Position numbers and translations under genes: made by a program | From: an uncultured Pelagibacteraceae bacterium | GTDB taxonomy: Bacteria; Pseudomonadota; Alphaproteobacteria; Pelagibacterales; Pelagibacteraceae | Assembly (NCBI GenBank): GCA_902537665.1 | Contig: CACBCE010000008.1 | Span: forward strand, 1 to 61,856 | DNA length: 61,856 nt | Direction: 5' to 3' | Notes under the pieces: model-generated | The model's database searches: none | Told to the model about the DNA's origin: nothing | What the model saw: the letters and a program-made list of their open reading frames with translations, nothing else | Part shown: positions 1 to 61,856 of the stretch, one piece after another | Layout of the letters: each line of letters starts with the position of its first letter | Position numbering within the stretch: the stretch's first letter is position 1

Positions 1-105
1 AAAATGGCTTTAGAGGATCCATCAACGAATGGTAATCCAAAAAAATTGAGCATTGAAGACATGAAAATAATGTATCAACACAGCATGTCTGGTAATTTGT
101 TTTAA
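1..105 (+). CDS. C-terminal tail of probable iron-containing alcohol dehydrogenase (5' partial)
   Basis: An open frame runs in from the left edge and ends at TAA 103-105, leaving 34 residues. The tail has the order LEDPSTNGNP then a short helix ending HSMSGNLF. This resembles the C-terminus of type III (iron-dependent) alcohol dehydrogenases, where a D-x-x-T-x-x-NP element precedes the last helix. The metal and NAD sites lie outside the window, so the family call rests on a short segment. The next gene's ATG follows the stop directly (TAAATG), so the two are probably co-transcribed. Confidence 0.5.
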   Translation, partial: KMALEDPSTNGNPKKLSIEDMKIMYQHSMSGNLF

Positions 106-894
106 ATGAAAAATCTTAATATTTTAATAGTTGAGGGAAATTTAAAAGAGGAAAATCAAAATTTTTTAAAAGTAGGTATTCAAACACATACCGAGAGTTT
201 GAAAGATAGTCTTAATGTATTTAATAATAATTATCATTTTGATGTTATTAATCCATCCTCGGATCAAAATTTAGATGAGGTTAAAAATAAACTTCCAAAA
301 TATGATGGATTAATTTGGGGTGGAAGTAGTTTGAACATCTATAACAATACACCAGAGATAAAAAGACAAATTGAATTTATGAGAGAATGCCAAAAACAAG
401 TTAAAAATATTTTAGCGATTTGTTGGGGAATGCAAGTTGCAGTAACTGCTGCTGGAGGAGAGGTAAAAAAAGCAGAAAAATCTCATATAGGAATAGCAAA
501 TGAGATTATAATTAATAATGAAGGATTAAATAATTCTATTTATAGGAATAAGAATAATAATTTTAATTCTCCAGCGTTTAATTTCGATGAAGTAGTAAAA
601 TTACCAACAAACGGAATTTGTTTAGCATCAAATAAAATTAATAAAGTACAAAGTTCATATTTCACAGTTGGAAAATCGAAAATTTACGGGTTACAGTATC
701 ATCCTGAAATTACTTATGAGAAAATGATAAGTTTAATTGAGTTTAGGAAGGAAAGATTAATTCAAACAAGAAAAGTATTTAGAGATGAGGAAGAAATTAA
801 AAATCACATATTATTTATAAAAAAAGAAATTGCTGTGTCAAATAAGTCTCAAAGAATGATTGAGTTAAAGAATTGGATGGATAGTATAAGTTGA
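106..894 (+). CDS. Class I glutamine amidotransferase-like protein
   Basis: This 262-residue protein has the class I glutamine amidotransferase (GATase1) fold signature: the nucleophile elbow ICWGMQ with Cys106, and the His/Glu pair in QYHPE (His199, Glu201). The oxyanion strand GLIWGGS precedes the Cys by about 35 residues. Stand-alone members resemble the glutaminase part of GMP synthase and act on glutamine or gamma-glutamyl compounds; the substrate here cannot be read. It starts at the base after the previous stop and ends 7 bp before the RseP-like gene, so it sits in an operon. It lacks an ATP-pyrophosphatase domain, so it is not full GuaA. Confidence 0.8.
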   Translation: MKNLNILIVEGNLKEENQNFLKVGIQTHTESLKDSLNVFNNNYHFDVINPSSDQNLDEVKNKLPKYDGLIWGGSSLNIYNNTPEIKRQIEFMRECQKQVKNILAICWGMQVAVTAAGGEVKKAEKSHIGIANEIIINNEGLNNSIYRNKNNNFNSPAFNFDEVVKLPTNGICLASNKINKVQSSYFTVGKSKIYGLQYHPEITYEKMISLIEFRKERLIQTRKVFRDEEEIKNHILFIKKEIAVSNKSQRMIELKNWMDSIS

Positions 895-901
895 ATTAAA
901 A

Positions 902-2014
902 ATGCTAAGTTATATTTTACCTTTTATTATTCTAATTTTAATTGTCGTCTTTATTCATGAATATGGTCATTATTACTTTGCTAAAAAATTTGGGGTGGGT
1001 GTCACTGATTTTTCTATAGGATTTGGTAAGGAAATTTTTGGTTGGAATGATAAATCTGGTACAAGGTGGAAAATATGCTGGATACCTCTAGGAGGATACG
1101 TAAAATTTTTTGGAGATAGAAATGTATATTCTCAAGCGGATCATAAAGAAATTTTAGAAAAATATAGTGAAGAGGACCAAAAAAAATTATTTACTCTTAA
1201 ACCTCTATATCAAAGAAGTTTAATTGTTTTTGGTGGCCCTTTAGCAAACTTTTTATTAGCTCTAGTAATTTTCTTCTCAATTTATACTTTTGTTGGTAAA
1301 GATTTTACACCAGCCGTCATCAATGAAGTTCAGAAAGATAGCCCTGCTATGGCTGGAGGATTAAAACAAAATGACGTAATTTTAGAAATAGATGGCAACA
1401 AAGTTGAAAGTATTATGGATGTCTCTAAATTCATTACTATGTCCACTGATGAAATTATAGATTTTAAAGTGAAACGTTCATATGATGAGTTAATTTTAAA
1501 AGTAAAACCTAATATTGTTCCAGGTGAAGATAATTTAGGAAACAAACTTAACAAAAGAATAGTTGGTATAAAATTAGGTGCTTATAATAATGAGATTAAT
1601 CACGTTAAATTAGGACCGGCACAAGCTATATACCATGCTGCGCATGAGGTTTATTTTGTAGGAATTTCCTCCTTAAAATATATTGGTGCAATGATTTTTG
1701 GTAAAGCTGATACCTCTCAGCTTGGAGGACCTATCAGAATAGCAAAAATTTCAGGCCAGGTTGCAGAATTTGGTGTTTTGGCATTTATCAGCATGATGGC
1801 ATATATTTCAATAAGTCTTGGTTTAGTTAATTTGTTTCCAATCCCAATGCTTGATGGGGGACATTTAATGTTTTATGCATTTGAAAAAGTTTTAGGTCGT
1901 CCGTTATCTCAAAAAACGCAAGAGGGTTTTTTTCGAATCGGAATATTTTTATTAATATCTTTAATGTTTTTCACGACTTTTAACGACCTTAAAGACCTAG
2001 GATTATTTAATTAA
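902..2014 (+). CDS. rseP: RseP-like site-2 metalloprotease (M50)
   Basis: Intramembrane zinc metalloprotease of 370 residues. The zinc motif HEYGH (residues 19-23) lies in the first membrane helix, a PDZ-like region covers roughly residues 130-210, and the second metal-site motif PMLDGG lies near 315-320 in a late membrane segment. Family members cleave membrane-bound anti-sigma factors or remnant signal peptides. The length is slightly short because only one clear PDZ domain is visible. In most Proteobacteria rseP lies beside dxr, cdsA and bamA; here its neighbours are a glutamine amidotransferase and HU, so either the operon is broken up or this is a second copy. Confidence 0.88.
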   Translation: MLSYILPFIILILIVVFIHEYGHYYFAKKFGVGVTDFSIGFGKEIFGWNDKSGTRWKICWIPLGGYVKFFGDRNVYSQADHKEILEKYSEEDQKKLFTLKPLYQRSLIVFGGPLANFLLALVIFFSIYTFVGKDFTPAVINEVQKDSPAMAGGLKQNDVILEIDGNKVESIMDVSKFITMSTDEIIDFKVKRSYDELILKVKPNIVPGEDNLGNKLNKRIVGIKLGAYNNEINHVKLGPAQAIYHAAHEVYFVGISSLKYIGAMIFGKADTSQLGGPIRIAKISGQVAEFGVLAFISMMAYISISLGLVNLFPIPMLDGGHLMFYAFEKVLGRPLSQKTQEGFFRIGIFLLISLMFFTTFNDLKDLGLFN

Positions 2015-2066
2015 TAATTTTTATAAAAGTTTAAAAAACTCAATAAAATCAACATTTTTTTAATTC

Positions 2067-2102
2067 ACACAACATGTTGTGTATAACTTTTCTTAATATA
2101 CT
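2067..2102 (+). promoter_or_regulatory. Perfect 16-bp palindrome and possible promoter upstream of HU gene
   Basis: Positions 2067-2082 read ACACAACATGTTGTGT, a perfect palindrome. A plausible -10 element TATACT lies at 2097-2102, so the dyad would cover the -35 region and could be an operator. No good -35 hexamer is visible. It lies 53 bp after the rseP stop and about 90 bp before the HU start, so a weak terminator role for rseP is also possible. Confidence 0.4.
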
Positions 2103-2169
2103 AAAAAAAGTCTTGATTTATCAATGCTTTTGACAACAATGAAAATAACCTAATAAAACCGGAGCTAAA

Positions 2170-2445
2170 ATGAATAAAAAACAACTAGTAGTCAAAATTT
2201 CTGGGGCATTAAATCTAAGTAAAGCTGATGCTGAAAGAACTTTTGATACAATTACCAACACAATTTTAGATGCTTTAAAAGCTGACGATTCAGTAAAAAT
2301 TGCTGGTTTTGGTACTTATAAAGTAGCTAAGAGAAAAGCTAGAGTTGGAAGAAACCCAAGAACAGGAGAACAGATTCAAATTGCTGCGTCTCAAAAAGTT
2401 AAGTTTTTACCAGCAAAAGCTTTAAAAGAAGTATTCAATAAATAA
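2170..2445 (+). CDS. hupB: HU family DNA-binding protein
   Basis: A 91-residue histone-like nucleoid protein. It starts MNKKQLVVKIS, has the helix pair typical of HU, then FGTYKVAKRKARVGRNPRTG, which matches the conserved beta arm ending in the RNP(R/K)TG proline turn that intercalates DNA. Length fits HU (about 90 residues); IHF subunits usually run slightly longer. A clear ribosome binding site (CCGGAGCT) sits 6-13 bases before the ATG. The gene is monocistronic, bounded by its own upstream region and a strong terminator. Confidence 0.95.
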   Translation: MNKKQLVVKISGALNLSKADAERTFDTITNTILDALKADDSVKIAGFGTYKVAKRKARVGRNPRTGEQIQIAASQKVKFLPAKALKEVFNK

Positions 2446-2454
2446 AGTCTTTTT

Positions 2455-2489
2455 ACAGCCTTAACGAAAATCTCGTTAAGGCTGTTTCT
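2455..2489 (+). terminator. Rho-independent terminator of HU gene
   Basis: A perfect 13-bp stem pairs 2455-2467 (ACAGCCTTAACGA) with 2473-2485 (TCGTTAAGGCTGT) across a 5-nt loop. It is followed by a short T-containing tail and lies 10 bp after the HU stop codon. Confidence 0.85.
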
Positions 2490-2490
2490 A

Positions 2491-2507
2491 TATGCAAATA
2501 CTGCATA
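2491..2507 (+). promoter_or_regulatory. Small inverted repeat upstream of amt
   Basis: TATGCA (2491-2496) and TGCATA (2502-2507) form a 6-bp inverted repeat around 5 nt, between the HU terminator and amt. It could be an operator. No convincing -35/-10 pair was found around it, and no sigma-54 type -24/-12 element is visible. Confidence 0.25.
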
Positions 2508-2580
2508 CCCAATTTTCGTAATCAGCGTTAGTTATTAGCATTTAATAAAATAAAAGAATTCTCTTAAACAGGGAGGTCGT

Positions 2581-3882
2581 ATGACTAAATTAACAAAAGT
2601 AATAAGTGCGCCACTTATTAGTTTAATTTTTTTATTAAACATGAGTAGTGCTGGTATGGCAGATACAACTGTTTCTGCCGAAGTAGGGTTTATATTTAAC
2701 ACCCTATTATTTTTAATTTGTGGATTCTTAGTAATGTTTATGGCTGCAGGGTTCGCAATGTTAGAATCAGGTATGGTTACATCAAAAAGTGTATCCGTAA
2801 TCTGTGCAAAAAATATAGGTTTATTTTCAATTGCAGGTATAATGTTCTGGCTTGTAGGCTATAACTTAGCTTATGGTATTGATCCAGGTGGGTACATTGG
2901 TAAATTTATTCCATGGTCAGATGGAAGTAAATTAGATACTGGCTATTCAGATGGTTCGGATTGGTATTTCCAGATGGTATTCTGTGCAACTACTGTATCA
3001 ATCGTATCAGGAACAATGGCTGAAAGAATTAAGTTATGGCCATTTTTTACATTTGCTGCAATTCTATCAGGAATCATATATCCAATCGTAATGGGTTGGC
3101 AGTGGGGTGGAGGCTGGTTAGCAGAAGCAGGTTTTTCTGATTTTGCTGGTTCGACTTTAGTACACTCAACTGGTGGTGCAGCTGCTTTAGCTGGTGCAAT
3201 GATAATTGGTCCAAGATTAGGAAGATTTACTAAATCTGGAGCTCCAGCGCCGCTAAAACCTTTTGCAGCATCATCAATACCATTAGTAACAATTGGAGTA
3301 TTTATTCTATGGCTAGGTTGGTTTGGATTTAATGGTGGTTCGCAATTAGCAATGGGAACAGCTACTGATGCAATCGCTGTATCAAGAATATTTATGAACA
3401 CATTTCTTGCAGGTGCAGGTGGTGTTATAGGTGCAGCAATTATAACAAGATTGCATTTTGGTAAAACTGACGTAGTGCAAATGTTAAATGGATGTATCGG
3501 TGGTTTGGTTGCTGTAACTGCGGAACCATTATTACCATCACCATTTGCTGCAATTTTAATTGGTGCTGTAGGTGGACTAATCGTAGTTTATGGTACTAAA
3601 CTATTATTCTCTTTGAAAATTGATGATGTAGTTGGTGCTATTCCTGCTCACTTATTTGCTGGAATTTGGGGTACATTAATTGTACCTGCAACAAACTCTG
3701 GTGCAAATTTTAGCACTCAGTTAATTGGTGTATTATCAGTAAACATATTTGTTTTTGTGGTTGCATACATTGCATTTAGCCTCATCAAAGCAACTATTGG
3801 TTTAAGATTAAGTAAAGAAGCTGAAACCAAAGGTACTGACGTAACTGAAACTGGTGTAATTGCATACGCAATTCGTGACTAG
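2581..3882 (+). CDS. amt: Ammonium transporter (Amt family)
   Basis: A 433-residue membrane channel for ammonium uptake. The N-terminus looks like a cleavable signal peptide (hydrophobic core ending SSAGMADT), as in E. coli AmtB, followed by about 11 membrane segments. The two pore histidines are visible in VHSTGG and IPAHLFAG, and the GAMxxRxKxW-like region appears as GTMAERIKLW. Length fits AmtB. A strong ribosome binding site (GGGAGG, from about 2571) precedes the ATG. No glnK/PII gene is adjacent, so post-translational control by GlnK, if present, is encoded elsewhere. The gene stands alone with a structured 3' region. Confidence 0.95.
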   Translation: MTKLTKVISAPLISLIFLLNMSSAGMADTTVSAEVGFIFNTLLFLICGFLVMFMAAGFAMLESGMVTSKSVSVICAKNIGLFSIAGIMFWLVGYNLAYGIDPGGYIGKFIPWSDGSKLDTGYSDGSDWYFQMVFCATTVSIVSGTMAERIKLWPFFTFAAILSGIIYPIVMGWQWGGGWLAEAGFSDFAGSTLVHSTGGAAALAGAMIIGPRLGRFTKSGAPAPLKPFAASSIPLVTIGVFILWLGWFGFNGGSQLAMGTATDAIAVSRIFMNTFLAGAGGVIGAAIITRLHFGKTDVVQMLNGCIGGLVAVTAEPLLPSPFAAILIGAVGGLIVVYGTKLLFSLKIDDVVGAIPAHLFAGIWGTLIVPATNSGANFSTQLIGVLSVNIFVFVVAYIAFSLIKATIGLRLSKEAETKGTDVTETGVIAYAIRD

Positions 3883-3895
3883 TTGTTAACAACAT

Positions 3896-3948
3896 GGGGA
3901 TCCTTCGCTCTCTGTATATTCTCAGCGAATACTCATAGAAGGATCCTC
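3896..3948 (+). ncRNA. Structured 3' untranslated region of amt (nested inverted repeats)
   Basis: Between the amt stop and the terminator, GGGGATCCTTC (3896-3906) can pair with GAAGGATCCTC (3938-3948) with one mismatch. Inside, TTCGCT (3904-3909) can pair with AGCGAA (3925-3930), so at least two mutually overlapping foldings exist. It may be a 3'-UTR-derived small RNA, an mRNA-stabilising element or simply a second termination structure. No open frame covers it. Confidence 0.35.
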
Positions 3949-3972
3949 AAACTCTCTCTTAGTTAGTTAAGT

Positions 3973-4006
3973 AATAAGCCCCTCCCTCAAGGGGCTTATT
4001 TATTTT
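3973..4006 (+). terminator. Bidirectional rho-independent terminator
   Basis: A perfect 11-bp stem joins AATAAGCCCCT (3973-3983) and AGGGGCTTATT (3990-4000), with a 6-nt loop and a T-rich tail on +. On the opposite strand the stem overlaps the stop codon (3996-3998) of the convergent glycosyltransferase-like gene, so one hairpin probably ends both transcripts. Confidence 0.85.
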
Positions 4007-4964
4007 GATCCCACAAATTTTTGTAATCAATAAAAGGTGACAAACCGTAACTTGAATTAACATTTGTCAAATGGACAGATAAACTTTTTAAAGGAGATAT
4101 ACAAAACTCATTTTTATAGATCTCATTAATATATTTTTCAAAAGGGTCATGACGATCTTCGCAATTTTTTGTAAAATTTTCCCAATATAAGTCTAATAAT
4201 TTTTTGCTTGTCAAAAAGGTACATAAAGTCTTAGCAATTGTTCTCCAGTGCCTTTTATTTCCTATTAAGATGTTCGTTTTTTCATTATTCATATACAGAT
4301 ATGGATAATCTGCAGGACACATAAAAATATCTTTACCTACTTGAGACGACACTCTTTCATATGTAGCAATCATCTCTTCCAACATGGTTTCAAAATGAAG
4401 ATAATCATCTTCAATAAAAAAAATTAGATCTTCACCAATCTCTTTTCCAATCTCAAAACACTGATATAAACTTGCTAAATTAGAGAAGGTTTGTTGTGTT
4501 TTTTGTTTTTTAATCTTGGCTTCAAATTTTTTTGTGTCCAGAGAAATAATTTCTGCATTTACATCTTTTATTATTTCTTTGATTTTATCTAAATTTTCAA
4601 TTTTTGAAGAGTCATCTAGAATTATTGTTTTAATTTTTAAATCCAAGTATTTGCTTTGACAATAATTAATAGAGTTTATCAACGATTTTATTGATCGAAT
4701 TGAATATTCGATTTTTGGTTTTTCGAATAATCTTCTTTTATTTTGATCCCAAACTTCAATTTCTGTATTAACTCTAATAACTATAAGTATTGATTTAACT
4801 TCTCTGGTAATTTTTACTTCTCCTAATGGAAGGACTATTGATTTTTTATTTAAAATTGAAAGATCCTCATTCAACTCTTTATTTAATGTAGGAGAAGTAA
4901 ATTCATTCTGATCTATAATTTCAAAGCCAAAAAATTTACAAATTTTAATGAAAAACTTTTTCAT
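3996..4964 (-). CDS. Glycosyltransferase-like protein
   Basis: A 322-residue soluble protein with an N-terminal basic segment (MKKFFIKICKFFGFEI). The centre shows a nucleotide-sugar-enzyme-like acidic motif (FFIEDDYLHFETM) about two thirds in, preceded by alternating strands and helices (ILVIRVN, KTIILDDS, EIISLD). This pattern suggests a GT-A type glycosyltransferase related to family 2, with EDD as the metal/donor site. The acceptor is unknown. It stands alone between amt and the rhodanese gene, away from any polysaccharide cluster. Its stop codon lies inside the shared terminator stem. Family identity is inferred from motif layout only. Confidence 0.55.
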   Translation of the reverse strand: MKKFFIKICKFFGFEIIDQNEFTSPTLNKELNEDLSILNKKSIVLPLGEVKITREVKSILIVIRVNTEIEVWDQNKRRLFEKPKIEYSIRSIKSLINSINYCQSKYLDLKIKTIILDDSSKIENLDKIKEIIKDVNAEIISLDTKKFEAKIKKQKTQQTFSNLASLYQCFEIGKEIGEDLIFFIEDDYLHFETMLEEMIATYERVSSQVGKDIFMCPADYPYLYMNNEKTNILIGNKRHWRTIAKTLCTFLTSKKLLDLYWENFTKNCEDRHDPFEKYINEIYKNEFCISPLKSLSVHLTNVNSSYGLSPFIDYKNLWDQNK

Positions 4965-4999
4965 ATGTTTTTATTTATGATATAAATATCTACAATATA

Positions 5000-5383
5000 A
5001 TGACAATTAAATCATCCCAAACTCTTGTGACTGAAGCTTTAAAAGAGATTAAAACTATATCTACCGAAGAGGCTTTTGAAAAATTTAATAAAAATGAATG
5101 TAATCTGATTGATATTAGAGATGTAAGAGAGTTAGAAAGAGAGGGAAGAATAGAAAATTCAAATCATATTCCTAGAGGAATGTTAGAGTTTTGGCTTGAT
5201 CCGGAGAGCACTTATTTTAAACAAGGTAAACTAGATTTAAACAAAGAAATGGTTTTATTTTGTGCTGGTGGAATGAGATCAGCTCTTGCAGCAAAATCTT
5301 TAAAAGATATGGGATTTAAAAATGTTTCACATATTGATGGTGGTTTTGGTGCGTTAAAACAAAGTAAATTTAAAATCACTTAA
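5000..5383 (+). CDS. Rhodanese-like domain protein
   Basis: A 127-residue single-domain rhodanese. The active-site loop CAGGMRSALAAKSL holds the catalytic Cys with the typical C-x-G-x-R-S/A pattern, and the CH2A-like segment NLIDIRDVRELEREG comes before it. Such proteins carry sulfur as a persulfide. An N-terminal helix of about 20 residues precedes the domain. No partner sulfur-transfer gene is adjacent. Its 3' end overlaps the end of the convergent isomerase gene by 4 bp. Confidence 0.88.
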   Translation: MTIKSSQTLVTEALKEIKTISTEEAFEKFNKNECNLIDIRDVRELEREGRIENSNHIPRGMLEFWLDPESTYFKQGKLDLNKEMVLFCAGGMRSALAAKSLKDMGFKNVSHIDGGFGALKQSKFKIT

Positions 5384-5958
5384 TTATTCAATTCATCTAA
5401 AGCAAATTCAAGTCTATCTTGCCCCCAAAATAGATTATTATTTACAATAAAAGTTGGAGCACCGAAGACATCATTTTGGAAAGCAATATTTGTCAAATTT
5501 TTTAATTCATTTTTAATTTTTTGATCTTCAATACCTTTTTTGAAATCATTAGGCTTTATCTCACATTTTGACAGTATATTTTTTATATTTTCTTCTTTTG
5601 AAATATCTTCATTATTTTTCCAATAAGCATCAAAACATAGATCAAAATATTTATCTTTTTTATCACTATTAACAAAAAGATAGCCTCTCATTAGATATAA
5701 TGAATTAATTGGAAATTTATCATTCCACACAAAGCTTATTTTATTTTTTTTAGCAATTAAATTGCAATCATTTTTCATATTTTTCATTTTTCTCTCATTA
5801 AATGCAGGGGCAGTAATTCCTCCTAAATTATGAAGTCCACCAAGAAGAATTGCTTTATAATTAAATTTATTCCTATCATTAGAACTGATAATTTTTTTAT
5901 GAGCTAAAAATGAATAAGGACTAATGAAATCAAAGTAAAAATCGATTTTTTTAGTCAT
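5380..5958 (-). CDS. DsbA-family 2-hydroxychromene-2-carboxylate isomerase
   Basis: A 192-residue thioredoxin-fold protein. The opening KIDFYFDFISPYSFLAHKK matches the HCCA isomerase / kappa-class glutathione transferase group, where the Ser in S-P-Y is the glutathione-contacting residue. The late motif GVFGAPTFIV (here DVFGAPTFIVNNNLFWGQDRL) holds the cis-proline and the W-G-x-D-R ending typical of the family. No CxxC disulfide motif is present, so it is not an oxidoreductase of the DsbA type. It overlaps the ABA4-like gene upstream by 8 bp, which suggests coupling. The physiological substrate is unknown; naphthalene catabolism is not implied. Confidence 0.82.
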   Translation of the reverse strand: MTKKIDFYFDFISPYSFLAHKKIISSNDRNKFNYKAILLGGLHNLGGITAPAFNERKMKNMKNDCNLIAKKNKISFVWNDKFPINSLYLMRGYLFVNSDKKDKYFDLCFDAYWKNNEDISKEENIKNILSKCEIKPNDFKKGIEDQKIKNELKNLTNIAFQNDVFGAPTFIVNNNLFWGQDRLEFALDELNN

Positions 5959-6424
5959 ATAAACTTATATTTTTGGCGTAAAAAATTCTAATTAACCAAT
6001 AAACTAACAATCCGAGAGGTCCAATTAAATATAAAATGATGAGCGGTATCGATAATAAAAATTTACTCATCATAAATTTTTGTGAATCTTTTACAATCCA
6101 ACCTCCAGTGAATAAATTAATAGATATAAAATGTATCCAGAACATCATAAGAAAATTTTTGTTAGAAAATAAATCTTTTATGTCATCAATCCCCAAATAA
6201 AGGCTAAAGTTACCGTCAAAATCGTATGAACTTAAATAAGATTTGTACAATAAAAAAATATATGCACCACTCAATATAATGAATGGAAATATTGAAGTTA
6301 CGAAATACCTACAGAGGCTAGAAGTTGGAAAAAAAATTAAAATCAACCAAAATGGAAGAACACCAAAATTCACCCAATAATAGAGCATATCTATTGTAAA
6401 ATAGTTATAAATTTGTTCGATCAT
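5951..6424 (-). CDS. ABA4-like (DUF4281) membrane protein
   Basis: A 157-residue membrane protein with four likely membrane segments. The second half carries the DUF4281/ABA4 pattern: W-I-H-F-I-S-x-N-L-F-T-G-G-W-I-V, a polar stretch, then P-L-I-I-L-Y-L-I-G-P-L-G-L-L-V-Y-W-x-x-R. Plant ABA4 is needed for neoxanthin formation; the role of bacterial members is unclear. It is the first gene of a two-gene unit with the DsbA-type isomerase. Its start lies only 28 bp from the divergent recX start, so both promoters must sit in a very short region or inside the genes. Confidence 0.7.
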   Translation of the reverse strand: MIEQIYNYFTIDMLYYWVNFGVLPFWLILIFFPTSSLCRYFVTSIFPFIILSGAYIFLLYKSYLSSYDFDGNFSLYLGIDDIKDLFSNKNFLMMFWIHFISINLFTGGWIVKDSQKFMMSKFLLSIPLIILYLIGPLGLLVYWLIRIFYAKNISLYD

Positions 6425-6452
6425 TTTAAAATATATTATATTAAATCTTTCT

Positions 6453-7016
6453 ATGATTCCTATAAGAAATAAAAAAAAAACTCTAAAAGTAACTGTTGAG
6501 GAGATGAGAAATTTTGCATTTTCTTATGTGGAAAAATATGCTCCATCAAAACAACAGCTTAAAACTTACTTACTAAAAAAATACTTAAAAACTTCAGTGC
6601 CAAATGTAAAAAAACAAGATGTTACTAATTTGATTGATATTGTTCTTTCAGACTTAGAAAAAAATAAGTTTATTAACGATAAATTTTATTCAGAGAGCAA
6701 AGCTAAAAGTATGATTCAAAGAGGTAATTCAATCAATAAAATTAGAAATTACTTAATAGGTAAAGGTATTAATAGTGAATATATTAAAGAAACTGTAAAT
6801 AAAATTCACGATGATAATTCAGACCAAGATTTTTTTTCTGCAATTAAATTATGTAAAAAAAAAAGAATTGGTCCTGCAAGAATAGAAGATAACAGATCTC
6901 TATTTTATAAAAAAGATATATCCTTATTAGCAAGAAATGGCTTTGATTTTGAGACCTCAAAAAAAGTAATGGAAATTGCAAAAGATGATTTTATAAAAAT
7001 AGTAAAACTACTTTAA
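6453..7016 (+). CDS. recX: RecX family regulatory protein
   Basis: A 187-residue helical protein with three-helix repeats as in RecX. An early repeat reads LKTYLLKKYLK, the central FINDKFYSESKAKSMIQRGNS matches the conserved core (D-x-x-Y/F-A-x-x-x-V-x-x-K-x-x-x-G), and a further repeat reads IKETVNKI. RecX limits RecA filaments. recA is not in the window, as is common in compact genomes. Its 3' end overlaps the 3' end of a tiny membrane-peptide gene on the other strand by 9 bp. An N-terminal lysine-rich tail (RNKKKTLK) is an extension. Confidence 0.78.
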   Translation: MIPIRNKKKTLKVTVEEMRNFAFSYVEKYAPSKQQLKTYLLKKYLKTSVPNVKKQDVTNLIDIVLSDLEKNKFINDKFYSESKAKSMIQRGNSINKIRNYLIGKGINSEYIKETVNKIHDDNSDQDFFSAIKLCKKKRIGPARIEDNRSLFYKKDISLLARNGFDFETSKKVMEIAKDDFIKIVKLL

Positions 7017-7151
7017 CTTATTTTTTTTATTTTCTTTCACTAAAAAGTCAATTTTATTTTTTATATAATTTTTTACAAAGACAAAAACGAGTAAACCAAA
7101 AATTGAAACTGAAATAATTATAATCAAAATAATTCTTAGTTGTTCATCCAT
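7008..7151 (-). CDS. 47-aa single-pass membrane peptide downstream of cysQ
   Basis: An open frame from ATG 7151 to TAG 7008 encodes 47 residues: MDEQLR, one hydrophobic segment (about residues 7-27), then a lysine-rich tail ending KNKLK. The ATG overlaps the cysQ stop by one base (TAATG), a classic arrangement for translational coupling. The topology would be N-out or N-in with a positively charged C-terminal tail; the positive-inside rule favours a cytoplasmic tail. No family was recognised. The overlap and a codon pattern like the neighbours support a real gene. Confidence 0.55.
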   Translation of the reverse strand: MDEQLRIILIIIISVSIFGLLVFVFVKNYIKNKIDFLVKENKKNKLK

Positions 7152-7924
7152 TATTGAATATTTTTGCTTTTTAAAATTAAACTTGGATTTTTAAAATCTT
7201 TTTTTCCATAAAAAATTTCTTGTCCATTGAAATCTGTCACACTTCCGCCAGAGTGTTTTAAAATTGCATGGCCTGCAGCTATATCCCATTCTGATGCCCT
7301 TGGTTCTGCAACATAACCATCATACTCTCCAGCAGCAATAACACAAAATTTTAAAGAACTTTTCATTCTTACATATTTTTTAACATTAAGTTTTTTGTAT
7401 ATTTCATTTATTTCTGGTTTGATTTTGTTAGAGTAGGATACAAATTTAATCTCATTTTTATCAAAATTTTTTGAGTTATCTAATTTTATTGGTTCTCCAT
7501 TAATTAATTCAAAAGAAAGATTATCTCCATAAGAATAAAACATTCTATTTTTTGCTGGGGCATAAATTAATCCAGCAACAGGTTTTTTTTGAATTATTAA
7601 TCCTGCATTAATTGTAAATTCATCCAGATCATTAATGTAATCATAAGTTCCATCGATTGGATCGATTAACCAAAAATTTTCCAGGTTATTTTTTGATTTA
7701 TTTTCTGATGTTTCCTCAGATACTATTGGGATATTTGGCGTTAAGCTTAATATTTTTTTACTTAAAATTTTATTAACTTCTAAGTCTCCATTGCTTACAG
7801 GTGTATTATCGGATTTTATTTCTTTAGTTAGACCTTTTTTCCTAAGATCTATAGAAATTTTCCCTGCATCTAAAAAAGTTTGAATTAGATTCTCAACAAT
7901 TTTTTTAATATCACTTTGAGTCAT
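7151..7924 (-). CDS. cysQ: 3'(2'),5'-bisphosphate nucleotidase
   Basis: A 257-residue member of the inositol-monophosphatase fold. Metal and phosphate motifs are clear: the first acidic site SEET, WLIDPIDGTYDYI (D-P-I-D-G-T), and the C-terminal EWDIAAGHAIL (W-D-x-A-A). CysQ removes the 3'-phosphate of PAP formed in sulfate assimilation and helps control sulfite and lithium sensitivity. Inositol monophosphatase SuhB is the main alternative; the length and the EPRASEWD segment favour CysQ. It is flanked in the same direction by a DUF3553 gene (14-bp overlap) and by a tiny membrane peptide (1-bp overlap). Confidence 0.82.
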   Translation of the reverse strand: MTQSDIKKIVENLIQTFLDAGKISIDLRKKGLTKEIKSDNTPVSNGDLEVNKILSKKILSLTPNIPIVSEETSENKSKNNLENFWLIDPIDGTYDYINDLDEFTINAGLIIQKKPVAGLIYAPAKNRMFYSYGDNLSFELINGEPIKLDNSKNFDKNEIKFVSYSNKIKPEINEIYKKLNVKKYVRMKSSLKFCVIAAGEYDGYVAEPRASEWDIAAGHAILKHSGGSVTDFNGQEIFYGKKDFKNPSLILKSKNIQ

Positions 7925-8087
7925 TTATTTTTTTTAATTCTATATTTTCAGAGTTTATTACTTTTTTACCAACATTTTCAAAATTAACAGTGATTTTACC
8001 TTTGATTATTGATTGAACTTGTCCTATTCCCCAATCTTTATTTGCTGGATTGAAAACTTTGTCGCCTGGTTCAAAATCAAAAATCAT
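7911..8087 (-). CDS. DUF3553 family small protein
   Basis: A 58-residue protein from ATG 8087 to TGA 7911. The sequence [20 protein letters not shown] then [18 protein letters not shown] matches the DUF3553 pattern (PGDxVxxPxxxDWGxGQVQS, then TVxFExxGKK). It is a small beta-barrel-like domain, similar in size to the N-terminal CarD/RID-type domains, which might contact RNA polymerase or nucleic acid; that function is inference. It overlaps cysQ by 14 bp and is the first gene of a three-gene unit with cysQ and the 47-aa peptide. mnmA lies divergent 41 bp away. Confidence 0.72.
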
Positions 8088-8128
8088 TTAATTTAACTTA
8101 TATTAGAAATAAGTATAAATACCATCAA

Positions 8129-9247
8129 ATGAATAATAATTTAAACTCTATTGGTTTAAAAAAAAATCCATCAGAAACAACGGTTGTTGTAGCAATGTCA
8201 GGTGGAGTGGACTCATCTACTGTTGCTGGAATGATGAAAAAAGATGGTTACAAAGTTATTGGTATAACTTTAAAACTTTATGATGATGGTAAAGAGGTTG
8301 CTGCATCAAAACAATGCTGCTCAGGTCAAGATATAATGGATGCAAAAAGAGTCGCCCAAAAATTAGGTATTGAACACAAAATTCTCTATTATCAAAACAA
8401 GTTCAAACAAGGAGTAATTGACAACTTTGTTGATAGTTATTTAAAAGGCGAAACTCCTATTCCTTGTGTGCAATGTAATCAAACAGTAAAATTTAAAGAT
8501 TTGTTTGAAGTTGCGAAAGATCTTAAGGCAGATGCATTAATTACTGGTCACTATGTAAAAAGCCTTACTGTTGACAATCAAACTAATATGTATCGAGCTA
8601 TTGATGAAAATAGAGACCAAAGTTATTTTTTATTTAATACTTCTAGAGAACAATTAAATTACTTAAGATTTCCATTAGGAGGCATGCTTAAAGATGAAAC
8701 AAGATCAATAGCAAAAAAACTAAATCTTAACGTAGCGGATAAGCCAGATAGCCAAGATATTTGTTTCGTACCTAATGGCGACTATGCCTCGGTAATTCAA
8801 AAATTTAGACCAGACTCTTTTAAAAAAGGAAATATAAAAGATCTAGATGGAAAAGTTATTGGAGTTCATGATGGAATAATTAATTTTACAATAGGTCAAA
8901 GAAAAGGAATTAAAGTTTCAGATAAAGATGCATTATATGTATTAAAGATAGACGCAGAAAAAAATGAAATTTTTGTTGGTCCAAGAGAAAAACTTGGGAA
9001 AAAAGATATTAAACTTTATGATTTAAATTTACTTGTAAATAAAAATGAATTTAAAAATAATATTTTTGTCAAAGTAAGATCAACAGGCAAACTTCTTGAG
9101 GGAAAAGTAAATTTTAATAATGATAATACAGCCCTAGTTAATTTAGAAGAATTTGAAGATGGAATATCTCCAGGACAAGCTTGCGTTTTTTATAATAAAG
9201 ACAAATTTGGTTATAAAGTTTTAGGCGGTGGGTGGATCAAAAATTAA
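8129..9247 (+). CDS. mnmA: tRNA-specific 2-thiouridylase MnmA
   Basis: A 372-residue enzyme that adds sulfur to U34 of tRNA-Lys, -Glu and -Gln. The ATP PP-loop SGGVDSS is at residues 24-30. The two catalytic cysteines lie in PCVQCN and in [13 protein letters not shown], the latter the conserved D-S-Q-x-I-C-F pattern. GHY (tRNA-contact) and FTIGQRKG are also present, and a beta-barrel C-terminal domain follows. Length fits the family. It is divergent from the DUF3553-cysQ unit and its end overlaps by 4 bp the end of the convergent membrane protein gene. Confidence 0.95.
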
Positions 9248-9954
9248 TTTAGTTTTTTCCACATAAAAAATGTTAATAAATAAAAAGTGATTACTCCAAT
9301 AAAATAATCCCATTCCAACGCATGTTTTAAAAACTTTAATTGAATTCCAAAAAAATCATCACCAGGTAGACTGACAATAGGTATACTTATTACTGCAACT
9401 ATAATTAATATTGAAACTAAAATTATTTTAAGATTAAGCATTATCGGGTTTATATGATCTTTCAATTTCTCTTTAAAAGACCAAAAAGTTGCTACTAAGT
9501 AAGCTTGGGCAACAATTTCAAAAACAACAAAAGATAGCATTATTACTCTTCTAAAAAGTTTGTATAGGTCATTATCAAATTTGATACCTAAAAAAATTGA
9601 ATGCACAGTTAGTGCAACCGCTGAGGCAATACCAAAAAAAACTATTTTTTTTAAATTTTTGTGGTCGACTTCAAAATATTTAATGATGTCTTTATTAAAT
9701 AACCAATACCTGATTAATAAATAAGATGTCAAAAACATTGCAGGCTTAAATACTAACCAAGAAGGGTAAGGCCTAGCTGTTCTACTGATAGAGGCACCAC
9801 CATCAAAATAAGGAATAGTATTGTGCAAAATGTCTGTTTGATTTGGGAATAAACTATGAAACTGAGTTACTAGTATAAGACAGATATTTACTGCAACGAA
9901 AGGGACTATAAAAATCCATATGCTAATGGATCGCGCCTTCTCTATTGAATTCAT
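9244..9954 (-). CDS. Multi-pass membrane protein, possibly Frag1/DRAM/Sfk1-like
   Basis: A 236-residue protein with about six membrane segments. A long extracytoplasmic-looking loop after the first segment contains [19 protein letters not shown], and the C-terminus has [10 protein letters not shown] before the last helix. This layout (loop with S-x-S/T near a P-rich turn, six helices, H-x-x-E-W near the end) recalls the Frag1/DRAM/Sfk1 group, whose eukaryotic members act in membrane lipid or GPI-anchor biology, but the match is only by eye. It is likely co-transcribed with the small basic ORF 6 bp upstream. Confidence 0.5.
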
Positions 9955-9960
9955 TGAGGA

Positions 9961-10044
9961 CTATTTCTTTTTATTTTTTTTTCTAGCTCTTCTTTTTTTT
10001 GAGCCCATTTTTCTTCGGCCTCTATGTTTTTTCGGATATCCCAT
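9961..10044 (-). CDS. 27-aa very basic peptide
   Basis: The frame ATG 10044 to TAG 9961 encodes MGYPKKHRGRRKMGSKKRRA followed by seven more mostly basic residues. Sixteen of 27 residues are Lys or Arg. A GGGAA-like sequence lies just upstream of the ATG on the coding strand (around 10048-10053). It lies 6 bp before the membrane protein gene on the same strand. Such a composition resembles tiny ribosome-associated proteins (for example THX or the AURKAIP1/COX24 type), but no family match can be shown. A chance frame in A-rich DNA is possible, although the non-lysine residues argue against pure poly-A. Confidence 0.4.
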   Translation of the reverse strand: MGYPKKHRGRRKMGSKKRRARKKNKKK

Positions 10045-10119
10045 TATTCCCTTCTGTTATAATTTAATTGAAATTATGTGAGGGATATAGCATTGTCCTT
10101 TAAAGTTATCAATTTTTTT

Positions 10120-11295
10120 ATGGTAAAATCATTTAAAACATTTTTAAAACATACCGCAAAAGATTTTCATAATCAGTCAGTAAATCCACCAGTAGTTAGA
10201 GCTTCAACGATAATATTTAAATCAATGAAGCATATAAGGAAGACTCAAAAAAAGGCCCAAAAAAATCCAGTTGGCGGTCATTACGATTATGGAAGACAAG
10301 GAACTTCAACAACCTATATTTTACAAAAGATTTTAACTAAGCTCGAAGATAGTTATCATGTATTTACCACTCCCACAGGTTTTGGATCAGTATTTTTAGC
10401 TATATTTAGTGTCGTAAGACCTGGGGATGAAATAATTGCTGCGGACCCAGTTTATAGTCCCACGAGAGTTTTAACTCAAGATTTTTTAAAAGAATTTAAT
10501 ATTAAAACAATTTTTTATAATCCACATGATTTAAAAACTTTAGAGAGAAGCATAACAAAAAAAACAAAATTAATTTTTGTTGAAAATCCAGGTAGTAATA
10601 CTTTTGATTTTCAAGATCTTGGAAAAATTGTTTCAATTGCCAAAAAATACAAAATTTTAACAGCAATAGATAATACCTGGGCTACACCTTACTATCTTAA
10701 ACCAATAAAACTTGGTTTTGATATGTCTATTGTATCTGCTACTAAATATTACTCTGGTCATTCTGATGTTATGGGTGGAAGTCTAGCAGTTAATAAAAAA
10801 GTTTTCCAAAAAGTGAAAGCAGCTGAAAAAATAACAGGTTTAAGATTGGGACCTGATGATGCGTATTTAATTACTAGAGGTTTAAGAACTTTGGATGTTA
10901 GATTAGATAGACATAGAGAAAATGCAAAAAAAATTGCAGCTTTCTTGTCAAAAAATAAAAGGATTAAACTTCTGTATCCATTTAAGAAAAATTCCTTAAA
11001 TTTTAGAATGTGGAAAAAGTATTACTCTGGTGCCTCAGGATTAATGGGGCTTAAAATAAAATCAAATAATATCAATTCTGTCAGAAAATTTGTAAATTCA
11101 CTTAAATTATTCGGATATGGTTATAGTTGGGGAGGTTTTGAGAGTTTGGTTTTACATCAAGAATTTAGAGAAACAGGAAATAGAAAATTCATGAATTTAG
11201 CAAAGGATGAACATTTAGTCAGATTTCATATAGGACTTGAGGATCCAAATGATTTGATTGCTGATATTAAACAAGCATTAAAACATTTGAGATGA
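10120..11295 (+). CDS. metC: Cystathionine beta-lyase / trans-sulfuration PLP enzyme
   Basis: About 391 residues of the Cys/Met metabolism PLP family. The Schiff-base lysine is in SATKYYSGHSDVMGG, the cofactor-contacting aspartate in TAIDNTWATPYY, and the YDYGRQGT element near residue 60 matches the Y-x-R substrate and phosphate site. GYSWGGFESL near the C-terminus is typical of cystathionine beta-lyase (MetC), which cleaves cystathionine to homocysteine. A longer frame opens at GTG 10078, but the ATG at 10120 gives an N-terminus closer to the family. Its last bases overlap the MFS gene by ATGA. Gamma-lyase or gamma-synthase activity cannot be excluded. Confidence 0.85.
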   Translation: MVKSFKTFLKHTAKDFHNQSVNPPVVRASTIIFKSMKHIRKTQKKAQKNPVGGHYDYGRQGTSTTYILQKILTKLEDSYHVFTTPTGFGSVFLAIFSVVRPGDEIIAADPVYSPTRVLTQDFLKEFNIKTIFYNPHDLKTLERSITKKTKLIFVENPGSNTFDFQDLGKIVSIAKKYKILTAIDNTWATPYYLKPIKLGFDMSIVSATKYYSGHSDVMGGSLAVNKKVFQKVKAAEKITGLRLGPDDAYLITRGLRTLDVRLDRHRENAKKIAAFLSKNKRIKLLYPFKKNSLNFRMWKKYYSGASGLMGLKIKSNNINSVRKFVNSLKLFGYGYSWGGFESLVLHQEFRETGNRKFMNLAKDEHLVRFHIGLEDPNDLIADIKQALKHLR

Positions 11296-12512
11296 GTACA
11301 GAAAAATTTTTTCAATCCAGAACAGCATTAATCACATTATTTGCGGCTTGTTTTGTTGTTTTAATTTCTCTTGGTGTACGACAAACCTTTGGTTTGTTTT
11401 TCATGGATTTCAATGAAAGTCTCAAAATAAGCAACACAGCATTTGGTTTTGCAATAGGAATGCAGATGTTAATGTGGGGATTAACAGGACCTATTTTTGG
11501 TGCTATTGCAGATAAGTATGGAGGTCATATAGCAATTATTTCAGCATTTATTTTTTATGCAGCTGGAATATTCTTTTTATACACAGGACCTAATACAGGT
11601 ATCTTTTTTCAAATACACATGGGGTTGTTAATTGGAATAGGACTCGGTGGAACAGCCATTAGTATTCCAATGTCTATTGTTGGAAAACACTTTCCTTTAT
11701 CTACAAGAACTATTGCAATGAGTTTTGTGACTGCAGTTGGATCGTTTGGTTACTTTTTGTCTCCAATTTTCACAAGTTACTCTCTAAATGAATTTGGATG
11801 GAATTATACTTTATTCGTTTTCGGAATACTTTTAATTGCTGGTTTAGTAGCTGCTTACTTCGTAAGATCTCCATCTGCAACTGAAAATGTAGAAAAAACA
11901 TCAAATCAATCGTTTTCTGAAGCACTCAATGAAGCATTCAAAACAAAAAGTTATATTTTACTTGTATCTGGTTTTTTTGTTTGTGGATTTCATATTACTT
12001 TAGTTGGAACTCATGTTCCTAAGTATGTGATAGATAGAGGTCTTGAGGATTGGACTGCTGCAGCTATTTTATCTTTAATTGGGTTATTCAATATTTTTGG
12101 CTCTTTATTAAGTGGCTATCTTTCTGCAAAAATGAGTAAAAAAATAATCTTAAGTGCAATCTACTTTTTGCGAGGAGTTTCAATAATATTCTTTATATTC
12201 ACTCCAGCTAGCAATATTGCAGCATTTATATTTGGAGCAAGTTTTGGGTTCCTATGGTTATCGACAGTACCAGCTACCAGCGGAATAGTTGCTCATCTTT
12301 TTGGTACAAAATATTTGGGCTTGTTATATGGAATTGTTTTTTTAAGTCACCAAATTGGTTCGTTTTTTGGTGCATATCTTGGAGGTTTATTTCACGATAC
12401 TTATGGGTCATATGACTATGCGTGGTATTTAGCAATTGCTTTATCTGTTTTTGCAGCAATAATTCATTTACCAATAAAAGAAGAACCAGTTTTAAGATTA
12501 AAAAAAGAATAA
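11292..12512 (+). CDS. Major facilitator superfamily transporter
   Basis: A 406-residue protein with 12 likely membrane helices. The loop 2-3 signature reads GAIADKYGGH (MFS motif A, G-x-x-x-D-R/K-x-G), and a repeat-like element SGYLSAKMSKK follows helix 8. The first helix has GVRQTFGLFFMDF, a pattern seen in MCT/OFA-type monocarboxylate carriers; the cargo is therefore possibly an organic acid, but this is weak. It overlaps metC by 4 bp and is followed after 1 bp by the TTG start of the PabB-like gene, so it lies inside a tight operon. Confidence 0.85.
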   Translation: MSTEKFFQSRTALITLFAACFVVLISLGVRQTFGLFFMDFNESLKISNTAFGFAIGMQMLMWGLTGPIFGAIADKYGGHIAIISAFIFYAAGIFFLYTGPNTGIFFQIHMGLLIGIGLGGTAISIPMSIVGKHFPLSTRTIAMSFVTAVGSFGYFLSPIFTSYSLNEFGWNYTLFVFGILLIAGLVAAYFVRSPSATENVEKTSNQSFSEALNEAFKTKSYILLVSGFFVCGFHITLVGTHVPKYVIDRGLEDWTAAAILSLIGLFNIFGSLLSGYLSAKMSKKIILSAIYFLRGVSIIFFIFTPASNIAAFIFGASFGFLWLSTVPATSGIVAHLFGTKYLGLLYGIVFLSHQIGSFFGAYLGGLFHDTYGSYDYAWYLAIALSVFAAIIHLPIKEEPVLRLKKE

Positions 12513-12513
12513 A

Positions 12514-13665
12514 TTGAATAGAACAAATCAATTAACAAAACTACATTTATCAGGGAAACCCTATATTATTTATAAATCTCAAAACGGGTTCGATCTTTAC
12601 ACCGATTTTTCAAAAAAAATAATTTTAAACAATAAAAATATTAAAAGTTTTTTAACAAAAAAAAATAAAAAACAATCAACAAATACAGATCTTTTTATTG
12701 GTTTTTTTGGATATGAGTTATTAAATAATCTGATTGATGTAAAAGTTCCTAAACAAAAAAATTTAAACTTTCCAAAGGGTATTTTTTATAAACCAGAAAA
12801 AAAGATCAAACTCAGTAACAAGTTAAATTATGATTTAAAAAATTTTGAGTGTGAGAACTTTAAAATCAATATTAATAGAAAAAATTATACAAAAATATTC
12901 AATAAATTTAAGAAAAAGATAAAGAGTGGTGAGACATATCAAATAAAAATTTGCACTAAATATAAAACAAAGTCAAAAATCAATCCGTTAGATTTTTTTT
13001 CAAGGTTATCTGATACCAATCTAGCTCCAGAGGCTTTTATGATTAAAGATAATAATTACTCAATTATTAGCTGTTCCCCAGAAACTTTAATTATAAAAAA
13101 AGGAAACAACATATCTACAAAACCAATAGCTGGGACCGTAAAAAAAACTAAACAGTTAAATAAAATTAAAGCATTAAATTATTTTAGAAAAAATTTAAAA
13201 GAAACCAAAGAGCATAATATGATTGTTGATATGGAAAGAAATGATTTATCAAGAATTTGCAAGGTAGGTTCAGTAAAATTGTCTAAACAAAAAATCGTTG
13301 AGGAATATAAAGACCTTTTTCATTATGTTAGCTTAATTAAGGGAAAATTAAAAAAAAATACAAATAATTTTGAAATAATTAAAGCAATGATGCCAGGTGG
13401 TTCTGTTATTGGGTGTCCAAAGATAAATACGCTTAATCTTTTAAATAATCAGGAAAAAGAAAATAGAAATATTTATACAGGAAGTTTTGGTTACATAAAA
13501 TTTAATGGCGACATGAGATTTAATATAATTATAAGATCAGTTTTAAATTTTAAGAACATATCCGAAATTTCAGTTGCCTCAGGTGTCGTTGTCGATAGTA
13601 ACGCCAATCATGAGTTTAATGAGAATTTTCTTAAAGCTAAGGCGTTAATAGATTTATTCAAATGA
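12514..13665 (+). CDS. pabB: Aminodeoxychorismate synthase component I-like (PabB/TrpE family)
   Basis: A 383-residue chorismate-binding enzyme. Typical motifs are SGETYQIKIC, SCSPETLI, PIAGTVKKT, EHNMIVDMERNDLSRIC, PGGSVIGCPK and the C-terminal TGSFGYIKFNG. With the adjacent PabA-like and PabC-like genes it should form 4-amino-4-deoxychorismate for folate. Two oddities: it is short, with a reduced N-terminal domain, and the active-site loop reads PIAGT, as in anthranilate synthase, rather than the PIKGT common in PabB. The start is TTG (12514), 1 bp after the MFS stop. It overlaps pabA by 4 bp. Anthranilate synthase is the main alternative. Confidence 0.75.
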   Translation: MNRTNQLTKLHLSGKPYIIYKSQNGFDLYTDFSKKIILNNKNIKSFLTKKNKKQSTNTDLFIGFFGYELLNNLIDVKVPKQKNLNFPKGIFYKPEKKIKLSNKLNYDLKNFECENFKININRKNYTKIFNKFKKKIKSGETYQIKICTKYKTKSKINPLDFFSRLSDTNLAPEAFMIKDNNYSIISCSPETLIIKKGNNISTKPIAGTVKKTKQLNKIKALNYFRKNLKETKEHNMIVDMERNDLSRICKVGSVKLSKQKIVEEYKDLFHYVSLIKGKLKKNTNNFEIIKAMMPGGSVIGCPKINTLNLLNNQEKENRNIYTGSFGYIKFNGDMRFNIIIRSVLNFKNISEISVASGVVVDSNANHEFNENFLKAKALIDLFK

Positions 13666-14219
13666 TTTATGTAATTGACCATAACGACTCCTTTACTCAT
13701 AATGTAGTTCATCAATTTGCTATATTTGATAAAGTTGAGTGTGATAATTATGATAGAGTTAGCGAAAATAAAATTAAGCAAGCATCAACAATAATTTTTT
13801 CACCTGGACCAGGTAATCCAAAAAATTATCCAATCACTTCAAAAATTTATAAAAAATATAAAGGTAAAAAAAAAATCATAGGGATTTGTTTAGGATTTCA
13901 ACATATTTTATTTTGTGAAGGTGCAAAAATTGTTGAACAAAAAAAAATTTATCATGGTTTTCAATCAAATATAAAAGTTATTACTAATAAATCTTTATTC
14001 AAAAAAGGAAAAATATTTAAAGTTGGCAGGTATCATTCTCTAAAATTAAAAGAGCCTTTCAAATCTAATAATTTTGAGATAACTATGAGATGTTTAAATT
14101 CAAAAGTCGCGATGGCATTTGAAAATCAAAGGGAAAAAATATATGGATTTCAATTTCACCCAGAATCTTTTTTAACTATCAATGGTAACTTACTTATTAA
14201 AAAAATCTTATCAGCTTAA
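13662..14219 (+). CDS. pabA: Glutamine amidotransferase component (PabA/TrpG)
   Basis: A 185-residue class I glutaminase subunit. It opens MIYVIDHNDSFTHNVV, has the oxyanion-strand segment FSPGPGNP, the nucleophile elbow GICLGFQ and the catalytic pair in FQFHPESFLT. It would pass ammonia from glutamine to the PabB-like partner encoded directly upstream. Length is normal. The ATG overlaps the pabB stop by 4 bp (ATGA), so subunits are probably made in a fixed ratio. PabA and TrpG cannot be separated by sequence alone; in many bacteria one subunit serves both synthases. Confidence 0.85.
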   Translation: MIYVIDHNDSFTHNVVHQFAIFDKVECDNYDRVSENKIKQASTIIFSPGPGNPKNYPITSKIYKKYKGKKKIIGICLGFQHILFCEGAKIVEQKKIYHGFQSNIKVITNKSLFKKGKIFKVGRYHSLKLKEPFKSNNFEITMRCLNSKVAMAFENQREKIYGFQFHPESFLTINGNLLIKKILSA

Positions 14220-14955
14220 AGACTTAAAACAAATAGAGTTTGAAGATCTTTGGGGAGATCATGGAATTTTTACAACGATGTGGATTTTTGGCAAACCAGC
14301 AAAAATTTTATTCTTTGATAATCATTTAAAAAATTTAATTTTATCATTAAAAAAATATCAAATAAAAAAAAAATCTTTAAAGTCAGATATTTTAAAAATA
14401 ATTAATAAAAATTTATCCAAAAAGAGGAAATATAATCATCTATTGAGAATTGCCATAAATAAGAAAGTTATTTCAATATCTTTAAGAAAAAGAGTTAAAC
14501 CAAAATTAAATTTTAATTTAAGGTTAGTTAAATTAAAAAGAGAAAAACCAGAATTTAAAAATCTTAAATACAAAAAAATCTTATCTTATTTGTCTAAAAT
14601 GGATAATTCCCAATCAGATATTGCATTAGTATCCAATAAAAAATTATTAGAAACTGGAACCTCAAATTTATTATTTGTTAAAGATCAAAAATTTTTTACG
14701 CCCAAAAAGGATTATTATGAGGGAAATACTTATAAATTTTTTAAAACAAAAATAAGAAAGATAATTAAAAAAGATATTTTGGTTAAAGAAATAAAAAATT
14801 ATGATGAAATATTATTAATAGGATCTGGGAAAGGGGTTGCTTCAGTTAAAACTATAAATGATCTTAAATGGAAAAGAAAAAACCTAAAAAAATTCAAGTT
14901 TCTATCTAAACAATATGATGCTGTTATAAATAAATGTAATTCTTATAGATTTTAG
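14182..14955 (+). CDS. pabC: Aminodeoxychorismate lyase-like class IV aminotransferase
   Basis: A 257-residue fold-type IV PLP protein. GDHGIFTTMWIFGKP matches the N-terminal (G-x-G/D-x-F-T-T) element, the probable PLP lysine lies in FKNLKYKKIL, and ETGTSNLLFV matches the family's E-x-x-x-S-N-x-F phosphate-site motif. PabC splits aminodeoxychorismate into pABA and pyruvate. The ATG at 14182 overlaps pabA by 38 bp; other starts inside would cut the first strand, although a non-ATG start nearer the pabA stop is possible. The protein is very lysine-rich. Context with pabB and pabA supports the call over a branched-chain or D-amino-acid aminotransferase. Confidence 0.75.
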   Translation: MVTYLLKKSYQLKDLKQIEFEDLWGDHGIFTTMWIFGKPAKILFFDNHLKNLILSLKKYQIKKKSLKSDILKIINKNLSKKRKYNHLLRIAINKKVISISLRKRVKPKLNFNLRLVKLKREKPEFKNLKYKKILSYLSKMDNSQSDIALVSNKKLLETGTSNLLFVKDQKFFTPKKDYYEGNTYKFFKTKIRKIIKKDILVKEIKNYDEILLIGSGKGVASVKTINDLKWKRKNLKKFKFLSKQYDAVINKCNSYRF

Positions 14956-14958
14956 CAA

Positions 14959-15357
14959 ATGAAAGACCCAAACAATCCTTGTTTATTTTGTAATGTTAAA
15001 AAAAGTGGATGTGCTCATGAAAATGAATTGGCATATGCAAGTTATGACTCATATCCAGTTTCAGAACATCATTGTTTGATTATACCTAAAAGACACATAA
15101 AAGATTATTTTGATTTATCTAATAATGAATTGGTTGCCTGTAATGATCTTTTAAAAATTGTAAAAAAAGAAATAATCAATATAGATCCATTAGTTAAAGG
15201 ATTCAATTTAGGTACTAATATAGGAATTGTATCTGGTCAATCTATTTTGCATTGTCATTTTCACCTGATTCCCCGAAGAGAAGGAGATGTAGATAATCCT
15301 CAGGGTGGAGTACGATCGGTCATTCCAAACAAACAACATTATAAAAGAAATAATTAG
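14959..15357 (+). CDS. HIT family nucleotide-binding protein
   Basis: A 132-residue histidine-triad protein. The triad is in HCHFHLIPRR (H-x-H-x-H), and the N-terminal zinc-type cysteines appear in CLFCNV. These proteins hydrolyse nucleotide phosphoramidates or dinucleoside polyphosphates. The motif and the RREGDVDNPQGGVR tail resemble the bacterial HIT group annotated as diadenosine tetraphosphate hydrolases. It lies 3 bp after pabC and ends the six-gene run from metC; a functional tie with folate synthesis is not evident. Confidence 0.85.
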   Translation: MKDPNNPCLFCNVKKSGCAHENELAYASYDSYPVSEHHCLIIPKRHIKDYFDLSNNELVACNDLLKIVKKEIINIDPLVKGFNLGTNIGIVSGQSILHCHFHLIPRREGDVDNPQGGVRSVIPNKQHYKRNN

Positions 15358-15375
15358 CCTGTTATAAAAGACAAA

Positions 15376-15410
15376 TTGACCCCAGTTTGAGGTTGAACTA
15401 TAAATTCAAC
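15376..15410 (+). promoter_or_regulatory. Predicted sigma-70 promoter with overlapping dyad upstream of aprM
   Basis: TTGACC at 15376-15381 and TATAAA at 15399-15404 are 17 bp apart, close to the consensus. An inverted repeat GTTGAA (15392-15397) / TTCAAC (15405-15410) with a 7-bp spacer surrounds the -10 element, a typical place for a repressor operator. The start codon of aprM follows about 50 bp downstream, behind AAAGGCGGAA. Confidence 0.6.
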
Positions 15411-15457
15411 TATATATAAAACTTAAAAACTAATTCAAAATTTAACAAAAGGCGGAA

Positions 15458-16252
15458 ATGTTAATTAATAATCCATTTTCAATTTTATCAGAAACTATTT
15501 CACCGTTTGCAATGCAATCTTTTATTATTGCAATGGTTTTGTTGATTGCAGTTGGAACTATTATTCAAATGATACATCATAAAAATTTGACTTATTTTTT
15601 TAATAACGCAAAAAAAGCAAAACTATCAGCGACGAAAGAACTAGGTGTTGGAGAAAAAGTTTCCGTGATTGCTAAAACAACAGTCGTTGATATTGGTACT
15701 ACCTCTGAATTAGGTTTTGGTAAAAGAAGATTAGCCCATGTTCTAGGAATGTACGGAACAATTTTATTTTGGGTGTCTTCAGCTGTTTTAGTTTTTTGTT
15801 ACACAGGTGCTGATAAACCAAGTTCTCAAACTTGGTCATTAATTTGGCATGCAGGAGCAATATTAACTTGCTTGGGTGGGTATTGGTTTTGGTTTTTTTT
15901 AAGAGTTGATGTTTCAGCAGAAGCTCATCCTTGGTATAGAATCATTAAGGCTGATTTATTTGTTTTAGCTTTACTTGCATGTTCAACTTTTGGGTTAGCA
16001 TGGTCTTACACTCAATTTAACGAACAAACGGGATTATCATATTTATTTTTGACTTTATTTGTTTCATCTAATTTAATTTTATTTGGTGGTGTTTATTGGT
16101 CTAAATTTGCCCATATGTTCTACAAACCTGGAGCAGCAATACAAAAAAATCTAGCTGAAGCTGATGGTTCAAGAGACAATCTTCCCCCACCAGCAGATGC
16201 CCCTGAGCAATTTGGCTTAGGTATAAAAAGAGAAGAGCCAAAACACTATTAA
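15458..16252 (+). CDS. aprM: AprM, membrane protein associated with APS reductase
   Basis: A 264-residue membrane protein with five or so helices and several His residues inside helices (RLAHVLGMYG, LIWHAGAIL, KFAHMFY), consistent with b-type haem or quinone contact. It is encoded directly before aprB and aprA, as in SAR11 genomes where AprM was named as the probable membrane anchor and electron conduit of the dissimilatory adenylylsulfate reductase. In the oxidative direction it would move electrons from Apr to the quinone pool. No QmoABC genes are in the window, so AprM may replace that complex. The N-terminus lies in a non-cleaved hydrophobic segment. A dyad covers its predicted promoter. 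Confidence 0.8.
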   Translation: MLINNPFSILSETISPFAMQSFIIAMVLLIAVGTIIQMIHHKNLTYFFNNAKKAKLSATKELGVGEKVSVIAKTTVVDIGTTSELGFGKRRLAHVLGMYGTILFWVSSAVLVFCYTGADKPSSQTWSLIWHAGAILTCLGGYWFWFFLRVDVSAEAHPWYRIIKADLFVLALLACSTFGLAWSYTQFNEQTGLSYLFLTLFVSSNLILFGGVYWSKFAHMFYKPGAAIQKNLAEADGSRDNLPPPADAPEQFGLGIKREEPKHY

Positions 16253-16283
16253 TATGTTATTAAAAAAAGGAGAAAAATAAATT

Positions 16284-16754
16284 ATGTCAACTTTTGTATA
16301 CATGACAAGATGTGATGGTTGTGGACATTGTGTAGATATATGTCCTTCAGACATCATGCACATAGATGAAAATATTCGAAGAGCAAAAAACATTGAACCA
16401 AATTTTTGTTGGGAATGTTACTCATGCGTAAAAGCATGTCCTAATCATGCAATTGACGTAAGAGGCTATGCTGATTTTGCTCCTATGGGTCACAGTGTGA
16501 GAGTTAGAAGAGAAGAAGAAAAAGGTACTATCTCTTGGAAAATCAAATTTAGAAATGGGACAGAAAAAAATTTCGTATCCCCAATAACAACAAAACCTTG
16601 GGGTAAATTTATTCCTAAACTTGCTGAAGGTGATACTCCTAACCAAGGAGAAATTAATTCACAAAGATTATATAGTGAACCAGAGGGTTTAAATACTAAT
16701 AAAGAATTACCATCAGTTCCAAAAGAATCTTTTAAAAAAGGTGTTTATTATTAA
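16284..16754 (+). CDS. aprB: Adenylylsulfate reductase beta subunit
   Basis: A 156-residue iron-sulfur protein with two [4Fe-4S] motifs: Cys10, 13, 16 and 20 (CDGCGHCVDIC) and Cys42, 45, 48 and 52 (CWECYSCVKAC). The length, the beta-sheet middle part and the long C-terminal tail that wraps the alpha subunit are as in AprB. It passes electrons between the FAD of AprA and the membrane partner. A strong ribosome binding site (AAAGGAG) lies 13-19 bases before the ATG. Its stop overlaps the aprA start by one base (TAATG). Confidence 0.95.
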   Translation: MSTFVYMTRCDGCGHCVDICPSDIMHIDENIRRAKNIEPNFCWECYSCVKACPNHAIDVRGYADFAPMGHSVRVRREEEKGTISWKIKFRNGTEKNFVSPITTKPWGKFIPKLAEGDTPNQGEINSQRLYSEPEGLNTNKELPSVPKESFKKGVYY

Positions 16755-18613
16755 TGGCTAAGCACAAAACACATTATGAGGAATGTGATGTATTAGTTGT
16801 TGGTGGTGGAATGGCTGGCACCGGAGCAACATTCGAGGCCAGACATTGGGGAAGAGATTTAAAAATTATTTGTGTTGAAAAAGCAAATATTGATCGAAGT
16901 GGTGCAGTCGCACAAGGTTTATATGCAATCAATTGTTACATGGGTATGCAATGGGACGAAAATCAACCTGAGGACCATGTTAGATATGCCAGAAATGATC
17001 TTATGGGAATGGTTAGAGAAGATTTAGGTTATGATATGGCTCGTCATGTAGACTCAACTGTTCACATGTTTGATGAGTGGGGTCTTCCAATGATGAAAAA
17101 TGAAAAAACCGGAAGATACTTAAGGGAAGGTAAATGGCAAATCATGATACATGGTGAAAGCTATAAACCAATCGTCGCTGAGGCAGCAAAAAAATCTGCA
17201 GATAAAATTTATAATAGAATAATGGTTACTCATTTATTGATGGATGAAGCTCAAGAAAATAGAATTGGTGGAGCTGTTGGATTTAATATGAGAACAGGAG
17301 ATTTTCATGTATTTAGAGCTAAAGCAGTTATCGTTGCTGCAGGTGGTGCGTCGCATATTTTCAAACCAAGAGCGGTTGGAGAAGGTATGGGTAGAACTTG
17401 GTATGCACCATGGAGTAATGGGTCTGCATATGCACTACCTATTGCTGCAGGCGCAAAGATGACTCAAATGGAAAATAGAATTGTATTGTGTAGATTTAAA
17501 GATGGTTATGGACCTGTTGGAGCATATTTTTTACATTTAAAAACATATACACAAAATGCTAATGGCGAAAATTATGAAAAAAAATGGTATGATCAAACTA
17601 AAGAATTAGTTGGTGAATATATAGATCATCATCCAACTCCTACTTGTTTGAGAAACCACGCATTTATACAAGAAGTTGCTGCCGGTGGCGGACCGATCCA
17701 CATGGTTACTAAAGAAGCTTTTCAAGATCCACATTTAGAAACAGTTGGATGGGAAAACTTTTTAGGGATGACAGTTGGACAAGCTGTTGTTTGGGCATCA
17801 CAAAATATTGATCCAAAGTATACAAACCCTGAATTAACAACTTCTGAACCTTACGTTATGGGATCACACGCGACATGTTCAGGAGCATGGGTTAGTGGAC
17901 CTGAAGACCTGTCTCCACCAGAATACTTCTGGGGTTACAACAGAATGTTAACAATCGATGGACTTTTTGGTGCGGGAGATACAGTGGGTGGTAGTGCACA
18001 TAAATTTTCATCAGGATCTTTTACAGAGGGTAGATTAGCAGCAAAAGCAGCAGTAAAATATATTGAAGATAAAAAAGCTGAAGGAATTAATGTAACAGAT
18101 AAACAATGTGATAATTTTAAAAAAGTTGTCTACAAACCATTAGAAACCTACACAGTTGCTCAAAACGAGATAACTGGAGGAACAGTTTCACCAAGTTATA
18201 TTTCTCCAATACAAGGATTACAAAGACTTCAGAAGATTATGGATGAATACGTTGGGGGTATTACCTCAAACTATATGACCAACGGAAATTTATTAAAAAA
18301 GGCTTTAGAACTTTTAGCTTGGTTACAAGAGGATTTAGAGCACGTTGGTGCAGAAGATTATCATCAATTGATGAGGGCTTGGGAGTTGAAACATAGAGCT
18401 TTGACATCACAATGTGTGACTGAGCATACTTTGTTTAGGGAAGAAACTCGTTGGCCAGGTTATTATTATAGAGGAGATCATATGAAATTAGACGATGAAA
18501 ATTGGCATTGTCTGACAGTTTCAAGAAGAGATCCTAAAACTGGAAAATTTACTCTAGAGAAAGTTCCAGTTTATCACATTGTGGATGAAAAAGAGAAAAA
18601 GAAGGCATCATAA
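16754..18613 (+). CDS. aprA: Adenylylsulfate reductase alpha subunit
   Basis: A 619-residue flavoprotein of the fumarate-reductase-like family. FAD binding is shown by VVGGGMAGTGATFEA near the N-terminus and by DGLFGAGDTVGG late in the protein; the AprA-typical segments IHGESYKPIVAEAAK and the long C-terminal cap are present. It interconverts APS (plus electrons) with sulfite and AMP. With sulfite-forming genes close by and no sulfite reductase visible, the oxidative direction (sulfite to APS) is the likelier role here. The sulfate adenylyltransferase that would finish the path is not in the window. It overlaps aprB by one base. Confidence 0.95.
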   Translation: MAKHKTHYEECDVLVVGGGMAGTGATFEARHWGRDLKIICVEKANIDRSGAVAQGLYAINCYMGMQWDENQPEDHVRYARNDLMGMVREDLGYDMARHVDSTVHMFDEWGLPMMKNEKTGRYLREGKWQIMIHGESYKPIVAEAAKKSADKIYNRIMVTHLLMDEAQENRIGGAVGFNMRTGDFHVFRAKAVIVAAGGASHIFKPRAVGEGMGRTWYAPWSNGSAYALPIAAGAKMTQMENRIVLCRFKDGYGPVGAYFLHLKTYTQNANGENYEKKWYDQTKELVGEYIDHHPTPTCLRNHAFIQEVAAGGGPIHMVTKEAFQDPHLETVGWENFLGMTVGQAVVWASQNIDPKYTNPELTTSEPYVMGSHATCSGAWVSGPEDLSPPEYFWGYNRMLTIDGLFGAGDTVGGSAHKFSSGSFTEGRLAAKAAVKYIEDKKAEGINVTDKQCDNFKKVVYKPLETYTVAQNEITGGTVSPSYISPIQGLQRLQKIMDEYVGGITSNYMTNGNLLKKALELLAWLQEDLEHVGAEDYHQLMRAWELKHRALTSQCVTEHTLFREETRWPGYYYRGDHMKLDDENWHCLTVSRRDPKTGKFTLEKVPVYHIVDEKEKKKAS

Positions 18614-18631
18614 TTTATTTTAAGAACATTT

Positions 18632-18982
18632 ATGGATCTTTTATCAAAGTCAGATGAAGAGATTTTTAAGATCGGCAAACCTTTTTGGGAAAATTTAGTG
18701 CGAGCCTCAAATATGAAGGATTATGGAGGTTTTACTAAACATTTTTCAACACAGATGCTATTTGGAGCAAATGAAGTTGAGCTAGGTAAACAATGGGCAA
18801 ACAATAAAATTATCACGAATTTAGAGGAAACTTACAAACCCTTTGGAACTTTAAGACGTGGTGAGCACATAACAGTATTAATCAAACAGACCAACAAAGA
18901 AATACCTGGGGAGTTCCTGGGAAGATTGGTACTTGGGGTTGAGGATGACGAGATTAAAATTTTTGGAGCAACAATTTATTAA
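18632..18982 (+). CDS. Unknown 116-aa protein downstream of aprA
   Basis: A soluble 116-residue protein starting 18 bp after aprA. It has no signal peptide or membrane segment. The N-terminal half is helical (SDEEIFKIGKPFWENLVRAS) and the C-terminal half looks like beta strands (GEHITVLIKQ, FLGRLVLGVEDDEIKIFGATIY). This order and size recall small NTF2-like alpha+beta folds, but that is only a visual impression. No catalytic motif or cysteine pair is seen. Position in the apr unit suggests a role linked to sulfite oxidation. Not recognised as any named family. Confidence 0.6.
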   Translation: MDLLSKSDEEIFKIGKPFWENLVRASNMKDYGGFTKHFSTQMLFGANEVELGKQWANNKIITNLEETYKPFGTLRRGEHITVLIKQTNKEIPGEFLGRLVLGVEDDEIKIFGATIY

Positions 18983-18989
18983 TTATAGT

Positions 18990-19017
18990 TTGACAATTTT
19001 TTTGCTGGGTGTATTCA
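18990..19017 (+). promoter_or_regulatory. Predicted promoter upstream of the 44-aa ORF and tauE
   Basis: TTGACA (18990-18995, consensus) and TATTCA (19012-19017) are separated by 16 bp. The first downstream start codon (19027) lies only 9 bp after the -10, so that ORF would be nearly leaderless, or the promoter serves the TauE gene at 19184. Confidence 0.45.
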
Positions 19018-19026
19018 GAGACTTAG

Positions 19027-19161
19027 ATGCATCTTTCAAATTTAAAAATTCTAAATATCATAGCTAATAAAAAATCAACTTTTATTAAAACTGGAATTTT
19101 TTCAGCTATAGCTGCATGTTGGGGTGTTATCTTAGTTGGAACTTTTATTACTTTTAAATAA
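19027..19161 (+). CDS. 44-aa membrane peptide between apr cluster and tauE
   Basis: ATG 19027 to TAA 19159-19161 encodes 44 residues: a basic N-terminus (MHLSNLKILN then IIANKKSTFIK) and one hydrophobic segment (about residues 23-42, GIFSAIAACWGVILVGTFIT). The positive-inside rule would put the N-terminus in the cytoplasm. No family was recognised. It ends 22 bp before the TauE-type exporter gene on the same strand, so a small accessory subunit is possible, but a chance frame cannot be excluded. Confidence 0.45.
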   Translation: MHLSNLKILNIIANKKSTFIKTGIFSAIAACWGVILVGTFITFK

Positions 19162-19183
19162 GTAATATTTTAAGTTTTTATAT

Positions 19184-20281
19184 TTGATGGATGTTTTTTT
19201 ACCTATAGCCCAAGTCTTTATTAATCCAGTCGAAATACTTTTGCTAAGTGCCATTGTTGGTGTTCTTTCAGGTTTGTTTGGAGTAGGAGGTGGTTTTTTA
19301 ATGACACCTTTTTTAATCTTTATGGGTGTTCCCCCAGCTTATGCGGTAGCAAATGAGGCTAACAATATCTTAGCAACTTCAGTGTCTGGATCTACCACTC
19401 ATTGGTTAAAAAATACTTTAGATTACAAAATGGGATTAATGATCGTCATTGGTGGAACTATTGGAACTGTATTAGGTATTTTTACTTTCACTTATTTTAA
19501 AGATATTGGAAAAATAGATACAGTAATTTCTTTAGCCTATATGTACATTCTTGCAATAATTGGGACACTGATGTTGGTAGAAAGTCTGGGTGAAATTGAT
19601 AAAGCTAAAAAAAATATAGTAGAGAAGAAAAAACTACATGTCCATTATTGGATACATGGACTTCCTTTTAGAATGAGATTTCCTAAATCCAAATTATATG
19701 AAAGTATATTTACACCTATCGTAATTGGATTAATTGTTGGTTTTATTGCGGCTATCATGGGTATCGGTGGTGCATTTATTTTAGTGCCCGCAATGATTTA
19801 CATTATTAAGATGCCAACAAAATTAGTACCTGGAACTTCATTGTTTGTGACCATTTTTGTAAGTGTGATAGTTACATTTCTTCATTCAATTAATTATGGG
19901 TCAATTGATTTAATGTTAGTTTTAATGTTAGTTATAGGATCAATAGTAGGAGTTCAAGTAGGTCAGAAACTTGGAGAGCAGATTGACAGCTCTGGATTAA
20001 AAGCTTTGTTAGCAATTTTATTATTAATAGTCGGGATTGTAATAGCTTACGACACCTTTTTTGCCGAGGAGATTAAGAACGAAGTTCCATCTATAAGTTC
20101 ACCAGATTTAAATTTCTTCTCAAAGTTTATTAAGGAGTTCTCTGAGGATATGCCATTCTTCTATGGATTATTTTCAATCCTATTTGCTGTTATTTTAGGA
20201 ATAGGAGCTGCATTTATTAGAAGATCGATTTCAAAATTTAGAGAAAAATATTTTAAAAAGACAGTTAAACAATCTAAATAA
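19184..20281 (+). CDS. tauE: TauE/SafE family sulfite (anion) exporter
   Basis: A 365-residue membrane protein built of two similar halves, each beginning with a glycine-rich helix: GVLSGLFGVGGGFLMTPFLI and, later, GFIAAIMGIGGAFILVPAMI. That duplicated G-x-G-G-G-F-x-x-P pattern defines the TauE/SafE (DUF81) family. About 8-9 membrane segments and a basic cytoplasmic tail are present. Family members export sulfite or sulfoacetate, or import other anions. Lying between aprMBA and suyABZ-xsc, sulfite export is the natural guess. The last 8 bp overlap the end of the convergent suyZ-like gene. Substrate assignment is inference. Confidence 0.85.
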   Translation: MMDVFLPIAQVFINPVEILLLSAIVGVLSGLFGVGGGFLMTPFLIFMGVPPAYAVANEANNILATSVSGSTTHWLKNTLDYKMGLMIVIGGTIGTVLGIFTFTYFKDIGKIDTVISLAYMYILAIIGTLMLVESLGEIDKAKKNIVEKKKLHVHYWIHGLPFRMRFPKSKLYESIFTPIVIGLIVGFIAAIMGIGGAFILVPAMIYIIKMPTKLVPGTSLFVTIFVSVIVTFLHSINYGSIDLMLVLMLVIGSIVGVQVGQKLGEQIDSSGLKALLAILLLIVGIVIAYDTFFAEEIKNEVPSISSPDLNFFSKFIKEFSEDMPFFYGLFSILFAVILGIGAAFIRRSISKFREKYFKKTVKQSK

Positions 20282-21341
20282 AAAATTTTACATAAATCTC
20301 AATTGTTAAAATACTCACAATTCCTACAGTCAACATTGAGGTAAATCCAACTACAAAAGGTTTATAACCCATATTTCTAATATCTATTAAATTTGTAGAT
20401 AAACCTATAGCCGCCATAGCCATAGTCAAAAAAATTTTAGAAGAAGATTTAATTGAATTTATTAAATCAATCCAATTGTTATTAGTTGAAAAAACTTCAT
20501 CACCTATATTTCTTAAGATTATCATCCCAACAAAACCCAAAACAAAATATGGAAATATACTTAAAATAGAGTAACCCTTTTCTTTTGTTTGACCTCTATT
20601 ATAAAGAAAAGCGAAAAGAGGGATCATAACTATTAAAAAAGTATTTCTTATAAGCTTTGTAACAGTTGCGATATTTAATGTTTCAGGACTATTGAATTGC
20701 TGATCATATATTAATCCTGCTGCAGCTACCTGTGAGGTTTCATGTATTGCAGTACCTAAAAAAAGACCTGTAAATAATGAGTTTCCTTGAAAATAAAAAT
20801 TCGCAAAGTAAGGATATAACAACATCGATAGTATTCCGAATAAAGTAATGTTAGCAATAGCATAAGAGATTTCACTTTTGTTAGCTTTAATCACTGGTGC
20901 AGTTGCCATGATGGCTGTAGTACCACATACTGTGCTACCGATTGATATTAAATAAGCCATTCTTGTAGGTATTTGAAGTTTTTTTATAATGAGCTTTATT
21001 ACAATTAAGACGCTGACAATACAAATCAATATCAATGGAATTGCTATTTTTCCAAATTCTAAAAATTCAAAAGGTTTTAATTGTATTCCTAAACAGATAA
21101 TTCCAAGTTTTAAAATATAGTCTCTACTAAAATCTAATCCTTTTTGAAAACTTTCTCGAATTTTAAAAAAATTTCCAAAAAAAATTCCTAGTAGAATGGC
21201 TATCATTGCTGTAGAGATTGGACTTTTGCTATATCCTAAAAGTTCAATACCAATAATATTATTAAAACCTTGAGAAAGAGAATAAAGAATAAATGCAAGT
21301 ATTATACCTGGTATTAACACCAAGTAATCTTTTAAAAACAT
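20274..21341 (-). CDS. suyZ: Putative sulfate/sulfite exporter (YeiH / SuyZ family)
   Basis: A 355-residue protein with about 10 membrane helices. The family motifs are present: FFGNFF in the first half, LGIICLGIQL, GSTVCGTTAIMATAP and GTAIHETSQVAAAG. This is the UPF0324/YeiH group, also called the putative sulfate exporter family, which includes SuyZ of sulfolactate degraders. It is encoded 13 bp after suyB, so it likely removes sulfur oxyanion formed from sulfolactate. YeiH members in other bacteria have no proven substrate, so the name is from context. Confidence 0.72.
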   Translation of the reverse strand: MFLKDYLVLIPGIILAFILYSLSQGFNNIIGIELLGYSKSPISTAMIAILLGIFFGNFFKIRESFQKGLDFSRDYILKLGIICLGIQLKPFEFLEFGKIAIPLILICIVSVLIVIKLIIKKLQIPTRMAYLISIGSTVCGTTAIMATAPVIKANKSEISYAIANITLFGILSMLLYPYFANFYFQGNSLFTGLFLGTAIHETSQVAAAGLIYDQQFNSPETLNIATVTKLIRNTFLIVMIPLFAFLYNRGQTKEKGYSILSIFPYFVLGFVGMIILRNIGDEVFSTNNNWIDLINSIKSSSKIFLTMAMAAIGLSTNLIDIRNMGYKPFVVGFTSMLTVGIVSILTIEIYVKFFI

Positions 21342-21354
21342 TCTTATAAAATGA

Positions 21355-22524
21355 TTATGCGCTTCTATAAAGTTTAGTCATAACAAATTCCTTATGACCC
21401 AAAGCTTCTGCACAAGTTAATCTTCCATTAGCAACTCGAAGAGTTGTCTCAATAAGTTTATCTCCCGCCTCTGATAAATTCATTTCTCTTGAAAGAATTT
21501 TTGATACATCGCAATCAATGTGTTCACCCATACTTTTAACAGTCAATGGATTAGCAGTTAATTTAACGACTGGCTCAATTGGATTTCCAACAATGTTACC
21601 TTGCCCAGTTGGAAACAAATGGATATTAAATCCTGCTGCTGCTTGTAGTGTTACACACTCTGCTGCAGCTGAAGAAGTATCCATAAAGTATAATCCTTTA
21701 CCTTTCTTTGGTTCTTCCGCTGGCTCTAAAACATCTATAAATTTACAATCACCAATTTTTTGAAAATTTCCAAATGCTTTTTCTTCAATAGTTGTCAAGC
21801 CTCCAGCAATGTTTCCAGCAGTTGGTTGACTCTCTGAAAGATCATCAGTTGCTTCTTTTAGAATAAAATCATTATATGCGCTCCAAGTTTTCATAAATTT
21901 ATCTGAAGCTTCTTTTGTAGCACCTCTCGTTGCACAAACTTTTTCAGCTCCAGTTAACTCTGAAGTTTCACCAAAACATAAATGAACACCAAGTGGCTCA
22001 AGTTTATCCATTAAGTTTCCAACTGTAGGATTTGATGCAAGACCTGATGTGGTATCTGATTCTCCACATTTTACTGAAATCCACAAATCACTTATTGGAC
22101 ATTCCTCTCTTTGTTTTTCAGAAGCCCACATAACAAACTCTTGTGCTTTTTTGGATGCTTTCATAACAGTTCCAATATCACCCGTTCGTTCAATGTGAAA
22201 ACCTTCTACAGGCTTTCCAGTCTTTGCTATTCCATCTACAATTCTTTTAGTCCACTTTGGCTCAATACCGATTACAATCACAGCAGCAACATTTGGATTA
22301 CTTCCAGTTCCAATCATTGTTCTAAAATGTAGTTCTAAATCTGCTCCAAACTGCAATCGTCCATATGAATGTGGTAATGCGATAGTTCCTTTTATATTGT
22401 TTGCAACTGCCTCTGCGCAAGCATTTGAAATATCATCTACTGGTAAAATAATTACGTGATTTCTAGTTCCCGCTCTTCCATTTTCTCTTTTGTAACCTAA
22501 AAAACTTTTTGGAATTTCCATCAA
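21355..22524 (-). CDS. suyB: (2R)-Sulfolactate sulfo-lyase beta subunit (UxaA family)
   Basis: A 389-residue protein of the altronate-dehydratase UxaA C-terminal family. It opens [17 protein letters not shown], a hallmark of the family, and has [15 protein letters not shown] and [15 protein letters not shown]. In altronate dehydratase the SAF domain and this part are fused (about 495 residues); here they are two genes, as in SuyAB. The length equals that reported for SuyB-type proteins. SuyAB splits 3-sulfolactate into pyruvate and sulfite, and the next genes (suyZ, xsc, tauE, apr) all concern sulfonate or sulfite. A sugar-acid dehydratase is the main alternative. It starts 1 bp after suyA ends. 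Confidence 0.72.
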
Positions 22525-22525
22525 T

Positions 22526-22810
22526 TTACCACTTTTTTGTTTTTACGTTATGAACATGTACATGTTCACCTTTTTTTATTGATTTAACTACTTTTCCTAT
22601 GTCGTGACCATATTTTAAAATTGTGTCTCCTTCTTTTAAGTCCGTCATAGCAATTTTATGACCCAATGGTATTTCATCCATTGATTGAATATCTGTTGAG
22701 CTATCATCTTCCATAATCCAGCATTTACAGTCTTGTTTTGGTGTTATTTTTTCGATTACTACAACCCCTACATTATCCTTTTTATCGTGAATTATGATGT
22801 CAGTAGCCAT
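22526..22810 (-). CDS. suyA: (2R)-Sulfolactate sulfo-lyase alpha subunit (SAF domain)
   Basis: A 94-residue SAF-domain protein: the ends [15 protein letters not shown] and [42 protein letters not shown]. Split SAF subunits of this size pair with UxaA-type large subunits in SuyAB and in a few other two-part hydro-lyases. It is the first gene of the - strand suyABZ unit and is divergent from xsc across 117 bp. A small two-cysteine insert (CKCWIMEDD) between strands is unusual for the fused UxaA proteins. Confidence 0.72.
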
Positions 22811-22927
22811 TATATCGTGTCGATTTGTTTGTTTGAATTTTCAAAAATCTTATATATTAATCGCGACAATTAAGAAATAGTTTTGTAAAAAAATTATTAT
22901 TTTTGCTAGATTAGAAAGGTTCTATTA
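22811..22927. promoter_or_regulatory. Divergent regulatory region between suyA and xsc
   Basis: This 117-bp gap must hold promoters for both directions. A TAGATT -10-like element lies in GCTAGATTAG (about 22908-22917) before xsc, and an AT-rich TATATAAG lies on the opposite strand. Around 22858-22874 the sequence TTAATCGCGACAATTAA has TTAAT/ATTAA arms around a CG-rich core, a possible operator between the two genes. No single strong promoter can be fixed by eye. Confidence 0.4.
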
Positions 22928-24712
22928 ATGACTAAAATGACAACAGAAGAAGCTTTTGTAAAAGTTTTACAAATGCACGGCATCGAACATGCTTTTGGAA
23001 TAATAGGTTCAGCATTCATGCCTATCTCTGATATTTTTCCTGATGCAGGTATTACTTTTTGGGACGTAGCTCATGAAACAAATGGTGGACTAATCGCTGA
23101 TGGTTATACAAGATCTACGGGTAAAATGTCTATGGTCATTGCACAAAACGGGCCAGGCATCACTGGATTAGTAACCCCGATTAAAACTGCTTACTGGAAC
23201 CATACACCATTATTATTAGTAACACCTCAGGCAGCAAACAAGACTATGGGTCAAGGAGGTTTTCAAGAAGTAGAGCAAATGAATTTATTTAAAGATATGG
23301 TTTGTTACCAAGAAGAGGTTAGAGACCCATCAAGAATGGCTGAAGTTTTAAATAGAGTAATTGAAAAAGCAATAAGAGGCTCAGCGCCAGCGCAAATTAA
23401 TGTTCCAAGAGATTATTGGACTCAGGTTATCGATATTGAATTACCACCAATAGTAAGACTAGAAAGACAAGGTGGAGGAGCAGAGGCTATAGATAAAGCT
23501 GCAAAACTTTTATCAAATGCAAAGTTTCCAGTTATTTTATCTGGTGCAGGAGTTGTAATCGGTGGTGCAATTGAAGAAACAAAAAAACTTGCAGAAAAAT
23601 TAGACTCTCCAGTTTGTTCTGGTTATCAACACAATGATAGTTTTCCAGGAAGCCATCCATTAGCTGTAGGACCTTTAGGATATAATGGGTCAAAAGCTGC
23701 AATGGAATTAATTTCAAAAGCAGATGTTGTTTTAGCTTTAGGAACAAGACTAAATCCATTTTCAACACTTCCAGGGTATGGCATAGATTATTGGCCCAAA
23801 AAAGCAAGCATCATTCAAGTTGATATCAACCCTGATAGAATTGGTTTAACTAAAAAAGTAACTGTTGGAATAAGCGGAGATGCAAAATTAGTTGCACAAC
23901 AAATATTTGATAGATTATCATCTAATGCAGGTGATACGGATAGACAAAAAAGAAAAGACTTAATTCATCAAACAAAATCTGCTTGGTTACAAAAATTATC
24001 TAGTCTGGATCATGAAGATGATGATGAAGGAACAGTCTGGAACAAAGAAGCAAGAGAGAGAGATAAAGATAGAATGTCACCAAGACAAGCTTGGAGAGCA
24101 ATACAAGCAGGAATGCCAGAAGATGTAATCATTTCGAGTGATATTGGTAACAATTGTGCAATTGGAAATGCTTACCCAACTTTTGAAAAACCGAGAAAAT
24201 ATTTGGCACCAGGTTTGTTTGGTCCTTGTGGTTATGGTTTTCCATCAATACTTGGAGCAAAGATTGGATGTCCAGATACACCTGTAATTGGTTTTGCAGG
24301 AGACGGGGCGTTTGGAATTAGTATGAATGAGATGAGTTCTTGTGCTCGTGAAGAGTGGCCAGCAATTACAATGGTTATTTTTAGAAATTATCAATGGGGT
24401 GCAGAAAAAAGAAATACTACTCTTTGGTTTGATAATAATTTCGTCGGAACTGAGTTAGATCCCGAGTTAAGTTATGCGAAGGTAGCTGAAGCTTGTGGTT
24501 TAAAAGGAGTAACAGTTAAATCAATGGAGGAAACAACTGCTGCAATCAAGCAATCTTGTGAGGATCAAAAAAAAGGTATCACTACATTTATAGAAGTAAT
24601 TTTAAACCAAGAACTCGGTGAACCATTTAGAAGAGATGCAATGAAAAAGCCTGTAAGGGTGGCTGGTATAAAAAAAGAGGATATGAAAAAGCAGCCTACT
24701 TTAAATTCTTAA
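22928..24712 (+). CDS. xsc: Sulfoacetaldehyde acetyltransferase
   Basis: A 594-residue thiamine-diphosphate enzyme. The ThDP glutamate is in VAHETNGGLIADGY and the Mg/ThDP motif runs from GDGAFGISMNEM to NYQWG. The N-terminal HGIEHAFGIIGSAFMPISD and the segment ending TLWFDNNFVGTEL are typical of Xsc rather than acetolactate synthase or oxalyl-CoA decarboxylase, and the length fits (about 590). Xsc turns sulfoacetaldehyde and phosphate into acetyl phosphate and sulfite, a common step in taurine, isethionate and sulfoacetate breakdown. No pta gene, which often follows xsc, is present. Divergence from suyA suggests shared control. Confidence 0.9.
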   Translation: MTKMTTEEAFVKVLQMHGIEHAFGIIGSAFMPISDIFPDAGITFWDVAHETNGGLIADGYTRSTGKMSMVIAQNGPGITGLVTPIKTAYWNHTPLLLVTPQAANKTMGQGGFQEVEQMNLFKDMVCYQEEVRDPSRMAEVLNRVIEKAIRGSAPAQINVPRDYWTQVIDIELPPIVRLERQGGGAEAIDKAAKLLSNAKFPVILSGAGVVIGGAIEETKKLAEKLDSPVCSGYQHNDSFPGSHPLAVGPLGYNGSKAAMELISKADVVLALGTRLNPFSTLPGYGIDYWPKKASIIQVDINPDRIGLTKKVTVGISGDAKLVAQQIFDRLSSNAGDTDRQKRKDLIHQTKSAWLQKLSSLDHEDDDEGTVWNKEARERDKDRMSPRQAWRAIQAGMPEDVIISSDIGNNCAIGNAYPTFEKPRKYLAPGLFGPCGYGFPSILGAKIGCPDTPVIGFAGDGAFGISMNEMSSCAREEWPAITMVIFRNYQWGAEKRNTTLWFDNNFVGTELDPELSYAKVAEACGLKGVTVKSMEETTAAIKQSCEDQKKGITTFIEVILNQELGEPFRRDAMKKPVRVAGIKKEDMKKQPTLNS

Positions 24713-24831
24713 TGTAAATCCGTAGGCCAGTTATCTTTACCATTATATCGATCTAACTCTTTTTTTGTTATTGGCCTGAACAAAATCCAAGCAATAACGA
24801 TTACTAAAGATAATAATATTAATGTTTTCAC
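24709..24831 (-). CDS. 40-aa membrane peptide (GTG start)
   Basis: The frame GTG 24831 to TAA 24709 encodes a short N-terminal membrane segment (KTLILLSLVIVIAWILF) followed by a polar tail RPITKKELDRYNGKDNWPTDLH. It starts 2 bp after the hydratase gene stop, and its stop overlaps the convergent xsc stop by 3 bp. The mix of hydrophobic and polar residues, free of lysine runs, looks coding. No family was recognised. Confidence 0.45.
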   Translation of the reverse strand: MKTLILLSLVIVIAWILFRPITKKELDRYNGKDNWPTDLH

Positions 24832-24833
24832 TT

Positions 24834-25604
24834 TTATCTTATTATTGTCTTAACAGAACCGAGCTTATCGATTTTACCTTGATAAAGACCTTTACCTATC
24901 GGAACAACTCCTACAGTTGAACCAGTAAATACATAAAAATTTTTATTCAGATTAACTTTATCTTTCTTTAACTTGTTTAAGACAAACCTTAATGAGTTTA
25001 ATGGATTAATAAAAACTGCACTAGTATTACCATTAATATTCTGTTTTGTATTTTTGTTTGAAATATTTGTTTTTAAATTTCCGATGTTTATTTTTTTATA
25101 TTTTTTCTTTTGACCGATCAAAAATTTTACATTAGCTCCAAAATCACTACATAAATCTCCAAACGAAGTTATTCCTTTTTTTCTTTGTCTATAACCAACG
25201 ATTTCTATACAAGGAGCCATATGAGAAATAAATTTCGAAATATTCTTCATCGTAATTAAACCTTTTGAATTAAAAAAAGATCTTTTAATTAGATAGCAGA
25301 CCTCTAACTCAATGCCAAAAGTAGTTTTACTAATCTTGACGCTTTTACCACTTTTCAAAAAATTACTTTTATAAACTGATGCATAAAATGGCTCTTTTTC
25401 CTTTAATTTTTTCATTACTGGAATTCCAGTTCCTCCAGCTTTGTAACCAATTATAGGTTTTTTAACTTTACTCTCACAAAGCATTCTAAATTTGTTTGCT
25501 TCAGTCAGTTTTTTTGTAAATCTTCTAGGTAATGGTGCGATAATTTTATTTTTAAGAAAAGCTTTTACTAATTTATTTGAAGTTCTGTCTATTAATGTGC
25601 TCAT
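24834..25604 (-). CDS. 2-Keto-4-pentenoate hydratase / fumarylacetoacetate hydrolase-type protein
   Basis: A 256-residue protein with the FAH-fold layout of MhpD-type hydratases: an N-terminal helix region (FRMLCESKVKKPIIGYKAG), a metal-site acidic pair in GIELEVCYLI, a later VGYRQRKKG and the C-terminal sheet NKNFYVFTGSTVGVVPIGKG, which matches L-x-x-G-D-x-x-x-T-G-x-x-x-x-x. Substrate is unknown; relatives hydrate 2-oxo-pent-4-enoate in aromatic breakdown or decarboxylate oxaloacetate. Several long lysine-rich stretches are normal for this genome. Its neighbours are small membrane-peptide genes and an M23 peptidase. Confidence 0.7.
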   Translation of the reverse strand: MSTLIDRTSNKLVKAFLKNKIIAPLPRRFTKKLTEANKFRMLCESKVKKPIIGYKAGGTGIPVMKKLKEKEPFYASVYKSNFLKSGKSVKISKTTFGIELEVCYLIKRSFFNSKGLITMKNISKFISHMAPCIEIVGYRQRKKGITSFGDLCSDFGANVKFLIGQKKKYKKINIGNLKTNISNKNTKQNINGNTSAVFINPLNSLRFVLNKLKKDKVNLNKNFYVFTGSTVGVVPIGKGLYQGKIDKLGSVKTIIR

Positions 25605-25645
25605 ATTTTTGAATTATTTTTTTTATTTAATTAATAAACTATATT

Positions 25646-25795
25646 TTATGATCCAAAGTTTATCAAACTAAAACCAGCAATAAAGAAGACTATCAACCAA
25701 ACTAAACCTTTTATTAAAAAAAAAGTAAATCCTCCAACTAGAATATATTTACCCCATTTACTCTTTGACAAAAAATTTTTAAGCCTAGTCATCAT
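25646..25795 (-). CDS. 49-aa membrane peptide
   Basis: ATG 25795 (or the next ATG at 25792) to TAA 25646. The peptide opens MMTRLKNFLSKSKWGKYILV and continues with a long hydrophobic stretch (about residues 18-47). The basic N-terminus and a long hydrophobic region of 25-30 residues suggest one or two membrane passes. It lies 14 bp after the M23 peptidase gene in the same direction and is followed by the hydratase gene. The balanced codon use and the clean small-protein layout favour a real gene; function is unknown. Confidence 0.55.
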   Translation of the reverse strand: MMTRLKNFLSKSKWGKYILVGGFTFFLIKGLVWLIVFFIAGFSLINFGS

Positions 25796-25809
25796 TTAGA
25801 TAAATTTTG

Positions 25810-26613
25810 CTAGTTCAGTAAAGACATTGGATCAAGTCTAGTTTGAAACCAATTTACTCTAAAATCTAGGTGAGGGCCTGTAGATCTACCAGTTGATCCA
25901 ACCGTACCAATGATATCTCCTTGATTAATTTGGTCACCAACAGATACCATCACATTTTCTAGATGAGAGTAAATTGTTGAAATCCCGTGTCCATGATCCA
26001 TTATAATTGTACCGCCAGTATAATAAAGATCATCCTCGGCCATTGTTACAACCCCAGATGCTGATGATTTTATCATTGTTCCTTTTTTTGCTGCTATATC
26101 AATTCCATAGTGAGGCCACTTTGGTTTACCATTTAAAATTCTCTGGCTTCCGTAAACACCACTTATAATGCCTTTTACAGGCATAATGAATTGGTTTTTA
26201 AAAAAAGGTAAATCAGAATTGATAGCTCTAGCTTTTCCAATTCTATTGTTTTCTTCTTTTATTCTTTTGTAAACTGACTCAGGTGGTGTAACTTTACTTT
26301 CTTCTAATCCATCTATTCTCTGAATATTGTATTTTCTTTTAAGAACTTTTTTAATTATTTTTTCACTTTTTCCGTTTGTTATTTTAGTAATAGTTAAATC
26401 AAATTTTCTATCTCTATCAATACCAAAAGCAAAATAACCATCTTTAGAAACTTTCACTTCTTTTTTATCTATAATTATTTTAGAAGAGGGATCAGTTATT
26501 CCTATGATATAATGACCCTGTAAAAATTTTCCCTTAAACTCGATTGCATTTAAATGAGTTGATATAAAAAAAATTATTAAAAAAAATATTTTTGGTATTA
26601 TTTTGCAGTCCAT
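25810..26613 (-). CDS. M23 family metallopeptidase (LytM-like), exported
   Basis: A 267-residue protein with an N-terminal signal-type hydrophobic segment. The C-terminal M23 domain carries the zinc ligands: HYGIDIAAKKG (H-x-x-x-D) and MDHGHGISTIYSHL (the H-x-H element reads SHL), then the closing GSTGRSTGPHLDFRV with the H-L-D/H-F motif. Such domains cut peptidoglycan crosslinks or, when inactive, switch on amidases. All zinc ligands appear present. The middle region about residues 30-130 is an extra beta domain plus linker. It overlaps the upstream SDR gene by 16 bp. Confidence 0.86.
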   Translation of the reverse strand: MDCKIIPKIFFLIIFFISTHLNAIEFKGKFLQGHYIIGITDPSSKIIIDKKEVKVSKDGYFAFGIDRDRKFDLTITKITNGKSEKIIKKVLKRKYNIQRIDGLEESKVTPPESVYKRIKEENNRIGKARAINSDLPFFKNQFIMPVKGIISGVYGSQRILNGKPKWPHYGIDIAAKKGTMIKSSASGVVTMAEDDLYYTGGTIIMDHGHGISTIYSHLENVMVSVGDQINQGDIIGTVGSTGRSTGPHLDFRVNWFQTRLDPMSLLN

Positions 26614-27368
26614 CCGCCATCAACTAATAAAGAAGTTCCAGTAATCATTGAAGCTGCATCAGATGCAAGAAATACAGCTGCGCTTGCTACATCTGAAAGT
26701 TCAGCAAATTTTCCTAAGGGAATATTGCCTAAAACCTCTTTTTTAAACTTTTTACTTTTCAAAAATTTACTTGTCATTGGAGTAACAACAAAAGTTGGGC
26801 AAACAGTATTTACCCTTATGTTATATTTAGCTAGATCAATCGACATTCCCTTGGTTAGGCCTTCTAAGCCAAATTTTGTCATATTATAAACACTTCTAAT
26901 AGGACCACCAACATGACCCATTTGAGAAGACATATTTACAATAGCACCGCCGATTTTTTTTCTATTTTTGGACTTAATCATTTTTAAAGCACATAATTGA
27001 GCAAGATTAAAAGTTGCCATCGTGTTTATCTTAACCAAATACTCCATATTTTTTGTTTTAACTTTGGTAAAATGTTCTGGAATATTATTGCCTGCATTGT
27101 TAATCAATATGTCTATTTTTGACTGCTTATTAATTATCTCTTTAATTTGATTGTAATTTGTGATGTCACATACATAAGATTTACATTTAGACTTTATTTT
27201 TTTTATCTTTTTTGAAACTTCATCTAAATCTTTTTTTGTTCTACTTATGATAATCAAATTAGCACCAGCTTCAGCAAGCGCTATAGCACATGCCCTACCA
27301 AGTCCTTTTCCAGCTCCAGTTACCACAGCAGTTTTATTCTTTAAATTGTAGTTTTTAAGATACATCAT
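26598..27368 (-). CDS. SDR-family oxidoreductase
   Basis: A 256-residue classical short-chain dehydrogenase. The NAD(P) motif TGAGKGLG, the NNAGNN element, the catalytic Ser in NMSSQMG and the Tyr/Lys pair in YNMTK are all visible. The C-terminal end has GTSLLVDGGWTAK, typical of FabG-like enzymes and gluconate/sorbitol dehydrogenases. The substrate cannot be read; with the GMC oxidoreductase upstream it may act on a polyol or hydroxy acid. Starts at ATG 27368 or the following ATG; it overlaps TerC by 4 bp. Confidence 0.88.
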   Translation of the reverse strand: MMYLKNYNLKNKTAVVTGAGKGLGRACAIALAEAGANLIIISRTKKDLDEVSKKIKKIKSKCKSYVCDITNYNQIKEIINKQSKIDILINNAGNNIPEHFTKVKTKNMEYLVKINTMATFNLAQLCALKMIKSKNRKKIGGAIVNMSSQMGHVGGPIRSVYNMTKFGLEGLTKGMSIDLAKYNIRVNTVCPTFVVTPMTSKFLKSKKFKKEVLGNIPLGKFAELSDVASAAVFLASDAASMITGTSLLVDGGWTAK

Positions 27369-27958
27369 AAAAATAATATTTTAATATCAGTGTAAATCAA
27401 TTCAATAGCAACAATTAAAATTGCCAATAATCCTGCCCAAGCAATCCATTTATATTTTTTTATCCAATTTGATATTAATGTTGCTGCTGTTGCCATTAGC
27501 ACAATTGATAAAACAAGACCAAAAACTAATAAGTAATAATGGTCTCCTGCTGCTCCTGCAACTCCTAAAACATTATCTAAACTCATGGTAAAATCAGCTA
27601 ATAAGATTGTCCAAATAGCTTTTAAAAAACTGGAATTATCTACTTTTATATCACTTTCGTGATCAGAACCTTTTATGACATCTACATAAAGTTTGTAGAC
27701 AATATAAAGAAGAAGAACACCTCCAATTAACCTTAAACCTGTTATTTGTAATAAATATGCAGTCAATAAAGTTAAGATTATCCTTAAGACAACTGCTCCA
27801 CCTATTCCCCAAAAAATAATTTTTCGTCTTTGTTCTAAAGGAAATTTTGATGCAACCATTCCAATTATGATTGCATTGTCTCCTGCTAAAACAAGATCAA
27901 TTAAAATAATTTGTGTTAAGATTGTAATTTGTTCTGGAGTAATAAAATCAGTGGGCAT
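27365..27958 (-). CDS. TerC family membrane protein
   Basis: A 197-residue membrane protein with about seven helices. The TerC motifs are clear: DLVLAGDNAIIIGMVASKFP (L-x-G-D-N-x) and, near the middle, LLADFTMSLDNVLGVAGAAG (D-x-x-M-S-x-D-N). The family includes manganese and calcium exporters (Alx/MntX, YceF/YkoY) and tellurite-resistance proteins; YjbE-like short members of this length probably handle metal loading at the membrane. The start overlaps the GMC oxidoreductase stop by one base, so the genes are coupled. A metal-supply role is inference. Confidence 0.85.
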   Translation of the reverse strand: MPTDFITPEQITILTQIILIDLVLAGDNAIIIGMVASKFPLEQRRKIIFWGIGGAVVLRIILTLLTAYLLQITGLRLIGGVLLLYIVYKLYVDVIKGSDHESDIKVDNSSFLKAIWTILLADFTMSLDNVLGVAGAAGDHYYLLVFGLVLSIVLMATAATLISNWIKKYKWIAWAGLLAILIVAIELIYTDIKILFL

Positions 27959-29553
27959 TAACTTCTAAGTATCATATCAGCACCTTTTTCGGCAATCATA
28001 ATTGTAGGTGCATTAGTATTACCCGAAGTTATATTAGGCATTATTGAGGCATCAATTACTCTTAAATTATTTAAACCCTTTACTTTAAGAGTTTCATCAA
28101 CTACTGCCATATCATCTTGCCCCATTTTACATGTGCCAACTGGATGAAAAATAGTTTGCGCATAATTTGATCCAGCTTTTACAAGTTCTTCATCGTCATT
28201 AATATCAATACCAGGTCTATATTCCTCTGGTTTATATTTTTTAAAAGTTTCAGACTCCATTACTATTTTCCTTGTAAGTTTCAAACCTTTTGCAGCAACC
28301 ATACGATCATGGTCAGTTGAAAGATAGTTGAGTTTTACTTTTGCATAAATTCTTGAGTCTTTATTAATAATATTTACGTGACCTCTACTTGTTGGTCTGA
28401 TATTTGATACAGTAGGTGTGAACGCATGAAAGTCGTGGTTTTTTGTAGCACCTAAAGTGTCCATACTCATTGGTTGCACGTGCCATTGAAGATCTGGCAA
28501 TTCTAAAGAAGGATCGCTCTTAGCAAACATACACATTTGACTAGCGCCCATAGTCATTGGTCCACTCCTATTAAAAACATATTCTAGACCAATCATTAAT
28601 TTACCAAATAAACTATTAACTTTCTTATTCAATGATTTAAGTCCATTAACTTTGTAAATTGGTCTGAACATTAAATGATCTTGTAAATTTTCTCCAACTC
28701 CCTTTAGTTCATGCACCATAGTTACACCAAGGTCTTTTAATTTTTCTGAATTACCTATTCCGGAAGTTTGTAAAATTTGAGGTGATCCAATTGACCCAGA
28801 TGAGAGTATTATTTCTTTGTTAGCTGCAACCTTTTTTAGAGCATTTTCTTGCCAGTACTCAATATTTTTAGCTGTTTTATTTTCGAAATTAATTCTTTTT
28901 ACATGAGCATGAGTAATAATCTTTAAATTTTTTCTATTTTTAACTGGGTTTAAATACCCAACTGCAGTACTACACCTAAATCCGTCTTTTTCAGTCACTT
29001 GAAAGTATCCACACCCATGATTATCACCAGTATTAAAATCTTTCGTTTTTGGAATACCAAATTCTTCTGCTGCATTTTGAAATTCATTTAACAGCGGTAA
29101 TTGAATTCTTTGATCTGAAACAGACAAAGGCCCTCCAACACCATGGTAATTATCTTTACCACGTTCTTGATCTTCAGCTTTGATAAAGTAAGGAAGAACA
29201 TCATCCCAACCCCAACCAGTATTACCCAGTTGACGCCAAACATCATAATCTCTACTTTGACCTCTTATATATAGCAAACCATTAATAGCTGAGCTTCCTC
29301 CTAAAGTTTTCCCTCTAGGATAACGAATCGATCGATTATTCATTGTTTCATCAGGCTCAGTTTTATAACACCAATCAACTGAAGGATTATGCATTGTTTT
29401 GAAATAACCAACTGGTATGTGTATCCAGGGATAATTATCTTTACCACCAGCCTCAATCAATAGAACTTTATTTTTTGGATTTTCAGATAACCTATTAGCT
29501 AAAACACATCCAGCAGATCCAGCTCCTAAAATTATAAAATCAAAGTTTTCCAT
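27958..29553 (-). CDS. GMC family FAD-dependent oxidoreductase (choline-dehydrogenase-like)
   Basis: A 531-residue flavoenzyme. FAD binding: FIILGAGSAGCVLANRLSE at the N-terminus and the GMC signature GKTLGGSSAINGLLYIRG. The catalytic pair lies in HPVGTCKMG and in NTNAPTIMIAEKG. It belongs to the BetA/choline-dehydrogenase group of GMC enzymes, which oxidise alcohols, polyols or choline, reducing quinones or oxygen. The substrate is unknown. It is the first gene of a minus-strand run (TerC, SDR, M23 and small ORFs) and is divergent from a TRAP transporter, which may import its substrate. Confidence 0.85.
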   Translation of the reverse strand: MENFDFIILGAGSAGCVLANRLSENPKNKVLLIEAGGKDNYPWIHIPVGYFKTMHNPSVDWCYKTEPDETMNNRSIRYPRGKTLGGSSAINGLLYIRGQSRDYDVWRQLGNTGWGWDDVLPYFIKAEDQERGKDNYHGVGGPLSVSDQRIQLPLLNEFQNAAEEFGIPKTKDFNTGDNHGCGYFQVTEKDGFRCSTAVGYLNPVKNRKNLKIITHAHVKRINFENKTAKNIEYWQENALKKVAANKEIILSSGSIGSPQILQTSGIGNSEKLKDLGVTMVHELKGVGENLQDHLMFRPIYKVNGLKSLNKKVNSLFGKLMIGLEYVFNRSGPMTMGASQMCMFAKSDPSLELPDLQWHVQPMSMDTLGATKNHDFHAFTPTVSNIRPTSRGHVNIINKDSRIYAKVKLNYLSTDHDRMVAAKGLKLTRKIVMESETFKKYKPEEYRPGIDINDDEELVKAGSNYAQTIFHPVGTCKMGQDDMAVVDETLKVKGLNNLRVIDASIMPNITSGNTNAPTIMIAEKGADMILRS

Positions 29554-29622
29554 CTAGAGTTGTAAAGTTTTTTTTATAAATCTCATTTGTTCATCTTTAC
29601 ACTCATATTAATCAATTGTCAC

Positions 29623-29669
29623 TTGTACGAACTTTATTTTTCTGATTGTATGTTGTCGTTAAATTTAAC
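29623..29669 (+). promoter_or_regulatory. Possible promoter and 12-bp palindrome upstream of TRAP dctP
   Basis: TTGTAC (29623-29628) and TTGTAT (29646-29651) are 17 bp apart and may be the -35/-10 pair for the TRAP binding-protein gene. A perfect palindrome GTTAAATTTAAC (29658-29669) follows just after, about 18 bp before the ATG, in reach of a downstream operator. The palindrome is AT-rich, so chance is possible. Confidence 0.35.
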
Positions 29670-29686
29670 TAACAAGAGGAAAAATA

Positions 29687-30781
29687 ATGAAAAAAATCAT
29701 TTCAATGTTGTTTGCAACTGTTTTGGTACTTGGATTTGCATCTAGTGCTAACGCTGCAAAAACACTAAAATGTCAGACAGTTCTTAACACTAAAGCTGAT
29801 GAAGTTAAAATGTTAAAGGACTTTACTGATACAGTAACAGAACTTACATCTGGATCGTTAAAATTTGAAATTTTACCTGCAGGTGCAGTTGTGGGAGTTA
29901 AAGAAACTTTAGATGCTGTTGATAAAGGTTTGATTGATTGTGGTTTCGCATGGACACACTATTGGTCAGGTGATCACCCTGCTGCTATGTTATTTGGTTC
30001 GCCAGTAGCTGGTGGTGGAGTAGGTATCGATAATATCGCATTCCTATCATGGTTCCAATATGGTGGTGGTAAAGAGTTATACGATCAACTTTGGAAAGAA
30101 ATGGGAAGAGATATTAAAGGATTTATGATTCAACCAGTTGGCCCAGAAGCTTTAGGTTGGTTTCCAAAACCAATTAAAGATATGGCTGACTTTAGAAAAT
30201 ATAAGTTTAGAACTCCTCCAGGAATTCCAGGACAAACTTATAAAGACATTGGTATAGCATCTGTTGCAATGGGTGGTGGAGATATTCTTCCAGCTCTTGA
30301 AGCAGGAACTATCGATGCTGCTGAGTGGTGTTGTCCAAAACCAGATTTAACATTTGGTTTTCAAAAAGTGTTAAAGCACTATTACTTACAAGGTTTACAC
30401 CAAGTAGTCGTAAATGCTGACTTTTATATTACTGGAAAAACATACAATGCTATGAGTGCTCATGAGAAAAAGTCACTTGAAGTAGCTGCTAATGCTTCAT
30501 TAGCAAAATCTTTAAGTTACAGAATCTATGAGAATGGTAAAGCTTTAAGAGAGCTAACTACTAAACATGGAGTAATTCTAGAAGATACACCTTCAGATTA
30601 TTTCACAGAATATATGGCTGCAGCAAAAGCATCTTTAAATAAGAATGCTAAAGATAATAAATTTTTTAACGAAGTTTACACTTCAATGAAAAATTTTGCT
30701 GATGTTGCTGTTCCTTTCTGGAGTGGTGCTCAAATGTCTAATGCGAAGCTAGGAATGGCTCACGCAGCAACATTAAAGTAA
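29687..30781 (+). CDS. dctP: TRAP transporter substrate-binding protein (DctP, TakP-like)
   Basis: A 364-residue periplasmic binding protein with a clear signal peptide (MKKIISMLFATVLVLGFASS, then cleavage near ANA-AKTL). It has the DctP fold of the TakP-type: DALEAGTIDAAEWCCP, PDLTFGFQKVLKHYYLQG and the TRAP signature Arg in KFRTPPGIPGQ. TakP-like members bind 2-oxo acids or lactate with a cation, but no direct evidence fixes the substrate. An optimal ribosome binding site (AAGAGGAA) precedes the ATG. A terminator hairpin separates it from dctQ. Confidence 0.9.
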   Translation: MKKIISMLFATVLVLGFASSANAAKTLKCQTVLNTKADEVKMLKDFTDTVTELTSGSLKFEILPAGAVVGVKETLDAVDKGLIDCGFAWTHYWSGDHPAAMLFGSPVAGGGVGIDNIAFLSWFQYGGGKELYDQLWKEMGRDIKGFMIQPVGPEALGWFPKPIKDMADFRKYKFRTPPGIPGQTYKDIGIASVAMGGGDILPALEAGTIDAAEWCCPKPDLTFGFQKVLKHYYLQGLHQVVVNADFYITGKTYNAMSAHEKKSLEVAANASLAKSLSYRIYENGKALRELTTKHGVILEDTPSDYFTEYMAAAKASLNKNAKDNKFFNEVYTSMKNFADVAVPFWSGAQMSNAKLGMAHAATLK

Positions 30782-30802
30782 TCAGTAATCAATCTTGATT
30801 TT

Positions 30803-30838
30803 TTAGAGCGGACTTTTAAAGTCCGCTCTAATTTTTTT
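30803..30838 (+). terminator. Terminator hairpin between dctP and dctQ (first TRAP operon)
   Basis: TAGAGCGGACT (30804-30814) pairs perfectly with AGTCCGCTCTA (30820-30830), followed by AATTTTTTT. It lies 22 bp after the dctP stop and 12 bp before the dctQ start. Partial termination here would raise binding protein over permease. Confidence 0.85.
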
Positions 30839-30850
30839 AACTAAAATTTT

Positions 30851-31465
30851 ATGGCAGACGAACCTGGTAAACTAGATATCTCTGATGAAATGATTGCCGA
30901 AAGGCGAGGTGGATCAGGTAAAATGCCAACCGATATGCCATCATGGATGGCAAAATCTATTGTTAATATTGATAAATTTAGTAAGTGGATTGGTAGTATT
31001 GTTTGTTGGATATTGATGCCACTCATTTTTGCGATGACATATGAAGTTCTTGCAAGAAAATTATTTTTAGCACCAACAATTTGGGCTTACGACATAAGCC
31101 GTTTTCTTTATGGTGCATTATTTATGCTTGGCGCAGGATACGCTCTTTCTAGAGGAGTCCATATAAGAGCAGATTTTTTATATAGAAATTTTAAAACTAA
31201 AACACAAGGTCTTATTGATTTCTGGTTATATCTTTTATTTTATTTTCCAGGACTAATTGTTTTTCTTTATATGACCATAGGTTTTGTTGAAGAGTCAATT
31301 AGAAGAGGCGAACGAGGGATGGATACTACTTGGATGCCTTATATGTGGCCTATCAAAACGTGTTTGTTACTTGGAATTATTTTTTTATTAATTCAAGGTT
31401 TTTCAGAATTACTAAAAAGTTACTGGGCAGCTAAAAAAGGTGAGTGGCCAGGAGAGAAAAAATGA
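30851..31465 (+). CDS. dctQ: TRAP transporter small permease (DctQ)
   Basis: A 204-residue membrane protein with four helices, the usual DctQ plan. Family features: the second-helix segment ISRFLYGALFMLGAGYALSRGVHIRADF, with the conserved R-G-x-H-I-R/V-x-D, and the final ILLIQGFSELL-type helix. An unusually long cytoplasmic N-terminus of about 35 polar residues (ADEPGKLDISDEMIAERRGG) precedes the first helix. ATGA overlap with dctM at 31462-31465 indicates coupling. Confidence 0.88.
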   Translation: MADEPGKLDISDEMIAERRGGSGKMPTDMPSWMAKSIVNIDKFSKWIGSIVCWILMPLIFAMTYEVLARKLFLAPTIWAYDISRFLYGALFMLGAGYALSRGVHIRADFLYRNFKTKTQGLIDFWLYLLFYFPGLIVFLYMTIGFVEESIRRGERGMDTTWMPYMWPIKTCLLLGIIFLLIQGFSELLKSYWAAKKGEWPGEKK

Positions 31466-32796
31466 TAGCAGAATTCATTGATCCAGCTATCTTAGGTTTC
31501 ATTTTAGTTGGCGTGATGTTATTTGCTATATTTATAGGATTTCCCATTTCATTCACTTTAATATTTCTAGGATTTGTATTTGGTTATCTTGGTTTTGGAA
31601 AATTAGTTTTTTATTTAATGACCCTTCAATTTTCAATGGTCATGACCGAACAAACGCTCGCTGCCGTCCCGCTCTTTGTTTTTATGGGTATTATGATGGA
31701 ACAAGCTGGATTGATGGAAAGGTTGTTTTCAGCATTTCAAATGATGCTAGCAAAAGTTAAGGGGTCTTTATATTACGCAGTTTTATTTGTTTCAGTTATA
31801 TTTGCTGCGGCAACAGGAATTGTTGGTGCATCTGTGACAATTCTTGGAATTATGGCTGCGAAGTCAATGAATAGATCTGGTTATGATGTAAAACTTGCAG
31901 CTGGCACTATTACTGCTGGTGGTACTTTAGGAATTTTAATTCCACCAAGCATTATGCTTGTTGTAATGGGACCTATTATGGAAATTCCAGTTATAGATTT
32001 GTTTGCAGCTGCAATCTTACCAGGAATTCTTCTTGCTAGTTTGTATGCAGCTTACACAACAATTAGATGCATGATTAATCCAAAACTTGGACCTGTTTTA
32101 CCTGATGATATGAGAGCTGCAAGCATGAAAGAAGTATGGATAGAATTTTTCTTAGGTTTAGTTCCTCCAGCGGCTTTAGTGTTCGCTGCATTAGGAAGTA
32201 TTTTGTTTGGATTTGCAACTCCAACAGAAGCAGCAGGTTGTGGAGCTATGGGTGCTTTATTACTTTCATTAGCTTATAAAAAATTAACTCTTTCAAAACT
32301 TCAAGAAGCATTGGTGAAAACATTAGAGATTACAGCTTTAATAATGGTTTTAGTTGCAGCATCAAATTTTTTTGGTGCGGTTTTTGCAAGACTAGGAACT
32401 CCAACACTTTTAACTGAGTTTTTATTAGGCTTAGAAATGAACAAGTATTTAATTCTAGCAATGATAATGGTGATGATCTTTTTATTGGGTTGGCCATTAG
32501 AGTGGGTACCAATTGTAATGATTATTATTCCAATAATTTTACCACTGGTAGAGGCTTTAGGATTTAATTTAACTTGGTTTGCAATTTTAGTTGCCGTTAA
32601 TTTACAAACCGCTTGGCTCTCACCTCCAGTAGCTCTCTCGGCTTATTTTTTAAAAGGTGTCGTTCCTGAATGGGATTTAAAGGATATTTATTATGGAATG
32701 ATGCAGTTTATGGTCCTTCAAGTAATAGGATTAGTTTTGATCATTATATTTCCTAAAATTGCTCTTTGGTTACCAACTCTCTTATATGGACAGTAG
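31462..32796 (+). CDS. dctM: TRAP transporter large permease (DctM)
   Basis: A 444-residue protein with about 12 helices. DctM motifs appear as AAATGIVGASVTILGIMAAKSM, GTITAGGTLGILIPPSIMLVVMGP and the mirrored second-half motif in LVEALGFNLTWFAILVAVNL, which repeats the elevator-type fold. The frame is open from GTG 31444, but ATG 31462 shares its bases with the dctQ stop (ATGA) and removes a basic extra N-terminus, so it is the chosen start. It moves the solute with sodium. Confidence 0.92.
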   Translation: MIAEFIDPAILGFILVGVMLFAIFIGFPISFTLIFLGFVFGYLGFGKLVFYLMTLQFSMVMTEQTLAAVPLFVFMGIMMEQAGLMERLFSAFQMMLAKVKGSLYYAVLFVSVIFAAATGIVGASVTILGIMAAKSMNRSGYDVKLAAGTITAGGTLGILIPPSIMLVVMGPIMEIPVIDLFAAAILPGILLASLYAAYTTIRCMINPKLGPVLPDDMRAASMKEVWIEFFLGLVPPAALVFAALGSILFGFATPTEAAGCGAMGALLLSLAYKKLTLSKLQEALVKTLEITALIMVLVAASNFFGAVFARLGTPTLLTEFLLGLEMNKYLILAMIMVMIFLLGWPLEWVPIVMIIIPIILPLVEALGFNLTWFAILVAVNLQTAWLSPPVALSAYFLKGVVPEWDLKDIYYGMMQFMVLQVIGLVLIIIFPKIALWLPTLLYGQ

Positions 32797-32821
32797 AAAC
32801 TTTAAGTTTTATATTGTCTAA

Positions 32822-34279
32822 GTGAGTCCTCAAAATTTAAAAAAAAATCTTACTAATTGGGATTTAGTTTCAGTTAACCCCAATGATAAAAATTGGGATT
32901 GGAAGGTTTTATTTTGTTTTTGGGGAGTAAATATTCAGAGTGTTATTGGTTTCTCATTAATCACCTCTTTGTATGTAATCTACAACCTTAATACTTTTGT
33001 TGTATTTTTTGGAACAATATTTGGAACTCTTCTAGTCTATCTATTTTCAAACTTGATTGGAAAGCCATCTCAAAAATATGGATTACCCTTTGTTGTTTTA
33101 TTACGACCCTCATTAGGTATTAGTGGAGCAAAATACTTCGGTTTACTGAGATTTTTAGTTGGTATTTTTTTATTTGGTATTCAAACATATTTTTTATCAA
33201 AAGCATTCAGTTATTTAATTAGAATAGCAATTTTTTCTATAGAACCTGAAATACTTGATCAACAAATATTACTTTTATTCTTTTTGGGAATGAACTTAAT
33301 TGATTGGATTGCAATTATCATAGCAATAATTTTTCAAGGATTTTTATTTAGTGTTGGAATGAATATGAATAAAAAGATTATTATTTTTTCAGCAATTACA
33401 GTTTATCTTGGAATATTATTGTTTTTTTTATGTGTATTTCTTAGTGATGTTAAATTTACTTCAAATGCATTTTTAAATTTATTAAATACAGAAAATTTTA
33501 TGAATAAAAATAATTTTGTGCCATTAATAACAGTCACTAGTACGGTATTTGCATATTTTTCGATTATAATTTTAAATTTTGGGGATTTTTCAAGGTATGT
33601 AAAAAGTGAAAGTCAGCTCAAAAAAGGAAATCTAACTTTAATATTAAATTTGATAATTTTTTCCTTTGCTGCTTTATTTATAGTTTCAGGTATGGATGCC
33701 TTTTTAAAGCAAGATCCAGAAAATCTTTCTAGAATATTGACAAATCCTACAGATATTCTTGGAAAGATAGATAATTTGTTTCTGATTGTTTTAGCTTTAA
33801 TTTTTATCATTATTGCCTCTGCTTCAACAAATTTAATAGCAAACTTTATTCCATCTCAATATACTTTAATTAATTTTTTACCTTTTTCTTTATCTGTTAA
33901 AAGTGCTGGTTTTATAATCACTATTATAGGTTTTATAATAGGAATATTTTGGTTAACTTTTCTAAGCCAAGTTGGTGCTTTGTCTTTTATTGATACATTT
34001 GGAGCTTTTTTTGGACCTCTTTTTGGAATAATGATTTTTGATTTTTATTTTATTCAAAAGGGTAAATTAGATAATAAAGATATTTATTCCTTGGAGAACA
34101 ATGGGATTTATTATTACAGTAGTGGATGGCATATAAAAGCAGTCTACTCTGTAATTTTGGGTTTTATTTTTTCAGCTTCAACTATTTGGAATACCAATTT
34201 AATGTTTCTTCAATCATTTTCTTGGATTATAGGGGCTTTTGTGGCTGCTTTTACTTATTATTTATTAACACGAAAATAA
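32822..34279 (+). CDS. NCS1-family permease (nucleobase/cation symporter)
   Basis: A 485-residue membrane protein with 12 helices of the NCS1 family, which moves purines, pyrimidines, allantoin, hydantoins or thiamine with cations. The N-terminal NKDWDWKVLF-like start appears as NPNDKNWDWKVLFCFWGVNI; the segment FVVLLRPSLGISGA after helix 2 matches the conserved P-x-x-x-R-x-x-F/L-G element; and IVASASTN-like IIASASTNLIANFIP marks helix 8. The start is GTG 32822, 25 bp after dctM. It sits in the TRAP unit and may bring in a related substrate. Confidence 0.78.
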   Translation: MSPQNLKKNLTNWDLVSVNPNDKNWDWKVLFCFWGVNIQSVIGFSLITSLYVIYNLNTFVVFFGTIFGTLLVYLFSNLIGKPSQKYGLPFVVLLRPSLGISGAKYFGLLRFLVGIFLFGIQTYFLSKAFSYLIRIAIFSIEPEILDQQILLLFFLGMNLIDWIAIIIAIIFQGFLFSVGMNMNKKIIIFSAITVYLGILLFFLCVFLSDVKFTSNAFLNLLNTENFMNKNNFVPLITVTSTVFAYFSIIILNFGDFSRYVKSESQLKKGNLTLILNLIIFSFAALFIVSGMDAFLKQDPENLSRILTNPTDILGKIDNLFLIVLALIFIIIASASTNLIANFIPSQYTLINFLPFSLSVKSAGFIITIIGFIIGIFWLTFLSQVGALSFIDTFGAFFGPLFGIMIFDFYFIQKGKLDNKDIYSLENNGIYYYSSGWHIKAVYSVILGFIFSASTIWNTNLMFLQSFSWIIGAFVAAFTYYLLTRK

Positions 34280-34283
34280 AAAA

Positions 34284-35036
34284 ATGGAAAAAATTACCTT
34301 CGATTTTAAAAATAGAACGGCAATTGTAACAGGAGGTGCTCAAGGATTTGGTTTTGATATTACTAAACGTTTTTTAAAATCGGGTGCAAAGGTGATTATA
34401 TGGGATAATGATACAAAAGCTTTAGAGTCAGCCATAAAAGAAATAGATAATCCAAATTTGAGTTCTAATACTGTTGATGTCTCTAATTATGATGAAGTTG
34501 AAAAAAATGTTAAGGAGATTACAAAAAATTCTAATATTGATATTTTAATAAACAATGCAGGCATGACTGGTCCCACAGCTACCTTGTGGGAATATGACAT
34601 TGAGATGTGGAAAAAAGTTGTGGAAATCAATGTTATGGGAACTTTTAATTGTTGCAGGTCGATAGTACCAAACATGATCAAAAATAATTATGGTAGAATT
34701 GTTAATGTAGCCTCTGTAGCTGGAAAAGATGGAAATGCTAATGCTAGTGCATACAGTGTAGGAAAAGCAGGAGCGATAGGTTTAACTAAATCATTAGGTA
34801 AAGAGCTAGCAGATAAGAATATAGCTGTAAATGCAGTCACTCCAGCGGGCGCAAAGACTAGAATTTTAGATCAAATGACCAAAGAGCATGTTCAAAGAAT
34901 GCTATCAAAAGTGCCTAGAGGAAGATTTCTGGAAGTTGAAGAGTTTACCTCGTTAATTTGTTGGCTTTCTTCTGAGGAAAACACTTTTTCAACAGCAGCA
35001 GTCTTTGATATTAGTGGTGGTCGCTCTACTTATTAA
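34284..35036 (+). CDS. SDR-family oxidoreductase
   Basis: A 250-residue classical short-chain dehydrogenase with TGGAQGFG (cofactor), DVSNYDEVEK, NNAGMTGPTATL, the catalytic Ser in NVASVAGKDGN, Tyr/Lys in YSVGK, and VFDISGGRSTY at the end. The ATATL insertion after NNAG and the ending ISGGR are shared with L-fucose/sugar-acid type dehydrogenases, but the exact substrate is unknown. It follows the NCS1 permease by 4 bp, so it belongs to the TRAP unit. The end overlaps by 4 bp the small peptide gene on the other strand. Confidence 0.88.
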   Translation: MEKITFDFKNRTAIVTGGAQGFGFDITKRFLKSGAKVIIWDNDTKALESAIKEIDNPNLSSNTVDVSNYDEVEKNVKEITKNSNIDILINNAGMTGPTATLWEYDIEMWKKVVEINVMGTFNCCRSIVPNMIKNNYGRIVNVASVAGKDGNANASAYSVGKAGAIGLTKSLGKELADKNIAVNAVTPAGAKTRILDQMTKEHVQRMLSKVPRGRFLEVEEFTSLICWLSSEENTFSTAAVFDISGGRSTY

Positions 35037-35170
35037 CTTCTGGGTTTTTGTTCAACTATTTTGATATTATTAATTTTAGCTCTACTAAACTTAATATCTT
35101 TGGACATAACTGGTGCAAAAATCATTATAGACCAGTAAATTAAGAGTATAAAAGCAGATATTGTCTTCAT
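35033..35170 (-). CDS. 45-aa small protein with N-terminal membrane or signal segment
   Basis: ATG 35170 to TAA 35033 encodes 45 residues: a hydrophobic N-terminus (MKTISAFILLIYWSIMIF) then APVMSKDIKFSRAKINN and IKIVEQKPRS. The hydrophobic run might be a signal anchor or signal peptide. The gene overlaps the SDR end by 4 bp on the other strand. No family was recognised. It shares the 40-50-aa, one-hydrophobic-run layout with other small genes in this window. Confidence 0.45.
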   Translation of the reverse strand: MKTISAFILLIYWSIMIFAPVMSKDIKFSRAKINNIKIVEQKPRS

Positions 35171-35253
35171 AATATTTATATAGAACTGAATGTTGAATTT
35201 TGAATGTTTAAATTTTGTCTAAATAATGTATTAAGAATTTTTTTTTAATTTTT

Positions 35254-35904
35254 ATGAAAATTTTAATAAATATTTTAATCATCATAATTTTATCTATTAA
35301 CTTGTCTTTAGCAGATGAATTACAAGTCTTTGATTTTACTGAAACAGAGCTCGCAGAACTTAAAGTTAGAAAGGTAAGAGGGGCTGACAATAAAACACTT
35401 TATACCGTTGGAACAAATGATAACGGAAATTATTTGAAATCAGTTGCTGATAATGCTGCTTCTGGCCTTGGAAAAGAGCTCAAGATAGACTTAGATAAGA
35501 CCCCGTTTATTAACATAACTTGGAAAATTGAGAAAGATTTGTCAGGAATTAGAGAAAATACGAAAAAAGGGCATGATTTTGCTGCAAGAGTTTTTGTGAT
35601 TAAAAAAACTGGAGCTACACCACTATCAAATAGAGCAATTAATTATGTTTTCTCAAGTAATAATGAAGTTGGGGCAAACTTTCCAAGTCCATACACAAAA
35701 AAATCTATAGATAATGTTTTAGCTAGCACAAGAGATAATTTAAATGAATGGGTAACAGTTAAAGCTAATGTTAAAGAGGATTTTAAAAGATTTCACGATC
35801 TAGATGTTAAAGAGCTTGATGGAATCGCTATTATGTCTGATACTGATAACTCAAAGATGAAATCTATAGCTTATTTTCAAAATATATATTTTTCATCTCA
35901 ATAA
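35254..35904 (+). CDS. DUF3047 family exported protein
   Basis: A 216-residue protein with a signal peptide (MKILINILIIIILSINLSLA, cleavage after LSLA-D). The body matches DUF3047: FINITWKIEKDLSG early in the domain, DFAARVFVIKKTG, NYVFSSNNEVGANFPSP and GIAIMSDTDNSKMKSIAYFQNIYF at the end (the D-T/S-D-N turn before the final strand). The family is uncharacterised, with a beta-rich domain that resembles carbohydrate-binding folds. It probably acts in the periplasm. No gene partner is obvious. Confidence 0.78.
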   Translation: MKILINILIIIILSINLSLADELQVFDFTETELAELKVRKVRGADNKTLYTVGTNDNGNYLKSVADNAASGLGKELKIDLDKTPFINITWKIEKDLSGIRENTKKGHDFAARVFVIKKTGATPLSNRAINYVFSSNNEVGANFPSPYTKKSIDNVLASTRDNLNEWVTVKANVKEDFKRFHDLDVKELDGIAIMSDTDNSKMKSIAYFQNIYFSSQ

Positions 35905-36045
35905 TTAGAATTTAAGATATTTTTTAAGATAAATATTAAATAAAGATAGTATAACAGCTACTATAACATCTTCTAAAGGACTTGCTTGTGGATAGCCAAA
36001 GTTCCACGCCGTAACCATCACTAGCCAAATTACAAATATATTCAT
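35905..36045 (-). CDS. 46-aa membrane peptide
   Basis: ATG 36045 to TAA 35905 encodes 46 residues: MNIFVIWLVMVTAWNFGYPQ, a short acidic turn ASPLEDV, then a second hydrophobic run IVAVILSLFNIYLKKYLKF. Two short membrane passes with a basic C-terminus are likely. The length and spread of codons look coding, and it fills the gap between the DUF3047 and YbgC genes. No known family. Confidence 0.5.
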   Translation of the reverse strand: MNIFVIWLVMVTAWNFGYPQASPLEDVIVAVILSLFNIYLKKYLKF

Positions 36046-36102
36046 TAAATACTTATACCTTAGTTTCTATTAAATATTTTACTTTTTTGATATGATAATA
36101 TT

Positions 36103-36525
36103 ATGCATGAAAATTTTTTTCATACTTTAAAAGTTTACTATGAAGATACTGATGCTGGAGGCGTCGTATATTATGCTAATTATTTGAAGTTTTTAGAGAG
36201 AGCCAGAACAGAAGCCCTCCATTCAATTGGTTTCAGTAACCAAAAAGTGAAAAAGGATTTTGGTTCATTAATCATAGTAAAAGCTTGCAACATTGAATAT
36301 AAAAAACCAGCAAGTCTCGAAGATGAACTAACTATAAGATCTTTTGTTAAATTTATTACCAAGACATCTTTTTTTATGAATCAAATAATAACCAAAGGTG
36401 ATGATACTATAGTTGAGGCGCAGGTTCATTTAGTTTTTGTTAATGATTTAGGTAAACCAGTAAAAATACCCGATGAAATTTATTCAAAATTTAAACCTTA
36501 TTTTTGTGATACTATTAAAATTTAG
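36103..36525 (+). CDS. ybgC: Acyl-CoA thioesterase YbgC-like
   Basis: A 140-residue hot-dog fold thioesterase. The YbgC signature YYEDTDAGGVVYYANYLKFLERARTEAL holds the catalytic aspartate. YbgC hydrolyses short acyl-CoAs and often starts the tol-pal operon, which is not seen here. The length is normal for the family (about 135). Its end overlaps the end of the convergent glycosylase gene by 11 bp. The exact acyl substrate is unknown. Confidence 0.88.
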   Translation: MHENFFHTLKVYYEDTDAGGVVYYANYLKFLERARTEALHSIGFSNQKVKKDFGSLIIVKACNIEYKKPASLEDELTIRSFVKFITKTSFFMNQIITKGDDTIVEAQVHLVFVNDLGKPVKIPDEIYSKFKPYFCDTIKI

Positions 36526-37195
36526 CTATTTTCTTTGCCATAATAAGTAATTGGTTGATCATAGTAGTCGTCACTAATTTTGTATTTACATTTCTTGGGC
36601 TTGGGTGATAACAAGCAATTAAAACTTTATTATCTGGCAATAAATATTTTTTTCCGTGTTTAAATTCAAATTTTTTTTGAAGTATAAACTTTTTTTTATA
36701 AATTTTTAAACAATTATCAAATGCAACTTTCCCAAGAGTTATGATCACTTTAAGATTTTTTAAATTTTCAATTTCATTTTCAAAATAATTTGAACAGCGA
36801 TTTAATTCTTTACTTTCTGGTTTATCACCTGGAGGAACACATTTAAGAATATTAGTTATGTAAGTTTCATTTAATTTCAAATTATCATTTGCTTTTTCTG
36901 AAAAATCTTGACTTGAAATTCCTGTTAAAAATAAACTCTTAAATAAAAAATTTCCTGATTTATCTCCTGTGAATGCCCTTCCGGTCCTTGTTCCACCATG
37001 AGCAGCTGGAGCAAGACCCAAAATCATCAATTTTGCTTTATTATCTCCAAAACCTGGAACTGGTTTTCCCCAGTATTTTTCATTCTTATTTTGTTTTCTT
37101 TTTTGTATTGAAATTTTTTTGATAAAACTAACAAGTCTTGGACATTTTTTACATTTAATAATTGTATTATTTATTTTTTTTAATTTAATAGTCAT
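36515..37195 (-). CDS. Uracil-DNA glycosylase, family 5 (UDGb)
   Basis: A 226-residue DNA repair enzyme. The active-site motif 1 reads GLAPAAHGGTRTGRAFTGD, as in family 5 UDGb, and the second motif is CYHPSPRN (H-P-S-P). UDGb lacks the polar catalytic residue of family 1 and removes uracil, hypoxanthine and other deaminated bases. An N-terminal iron-sulfur-type cluster pattern CKKCPRL is visible, with a further Cys in ILKCVPPGD. An upstream TTG at 37196-37198 is in frame, but ATG 37195 gives the better start. The ATG lies two bases from the divergent phosphatase start. Confidence 0.88.
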   Translation of the reverse strand: MTIKLKKINNTIIKCKKCPRLVSFIKKISIQKRKQNKNEKYWGKPVPGFGDNKAKLMILGLAPAAHGGTRTGRAFTGDKSGNFLFKSLFLTGISSQDFSEKANDNLKLNETYITNILKCVPPGDKPESKELNRCSNYFENEIENLKNLKVIITLGKVAFDNCLKIYKKKFILQKKFEFKHGKKYLLPDNKVLIACYHPSPRNVNTKLVTTTMINQLLIMAKKIAKF

Positions 37196-37197
37196 CA

Positions 37198-37755
37198 ATG
37201 AAATATATAAAATTTTTTTTTATTATTTTTATAACTTTCCCCTCATCGATTAAAGCAGATTTAAATCAAGAATCATCTTTAGAATTAAAAAAAGGTGGTA
37301 AACTTATATTTATTAGGCATGCATATGCACCAGGCGGTGGAGATCCTGAAAATTTTGATATTAATAACTGTGATACCCAAAGAAATTTAAGTAAGGAAGG
37401 AAGAATCCAAGCCAAAAAAATTGGAAATTTTTTTAAAGATAATGATTTTCAAATTTTCAAAGTTTTCTCAAGTGAATGGTGTCGCTGCAAAGAGACTGCT
37501 AAATTAGCTTTTACAAATTTTGAAACAAAAGATTTCTTAAATTCCTTTTTTAGCGCAAAGTTTGCTAATAATAAAAATAAACAAATGTTAGATTTGAAAA
37601 ATTATGTTAAAAAATTCAAAGGTAATGAAAATTTAATTTTTGTGACACATTATGTAGTAATATCTGAAGCTTTAGATTATGCTCCTTCATCAGGTGAGAT
37701 AGTTATTGCAGATAAGAATTTTAACAAAATTGGAAGTATAGAAATAGATTTTTAA
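37198..37755 (+). CDS. Histidine phosphatase superfamily protein, exported
   Basis: A 185-residue protein with a signal peptide (basic MKYIKFF then IIFITFPSSIKADL). The catalytic RHA in LIFIRHAYAPGGG, the arginine in VFSSEWCRCKETAKLAF and the second histidine in FVTHYVVIS are present, as in the branch 1 phosphoglycerate-mutase/phosphatase fold. A conserved insert DPENFDINNCDTQRNLS lies after the RHA motif. The protein should act in the periplasm on phosphoesters of unknown kind. Its start is two bases from the divergent glycosylase start. Confidence 0.85.
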   Translation: MKYIKFFFIIFITFPSSIKADLNQESSLELKKGGKLIFIRHAYAPGGGDPENFDINNCDTQRNLSKEGRIQAKKIGNFFKDNDFQIFKVFSSEWCRCKETAKLAFTNFETKDFLNSFFSAKFANNKNKQMLDLKNYVKKFKGNENLIFVTHYVVISEALDYAPSSGEIVIADKNFNKIGSIEIDF

Positions 37756-37759
37756 TATT

Positions 37760-37885
37760 ATGTCATCAAAACGAGCAATGAAACAAGCCCAAAAGCAAGC
37801 TTACGCTAAACATAGAAGCAACATTACTAATAATAGATTTGGAAATAGAAAAAAAAATTTCTCTAAGAAAAATAAAAAAAGTTAA
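37760..37885 (+). CDS. 41-aa basic peptide
   Basis: ATG 37760 to TAA 37883-37885, four bases after the phosphatase stop. The peptide opens MSSKRAMKQAQKQAYAKHRS and ends in a lysine/asparagine-rich tail; 14 of 41 residues are Lys or Arg. The first 30 residues (with RAMKQAQKQAYAKH and NITNNRFGNR) are not poly-A derived and look coding. It is intrinsically charged and likely binds nucleic acid or ribosomes, but no family is recognised. Its stop overlaps by 4 bp that of the convergent 140-aa gene. Confidence 0.5.
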   Translation: MSSKRAMKQAQKQAYAKHRSNITNNRFGNRKKNFSKKNKKS

Positions 37886-38304
37886 CTTTCTTTTTTAAAT
37901 TTCTCAATTTTTTTACAAAAAGAAATTTTAGATATTCCTTCTTCATCATTAAGAACAGTTTTCATGAAAATCTCTTGTTTATCTTTTTCAAAAAGAATTT
38001 GAGTATAAAATTGTGGATATCCGTGTTTATGAGTGAATATTTTACCATTTTCTTCATAAATATTACGAACATAAGAATTTGATTTTTTTGTACTTAAATC
38101 AGTTAGTCGATATTTTTGATACGTTTTTTCTTTATAAACATAATTTCTAGTCATAATTAATTCGTCCAGATTTAAGATGTACTCATTCTTTAAAAATTCA
38201 TCTTGTTTATCATCACATTTACTCATAATGATTATTTCTGATTTAAGATGTTGGAAGGGAATAATTATTAATAAAAAGGAAATTAAAAATCTAATTTCTC
38301 TCAT
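37882..38304 (-). CDS. Small exported protein of unknown function
   Basis: About 140 residues from ATG 38304 (MREIRFLISFLLIIIPFQHL). A longer frame reaches 38328, but the internal ATG gives a normal signal peptide ending near LKSEI. The mature part has one cysteine near its N-terminus (MSKCDDKQDEF) and one near the C-terminus (ISFCKKIEKF), so a disulfide is possible, and mainly beta-like segments between. No motif was recognised. Start overlaps the 57-aa membrane-protein gene by 14 bp; the three genes 38708-37882 form one run. Confidence 0.65.
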   Translation of the reverse strand: MREIRFLISFLLIIIPFQHLKSEIIIMSKCDDKQDEFLKNEYILNLDELIMTRNYVYKEKTYQKYRLTDLSTKKSNSYVRNIYEENGKIFTHKHGYPQFYTQILFEKDKQEIFMKTVLNDEEGISKISFCKKIEKFKKES

Positions 38305-38464
38305 TTTTTTCAGCAAAAAATAAACCAATTAAAAGTAAAGCTGTCCAACCAAGTCCTATTAATCCTTTGATAATATTAGTGTCAGCACTCCATAAATCAA
38401 GAAACAGAGCCCCAAAAATAAGACCCAGAATATATACAATAATTACAATTGTTGTTTTACTCAT
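38291..38464 (-). CDS. 57-aa membrane protein with two helices
   Basis: ATG 38464 to TAG 38291 encodes 57 residues: a first hydrophobic run TTIVIIVYILGLIFGALFL, a polar turn DLWSADTNI, a second run GLIGLGWTALLLIGLFF and the charged end AEKNERN. This is a clean helical hairpin. Its start overlaps the end of the DUF1289 gene upstream by 8 bp, and its end overlaps the secreted-protein gene by 14 bp. The doubled overlaps strongly suggest a real coupled gene. Function unknown. Confidence 0.6.
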   Translation of the reverse strand: MSKTTIVIIVYILGLIFGALFLDLWSADTNIIKGLIGLGWTALLLIGLFFAEKNERN

Positions 38465-38708
38465 TTAATAATTTTTTTTTGAAAAGAGAGATACCATTTT
38501 CAATTTTATAAGTATAGGACTCTTTAAAACTTTCTAATTGCCAACCAGTTAATCTTCTCTGAATAATTTCAAGATTTTCTTTTTTCCACTCGTCAGTTGT
38601 AGTCTCAATTTTCCAGGTTTTTTTTTCTTCATTAGTTCTTCCACACCCATAGCAATAACCAGTTTTCGGATCAGTTTTACAAATACTAATACATGGGGAA
38701 ATAACCAT
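38457..38708 (-). CDS. DUF1289 family protein
   Basis: An 83-residue protein with the DUF1289 zinc-type motif near its start: SPCISICKTDPKTGYCYGCG then RTNEEKKTW, in which four cysteines (residues about 6, 10, 19 and 22) could bind a metal. The C-terminal part is charged and helical (TTDEWKKENLEIIQRR). The family is widespread and uncharacterised; it is suspected to be a small iron-sulfur or zinc protein. It is the first gene of a three-gene run and lies back to back with the tRNA-Leu promoter. Confidence 0.82.
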   Translation of the reverse strand: MVISPCISICKTDPKTGYCYGCGRTNEEKKTWKIETTTDEWKKENLEIIQRRLTGWQLESFKESYTYKIENGISLFKKKLLNE

Positions 38709-38753
38709 AATAATATTATAAAGTAAAAATTATATAATTTACAATATTTGTCG

Positions 38754-38782
38754 TTGGACAAATAGTTTCAATCATATATAAA
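38754..38782 (+). promoter_or_regulatory. Predicted promoter of tRNA-Leu
   Basis: TTGGAC (38754-38759) and TATAAA (38777-38782) are separated by 17 bp, one good sigma-70 pair, ending 15 bp before the tRNA 5' end. This is a natural position for a stable-RNA promoter. The same transcript could read into tig. Confidence 0.6.
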
Positions 38783-38797
38783 ACCACTTGAATTTGT

Positions 38798-38882
38798 GGG
38801 GCGATGGCGGAATTGGTAGACGCGTCGGTCTTAGGAACCGATAGAGCAATCTGTGAAGGTTCGAGTCCTTTTCGCCCTACCA
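38798..38882 (+). tRNA. tRNA-Leu (anticodon UAG)
   Basis: The acceptor arm GGGGCGA pairs with TCGCCCT, followed by A and the encoded CCA (38880-38882). The D arm GCG-GAATTGGTAGA-CGC, the anticodon stem TCGGT/ACCGA around CTTAGGA (anticodon UAG), a long class II variable arm (TAGAGCAATCTGT) and the T arm GAAGG-TTCGAGT-CCTTT fit a leucine tRNA. Length 85 nt. It is 10 bp from the tig start. Confidence 0.96.
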
Positions 38883-38892
38883 TTAAGATATT

Positions 38893-40305
38893 ATGAAAGT
38901 TACAGTAGAAAATAAAAAAGGTCTTAATAAAGATATAAAAGTTTTCATTGATAAAAAAACTATGAATTCTTATATGGATGAAAAATATGAGGAAATTAAA
39001 GGCACTGTAAATCTAAAAGGTTTTAGACCTGGAAAAGTTCCAGTAGAAGTTTTAAAAAGACAGTTTGGTAAAGCAGTATTTAGCGAAGTTTTAGATAAAG
39101 TTTTAAAAGACACAACCACAAAAGCTTTAGAGGAAAATAAAATAAAACCAGTAGGACAACCGAAACTAGATCTCAAAACTTATGGTGAAGATAAGGATCT
39201 AGAATATATTATTTCTGTCACAGAGTTTCCTAAGGTTGAATTAAAATCTATAGAAAATATTAAATTTGATGAATACACGGTTAAAATCGACGAGAGTGAA
39301 ACTGAAAAAAGAATTAAAGAGATAGCTAAAAATACACCAAGCTTCAAAGATGCTCCACCAGAAACAAAAGCAAAAGAGGGTGATTTAGTTTCTTTTGATT
39401 ATACAGCTACAGTTGATGAAAAATCATTTAAAGGAGGGGAAGGAAAAAATACACAATTAACCTTAGGTAAAGATTTATTTTTAAAAGGTTTTGATAAACA
39501 ATTGGTAGGTGTAAAAAAAGATGATCAAAAAATTGTTGAAGCTATTCTTCCAGAAAATTTTCCTGAAAAAGAGTTAGTAAATAAAAAAGCAAAATTTAAT
39601 TGTAAAATATTATCGGTCAAAATTTCAGAGGAAGTTAAAATTGATGATCAGTTTGCAAAAAATTTGGGAGCAAAAGATTTGAAAGATTTGAAAACTCTAA
39701 TTTCAAAGCAAATTAATGATGAATATAAGAATTCGTTAGACAGATTATCGAAAAATCAAATTTTAAAAGAATTAGAGAAATTTAAAGTAGACGAAATTCC
39801 ACAAAATTTAGTTGATGAAGAAGTAAAAGTTCTATCTCAAGGAATGGAAGATGAAGATAAAAAAAAGAGTAAAGATAATTTTGAAGAGATAGCAAAAAAA
39901 AGAATTAAAGTTGGTTTAATATTAAACGAATTTGGTGAGCAAAATCAGATAAAAGTATCAGAACAAGAATTACAGGCTGAAGTTCAAAAACAAATAAGAA
40001 TGATGCCTGGTCAAGAAAAAATGGTAATGGATTTTTATCAAAAAAATCAATCTGCGTTGGCCAGTTTAAGAGGAACAGTTTATGAAGAAAAAATTTTAAA
40101 TCTTGTTAAACAGAAAGCAAAGTCTAATAAAAAAGAGGTTTCTAAAGAGGAAGCCGAAAAAATATTAAAACAATCTCAAAATCAAGATGAGGGAATAAAA
40201 CAAGCCTCAAAGAAAAAAGTTGAGACTAAAAAAAAAGAAGTAAAAAAAACTAAGCCAAAAACTAAGTCTCCTGCCAAAAAAACAAAAAAAGTTAGCAAAA
40301 AGTAA
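38893..40305 (+). CDS. tig: Trigger factor (ribosome-associated chaperone, PPIase)
   Basis: A 470-residue chaperone with three parts: the N-terminal ribosome-binding domain with GFRPGKVP (the signature loop), an FKBP-type isomerase domain (about residues 155-240, EGDLVSFDYTATVDEKSFKG), and a helical C-terminal domain. Beyond about residue 430 a lysine-rich tail (KKVETKKKEVKKTKPKTKSP) extends the protein past the usual 430-440 residues. The tail probably interacts with RNA or is simply disordered. It opens the classic tig-clpP-clpX-lon set, and lies 10 bp after the tRNA-Leu gene. Confidence 0.95.
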   Translation: MKVTVENKKGLNKDIKVFIDKKTMNSYMDEKYEEIKGTVNLKGFRPGKVPVEVLKRQFGKAVFSEVLDKVLKDTTTKALEENKIKPVGQPKLDLKTYGEDKDLEYIISVTEFPKVELKSIENIKFDEYTVKIDESETEKRIKEIAKNTPSFKDAPPETKAKEGDLVSFDYTATVDEKSFKGGEGKNTQLTLGKDLFLKGFDKQLVGVKKDDQKIVEAILPENFPEKELVNKKAKFNCKILSVKISEEVKIDDQFAKNLGAKDLKDLKTLISKQINDEYKNSLDRLSKNQILKELEKFKVDEIPQNLVDEEVKVLSQGMEDEDKKKSKDNFEEIAKKRIKVGLILNEFGEQNQIKVSEQELQAEVQKQIRMMPGQEKMVMDFYQKNQSALASLRGTVYEEKILNLVKQKAKSNKKEVSKEEAEKILKQSQNQDEGIKQASKKKVETKKKEVKKTKPKTKSPAKKTKKVSKK

Positions 40306-40338
40306 TCTCAAGTTGTATAAGTAATACGAATCAACTTT

Positions 40339-40950
40339 ATGAATAATAAACTGTCAGAACATATGAGTAGCTTAATACCCATGGTTGTTGAGCAATCTAA
40401 CAAAGGTGAAAGAGCTTATGATATTTATTCAAGACTATTAAAAGAAAGAATTATTTTTTTAACAGGTCAAATCAATGACAATGTAGCTTCATTAATCACA
40501 GCTCAATTATTATTTCTAGAAGCAGAAGATCCTAAAAAAGAAATTTTTTTATATATTAATAGTCCAGGCGGACTTGTTACTGCAGGTTTAGGTATTTACG
40601 ATACAATGCAGTATGTAAAACCAGATATTTCAACTTTATGCATTGGACAAGCAGCTTCAATGGGATCTTTTTTATTATCGGCTGGAACAAAAGGAAAAAG
40701 ATTTTCACTTCCAAATTCAAGAATTATGGTTCATCAACCTTCTGCGGGATTTCAAGGACAGGCTACTGATATTGAAATTCATGCGAATGAAGTATTGTCA
40801 TTAAAAAAAAGATTGAATGAAATATATTCTAAACATACTGGCAAATCTGTGGATGAAATTAAAACTGCTTTGGAAAGAGATAATTTTATGACTGCAGACG
40901 CGGCTAAATCTTTTGGACTTATAGACTCTGTAGTAGAGAAAAGATCTTAG
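40339..40950 (+). CDS. clpP: ATP-dependent Clp protease proteolytic subunit
   Basis: A 203-residue serine protease of the ClpP family. The catalytic triad is Ser107 (GQAASMG), His132 (VHQPSAG) and Asp181 (LERDNFM), with normal spacing. The N-terminal propeptide-like segment ([20 protein letters not shown]) is short. It forms 14-mers docked to ClpX or ClpA. It is encoded between tig and clpX, 33 bp after tig, and probably shares their transcript. Confidence 0.97.
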
Positions 40951-41037
40951 AATACCACATATAGTTTGCAAAATCCAAAACTTGATTAATAGGAGTCATT
41001 TATAATAAAGTAGATTAATTGATTCGTTTAAAATTTT

Positions 41038-42306
41038 ATGAACACAAATAATAAAAATATTCTTTATTGCTCTTTCTGTGGCAAAAGCCAACACGAAGTA
41101 AGAAAACTAATTGCAGGTCCAACTGTTTTTATTTGTGATGAGTGTGTTGAACTTTGCATGGATATTATAAAAGAAGAAAGCAAAGACACATTTGTAAAAC
41201 ATCAAGATGGTTTACCTTCACCAAAAGAGATTTGTACAGTCCTAGATGATTATGTAATTGGACAATCTCACGCAAAAAAAGTTTTATCAGTAGCCGTTCA
41301 CAATCACTACAAAAGACTAAATTATGAAAATAAAACAAGTAAAAATGTAGAGCTTGCAAAATCTAATATACTCTTAGTTGGTCCAACTGGATGTGGAAAA
41401 ACATTATTAGCACAAACACTGGCTAGAATCTTAGATGTTCCATTTACAATGGCTGATGCAACAACTTTAACTGAAGCAGGTTATGTAGGAGAGGATGTAG
41501 AAAATATAATTTTAAAATTGTTACAAGCAGCAGATTATAATGTTGAAAAAGCCCAAAGGGGAATTGTGTACATTGATGAGGTCGATAAGATTAGTAGAAA
41601 ATCTGAAAATCCATCTATTACAAGAGACGTTTCTGGTGAAGGTGTTCAACAAGCTTTATTAAAAATAATGGAAGGGACAATTGCAAGTGTACCTCCTCAA
41701 GGTGGTAGAAAACACCCTCAACAAGAATTCTTACAAGTCGATACTACAAATATTTTATTTATTTGTGGTGGAGCATTTGCGGGACTTGATAAAATTATTT
41801 CTCAGAGAGATAAAGGAACATCTATTGGTTTTGGAGCAGATGTTAAGAATATACAAGATAAAAAGACTGGTGAGTGGATGAAGAACTTAGAGCCTGAGGA
41901 TTTGCTCAAATATGGATTAATACCTGAGTTTATTGGAAGATTACCTATGATTGCAACTCTAGAAGATTTAGATGAAAAATCTTTAATTAAGATACTGCAA
42001 GAACCAAAAAATTCTTTAACAAAACAATATCAAGAGTTATTTAAACTAGATGGTGCAAAATTAATATTTAAAGACTCTGCACTTAAAGAAATTGCAATTA
42101 AAGCAATTAGCAAAAAAACAGGTGCAAGAGGTTTAAGATCTATTTTAGAAAATATACTTCTTAAGACTATGTATGATTTACCGAGTCAAGAAAATATTGA
42201 AGAGGTAATAGTCGACTCATCAGCGGCTAAAGGTCTGTCGCAGCCCATTATTGTTCATTCAAAAAAGGATAGTAAATCCAAAACAACTAAGACAACAGCG
42301 GCTTAA
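41038..42306 (+). CDS. clpX: ATP-dependent unfoldase ClpX
   Basis: A 422-residue AAA+ protein. The N-terminal zinc domain has CSFCGKSQ ... [10 protein letters not shown] (four cysteines). Walker A GPTGCGKT lies at residues 115-122, Walker B and the sensor in [11 protein letters not shown], and the pore loop GYVGEDVE; the IGF loop for ClpP docking appears as TSIGFGADV. It unfolds tagged proteins for ClpP. It follows clpP after 87 bp and precedes lon by about 60 bp. Length is standard. Confidence 0.97.
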
Positions 42307-42366
42307 TAACCCTAATAACTTGCAAAAAGGTATTGCAAAAATAATTTTAATATCCATATTGATTTC

Positions 42367-44745
42367 ATGGACGTAAAAACTTCATCACCATTATTACCAC
42401 TTAGAGACATTGTGGTTTTTCCAAGCATGGTAATTCCACTTTTTGTTGGAAGAGATAAATCGATCTCTGCTTTAAATGAAGTGATGAAAAAAGAGAAAAA
42501 AATAATTTTAGTAACTCAAAAAAATTCTGAAATCGATGATCCTAAGAAAACAGACATATTTATGTATGGATGTGAAGGTAGTATCTTACAACTTTTGAAA
42601 CTCCCAGATGGAACAGTGAAAGTTTTGGTTGAAGGTGTTCGTAGAGTAAAAATTATTGATTTTAAGGATAATGAAAAGTTTATAACTTGTGATTTTACAC
42701 CTCACAATGATGTGATTGATGGTGATGTAGATTTGTACCCATTAGCCGTTACAGCAATCAGACGAATGGAAAAATTAACTTCTATAAATAAAAAAGTTTC
42801 TAGTGAGACTATTAATACGATTAAACAATTAAAAGATCCGTCTCAGATTGCAGATAACATTGCTTCACACATCACTGCAACAATTTCAGAGAAACAACAA
42901 ATTTTTGAGACTATTGATGTAAAGAAAAGATTAAATGCAATCATAAAAATAATGGAAAATGAAACAAGCATTATTGGAGTGGAAAAAAGAATTAGAGGAA
43001 GGGTTAAAACCCAAATGGAAAAAACTCAAAGAGAGTATTATTTAAATGAACAATTAAAAGCTATCCAAAAAGAGTTAGGTGAAATTGAGGATGGCAAAGA
43101 TGAAAATACAAGTTTAAATAAAGCAATTCTTAAATCTAAAATGCCAAAAGATGTTGAGAAAAAATGTCTTCAAGAATTAAAAAAATTAAAAAATATGAGC
43201 CCAATGTCAGCAGAAGCCACAGTGGTGAGAAATTACTTAGATTGGATGATAGATCTTCCTTGGCATAAAAAAAGTGATGTTGTTATAGATTTAAAAAAAG
43301 CACTTGAAGTTTTAGATAAAGATCATTTTGGTTTAGAAAAAGTTAAAGAGAGAATTATTGAATTTCTAGCAGTCCAAAAAAGAATGGATAAGATTAAAGG
43401 CCCAATTTTGTGCTTAGTAGGACCGCCTGGTGTTGGAAAAACGTCTTTAGGAAAATCAATTGCCAAAGCAACAAATAGAGAATTTGTAAGAATGTCAGTA
43501 GGTGGAATGAGAGACGAGGCAGAAATTAGAGGTCACAGAAGAACTTATATAGGTTCTTTACCAGGTAAAATTATTCAAATGATGAAAAAAGCTGGAACTA
43601 AAAACCCACTAATACTTTTAGACGAGATTGATAAAGTTGGAAATGATTATAGAGGAGATCCCTCTTCAGCTTTGTTGGAGGCTTTAGATCCAGAGCAAAA
43701 TACGACTTTTAATGATCACTATCTAGAAGTTGATTATGATTTATCTGATGTGATGTTTGTGACTACAGCTAATACATTAAACATTTTACCTCCATTATTA
43801 GATCGAATGGAAGTAATTAGATTAGCAGGCTACACAGAAGATGAAAAAATAAATATTGCAAACAAATATCTTCTTCCAAAACAAATAAAAGATAATGGTG
43901 TGAAGGAAAAAGAAATGAATTTGGGTGATGATATTATTAAGGAAGTTATTAGAAGTTACACAAAGGAATCTGGAGTAAGAAATCTTGAGAGAGAAATTTC
44001 TAAAATTGCGAGAAAAGTAGTTAAAAAGGTTGTCTCTGGAGAAGAAAAAGAAGTCAATATCAACTCAAAAAATCTACCAGACTTTTTAGGGGTGCCTAAA
44101 TTTAAATCAGGTGAGTTAGAGTCTGAAAATAGGGTGGGTATAGTAACAGGATTAGCTTGGACTGAATATGGTGGAGAGATTTTGAAAATAGAGACAGTAA
44201 CAATGCCAGGTAAAGGCCGTATGCAAATTACTGGAAAGCTTGGTGACGTCATGCAAGAGTCGGTTAAAGCTGCAAAATCATTTGTAAGATCAAAATGCTT
44301 AGAATATGGAATTATCCCCCCATTATTTGAGAAAAAAGATTTTCACATTCATGTTCCTGAGGGAGCAACACCAAAAGATGGCCCATCTGCTGGAATAGGA
44401 ATGGTTACATCAATAGTTTCATCAATTACAAACATTCCAGTAAAAAGAGATGTGGCTATGACAGGTGAAGTAACATTGACTGGCCAAGTATTGCCTATTG
44501 GTGGGCTGAAAGAAAAGCTATTAGCAGCCCATAGAGCAGGCATAAAAGAGGTTTTAATTCCAAAAGAAAATGAAAAAGACCTTGTAGACATGCCAAAAAA
44601 GATTATTGATGAGATAAAAATTACTCCAGTTGAGTTTGCCGACGAGGTTTTAAAAATTGCCTTAACTAAAGAGCTTAAGAAGACAGAGTGGGTTGAGGTT
44701 GATATGTCTAAAAAAGACGATAAATCTCAAGCGAGCATACAATAA
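42367..44745 (+). CDS. lon: ATP-dependent protease Lon
   Basis: A 792-residue Lon protease. It opens with the LON substrate-binding domain (PLLPLRDIVVFPSMVIPLFVG), has Walker A GPPGVGKTS and Walker B ILLDEIDKVG, and ends with the protease domain: the catalytic Ser is residue 674 in PKDGPSAG and the Lys lies about 43 residues later in LKEKLLAAHRAG (Lys717 by spacing). The tail after residue 780 (KKDDKSQASIQ) is short. The gene is normal in length and closes the tig-clpP-clpX-lon set. No hupB follows lon here, unlike in many Proteobacteria; the HU gene is at 2170. Confidence 0.97.
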   Translation: MDVKTSSPLLPLRDIVVFPSMVIPLFVGRDKSISALNEVMKKEKKIILVTQKNSEIDDPKKTDIFMYGCEGSILQLLKLPDGTVKVLVEGVRRVKIIDFKDNEKFITCDFTPHNDVIDGDVDLYPLAVTAIRRMEKLTSINKKVSSETINTIKQLKDPSQIADNIASHITATISEKQQIFETIDVKKRLNAIIKIMENETSIIGVEKRIRGRVKTQMEKTQREYYLNEQLKAIQKELGEIEDGKDENTSLNKAILKSKMPKDVEKKCLQELKKLKNMSPMSAEATVVRNYLDWMIDLPWHKKSDVVIDLKKALEVLDKDHFGLEKVKERIIEFLAVQKRMDKIKGPILCLVGPPGVGKTSLGKSIAKATNREFVRMSVGGMRDEAEIRGHRRTYIGSLPGKIIQMMKKAGTKNPLILLDEIDKVGNDYRGDPSSALLEALDPEQNTTFNDHYLEVDYDLSDVMFVTTANTLNILPPLLDRMEVIRLAGYTEDEKINIANKYLLPKQIKDNGVKEKEMNLGDDIIKEVIRSYTKESGVRNLEREISKIARKVVKKVVSGEEKEVNINSKNLPDFLGVPKFKSGELESENRVGIVTGLAWTEYGGEILKIETVTMPGKGRMQITGKLGDVMQESVKAAKSFVRSKCLEYGIIPPLFEKKDFHIHVPEGATPKDGPSAGIGMVTSIVSSITNIPVKRDVAMTGEVTLTGQVLPIGGLKEKLLAAHRAGIKEVLIPKENEKDLVDMPKKIIDEIKITPVEFADEVLKIALTKELKKTEWVEVDMSKKDDKSQASIQ

Positions 44746-44867
44746 TCTTAAATTTTTCCAGATATTTTCTTAAATAAATTTTTTAATCTAAGCTGATTTA
44801 TTCACTAGATCTATATAAATATTTTAGGTAACCTATTTTAAATAAATAATAACTAAGGGAAATAAAT
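44746..44867 (+). promoter_or_regulatory. Upstream region of second TRAP operon with small palindrome
   Basis: This 122-bp gap is AT-rich. TAGGT-A-ACCTA (44825-44835) is an 11-bp odd palindrome 33 bp before the dctP ATG, a possible operator. The sequence TATATAAAT near 44812-44820 could be a -10, but no clear -35 was found. AAGGGAAAT precedes the start as ribosome binding site. Confidence 0.35.
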
Positions 44868-45842
44868 ATGAATAAATTAAGTAAAATAATCGTTGTATTG
44901 TTCTCATCTTTATTCTTAAGTTTTGCAGCAAACTCAGTTGAAGTAAAATTTGGACACGTGGGTAAACCAGGTTCTCTATTTTCAGCTTCAGTTGACCATT
45001 TTGCTAAACTTGCTAATAAGAGATTAGGTAATAAAGGTAAGGTAACTGTATTTGGTTCTTCACAACTTGGAAAAGACAAACAAGGAATGCAGAAACTAAA
45101 ATTAGGTACAGTTAATATGTGGTTACCTTCATCAGTAATGGCTTCTATTCATGATGAGTTTGGTGTTTTTGATATGCCTTTTATTATTAAAGACAGAAAG
45201 CACATGGCTAAAGTAGAAAAAAATGTTTTACCAGGGATGTTTAAAAACCTTGAGGATAAAACAGGTTACAAAGTTATTGCTGTATGGGAAAATGGTTTTA
45301 GACATATAACAAATAATACTAGACCAATTAATACTCCAGGTGATTTAAAAGGAATTAAATTAAGAACTCCTAAATCAAAATGGAGAGTTAAAATGTTCCA
45401 ATCATATGGTGCAAACCCAACTCCGATGTCTTTTTCTGAAGTATTCACTGCTTTGAAAACAGGTACAATGGATGGACAAGAAAACCCATATGCTCAAATA
45501 GCTAGTGCTAAATTTCAAGAAGTTCAAAAATATTTATCAATCACAGGTCACGTTTATACTCCTGCTTATGTAACTGTTCATAAGGATCACTGGAGCAAAC
45601 TACCTGCAGATGTTCAAGATATTTTAGAGAAAGCTGCTCAAGATACACAAAAATTTGTGTACAAAGAAGCTGCTAAACTTGAAAAATCTTTATTAAAAGT
45701 AATTAAAGATGCTGGTGTCCAAGTAAACGAAGCGGACAAAGGTGCTTTTATTGCAGCTAGTAAAGGAATTTACGATCAATTTGGATCAGAAGTTCCTACT
45801 GGTGGTGCTTTAGTAAAAAAAGTATCATCTTTAGCAAAGTAA
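44868..45842 (+). CDS. dctP: TRAP transporter substrate-binding protein (DctP)
   Basis: A 324-residue binding protein with a signal peptide (basic MNKLSKII then VVLFSSLFLSFAANSVEV). The DctP features are present: KFGHVGKPGSLFSASVDHFAKL, the ligand-binding arginine in GIKLRTPKSKW, and the DGQENPYAQI loop. It belongs to the common DctP/SiaP family with C4-dicarboxylate, sugar-acid and sialic-acid ligands. The exact ligand cannot be read. The neighbouring enolase-superfamily dehydratase and CoA-transferase point to a sugar acid or hydroxy acid. Confidence 0.9.
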   Translation: MNKLSKIIVVLFSSLFLSFAANSVEVKFGHVGKPGSLFSASVDHFAKLANKRLGNKGKVTVFGSSQLGKDKQGMQKLKLGTVNMWLPSSVMASIHDEFGVFDMPFIIKDRKHMAKVEKNVLPGMFKNLEDKTGYKVIAVWENGFRHITNNTRPINTPGDLKGIKLRTPKSKWRVKMFQSYGANPTPMSFSEVFTALKTGTMDGQENPYAQIASAKFQEVQKYLSITGHVYTPAYVTVHKDHWSKLPADVQDILEKAAQDTQKFVYKEAAKLEKSLLKVIKDAGVQVNEADKGAFIAASKGIYDQFGSEVPTGGALVKKVSSLAK

Positions 45843-45861
45843 TATAGTTGAATAGATCTTA

Positions 45862-45886
45862 TCAGGCCCTCATTCAGAGGGCCTGA
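45862..45886 (+). terminator. Hairpin between dctP and dctQ (second TRAP operon)
   Basis: TCAGGCCCTC (45862-45871) and GAGGGCCTGA (45877-45886) form a perfect 10-bp stem with a 5-nt loop. The following sequence ATATTATATGAAA is only weakly T-rich, so termination would be partial or the stem may protect the dctP message. It lies 19 bp after the dctP stop and 7 bp before the dctQ ATG, so it may also hide the dctQ ribosome binding site. Confidence 0.7.
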
Positions 45887-45893
45887 ATATTAT

Positions 45894-46403
45894 ATGAAAT
45901 TACAAAATTTTATAAATTCGTACGAAAAAATTCTAAAACTTATACTGTTTATAATGATGGTAGCATTAGCAGTAACGGTTTTACTTGGAGTTACCTTTCG
46001 TTTTGCCGGCAGTGCTTTGGTTTGGTACGATGAAGTTGCTGCTGTCCAACTTGCATGGATAACATATTATGGTTCCGCTTATGCCGCATTAAAAGGTTCT
46101 CACATAAGTGTACCAAGTATTTTTAAAGCTTTTCCGCTACCATTAAGAAAAATTTTTTTTGTTGTATCTAAGCTAGTTGTTTATGGTTTTTTAATATTAT
46201 TAGCATATTACGGTTATTTAGTTTTAACCTTAATAACAGGCGAAACGCTGGTGACATTAGAATGGGTTCCTCAACCATTTGTTCAATCAGTAATTCCAAT
46301 TGCATCATGTCTTTTTATTCTATCTGAGACTTTAAGAATTCCAGAAGATTATAAAAATTTAGTTTTACAAAATACGGGCGACGAGCAAACAGGAGATATT
46401 TAA
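45894..46403 (+). CDS. dctQ: TRAP transporter small permease (DctQ)
   Basis: A 169-residue membrane protein with four helices. The element WITYYGSAYAALKGSHISV after helix 2 matches the conserved G-x-x-x-A-x-x-x-x-x-H-I of DctQ. The start ATG lies 7 bp after the hairpin and its ribosome binding site falls inside that stem, so translation may be weak or coupled. Its stop overlaps the dctM ATG by one base (TAATG). Confidence 0.9.
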   Translation: MKLQNFINSYEKILKLILFIMMVALAVTVLLGVTFRFAGSALVWYDEVAAVQLAWITYYGSAYAALKGSHISVPSIFKAFPLPLRKIFFVVSKLVVYGFLILLAYYGYLVLTLITGETLVTLEWVPQPFVQSVIPIASCLFILSETLRIPEDYKNLVLQNTGDEQTGDI

Positions 46404-47686
46404 TGGTAATTCTAACAATGTTTATGGTCTTGTTACTTTTGTTGTCTATAAATGTGCCTATTGCGATTGGACTTGCAGTAACAACTATTATTGCAATGGT
46501 TATGAAAACTGGCACAAGTTTTCTAATTGATACTGCGATTGTAATGTTTGATGGATCAATGAAGTTTCCATTGATTGCAATTCCACTATTTATTTTAGCC
46601 GGTTCAATTATGAATAGTGCTGGTATTTCTAGAAGACTTATAGCTTTTGCCTCTGCTTTAGTTGGATTTATAAAAGGTGGGTTGAGTATGATTAATATTG
46701 CAACCTCAATGTTTTTTGCTGAAATTTCTGGATCGGCAGTTGCTGATGTTGCTGCACTAGGTTCTATTTTAATTCCTGCAATGAAAAAGAAAGGATACCC
46801 AGGTGCATTTGCTGCTGCAGTGACTTCATCTTCAGCATCTTTAGCAATTATTATTCCACCATCAATACCAATGATTGTTTATGCAGTTATGTCTCAAAGT
46901 TCTGTTGTACAATTATTTGTCGCTGGAATTATTCCTGGAGTAATAGGTGGATTTTTTCTTATGTTGGCAGCTTATGTTACAGCAAGAAAGAAAAATTTTC
47001 CTGTTGAGGAGACATTCAATATACCAAACGTTAAAAAAACAGCAAAAGATGCAGCTTTAGCCTTTTTATTACCAGTAATTATTTTAGGAGGGATTTTTGG
47101 AGGCGTTGTAACAGCTACAGAGGGAGCTGGTTTAGCAGTTGTAGCATCTTTAGTCATTGGTTTTATCTATAAAGAAATTGACTTTAAAAGACTATATGAG
47201 TCAGCTTGCGAGGGAGCGATACAAACTGCATCAGTAATGTTATTAGTTGCAGCATCTGTTTTATTAGGAGAGTTTTTAACCATTGAACAAATTCCTCAAA
47301 AGGTTGCCGAGTCAATTATTGAATTTACTAATAATAAATATGCAGTTTTAGGAATTTTAAATATATTTTTATTAATTATAGGTTTCTTTTTACATTCAGT
47401 TGCTGCAATAATTTTGACTGTACCAATAGTAATGCCATTAGTTAATGCAGTTGGTATTGATCCTGTTCATTTTGGAATTATTGTAACTTTAAACCTAGCT
47501 ATAGGACAGCAAACACCTCCTGTAGCAAGTGTATTAGTAACAGCTTGTTCAGTTGCAAAAGCAGATATCTGGGATGTAACAAGATCAAATATATCATTTA
47601 TATGTGTGTTGTTATTTTTATTACTTTTAGTAACGTATGTACCAGCAATACCAATGACATTAGTAGAGTATTTTTATAGGAGTTAG
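46403..47686 (+). CDS. dctM: TRAP transporter large permease (DctM)
   Basis: A 427-residue protein with about 12 helices of the DctM family. Typical segments are FFAEISGSAVADVAALGSIL, AAVTSSSASLAIIIPPSIPMIVY and the second-half copy AIGQQTPPVASVLVTA. It carries out Na+-driven solute movement. It overlaps dctQ by one base and is followed immediately by the enoyl-CoA hydratase gene (0 bp gap), so transport and catabolism are one transcript. Confidence 0.93.
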   Translation: MVILTMFMVLLLLLSINVPIAIGLAVTTIIAMVMKTGTSFLIDTAIVMFDGSMKFPLIAIPLFILAGSIMNSAGISRRLIAFASALVGFIKGGLSMINIATSMFFAEISGSAVADVAALGSILIPAMKKKGYPGAFAAAVTSSSASLAIIIPPSIPMIVYAVMSQSSVVQLFVAGIIPGVIGGFFLMLAAYVTARKKNFPVEETFNIPNVKKTAKDAALAFLLPVIILGGIFGGVVTATEGAGLAVVASLVIGFIYKEIDFKRLYESACEGAIQTASVMLLVAASVLLGEFLTIEQIPQKVAESIIEFTNNKYAVLGILNIFLLIIGFFLHSVAAIILTVPIVMPLVNAVGIDPVHFGIIVTLNLAIGQQTPPVASVLVTACSVAKADIWDVTRSNISFICVLLFLLLLVTYVPAIPMTLVEYFYRS

Positions 47687-48469
47687 ATGAGCAGTTTAGT
47701 TAAGCTAAATAAAATAAATAGTCATTTATCTGAAGTGGTTATTAATAGACCGGAAAAATTAAATGCAATGACTAAACCAATGTGGATAGAACTTGGTAAA
47801 ATTTTTAAAAAAATTTCAAAAGAAAAAAACCTTAGATGTGTCATCATAAGAGGTGAAGGTGGAAAATCTTTTTCACCTGGAAATGATATTGGGGAATTTA
47901 AAAAAGAAAGATCATCATCAAAATTAGCAAAATCTTATGGAAAGTTTTTACATGGAACCTTAGGAGCAATATTTAATTGTCCAGTACCTACAATAGCTAT
48001 GATTGAGGGAATTTGTGTAGGTGGTGGTTTGGAAATAGCTGCTTGTTGTGACATAAGAATTTGTGGTAAAAGTTCGAGGTTCGGTATACCGATAAAAAGA
48101 CTTGGTTTAACAATGGCTGCAAAAGAACTAGAGGTTCTTTTAAAAGCAACTACCTATTCAACTGCCATGGAAATTTTGTTTGAGGGAAGAGTATTTGACT
48201 CTCAGGAGGCTTTAGAAAAAAGATTGGTTAACAGAGTGGTTAACGATGAGGACGTTAAGAAAGAGGCATATAAATCAGCTGAACTTATATGCGAAGGCGC
48301 TCCCAAAGTTGCCAGATGGCACAAAGAGTTTGCAAGAAATATTTTAAAGAAAGGTAAAGTAACAGAAAAAATAAATAATCTTGGGTACAAATGTTATGAT
48401 ACCGAGGACTTTAAAATTGGATATCAATCCTTCCTAAATAAAACAAAGCCAAAATTTAAAAATAAGTAA
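47687..48469 (+). CDS. Enoyl-CoA hydratase/isomerase family protein
   Basis: A 260-residue crotonase-fold protein. The first oxyanion-hole segment is FSPGNDIGEF and the second is EGICVGGGLEIAACCDIRI. The usual hydratase glutamates are hard to place: the first position lies near SSRFGIPIKRLGLT, where a Glu is missing, so it may be an isomerase, hydrolase or another crotonase rather than a true hydratase. It begins right after dctM and is followed 7 bp later by the CoA-transferase, so a CoA-thioester route is likely for the imported acid. Confidence 0.8.
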   Translation: MSSLVKLNKINSHLSEVVINRPEKLNAMTKPMWIELGKIFKKISKEKNLRCVIIRGEGGKSFSPGNDIGEFKKERSSSKLAKSYGKFLHGTLGAIFNCPVPTIAMIEGICVGGGLEIAACCDIRICGKSSRFGIPIKRLGLTMAAKELEVLLKATTYSTAMEILFEGRVFDSQEALEKRLVNRVVNDEDVKKEAYKSAELICEGAPKVARWHKEFARNILKKGKVTEKINNLGYKCYDTEDFKIGYQSFLNKTKPKFKNK

Positions 48470-48476
48470 ACATTAA

Positions 48477-49667
48477 ATGGCATCATTAAAAGGTATTCGA
48501 GTGTTAGAGATGGCTCAAATAATGGCTGGTCCTACCTGTGGATTACTATTGGCAGATCTAGGGGCTGAAGTTATTAAAATAGAAAAAACTCCAGGAGGTG
48601 ATGATACTAGAAATTTCCTTCCTCCCGATGTCAATGGAGTATCAGCAGCTTACTTAATGATGAATAGAAATAAAAAAGGTATTGCTTTAAATTTGAAAGA
48701 CAAAAAGGGAATCGAAATTTTTAAGACAATGATAAAAAACTCCGATGTAGTTTTAGAAAACTTTAGAAAAGGAACATTAGAAAAACTGGGTATAGGTTAT
48801 GATACGATGTCAAAAATTAATCCTAAAATTATTTTATGTGAAATTTCTGGTTATGGAAGAACAGGTCCTTATGCAAATAAAGGTGGATTTGATTTAGTAG
48901 CACAAGGTATGAGCGGTTTAATGAGTATAACTGGTGAAGATAAGAATAAACCACCAATGAAAGTAGGAGCGCCACTTACAGACATCACTGCAGGATTGCT
49001 TGCTGCAAGTGGTATCTTAGCAGCTTTAATTCATAGAGATAAAACTGGCGAAGGTCAAAAAGTTGATACATCTTTGTATGAAGCAGGAATAGTTCATACT
49101 TACTGGCAATCAGCAATTGCTGGTGCAACTGGTGTATCTCCAGGTCCTCTTGGATCAGCTCATCCTTTGACTGCACCTTATCAAGCTTTTAAAACAAAAG
49201 ATAAATGGATTACTATTGGTGCATCAAATCAGAATACATGGCTTATGTTATTAAAGGCAATCAATCGTCAAGATCTTAATGAGGATGAAAAATTTTCAAC
49301 TAATTCAAGTAGAAAAGAAAATTTAAATGAACTGGTAGAAATACTTAATAATGAATTTATCAAAAAACCTTCTCAAGAATGGTTAAAAATATTTGATGAA
49401 AATGGTTTACCATGTGGTCCTATAAATTCGATAATCGATATGTTTAAAGACCCCCAAACTATTGAAAGAGAGATGATTATTGAGGTAAATAATAAAAAAG
49501 CTGGTCCAAGCAAAGCTGTAGGAATGCCAATCAAATTTTCAAAAAGCAAAACCGAAAAATCCAAAGGTGCACCAGATTTAGGTGAGCACACAAGAGAAAT
49601 AATGCATGATCTTGGTTATAAAGATGAAGAAATAGATGACTTTTATAGCAAAAAAATAATTCTTTAA
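48477..49667 (+). CDS. CaiB/BaiF family CoA-transferase
   Basis: A 396-residue type III CoA-transferase. The N-terminal region ALNLKDKKGIEIFKTM and the AGPTCGLLLADLGAEVIKIE segment match the family; the catalytic aspartate is in QKVDTSLYEAG. GFDLVAQGMSGLMSITG is the typical conserved stretch. Members move CoA between carboxylic acids (formyl-CoA, succinyl-CoA, carnitine, mesaconyl-CoA groups). Together with the crotonase and TRAP genes it should activate the imported acid as a thioester. Substrate unknown. Confidence 0.9.
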   Translation: MASLKGIRVLEMAQIMAGPTCGLLLADLGAEVIKIEKTPGGDDTRNFLPPDVNGVSAAYLMMNRNKKGIALNLKDKKGIEIFKTMIKNSDVVLENFRKGTLEKLGIGYDTMSKINPKIILCEISGYGRTGPYANKGGFDLVAQGMSGLMSITGEDKNKPPMKVGAPLTDITAGLLAASGILAALIHRDKTGEGQKVDTSLYEAGIVHTYWQSAIAGATGVSPGPLGSAHPLTAPYQAFKTKDKWITIGASNQNTWLMLLKAINRQDLNEDEKFSTNSSRKENLNELVEILNNEFIKKPSQEWLKIFDENGLPCGPINSIIDMFKDPQTIEREMIIEVNNKKAGPSKAVGMPIKFSKSKTEKSKGAPDLGEHTREIMHDLGYKDEEIDDFYSKKIIL

Positions 49668-49697
49668 TTTACAGTTTCGAAAATCTTAAATAGTAAT

Positions 49698-52568
49698 TCA
49701 GAAACATGTTTCCCTTTTTTTTTCGGATAAATCAGATATTTGGTGTCTACAGCTCGTACCATTTGCAACTATAAAATCATTTTCGTCACTACTATTAATT
49801 GCAGGTATTAAAGATAGATTAGCCATCTTTTTTGAAGTTTCATAAGTTTTACTATCATAGCCAAAAGAACCTGCCATCCCACAACAACTAGAGTCTATCA
49901 TCTTATTATTTATATTTAGCTCAGATAAAAGATCTTTAAGTCCTTTCATTCTATCTTGAGACTTTTGATGACAATGTCCATGAATTAAAACATTTTGACT
50001 AAAACTATTCGATTTAACATTCTTATCTTTTTTAATTTGTTCTAAAATAAACTCCTCTAACAAATAAAATCTATTTTTTATTTTATCTCTATTTTTTATG
50101 CCTTTAAGAGATTGATATTCGTCATTAAAAGTAAGCAAACAGGAAGGTTCAATACCTACTATTGGTAATTCAAAGTAGTTATTTTTTATAATATAATCAT
50201 TAAATCTATTCAATTCCTCAGCAGCCTTATCTAGTTGACCATATGAAATATAAGTTCTTCCACAACAAAGTGGTCTATCAAGTTTATCACTACCAAAACT
50301 TGGGATTACTGCTTGATAACCAAATTTATTTAATACTTTAATTGTATAGACCAAATTTTCATTCTCAAAATTGATATTAAATGTATCTGCAAATAAAATT
50401 ACTTTATTTTCTGAAATTTCTTGATTGTTATATATGTCTTTTAAAGCCTTTTGATTTTGAACTTCAGGCAGGCTTCTTTCAGTTGCAAAACCAAATTTTT
50501 TAATAATGTTTGAAATAACTGGAAAATTTTTAATCTTATTAATTATTGGATTAATGATTTTATATAACCAAATTAGCTTAGGCATATCAGAGATAATTTT
50601 ATCTTTAATTCTCATACTAAATTTTTTGTAATAATGAGAGAGAAATTCACTTTTCATCTTAGCCATATCCACAGACATTGGACATTCTCTTTGACAAGCT
50701 TTACAGCTCACACAAAGTTCCATTGTTTCATACATTTCTTTAGATGCAAAAGACCCCTCTGGTAATTGATTAGAAAGTGCGAGTCTTAATGTATTTGCTC
50801 TTCCTCTAACTAAATCTTTTTCTTCTTTCGTTACCCTGTATGAAGGACACATCACTCCTGAATCTAATTTTCTGCATGCGCCGTTGTTATTACACATTTC
50901 AATAGCATCTGAAAATTGACCCCAATTAGACCAATCATAATGAGTACTTATATTCTCTGTTTGATAATCTGATTTATATCTCATCAACGATCTATCATTT
51001 GATTTAAAAGGTCTTACAATTTTACCTGGATTTAATAAATTTTTATTATCGAATGTATCTTTAATTTCTTCGAACGCATTTGTGATATCTTTTCCAAACA
51101 TCATTTCGTGGAATTCTGACCTAACTATTCCATCTCCGTGTTCACCAGAGTGAGAACCTTTATAATTCTTAACCATTTCAAAAGCTTCCTCAGATATAGA
51201 TCTCATGTTTTTAATATCTTGGTCAGATTTCATATTCAAAACTGGTCTTACGTGAAGGGTTCCAACCGATGCATGAGCATAAAACATTCCACTTGTATTA
51301 TATTTTTTAAATATTTCATTTAATCTCGATGTGTATTCTGCTAAATGATCTAAAGAAACTGCGCAATCCTCAATAAATGCCACTGGTTTTTTATCTCCCT
51401 TCATTGACATTAAAATATTTAATCCAGCTTTTCTAATTTCAAAAACTTCTTTTTGCTCTAATAAGTTTGTAAAAAAGGAGAATTGATTTTTTTTATTTTG
51501 ATTAAGAACTAAATATTCAAGGTCTTTTATCTTTTTCTCATAAACATTTTGCTCTGTATCTATAAATTCAACCATTAAAACAGCCTCTGGATTACCTTTT
51601 ATATATTTCTTTATACCACCCGCATACATTGGTATCTCTTTAGCTAGATTTAATAAATTCTGATCCATTAATTCAACGCAAGTTGGTTTTAATTTTACAA
51701 TTTCTTTTGTTAATTCCATGGCTTGATGAAAGTTATCAAAGTAACAAACACCTAAAATTTTATTTTTAGGAATCTCAGATAATTTTAATTTTATTCTATT
51801 AAAAAGTGACAAAGTTCCTTCAGAACCAACTAATAAATTTGATGAATTAAATCCATTTGGATCAATCAAATCGATATTATAACCACCAACTCTTCTTTGA
51901 GTGGTTGGCCAATTTTCATCAATATCTTTACTTACTTTTTGTCTTAAATTTAAAAATTTATCAATTATTTTATAAAAACGATCTTGGTTATTAGTCGTTG
52001 TTAGATAGTTTTTATTAATTTGATCAAAAGTATGTATTGAACCATCATCTAAAATTGCTTCAATAGCTAGTACGTTGTGAACCATATTTCCGTAATATAA
52101 AGATCTTGATCCACATGAATTATTTGCTGACATCCCTCCAATAGTTGCTCTACTACTTGTAGACACATCTACAGGAAACCATAAACCATATGGCCTTAAA
52201 AATGAATTTAAATGATCTAATACAACACCAGGCTGAACCCATACATATTTTTCCTCTACGTTAAGCTCTAATATTTTATTTTGGTGTTTTGAGTAATCAA
52301 GAACTACACTTTCACCTACAGTTTGACCACATTGAGAACTACCACCCCCTCTAGCTAGCAGAGGAATAGAATTTCTTTGTGAATAATCCATTATATTTAA
52401 AACATCGTTCGTATCTTTTGGCAGGACTACTCCAAGAGGTTTTATTTGGTAAACTGATGCATCGGTGCTATATCGACCACGAGAAAATTCATCAAATAAA
52501 GTTTTTCCGTCAACTCTACTACTTATTTCTTTTTCAATTTTTTTTATTTGATTTGAATTAAACCGCAT
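49698..52568 (-). CDS. FAD-linked oxidase with Fe-S and cysteine-rich domains (YdiJ/D-2-hydroxyglutarate dehydrogenase-like)
   Basis: A 956-residue three-part enzyme. The first 550 residues form a FAD_binding_4/FAD-oxidase C unit: VVLPKDTNDVLNIMDYS, LLARGGGSSQCGQTVGESVV and HASVGTLHVRP. A [4Fe-4S] motif CVSCKACQRECP comes next, and the C-terminal part has two CCG-type motifs (CCGRTYI, SCCGMAGSFGY) as in glycolate oxidase GlcF and heterodisulfide reductase B. Such fusions oxidise D-2-hydroxy acids such as D-lactate or D-2-hydroxyglutarate. The electron acceptor is probably quinone or cytochrome. It is the first - strand gene after the CoA-transferase, converging with it. Confidence 0.85.
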   Translation of the reverse strand: MRFNSNQIKKIEKEISSRVDGKTLFDEFSRGRYSTDASVYQIKPLGVVLPKDTNDVLNIMDYSQRNSIPLLARGGGSSQCGQTVGESVVLDYSKHQNKILELNVEEKYVWVQPGVVLDHLNSFLRPYGLWFPVDVSTSSRATIGGMSANNSCGSRSLYYGNMVHNVLAIEAILDDGSIHTFDQINKNYLTTTNNQDRFYKIIDKFLNLRQKVSKDIDENWPTTQRRVGGYNIDLIDPNGFNSSNLLVGSEGTLSLFNRIKLKLSEIPKNKILGVCYFDNFHQAMELTKEIVKLKPTCVELMDQNLLNLAKEIPMYAGGIKKYIKGNPEAVLMVEFIDTEQNVYEKKIKDLEYLVLNQNKKNQFSFFTNLLEQKEVFEIRKAGLNILMSMKGDKKPVAFIEDCAVSLDHLAEYTSRLNEIFKKYNTSGMFYAHASVGTLHVRPVLNMKSDQDIKNMRSISEEAFEMVKNYKGSHSGEHGDGIVRSEFHEMMFGKDITNAFEEIKDTFDNKNLLNPGKIVRPFKSNDRSLMRYKSDYQTENISTHYDWSNWGQFSDAIEMCNNNGACRKLDSGVMCPSYRVTKEEKDLVRGRANTLRLALSNQLPEGSFASKEMYETMELCVSCKACQRECPMSVDMAKMKSEFLSHYYKKFSMRIKDKIISDMPKLIWLYKIINPIINKIKNFPVISNIIKKFGFATERSLPEVQNQKALKDIYNNQEISENKVILFADTFNINFENENLVYTIKVLNKFGYQAVIPSFGSDKLDRPLCCGRTYISYGQLDKAAEELNRFNDYIIKNNYFELPIVGIEPSCLLTFNDEYQSLKGIKNRDKIKNRFYLLEEFILEQIKKDKNVKSNSFSQNVLIHGHCHQKSQDRMKGLKDLLSELNINNKMIDSSCCGMAGSFGYDSKTYETSKKMANLSLIPAINSSDENDFIVANGTSCRHQISDLSEKKRETCF

Positions 52569-52585
52569 AAAACTTAATTAAAGGT

Positions 52586-53740
52586 TTATTTATTTTTGTA
52601 AACTAGTTTACCAAACTTTTTTAACGCGGTTTCAGAAATTTCTAATCCTAAACCAGGTTTTTCATTTAAATATATCCATCCATTACTCATTTTATGGGAA
52701 TTTTCAAATAACTCTGCTTGAAGTGGATCTCTTTCATCATCAAATGACTCTACAATTCTTCCGGATGGAGAAGCAGCAACTAAAGGAGCATGAATATAAC
52801 AATCATGATGTGGAGCAATGTCTAAATGATTTAATTCACACAAAGCAGATAATTTTTTCCCATTAGTAAAACCACCAAACATAGTACAATCAAATTGCAA
52901 TATTTGTATTGCATCTTCCTCAATCATTGATCTACATCCAAAAATAGTTATTTCGCTTTCTCCACCTGATAAGGGAATTTGAGTTTTTTTTGATAGCACT
53001 TTTAAACTCCTTCTATCATCTTCCCATCTAACTGGTTCTTCAATCCAAGTAGGATTAAATCTCTCAAATTCTTTAACACCTTCAATTGCAGTTTTTAAAT
53101 CCCATCCTCTGTTAACATCAATCATTAGATCTTTATCGTCACCAATTTCTTGTCGAATTATTTCTAATCTTTTGGCATCTTCTTTTATACTTAATCCACC
53201 TACTTTAACTTTAAAGCTTTGATGGCCAATTTTAATTAATTTTTGTAATTCCGCTCTTAGTTCTTTTTCATTTTTACCATCCCTGTAATAAGCACATGTT
53301 ACATAAACAGGAATTTTATTTCTGTATCCTCCAAACAACTTGTATAATGGAACTTTTGAGGCTTTACCTATCAGATCCCAACAAGCAATATCTAAAGCTG
53401 CAGAAATTCTGATTAACGCTTCTCTGCTCCAACCTTTTTCATTGCTTTGACGTGTATCAGTTAATTTAAAAATTTTTTCATATAATTTTTCTGGACAAAA
53501 AGGATCTTCTCCAACTATTAAATCTTGTAATCCATTCAAGAAAGGTTTGACAATTGGTTTGATATCTGTGTAACTTGTTGCAAGACCAAAACCAGAATTA
53601 CCATCTTTAGTTTTAATCTTAATTAATAATTCATTTGCTGTTGGAACTATAAAATGACTTACCCAGTGAGGACTTACTTCATCAGGGTTATTTAAAACAT
53701 ATACTTCTAAAGTTTCGATCAATTTACTACTATTTGTCAT
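52586..53740 (-). CDS. Mandelate racemase / muconate lactonizing enzyme family dehydratase
   Basis: A 384-residue enolase-superfamily enzyme of the mandelate-racemase subgroup. The K-x-K motif is in SFKVKVGGLS, the metal ligands follow in MIDVNRGW, WIEEPVRW and SGGESEI, the Asp of the His/Asp dyad lies near QFDCTMFGG, and the general base His is in IAPHHDCYIHAPL. Such enzymes dehydrate acid sugars or racemise mandelate-like acids. The capping-domain specificity loops do not let me name the substrate. With the FAD enzyme it forms a two-gene - strand unit (17 bp gap); the aminotransferase is divergent 45 bp away. Confidence 0.85.
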   Translation of the reverse strand: MTNSSKLIETLEVYVLNNPDEVSPHWVSHFIVPTANELLIKIKTKDGNSGFGLATSYTDIKPIVKPFLNGLQDLIVGEDPFCPEKLYEKIFKLTDTRQSNEKGWSREALIRISAALDIACWDLIGKASKVPLYKLFGGYRNKIPVYVTCAYYRDGKNEKELRAELQKLIKIGHQSFKVKVGGLSIKEDAKRLEIIRQEIGDDKDLMIDVNRGWDLKTAIEGVKEFERFNPTWIEEPVRWEDDRRSLKVLSKKTQIPLSGGESEITIFGCRSMIEEDAIQILQFDCTMFGGFTNGKKLSALCELNHLDIAPHHDCYIHAPLVAASPSGRIVESFDDERDPLQAELFENSHKMSNGWIYLNEKPGLGLEISETALKKFGKLVYKNK

Positions 53741-53785
53741 ACATTATAAGTTTGATTATATAATTTCTTTAGCATATACAGCAGA

Positions 53786-54958
53786 ATGGCAATTTCAAAC
53801 AATATCAGACCAGGTCGACATTTCTTGCAAATACCAGGTCCAACTAATGTTCCTGACAGAGTTTTAAGAGCAATGGATTATCCAACTATAGACCATAGAG
53901 GTCCAGACTTTGCAGAACTTGGACTAAGAGTTTTAGATAGAATAAAATTAATTTTTAAAACTTCAGAGCCTGTAATAATATTTCCTGCATCAGGTACTGG
54001 AGCTTGGGAAGCAGCAATAGTAAATACCTTAAGTGCTGGTGATAAAATTTTAATGTTCGAAACAGGACATTTTTCAACTCTCTGGTATGATATCGCAGAA
54101 AAATTCAAATTAGAAATTGACTTTGTAAAAGGTGACTGGAGAACAGGTGTTGACCCAAACATTGTTGAACAAAAATTAAAGGAAGATAAAGAAAAAAAAA
54201 TTAAAGCAGTCTGTGCAGTTCATAATGAAACATCTACAGGAGTTACAAGTAGAATTGGAAAAATAAGAAAAGCGATGGATAATGTAGAACATCCAGCATT
54301 ATTATTTGTTGATACAATTTCCTCACTTGGTTCAATAGATTATAGACACGAAGAATGGAAAGTTGATGTAACTGTTGGTGGCTCTCAAAAAGGATTATTA
54401 TTACCTCCAGGACTTTCTTTCAATGCAATAAGCTCAAAAGCACTTAAAGCCTATGAAAGTTCTGATTTACCAAAATCATATTGGGATTGGAAACCAATGT
54501 TAGAAAATAATAAAAAAGGTTATTTCCCTTATACACCTGCAACAAATTTATTATATGGATTAGATGAAGCGATTAATATGTTGACTGAAGAGGGTTTAGA
54601 GAATGTTTTTACAAGACATAAAAGATTTGCAGAAGCTACCAGAGTTGCAGTTAAAGCTTGGGGCCTAGAGATACTTTGTAAAAATCCAGAGGAATACTCC
54701 GATTCTTTAACAGCCGTAATGGTTCCAGACGGACATGATGCAGATTCTTTAAGAAAAATAATTTTAGATCATTATAACATGTCTCTAGGTACAGGTTTAG
54801 CAAAAGTCGCTGGGAAAATTTTTAGGATCGGACATTTGGGAGATTTTAACGAATTAATGTTAGCTGGAACTTTAGCAGGTGTAGAAATGGGATTAATGAA
54901 GTCAAAGATACCATACAAAAAAGGTGGAATACTTAAAGCACTTGATTATCTTTGTTAA
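53786..54958 (+). CDS. sgaA: Serine-glyoxylate type aminotransferase (class V)
   Basis: A 390-residue PLP enzyme of the alanine/serine-glyoxylate class V group. It opens FLQIPGPTNVPDRVLRAMDY, has the GTGAWEAAIVNT cofactor-binding segment, the Asp in LFVDTISSLGS and the Schiff-base Lys in GGSQKGLLLPPG. It turns glyoxylate and serine (or alanine) into glycine and hydroxypyruvate (or pyruvate). The ATG lies 45 bp from the divergent dehydratase gene start, a spacing that suggests shared regulation. Alanine-glyoxylate specificity cannot be excluded. Confidence 0.85.
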   Translation: MAISNNIRPGRHFLQIPGPTNVPDRVLRAMDYPTIDHRGPDFAELGLRVLDRIKLIFKTSEPVIIFPASGTGAWEAAIVNTLSAGDKILMFETGHFSTLWYDIAEKFKLEIDFVKGDWRTGVDPNIVEQKLKEDKEKKIKAVCAVHNETSTGVTSRIGKIRKAMDNVEHPALLFVDTISSLGSIDYRHEEWKVDVTVGGSQKGLLLPPGLSFNAISSKALKAYESSDLPKSYWDWKPMLENNKKGYFPYTPATNLLYGLDEAINMLTEEGLENVFTRHKRFAEATRVAVKAWGLEILCKNPEEYSDSLTAVMVPDGHDADSLRKIILDHYNMSLGTGLAKVAGKIFRIGHLGDFNELMLAGTLAGVEMGLMKSKIPYKKGGILKALDYLC

Positions 54959-55079
54959 AGTAAGAAAAGCTTTTGAGTCAAATTATTATTGGCGAGGTAT
55001 TTTTTAATAAATAACAATTCAAGTTTAATCTTTTTACTTTAAGTTTCTAAAAGTAGGTATATAAAATTCACAAGTTTAT

Positions 55080-55913
55080 ATGTTTTTTAAAAAAATCTTG
55101 TTAGTAATCTACAAGTTCATATCAAAACTTTATGTATTAATTTTTGGTCATAAAAAATTACAATTTATCAATAATGCACTTCTATCATTAGCATTGGATG
55201 CAAAAGGATTTAAGAATTATGGCGATTTTAACAGAACAGGTGAAAAAAAGTTCATAAGATTAATTAAGGATGAAATAAATTTAAGTCTTGATATTGGAGC
55301 TAATGTTGGAAATTATACAAAATTAATTCTTCAAGAAACTACTTCAAAAGTTATTTCTTTTGAGCCATTACCTGATGCATATAGAGAATTAGAAGTTTTA
55401 AAAAAAGAATTTAAAGAAAGATTAGAAATTTTTAACATCGCAATTAGTAACCAAAATAAAAAACAAGACTTGTATTTTGGTAATAAAAAATCTGAAAAAG
55501 CATCTTTAATGGAAAATTTAGAAAAATTGTCATTTGTAGGGGAGACAAACATTAATAAAATCTCAGTAGAAGTTAAAAAATTAGATGATTTAAAAGATGT
55601 ACTAAAAAATGAAGTTATTGACTTTATAAAAATAGATACAGAAGGTTATGAATTTGAAGTTCTAGATGGAGCAAAAAATTTATTTAAAGAACAACAACCT
55701 AAATTTATACAAATTGAATTTAATTGGCACCAATTATTAAAAGGACAAACTTTATACAAGCTTTCAAGCATGATTGATTTTTCTGATATTTTTAGAATTC
55801 TTCCAAATGGAAATGGCTTGATTCAAATTGATCCATCTAGACCAGAAAATAATATTTATCATTTGTCCAATTATGTTTTCATTAGAAAAGATATATCTAA
55901 AAATTATAAATGA
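55080..55913 (+). CDS. FkbM family methyltransferase
   Basis: A 277-residue SAM-dependent methyltransferase. The SAM-binding motif I is LDIGANVGNYTKLI, followed by VISFEPLPDAY, and DFIKIDTEGYEFEVLDGA holds the acidic motif of the FkbM group. A short hydrophobic N-terminus may anchor it to the membrane (FKKILLVIYKFISKLYVLIF). FkbM enzymes methylate sugar hydroxyls in polysaccharides or in natural products. It is paired with the glycosyltransferase next to it by an ATGA overlap. Confidence 0.87.
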   Translation: MFFKKILLVIYKFISKLYVLIFGHKKLQFINNALLSLALDAKGFKNYGDFNRTGEKKFIRLIKDEINLSLDIGANVGNYTKLILQETTSKVISFEPLPDAYRELEVLKKEFKERLEIFNIAISNQNKKQDLYFGNKKSEKASLMENLEKLSFVGETNINKISVEVKKLDDLKDVLKNEVIDFIKIDTEGYEFEVLDGAKNLFKEQQPKFIQIEFNWHQLLKGQTLYKLSSMIDFSDIFRILPNGNGLIQIDPSRPENNIYHLSNYVFIRKDISKNYK

Positions 55914-57022
55914 AAAAAATTAAGAATATAATTGTTTTGTATCCATCTTTTGAAAGAGGTGGAGCAACAGCAAACTTAATTAATTTTGTAAATGCTTGTG
56001 ATAAAAAAAAGATTAAAATTTATCTAATTACAAATATTACCAGAAAAGACCAAAAAAAACTTTTTAATAATAGTATTAAAATAATTAAAATTGATGATAG
56101 ATCAAACACAAATTCTTTTAGAAGGTTTTACACCTCTATTTTTTCATCATTAAAATTAATCAAACTACTTAAAAGTATTGAGACTAAAAATTCTTTAGTA
56201 TTTTCATTTCAGAGTCATATATTACCAATATTAATAACTAAGTTATTTGGACGTAAAATAATTTTTAGAAATTCAGAAGATATTATTGGTGCTACAAAAT
56301 ATGCCGAAAATAAATTAACCGCTTATTTAATCTTTTTTTTAAAATTATTATTTTATAATTTTTCAGATGGTATAATAACAAATTCTACAAAATCCAAAGA
56401 GTCTTTAGATAAAATAATTATGAAAAAAAAAACAAAATTGATTTTTAATCCCTATTTGAAAAAGATTGATAAAAATAAAAAAATCAAAAAAAGAAAATAT
56501 ATTTTATCTGTTGGTCGACTTTGCAAACAAAAAAACCAAAAAATTATAATTAAAGCCTTTTCTATTTTTACACAAAAGTATCCAAATTATAAATTGATCT
56601 TAATTGGCCATGGTCCTGATAAAAAAATATTAATAAATTTTTGTAAAAAACTAAATATTAAAAGAAATATCATATTTAAAGGTTGGATAAAAAATCCAAA
56701 AAATTATTACCTAAATTCTAAAGTTTTGATATTTCCCTCTTTATATGAAGGATTACCTAATACTCTAATTGATGCAATTAATTATAATTTACCCTGTATA
56801 AGTTCTAGATGTAGTGGTGCTGAGGATATTTTAACAAAAAAATTTGGTATTTTCACACCTCATGATGATCCAAAATTTTTAGCCAAAAAAATCGAGTTCG
56901 TAATCAAGAATTATAGAAATGTAAATTTGAATGTTTTAAGAATAAAAAAAAAATTAAATCGATTTTTAATTCAATCTCAAACATCTAAATATCTTAGTTA
57001 TTGTGAAGATGTGTTAAAATAA
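55910..57022 (+). CDS. Glycosyltransferase, GT4 family (group 1)
   Basis: A 370-residue protein with the GT-B fold features. The C-terminal half carries SVGRLCKQKNQKIIIKAF, GHGPDKKILINFCKK and FPSLYEGLPNTLIDAINYNL, the E-x7-E-type donor site. The N-terminal glycine-rich loop is FERGGATANLINFVN. The frame is very AT-rich and lysine-rich, more so than neighbours, as is usual for surface-sugar islands of AT-rich genomes. It ends near the tRNA pair. The start overlaps the FkbM gene by 4 bp; the two probably modify a cell-surface glycan. Confidence 0.9.
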   Translation: MKKIKNIIVLYPSFERGGATANLINFVNACDKKKIKIYLITNITRKDQKKLFNNSIKIIKIDDRSNTNSFRRFYTSIFSSLKLIKLLKSIETKNSLVFSFQSHILPILITKLFGRKIIFRNSEDIIGATKYAENKLTAYLIFFLKLLFYNFSDGIITNSTKSKESLDKIIMKKKTKLIFNPYLKKIDKNKKIKKRKYILSVGRLCKQKNQKIIIKAFSIFTQKYPNYKLILIGHGPDKKILINFCKKLNIKRNIIFKGWIKNPKNYYLNSKVLIFPSLYEGLPNTLIDAINYNLPCISSRCSGAEDILTKKFGIFTPHDDPKFLAKKIEFVIKNYRNVNLNVLRIKKKLNRFLIQSQTSKYLSYCEDVLK

Positions 57023-57091
57023 TTTCTATATTATTTTCAAATTTCTTTATCATAAATTATTTTTTTTGCTATTTATAAGAGGTTATTATTC

Positions 57092-57119
57092 TTGACCTTA
57101 TTGTACTAAAAGATATAAA
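57092..57119 (+). promoter_or_regulatory. Predicted promoter of the tRNA-Val/tRNA-Asp operon
   Basis: TTGACC (57092-57097) and TATAAA (57114-57119) are 16 bp apart, ending 18 bp before the tRNA-Val 5' end. A near-consensus pair at this distance is typical of tRNA promoters. No T-rich terminator was seen behind tRNA-Asp, so the transcript may continue into nuoA. Confidence 0.6.
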
Positions 57120-57137
57120 CGATTGGTTTTTGGTCAA

Positions 57138-57213
57138 GGGCGGTTAGCTCAGTTGGTAGAGCATCTCGTTTACACCGAGGGGGTCAAAGGTTCGAGTCCT
57201 TTACTGCCCACCA
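57138..57213 (+). tRNA. tRNA-Val (anticodon UAC)
   Basis: Acceptor GGGCGGT pairs with ACTGCCC, then A and the encoded CCA. The anticodon stem TCTCG/CGAGG closes the loop TTTACAC, giving anticodon UAC. D arm AGCTCAGTTGGTAGAGC and T arm AAAGG-TTCGAGT-CCTTT are standard. Length 76 nt. Confidence 0.97.
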
Positions 57214-57227
57214 AAAGAATCAAAAGT

Positions 57228-57304
57228 GGGGGTGTAGCTCAGTTGGTTAGAGCGATCGCCTGTCACGCGATAGGTCGAGGGTTCGAGTCCCTTCACTCCC
57301 GCCA
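57228..57304 (+). tRNA. tRNA-Asp (anticodon GUC)
   Basis: Acceptor GGGGGTG pairs with CACTCCC (one G-T), then G as discriminator and encoded CCA. The anticodon stem ATCGC/GCGAT closes CTGTCAC, giving anticodon GUC. The D arm AGCTCAGTTGGTTAGAGC and T arm GAGGG-TTCGAGT-CCCTT are clear. Length 77 nt. It lies 14 bp after tRNA-Val. Confidence 0.97.
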
Positions 57305-57321
57305 CTTTACAAGTTTAGACG

Positions 57322-57336
57322 TGATAATCATTATCA
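57322..57336 (+). promoter_or_regulatory. Fur-box-like palindrome upstream of nuoA
   Basis: TGATAATCATTATCA is a perfect 15-bp dyad. Its core GATAATCATTATC equals the last two hexamers of the classic Fur box (GATAAT GATAAT C ATTATC). It lies 75 bp before the nuoA ATG, in the gap between tRNA-Asp and nuoA, and suggests iron control of the iron-rich complex I. A chance palindrome in AT-rich DNA cannot be ruled out. Confidence 0.5.
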
Positions 57337-57410
57337 AAAACCTTGTATATTTTGAATAATGTGACCTAACACCACTTCATCTAACTATAAAAAATGATAT
57401 ATATCCCACC

Positions 57411-57779
57411 ATGACTGCGGAGTTTTTAAAGGATTATTTACCAATTATATTGTTCCTAATTATTGCATTAGGACTTAGTTGTGCGTTTATAGTAATCAAC
57501 TTTATTTTATCACCGAAAAATCCTGATCCAGAGAAATTATCAGCATATGAATGTGGATTTGAGCCATTTCAAGACTCAAGAATGGAATTTGATGTAAGAT
57601 TTTATTTAGTTGCAATTCTTTTTATAATTTTTGATCTTGAGATAGCATTTCTGTTTCCATGGGCAATTTCTCTAGGAAACATTGGAATTTTAGGTTTTAT
57701 GTCAATGATGATTTTTCTATTCATTCTTACTGTTGGATTTATTTATGAATGGAAAAAGGGTGCATTAGACTGGGAATAA
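57411..57779 (+). CDS. nuoA: NADH-quinone oxidoreductase subunit A
   Basis: A 122-residue membrane subunit of complex I with three helices. The loop between helix 1 and 2 reads [40 protein letters not shown]; the ECG and the conserved D-V-R-F-Y-x-x-A segment identify NuoA. Length is normal. It opens the nuo operon after a 106-bp gap from tRNA-Asp that holds a Fur-box-like dyad. Confidence 0.96.
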
Positions 57780-57788
57780 AATTTTTAA

Positions 57789-58304
57789 ATGAATAACAAA
57801 TTAGATCAAGTACCTGAAGAATTTAAACAACTTGCTAAAGATTTCAGCGAGAATGGTTTTATAACAACTTCATTAGATAATTTGATAAATTGGTCTAGAT
57901 CAGGCTCATTGCATTGGATGACTTTTGGTCTTGCTTGTTGTGCGGTTGAAATGATGCAAACTGCAATGCCTAGATATGATATCGAGAGATTTGGAGCTGC
58001 ACCAAGAGGTTCACCAAGGCAATCAGATGTAATGATTGTTGCGGGCACATTAACAAACAAAATGGCTCCTGCCCTAAGAAAAGTTTATGACCAAATGCCA
58101 GAGCCAAGATATGTAATATCAATGGGTAGTTGTGCTAACGGTGGTGGCTATTATCATTACTCTTATTCTGTTGTAAGAGGATGTGATCGAATTGTTCCAG
58201 TCGATGTATATGTACCAGGATGTCCGCCTTCAGCTGAGTCTTTATTGTATGGAATAATGCAATTACAAAAAAAAATACGAAACAAAGGTTCATTTCCTAG
58301 ATAA
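57789..58304 (+). CDS. nuoB: NADH-quinone oxidoreductase subunit B
   Basis: A 171-residue Fe-S subunit carrying cluster N2. Ligand cysteines are in [10 protein letters not shown] (two adjacent Cys), in SMGSCANGG and in VPGCPPSAE, the standard N2 set. The [24 protein letters not shown] stretch contacts quinone. It follows nuoA by 9 bp. Normal length; the pattern matches alphaproteobacterial and mitochondrial PSST. Confidence 0.97.
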
Positions 58305-58305
58305 G

Positions 58306-58911
58306 ATGAATAATTTAATTGATTTAGAAAAAAAAATTAATTCTGAGTTAGGAACTAAAATTAATAGTACCAAGATTAAACATAATCAAATCTACGTAGA
58401 AATAGATAAGGAAGATTTAATTGATGTGACTTTATTTTTTAAAACAAATAAAAACACAAAATTTAGACAATTAATTGATATAACTGTTGTTGATTATCCT
58501 GAGCAAACTCAAAGGTTTAAAGTTGTATATTTGTTTTTGAGCCATGAATTTAATCAAAGAGTAATTATAAGTTATAGTATTACTGAAAATGAGGTTATTC
58601 CGTCTCTTACATCTATTTTTCCATCTGCCAATTGGATGGAAAGAGAAGTATTTGATATGTATGGTGTAAATTTTAAGGATCATCCAGATTTAAGAAGAAT
58701 TCTTACAGACTATGGTTTTGAAGGACATCCATTGAGAAAAGATTTTCCTTTAACTGGTCATACTGAGGTGAGATATAATGAGGACCAAAAAAAAGTTATT
58801 AGTGAGCCTGTGAAATTAGAACAAAATTACAGAAATTTTGATTATGAGAGTCCATGGGAGGGAACTAAATATATCAAAGAACTTAAAGAAAATAATGACA
58901 AAAAAAATTAA
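58306..58911 (+). CDS. nuoC: NADH-quinone oxidoreductase subunit C
   Basis: A 201-residue soluble subunit (30-kDa family). The signature [20 protein letters not shown] and the closing segment [22 protein letters not shown] identify NuoC. It is separate from NuoD, as in alphaproteobacteria, and overlaps nuoD by 17 bp. It starts 1 bp after the nuoB stop. Extra C-terminal residues ([12 protein letters not shown]) are lysine-rich. Confidence 0.96.
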
Positions 58912-60070
58912 AAATTTAAATTTAAATTTTGGTCCGCAACACCCAGCAGCTCATGGAGTCCTTAGACTTATTTTAGAACTGGACGGAGAAGTTGTGGAAA
59001 AAGCAGATCCTCACATAGGTTTATTGCATCGTGGCACAGAGAAACTCATAGAAAATAAAACTTATATGCAAGCAGTCCCATATTTTGATCGTCTTGACTA
59101 TGTTGCTCCGATGAACCAAGAACATGCGTTTGCATTAGCTATTGAAAAAATTTTAGATATTGATGTTCCTATACGAGCTCAGTTTATTAGGGTAATGTTT
59201 TGTGAAATTGGTAGAATTTTAAGCCATATTTTGAACATTACAACACAAGCCTTAGATGTGGGAGCTTTAACACCATCTTTATGGGGTTTCGAAGAAAGAG
59301 AAACCTTAATGACTTTTTATGAAAGAGCATCTGGTTCTAGATTACATGCAAATTATTTTAGAGCAGGTGGAGTTCATCAGGATCTACCAGCAGGCTTAGA
59401 AAAAGATATTTCAAAATTTTGTGAAACTTTTCCAAAAATTATAAATGATTTAGAAAACTTATTAACTGATAATAGAATATTTAAACAAAGAAATGTAGAT
59501 ATTGGAATTGTTACAAAAGAAGACGCTCTCGATTATTCTTTTAGTGGTGTGATGATAAGAGGATCTGGTGTTCCTTGGGATTTAAGAAAGTCTCAACCTT
59601 ATGATTGTTACGAACAATTAGAATTCAAAATTCCTGTTGGTAAAAATGGTGATTGTTATGATCGATATTTATGTAGAATTGAGGAAATGAAAGAAAGTGT
59701 ATCTATAATAAAGCAATGCTTAGCAAAAATGGAAAAGGGTCCTGTAAAAACTTTTGATGGAAAAATAACCCCTCCCTCCAAAAAAGAGATTAAAAAATCA
59801 ATGGAAGCTTTAATACATCACTTTAAATTATTTACCGAGGGATATAGAGTGCCAGAAGATGAAATTTATACTGCAGTTGAAGCACCCAAAGGGGAATTTG
59901 GTGTTTATTTAATATCAGACGGATCAAACAAACCGTATAAATGTAAAATAAGAGCACCAGGATTTTCTCATTTACAATCGATGGATTATTTAATTAAAGG
60001 TCATATGTTGGCTGATGTTCCCGCAGTTCTTGGTTCATTGGATATAGTTTTTGGTGAGGTTGATAGATGA
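58895..60070 (+). CDS. nuoD: NADH-quinone oxidoreductase subunit D
   Basis: A 391-residue 49-kDa subunit. It starts at ATG 58895 with the family N-terminus ([20 protein letters not shown]), although the frame stays open further upstream to 58838; the internal start removes an odd [10 protein letters not shown] extension. Motifs [12 protein letters not shown] and [15 protein letters not shown] are the quinone-site and N2-contact segments. The C-terminus ends [14 protein letters not shown]. It overlaps nuoC by 17 bp and nuoE by 4 bp. Confidence 0.96.
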
Positions 60071-60675
60071 GTTTAAAAAGACCAGCCAAAGATCAACCAG
60101 AGAATTTTGAATTTAATTCATCTTCTTTAGAAGCAGCAAATAAAATTATTTCAAGATACCCTAAGGGAAAACAAAAAAGTGCAGTTATGGCATTATTATA
60201 CATAGCTCAAAGACAAAATAACAACTGGATACCCCTAGTAGCAATGAAGTATATAGCTAAACTTTTAGATATGCCTTATATAAAAGTTTACGAAGTAGCA
60301 ACTTTTTATAGTATGTTCAATATATCACCTGTTGGAAAATATTTTATACAAGTTTGTACTACAACACCTTGTATGATTAGAGGAGCTGGTAAATTAGTTG
60401 AGGCCTGTAAAGAAAAAATTTCTGAAAATGAATCTGAATTATTACCTGGTAAAAATTGTTCATGGACAGAAGTAGAATGTTTGGGCGCATGTGTTACTGC
60501 TCCGATGATGCAAATTAATGATGACTATTATGAGGATTTAGACAAAGAAAAAACTTTAGAGATTTTAGATAAAATTTTAAAAGATGAAACTCCTCAACCA
60601 GGTTCTTATAGAGGTAGAATAAACAATCAACCTGAAAATGGAAGAAAAACACTCATGGAATTAAAAAATGCTTAA
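60067..60675 (+). CDS. nuoE: NADH-quinone oxidoreductase subunit E
   Basis: A 202-residue 24-kDa subunit with the [2Fe-2S] cluster N1a ligands in [13 protein letters not shown] and [16 protein letters not shown]. The N-terminal helical part ([20 protein letters not shown]) is normal. It overlaps nuoD by 4 bp (ATGA) and nuoF by 8 bp. The C-terminal tail ([18 protein letters not shown]) is longer than in E. coli, as is usual in alphaproteobacteria. Confidence 0.96.
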
Positions 60676-61856
60676 AGATAAAGATAGAATTTTTCAAAAT
60701 TTATATAATGATTTAGGTTCAGATTTAACTTCATCTCAAAAAAGAGGTGATTGGGTAAATACAAAAGAAATTACTAATAAAGGGAGGGACTGGATTATAA
60801 ATGAAATTAAAGAGTCGCAACTTAGAGGAAGAGGTGGAGCTGGTTTTCCCACAGGTCTTAAATGGTCGTTTGCGCCCAAAGAAGTTGGGTCTAGACCTCA
60901 CTATTTAGTTATTAATGGTGACGAATCAGAGCCAGGTACTTGTAAAGATAGAGATATATTAAGATTTGAACCTCATAAGTTAATAGAGGGATGTTTAATA
61001 GCCTCATATGCAATTCAAGCTCATGTTTGTTATATTTATATAAGGGGTGAATATTTTATTGATGGACAAAAACTTCAAGCTGCAATCGATGAGGCTTATA
61101 AGAACAAATTAATTGGAAAAAATGCAGCTGGAACTGGATGGGATCTGGATATTTACATACACTATGGAGCAGGAGCATATATTTGTGGAGAAGAAACAGC
61201 TTTACTCGAAAGTATTGAGGGAAACAAAGGTCAACCAAGATTAAAGCCTCCTTTTCCAGCATTAGTTGGCTTGTATGGTTGTCCCACAATAATTAATAAT
61301 GTTGAAACTATTGCTGTCGTACCAACAATTTTAAGAAGGGGTGGTAAGTGGTTTTCATCTCTTGGTAGAGAAAAAAATACAGGTACTAAAATATTTTGTA
61401 TATCTGGAAATGTTAATAATCCATGCAATGTTGAAGAAGAAATGAGCATACCACTTAAAGAATTAATTGATGTTCATGCAGGGGGTGTAATAGGAGGATG
61501 GGATAATTTACAAGCAGTAATACCTGGTGGGTCCTCAATGCCATTAATTCCTAAAGAAAAATGTGAAACATTAACTATGGATTTTGACTCGTTAGTTGCT
61601 GAAAAAAGTGGTCTAGGTACAGCAGGAGTGGTCGTAATAAATAGAGATCAAGACATAATAAAATGTATGGCAAGAATTGCCAGATTCTATAAGCATGAAA
61701 GCTGTGGTCAATGTACACCTTGCAGAGAAGGTTCAGGGTGGATGTGGAGAATGCTAGAGAGAATGTCTAAAGGAGAGGCTTCAAAAGATGAAATTGAAAT
61801 GCTAGGTGATGTAACTAAACAAATTGAAGGCCACACAATATGTGCATTTGGTGAGG
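60668..61856 (+). CDS. nuoF: NADH-quinone oxidoreductase subunit F (3' partial)
   Basis: The frame starts at ATG 60668, overlapping nuoE by 8 bp, and stays open to the window edge (396 codons). NADH binding is shown by [16 protein letters not shown], the FMN site by [14 protein letters not shown] and [15 protein letters not shown], and the N3 cluster ligands begin with [11 protein letters not shown]; the last N3 Cys region (GHTICAFGE) is at the edge. Only the last 30 or so residues are missing. It continues the nuo operon beyond the window. Confidence 0.97.

Follow-up and report, generated by a model that had tools for sequence, protein, structure and literature searches.

The question raised by this locus is how a SAR11 cell that breaks down sulfonates could dispose of the toxic sulfite that such breakdown releases. 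SAR11 ranks among the most numerous cell groups of the ocean, and algae and bacteria exchange large quantities of sulfonates, taurine and DHPS included; that SAR11 desulfonates them and turns Apr on the sulfite has already been argued in print, and the point at issue is how APS is disposed of without ATP sulfurylase, and whether the route gives sulfate together with usable energy. The DNA considered here comes from an uncultured Pelagibacteraceae bacterium (assembly GCA_902537665.1, contig CACBCE010000008.1), and the window, by which is meant the whole stretch that was analysed, comprises positions 1-61,856 of the forward strand, with the block of interest at 15376-24712; the starting point, as set in an earlier note on this DNA, lies 82 bases before the start codon of aprM.

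That note had placed aprM, aprB, aprA, a TauE-type exporter, a YeiH-type carrier, a split UxaA pair and xsc within 9.3 kb, and open reading frames combined with family searches locate every one of them there. Two further genes, both uncharacterised and associated with the block, had gone unmentioned, namely orf116 (18632-18982, + strand), between aprA and tauE, and a gene for a HIT-domain protein of 132 aa (14959-15357, + strand) directly upstream of the block. An Rfam scan of positions 10000-30000 gave no RNA match at the gathering threshold, and a scan for promoters and terminators found sites no more numerous than in shuffled sequence.

Two enzymes of the block would release sulfite. The forward-strand gene xsc (22928-24712) encodes a sulfoacetaldehyde acetyltransferase, matching the equivalog model TIGR03457 over its cut-off (968 bits against 676) and NF005713 at 1038 bits, and its product would convert sulfoacetaldehyde to acetyl phosphate and sulfite. 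On the reverse strand lie suyA (22526-22810) and suyB (21355-22524), two separate genes 1 nt apart that correspond to the N-terminal and C-terminal parts of UxaA respectively. The suyA product has a sub-cut-off SAF match, scores 40 bits against the N-terminal end of TIGR03248 and can be aligned with the small subunits encoded at the Paracoccus, Cupriavidus and Methylobacterium loci; SuyB matches PF20629 and PF04295. In a tree of the kind proposed in the earlier note, SuyB falls within a 100/100 clade on a branch of 1.07, together with suyB of Paracoccus and Cupriavidus and with Methylobacterium and Rhodococcus rows, all of these being relatives (orthologues) of characterised systems rather than the characterised strains or proteins themselves; E. 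coli UxaA and two GarD rows lie outside, so that SuyB does not group with the sugar-acid dehydratases. Judged from sequence, the split pair is SuyAB, the large and small subunits of (R)-sulfolactate sulfo-lyase, which would cleave (R)-sulfolactate to pyruvate and sulfite. That it acts instead on a sugar acid or some other 3-substituted hydroxy acid is very improbable: the family models that it matches are indeed named for galactarate/altronate dehydratase, and the tree was built with orthologues, but the long, well-supported SuyB branch and the linkage of the pair to xsc, apr and an exporter both speak against a sugar-acid substrate.

The earlier note had also raised the possibility of a chance neighbourhood, and this is answered by the relatives, in which the neighbourhood is kept. 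AprA was counted as present above 300 bits, giving 68 of the 147 genomes of the family and 79 others (another 14, whose flavoprotein matches were weak, were not counted as AprA-bearing), while from the 69 of 147 initially counted for SuyB two were dropped that have only a 30-32% paralogue. AprA and SuyB lie no more than 10 kb apart in 59 of the 64 SAR11 genomes having both, and gene order and strands recur across SAR11 neighbourhoods. Using suyB as bait, 20 SAR11 neighbourhoods were collected as stretches of 15-19 kb, in which suyA is present in all 20, xsc in 19, tauE in 16 and the YeiH carrier, more patchily, in 10, with the proviso that a gene scored as missing may sit beyond the end of the stretch or contig (in two cases apr lies 13-20 kb away).

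Further steps had been expected in the earlier note to lie elsewhere, and for several this fits what was found: a second locus brings together an SsuA/TauA-like importer, an aminotransferase with alanine dehydrogenase, and sulfolactate-dehydrogenase-like, Pta-family and HpsN-like genes, whose products may feed substrates into the block. Taurine is taken up by SAR11 cells, according to the relevant part of PMC6647121; the taurine binding-protein model finds a match in 13 of 14 SAR11 genomes searched, none of them over the cut-off, and the aminotransferase fits best the omega-aminotransferase AptA. HpsN-like proteins occur in all 14 genomes, with 56-63% identity to Cupriavidus HpsN and alongside a separate homologue of 28-32%, and just 4 of the 14 carry the gene at a distance from aprA of about 35 kb or less. 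SAR11 is among the carriers of the DHPS pathway listed in PMC11131964. However, feeding by DHPS is uncertain, because the kinetic passages of the same paper indicate that SAR11 HpsN seems to handle DHPS much less efficiently than histidinol (ratio 0.04), and because the HpsN-like protein scores above the cut-off of the histidinol dehydrogenase (hisD) model.

Oxidation of the sulfite would fall to the three apr genes, all on the forward strand. Both subunits of the APS reductase match equivalog models over cut-off: aprB (16284-16754; beta subunit) TIGR02060 with 188 bits against 136, in addition to PF12139, and aprA (16754-18613; alpha subunit) TIGR02061 with 988 bits against 642. The membrane protein encoded directly before them at 15458-16252 matches nothing in Pfam and resembles QmoC weakly (19 bits); the name aprM is based on its position and on the description, in the passages concerned of PMC2211403, of aprM-aprBA linkage in sulfur oxidisers, where Pelagibacter AprBA is placed in Apr lineage I. 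An aprM homologue is found in 16 of 20 non-SAR11 apr windows, and in the AprA tree 24 rows with aprM are split from 4 rows without it (100/100). AprBA, for which AprM would provide the link to the membrane, would combine sulfite with AMP to give APS and pass the electrons to the respiratory chain.

The expectation that the remaining steps lie elsewhere does not hold for sat, the gene of ATP sulfurylase. No match was found in the genome from which the window comes (81% complete), nor in 57 of the 60 AprA-bearing SAR11 genomes searched, the other 3 having a divergent match under the cut-off (the 8 of the 68 that were left out are 56-64% complete); a match is present in 19 of 20 other AprA-bearing alphaproteobacteria. 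That most SAR11 are without ATP sulfurylase is also stated in the part of PMC10356861 that deals with this group. Since no ATP sulfurylase was found, any APS formed must be discharged in another way. In other genera a nucleotidyltransferase of about 126 aa (PF01467, with a weak PF01747 match) is encoded upstream of aprM, in one case fused to a kinase-like domain, and was considered as a substitute for Sat. It is not specific to the block, however: 81 of the 147 family genomes have a match whether or not they carry AprA, and in the present genome it lies on another contig. Its relatives of solved structure, by sequence, are few and weak, and several are NMN adenylyltransferases. Phage homologues of this protein exist.

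An alternative to APS discharge is that export is the main fate of sulfite, Apr being a minor or stress route whose APS stays at levels too low to call for an enzyme of its own. The putative TauE/SafE-type exporter (19184-20281, + strand) matches PF01925 at 2.9e-46 (158.5 bits, cut-off 32.6), and the YeiH-family carrier (20274-21341, - strand), SuyZ-like by position and 28% identical to the carrier behind Paracoccus suyAB, is over cut-off for PF03601 (229 bits) and under it for the NCBIfam sulfate exporter model TIGR00698 (154 against 232.6 bits). TauE, joined in part of SAR11 by the YeiH-type carrier, may export sulfite or sulfate; the pair of exporters described in the earlier note is a feature of 10 of the 20 neighbourhoods and not of the other 10. 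The frequency of both genes in these neighbourhoods and the lack of a Sat match would suit such a reading, as would the remark in PMC10356861, in its passage on SAR11, that sulfate excretion from taurine has not so far been demonstrated in culture. Against it, the dN/dS values of AprA and AprB (0.000-0.023) are among the lowest of the block, aprAB is reported in the part of PMC12636525 concerned with selection to be among the core genes under the highest purifying selection, and one neighbourhood (L048) keeps aprMBA-orf116 though it has neither tauE nor yeiH. Export as the main fate is considered unlikely.

If APS is discharged enzymatically, the HIT protein (PF01230, 57 bits) is a candidate for handling it. 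HIT proteins reported to act on APS include Arabidopsis Hint4 and C. elegans DcpS, and the His triad is intact, as HCHxH(L/V)IPRR, in all 8 aligned rows. It is about evenly balanced, however, whether the gene has any sulfur role at all or is tied to the block by position alone, for instance as a member of a pab operon. In the window 3 nt separate the gene from pabC, which precedes it, and 100 nt from aprM, which follows, and it is absent from 28 of the 68 AprA-bearing genomes; relatives outside SAR11 are associated with HNH nucleases in three cases, two by fusion and one by an adjoining gene; and an association with xsc as a general rule is ruled out, as a HIT gene adjoins only 1 of 27 non-SAR11 xsc loci (flanks of about 1.5 kb). 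On the other side, an orthologue above 100 bits is present in the remaining 40 of those 68 genomes and in none of the 79 others, and although 24 of the 42 copies lie within 1.7 kb of aprA (3 are elsewhere), 15 are within 100 nt of suyB, including one (L044) whose neighbourhood lacks any pab match, while in G382 the gene stands between aprA and xsc.

The other gene, orf116, begins 18 nt behind aprA in the window, lies within 36 nt of aprA in all 17 neighbourhoods holding both, and occurs in 66 of the 68 AprA-bearing SAR11 genomes and 0 of the 79 others; in the two exceptions (G042 and G121) the AprA match is interrupted by an in-frame stop, as is a piece of the match in G110, where orf116 is nevertheless present. 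Its dN/dS is 0.033 against L031. In a contig scan for orf116 the best 80 of 457 relatives all bear the title Pelagibacteraceae or Pelagibacterales, so that the scan is uninformative as to distant hosts. At E 0.001 neither Pfam nor NCBIfam offers a match for the protein, but its predicted structure (pLDDT 90.1, pTM 0.83) points to an NTF2-like fold: the first 20 rows of one structure comparison have Z 8.9-10.1 over 96-110 of its 116 residues (rmsd 2.4-3.8), and in a second comparison the matches are mostly NTF2-like, one with E <0.001, with TM-scores of 0.39-0.62.

The suggestion that orf116 replaces Sat is weakened by G431, the one genome among 20 non-SAR11 apr windows to carry orf116, which also has a sat match. 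As its AprA, together with one AprA of G147, is sister to that of SAR11, orf116 appears to follow the AprA lineage rather than the absence of Sat, and this NTF2-fold protein was found here only with one AprA subclade. It is somewhat probable that orf116 serves the assembly, stability or docking of the AprBA subclade and has no part in APS discharge, a reading favoured by its constant proximity to aprA and by G431; less easily accommodated are the sister AprA of G147, which has no orf116 in its window, and the fact that NTF2 folds are frequently small-molecule enzymes or binders.

Taken as a whole, including feeding from the second locus and the guess concerning the HIT protein and orf116, the block is probably a module of SAR11 for the desulfonation of sulfonates and disposal of the resulting sulfite; the proposal in the earlier note that sulfonates are degraded and the sulfite then oxidised or exported is supported by the SuyB tree and the conserved neighbourhood. 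The best guess for the last step is that, in genomes with the HIT gene, its product serves as APS hydrolase or phosphorylase, and that orf116 would be an accessory to the SAR11-type Apr. The complete scheme, in which SAR11 closes Apr sulfite oxidation without Sat by a new arrangement, the HIT protein cleaving or phosphorolysing APS so as to yield sulfate with AMP or ADP and orf116 supporting or sharing the step, is put forward only tentatively and is considered rather unlikely. Its value is that two small proteins expressible in E. coli, as candidates to help the last step, make the APS question directly testable.

Several known systems come close to this block. The desulfonation-plus-Apr reading is largely in print already, in the relevant parts of PMC12636525, PMC5069961 and PMC10356861. 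Two kinds of activity on APS resemble the step proposed here: Hint4 and DcpS make HIT-type chemistry on APS a known possibility, and APAT of Thiobacillus denitrificans, in the account given in passages of PMC8551704, yields ADP and sulfate from APS without Sat. Among sulfonate loci, that of Paracoccus versutus shares the suyA-suyB pair and has a putative sulfate exporter family carrier behind it, and the hps-suyAB locus of Cupriavidus pinatubonensis shares the pair and carries hpsN and hpsO, of which SAR11 has an hpsN-like gene; unlike the SAR11 block, neither stretch has apr genes among its annotated features. The sulfur oxidisers of Apr lineage I have the same order aprM-aprB-aprA (in the passages cited from PMC2211403), but a sat match occurs in 19 of the 20 other AprA-bearing alphaproteobacteria compared here, against its absence from 57 of 60 SAR11, and orf116 stands behind aprA in just 1 of 20 non-SAR11 windows. 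'Ca. Taurinisymbion ianthellae', as portrayed in parts of PMC10356861, combines tauABC, tpa and xsc with AprAB sulfite oxidation much as in the SAR11 reading, but uses Qmo and possesses sat. The Pelagibacteraceae core set of PMC12636525 comprises the same genes: in passages of that paper the physical block, orf116, the HIT gene and APS discharge are not treated, but aprAB, suyAB and xsc are core or near-core and have the same proposed role, organosulfur compounds yielding sulfite that Apr removes.

The sulfonate block occupies positions 14959–24712, where ORF and family searches place a HIT-domain gene (14959–15357), aprM, aprB, aprA, orf116 (18632–18982) and tauE on the + strand, followed by a yeiH-like carrier, suyB and suyA on the − strand, and finally xsc on the + strand. 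Intergenic spacing along aprM-aprB-aprA-orf116 is 31, −1 and 18 nt, and the suyA/suyB gap is 1 nt. Across 147 sampled genomes of the family, true AprA (>300 bits) was found in 68 and SuyB matches in 69 (two of the latter having a distant paralogue alone); where both occur they lie <10 kb apart in 59 of 64 genomes, 13–25 kb apart in three and on separate contigs in two, so that the block is indeed conserved in relatives. Among 20 suyB-centred neighbourhoods chosen across genera, suyA was present in all, xsc in 19, each of aprM, aprB, aprA and orf116 in 17, tauE in 16, the HIT gene in 12 and yeiH in 10, bearing in mind that some surveyed genomes are incomplete and that absence from a fragmentary assembly is weak evidence. 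The YeiH carrier is thus the least constant exporter, and the “two exporters” proposed in the earlier note are a trait of some lineages rather than a general rule.

Upstream of apr in the window, three genes resembling pabB-pabA-pabC by eye occupy 12514–14955, while in five neighbourhoods from other genera that place is taken by a TENA/PqqC-fold protein (L044 1925–2596, with PF03070 and PF14518 matches; L045 3395–4060; L046 1466–2137; L047 789–1472; L048 3801–4526), which may have a CADD-type role; this looks like a swap of two p-aminobenzoate routes. A small nucleotidyltransferase also lies near apr in several SAR11 genera (e.g. L044 2620–3000) and elsewhere in the own genome (contig C6, 27148–27525); in L048 (2971–3747) it is fused, by eye, to a P-loop kinase-like domain, and homologues of this fused form occur at 40–44% in five phage records.

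As regards the split UxaA pair, a tblastn search of plasmids with SuyB gave 13 records at 59–70% identity, the next dropping to 39%. Among the close records is Paracoccus, where a gene of a putative sulfate exporter family follows the pair, as well as Cupriavidus, where hpsN and hpsO lie upstream. In a 20-row tree, whose rows are relatives of characterised systems from strains other than those in which SuyAB was characterised, the window SuyB joins the Paracoccus/Cupriavidus records at 100/100 (branch 1.07). Outside this clade, among outer rows that carry a long-branch warning, fall E. coli K-12 UxaA, two GarD, one altronate-family protein and four other split pairs (Variovorax, Selenomonas, Haladaptatus and Escherichia albertii). 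Judged by its sequence, the pair is SuyAB, as had been suggested.

Of the further steps that had been expected elsewhere in the genome, importer-like, Pta-family and HpsN-like genes were located at a second locus, while sat had no match in the own genome (26 contigs, 1.04 Mb, 81% complete, the window being contig C8). Family searches place this second, sulfonate-type locus in genome G003 at L306 3453–13136; it holds an SsuA/TauA-like binding protein with TauB-like and TauC-like subunits, a sulfolactate-dehydrogenase-like Ldh_2 protein (235 bits against a cut-off of 500), a Pta-family protein and an HpsN-like protein, with an omega-aminotransferase and alanine dehydrogenase placed divergently. 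In the own genome (loci L309 and L310) contig C19 encodes the HpsN-like and Pta-family proteins, and contig C4 encodes the aminotransferase and the binding protein. HpsN-like proteins, 56–63% identical to Cupriavidus HpsN, occur in all 14 SAR11 genomes searched, including the own genome, as does a separate 28–32% homologue taken as HisD. SAR11 HpsO, HpsP and HpsN homologues have been assayed on DHPS, according to the part of PMC11131964 consulted. We can only infer the substrates of this locus, because the HpsN-like protein also matches the hisD model over cut-off, a table in that source gives a DHPS-to-histidinol efficiency ratio of 0.04 for an apparent SAR11 HpsN (which could be either homologue), the taurine binding-protein model finds matches in 13 of the 14 genomes with none over cut-off, and the aminotransferase fits AptA best.

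The lack of sat was surveyed in 80 AprA-bearing genomes, 60 from SAR11 and 20 from other alphaproteobacteria. Among the former 57 had no match and three a divergent one below cut-off; among the latter 19 had a match (18 over cut-off; G463 none), and in 15 of the 20 sat lay inside the AprA window. The divergent ATP-sulfurylase-like matches (G002:C1:311356, G010:C11:2442 and G074:C1:192305) score 136–150 bits, far below cut-off. If Apr runs oxidatively, SAR11 must therefore discharge APS by something other than Sat. Three genomes of other genera encode, close to the apr block, a small cytochrome-c-like protein (CxxCH by eye; L046 6974–7279, L047 6319–6624, L048 4564–4950) that may accept electrons from sulfite oxidation.

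The original reading of the block is sound, yet mostly already published. In the portions of the sources consulted, AprBA without sat has been described for Ca. P. ubique with a detoxifying role (PMC5069961), ATP sulfurylase is absent from most SAR11 and sulfate excretion from taurine has not been shown for SAR11 in culture (PMC10356861), SAR11 cells take up taurine (PMC6647121), and in Pelagibacteraceae aprAB is under very strong purifying selection while suyAB and xsc are core or near-core (PMC12636525). Within the parts of open-licence PMC papers covered, no description was found of orf116, nor of the HIT gene together with apr, though such may exist elsewhere.

No Pfam or NCBIfam entry matches orf116. 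Its AlphaFold2 model, made with 20 orthologues (pLDDT 90.1, pTM 0.83), retrieved mostly NTF2-fold chains with Foldseek and VIA-align 2 (Z ≤10.1, moderate TM-scores). The gene is present in 66 of 68 AprA-positive SAR11 genomes and in none of 79 others; both exceptions have a stop within the AprA match, as does one piece in G110, a genome that retains orf116. Its dN/dS against locus L031 is 0.033, the remaining two pairs being saturated. The best 80 of 457 relatives from named genomes are all titled Pelagibacteraceae or Pelagibacterales, a kinship that places the window itself in SAR11. Outside SAR11 orf116 was seen in one of 20 AprA windows (G431, 44% identity). The G431 AprA, on a long branch, and one G147 AprA are sister to SAR11 AprA at 100/100; because G431 has a sat match, orf116 tracks the AprA lineage and not the absence of Sat. 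Of the possible roles of orf116, an accessory one is the likelier.

Of 68 AprA-positive SAR11 genomes, 40 carry a HIT orthologue scoring >100 bits, against none of the 79 other genomes; among the lower-scoring matches listed, identity is 26–40%. For both genes, Fisher values for co-occurrence with AprA overstate significance, because they are taken within one family uncorrected for shared descent. The stronger point for a tie between HIT and the block is that the gene occupies two different positions within it: of 42 copies, 24 lie ≤1.7 kb from aprA, 15 ≤100 nt from suyB and three elsewhere, and in the suyB-centred neighbourhoods 11 copies precede aprM by 97–120 nt and one, at L044, is 2 nt away from suyB. 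At E 1e-20 or better HIT was found in 13 of 385 alphaproteobacterial genomes, three of them SAR11; in G382 it lies between aprA and xsc, with sat in the same locus. Against a sulfur role, HIT is absent from 28 of the 68 AprA-positive genomes and present in just one of 27 non-SAR11 xsc loci, and of the inspected non-SAR11 relatives two are HNH-HIT fusions and another adjoins an HNH gene. In these HNH nuclease fusions (L289 6920–7909 and L290 3098–4096) the HIT domain is close to the window HIT protein (51–53% identity). That APS is discharged in SAR11 through HIT or orf116 seems to us rather doubtful. Other HIT proteins that act on APS are known, as is APAT of Thiobacillus denitrificans (PMC8551704, in the part consulted).
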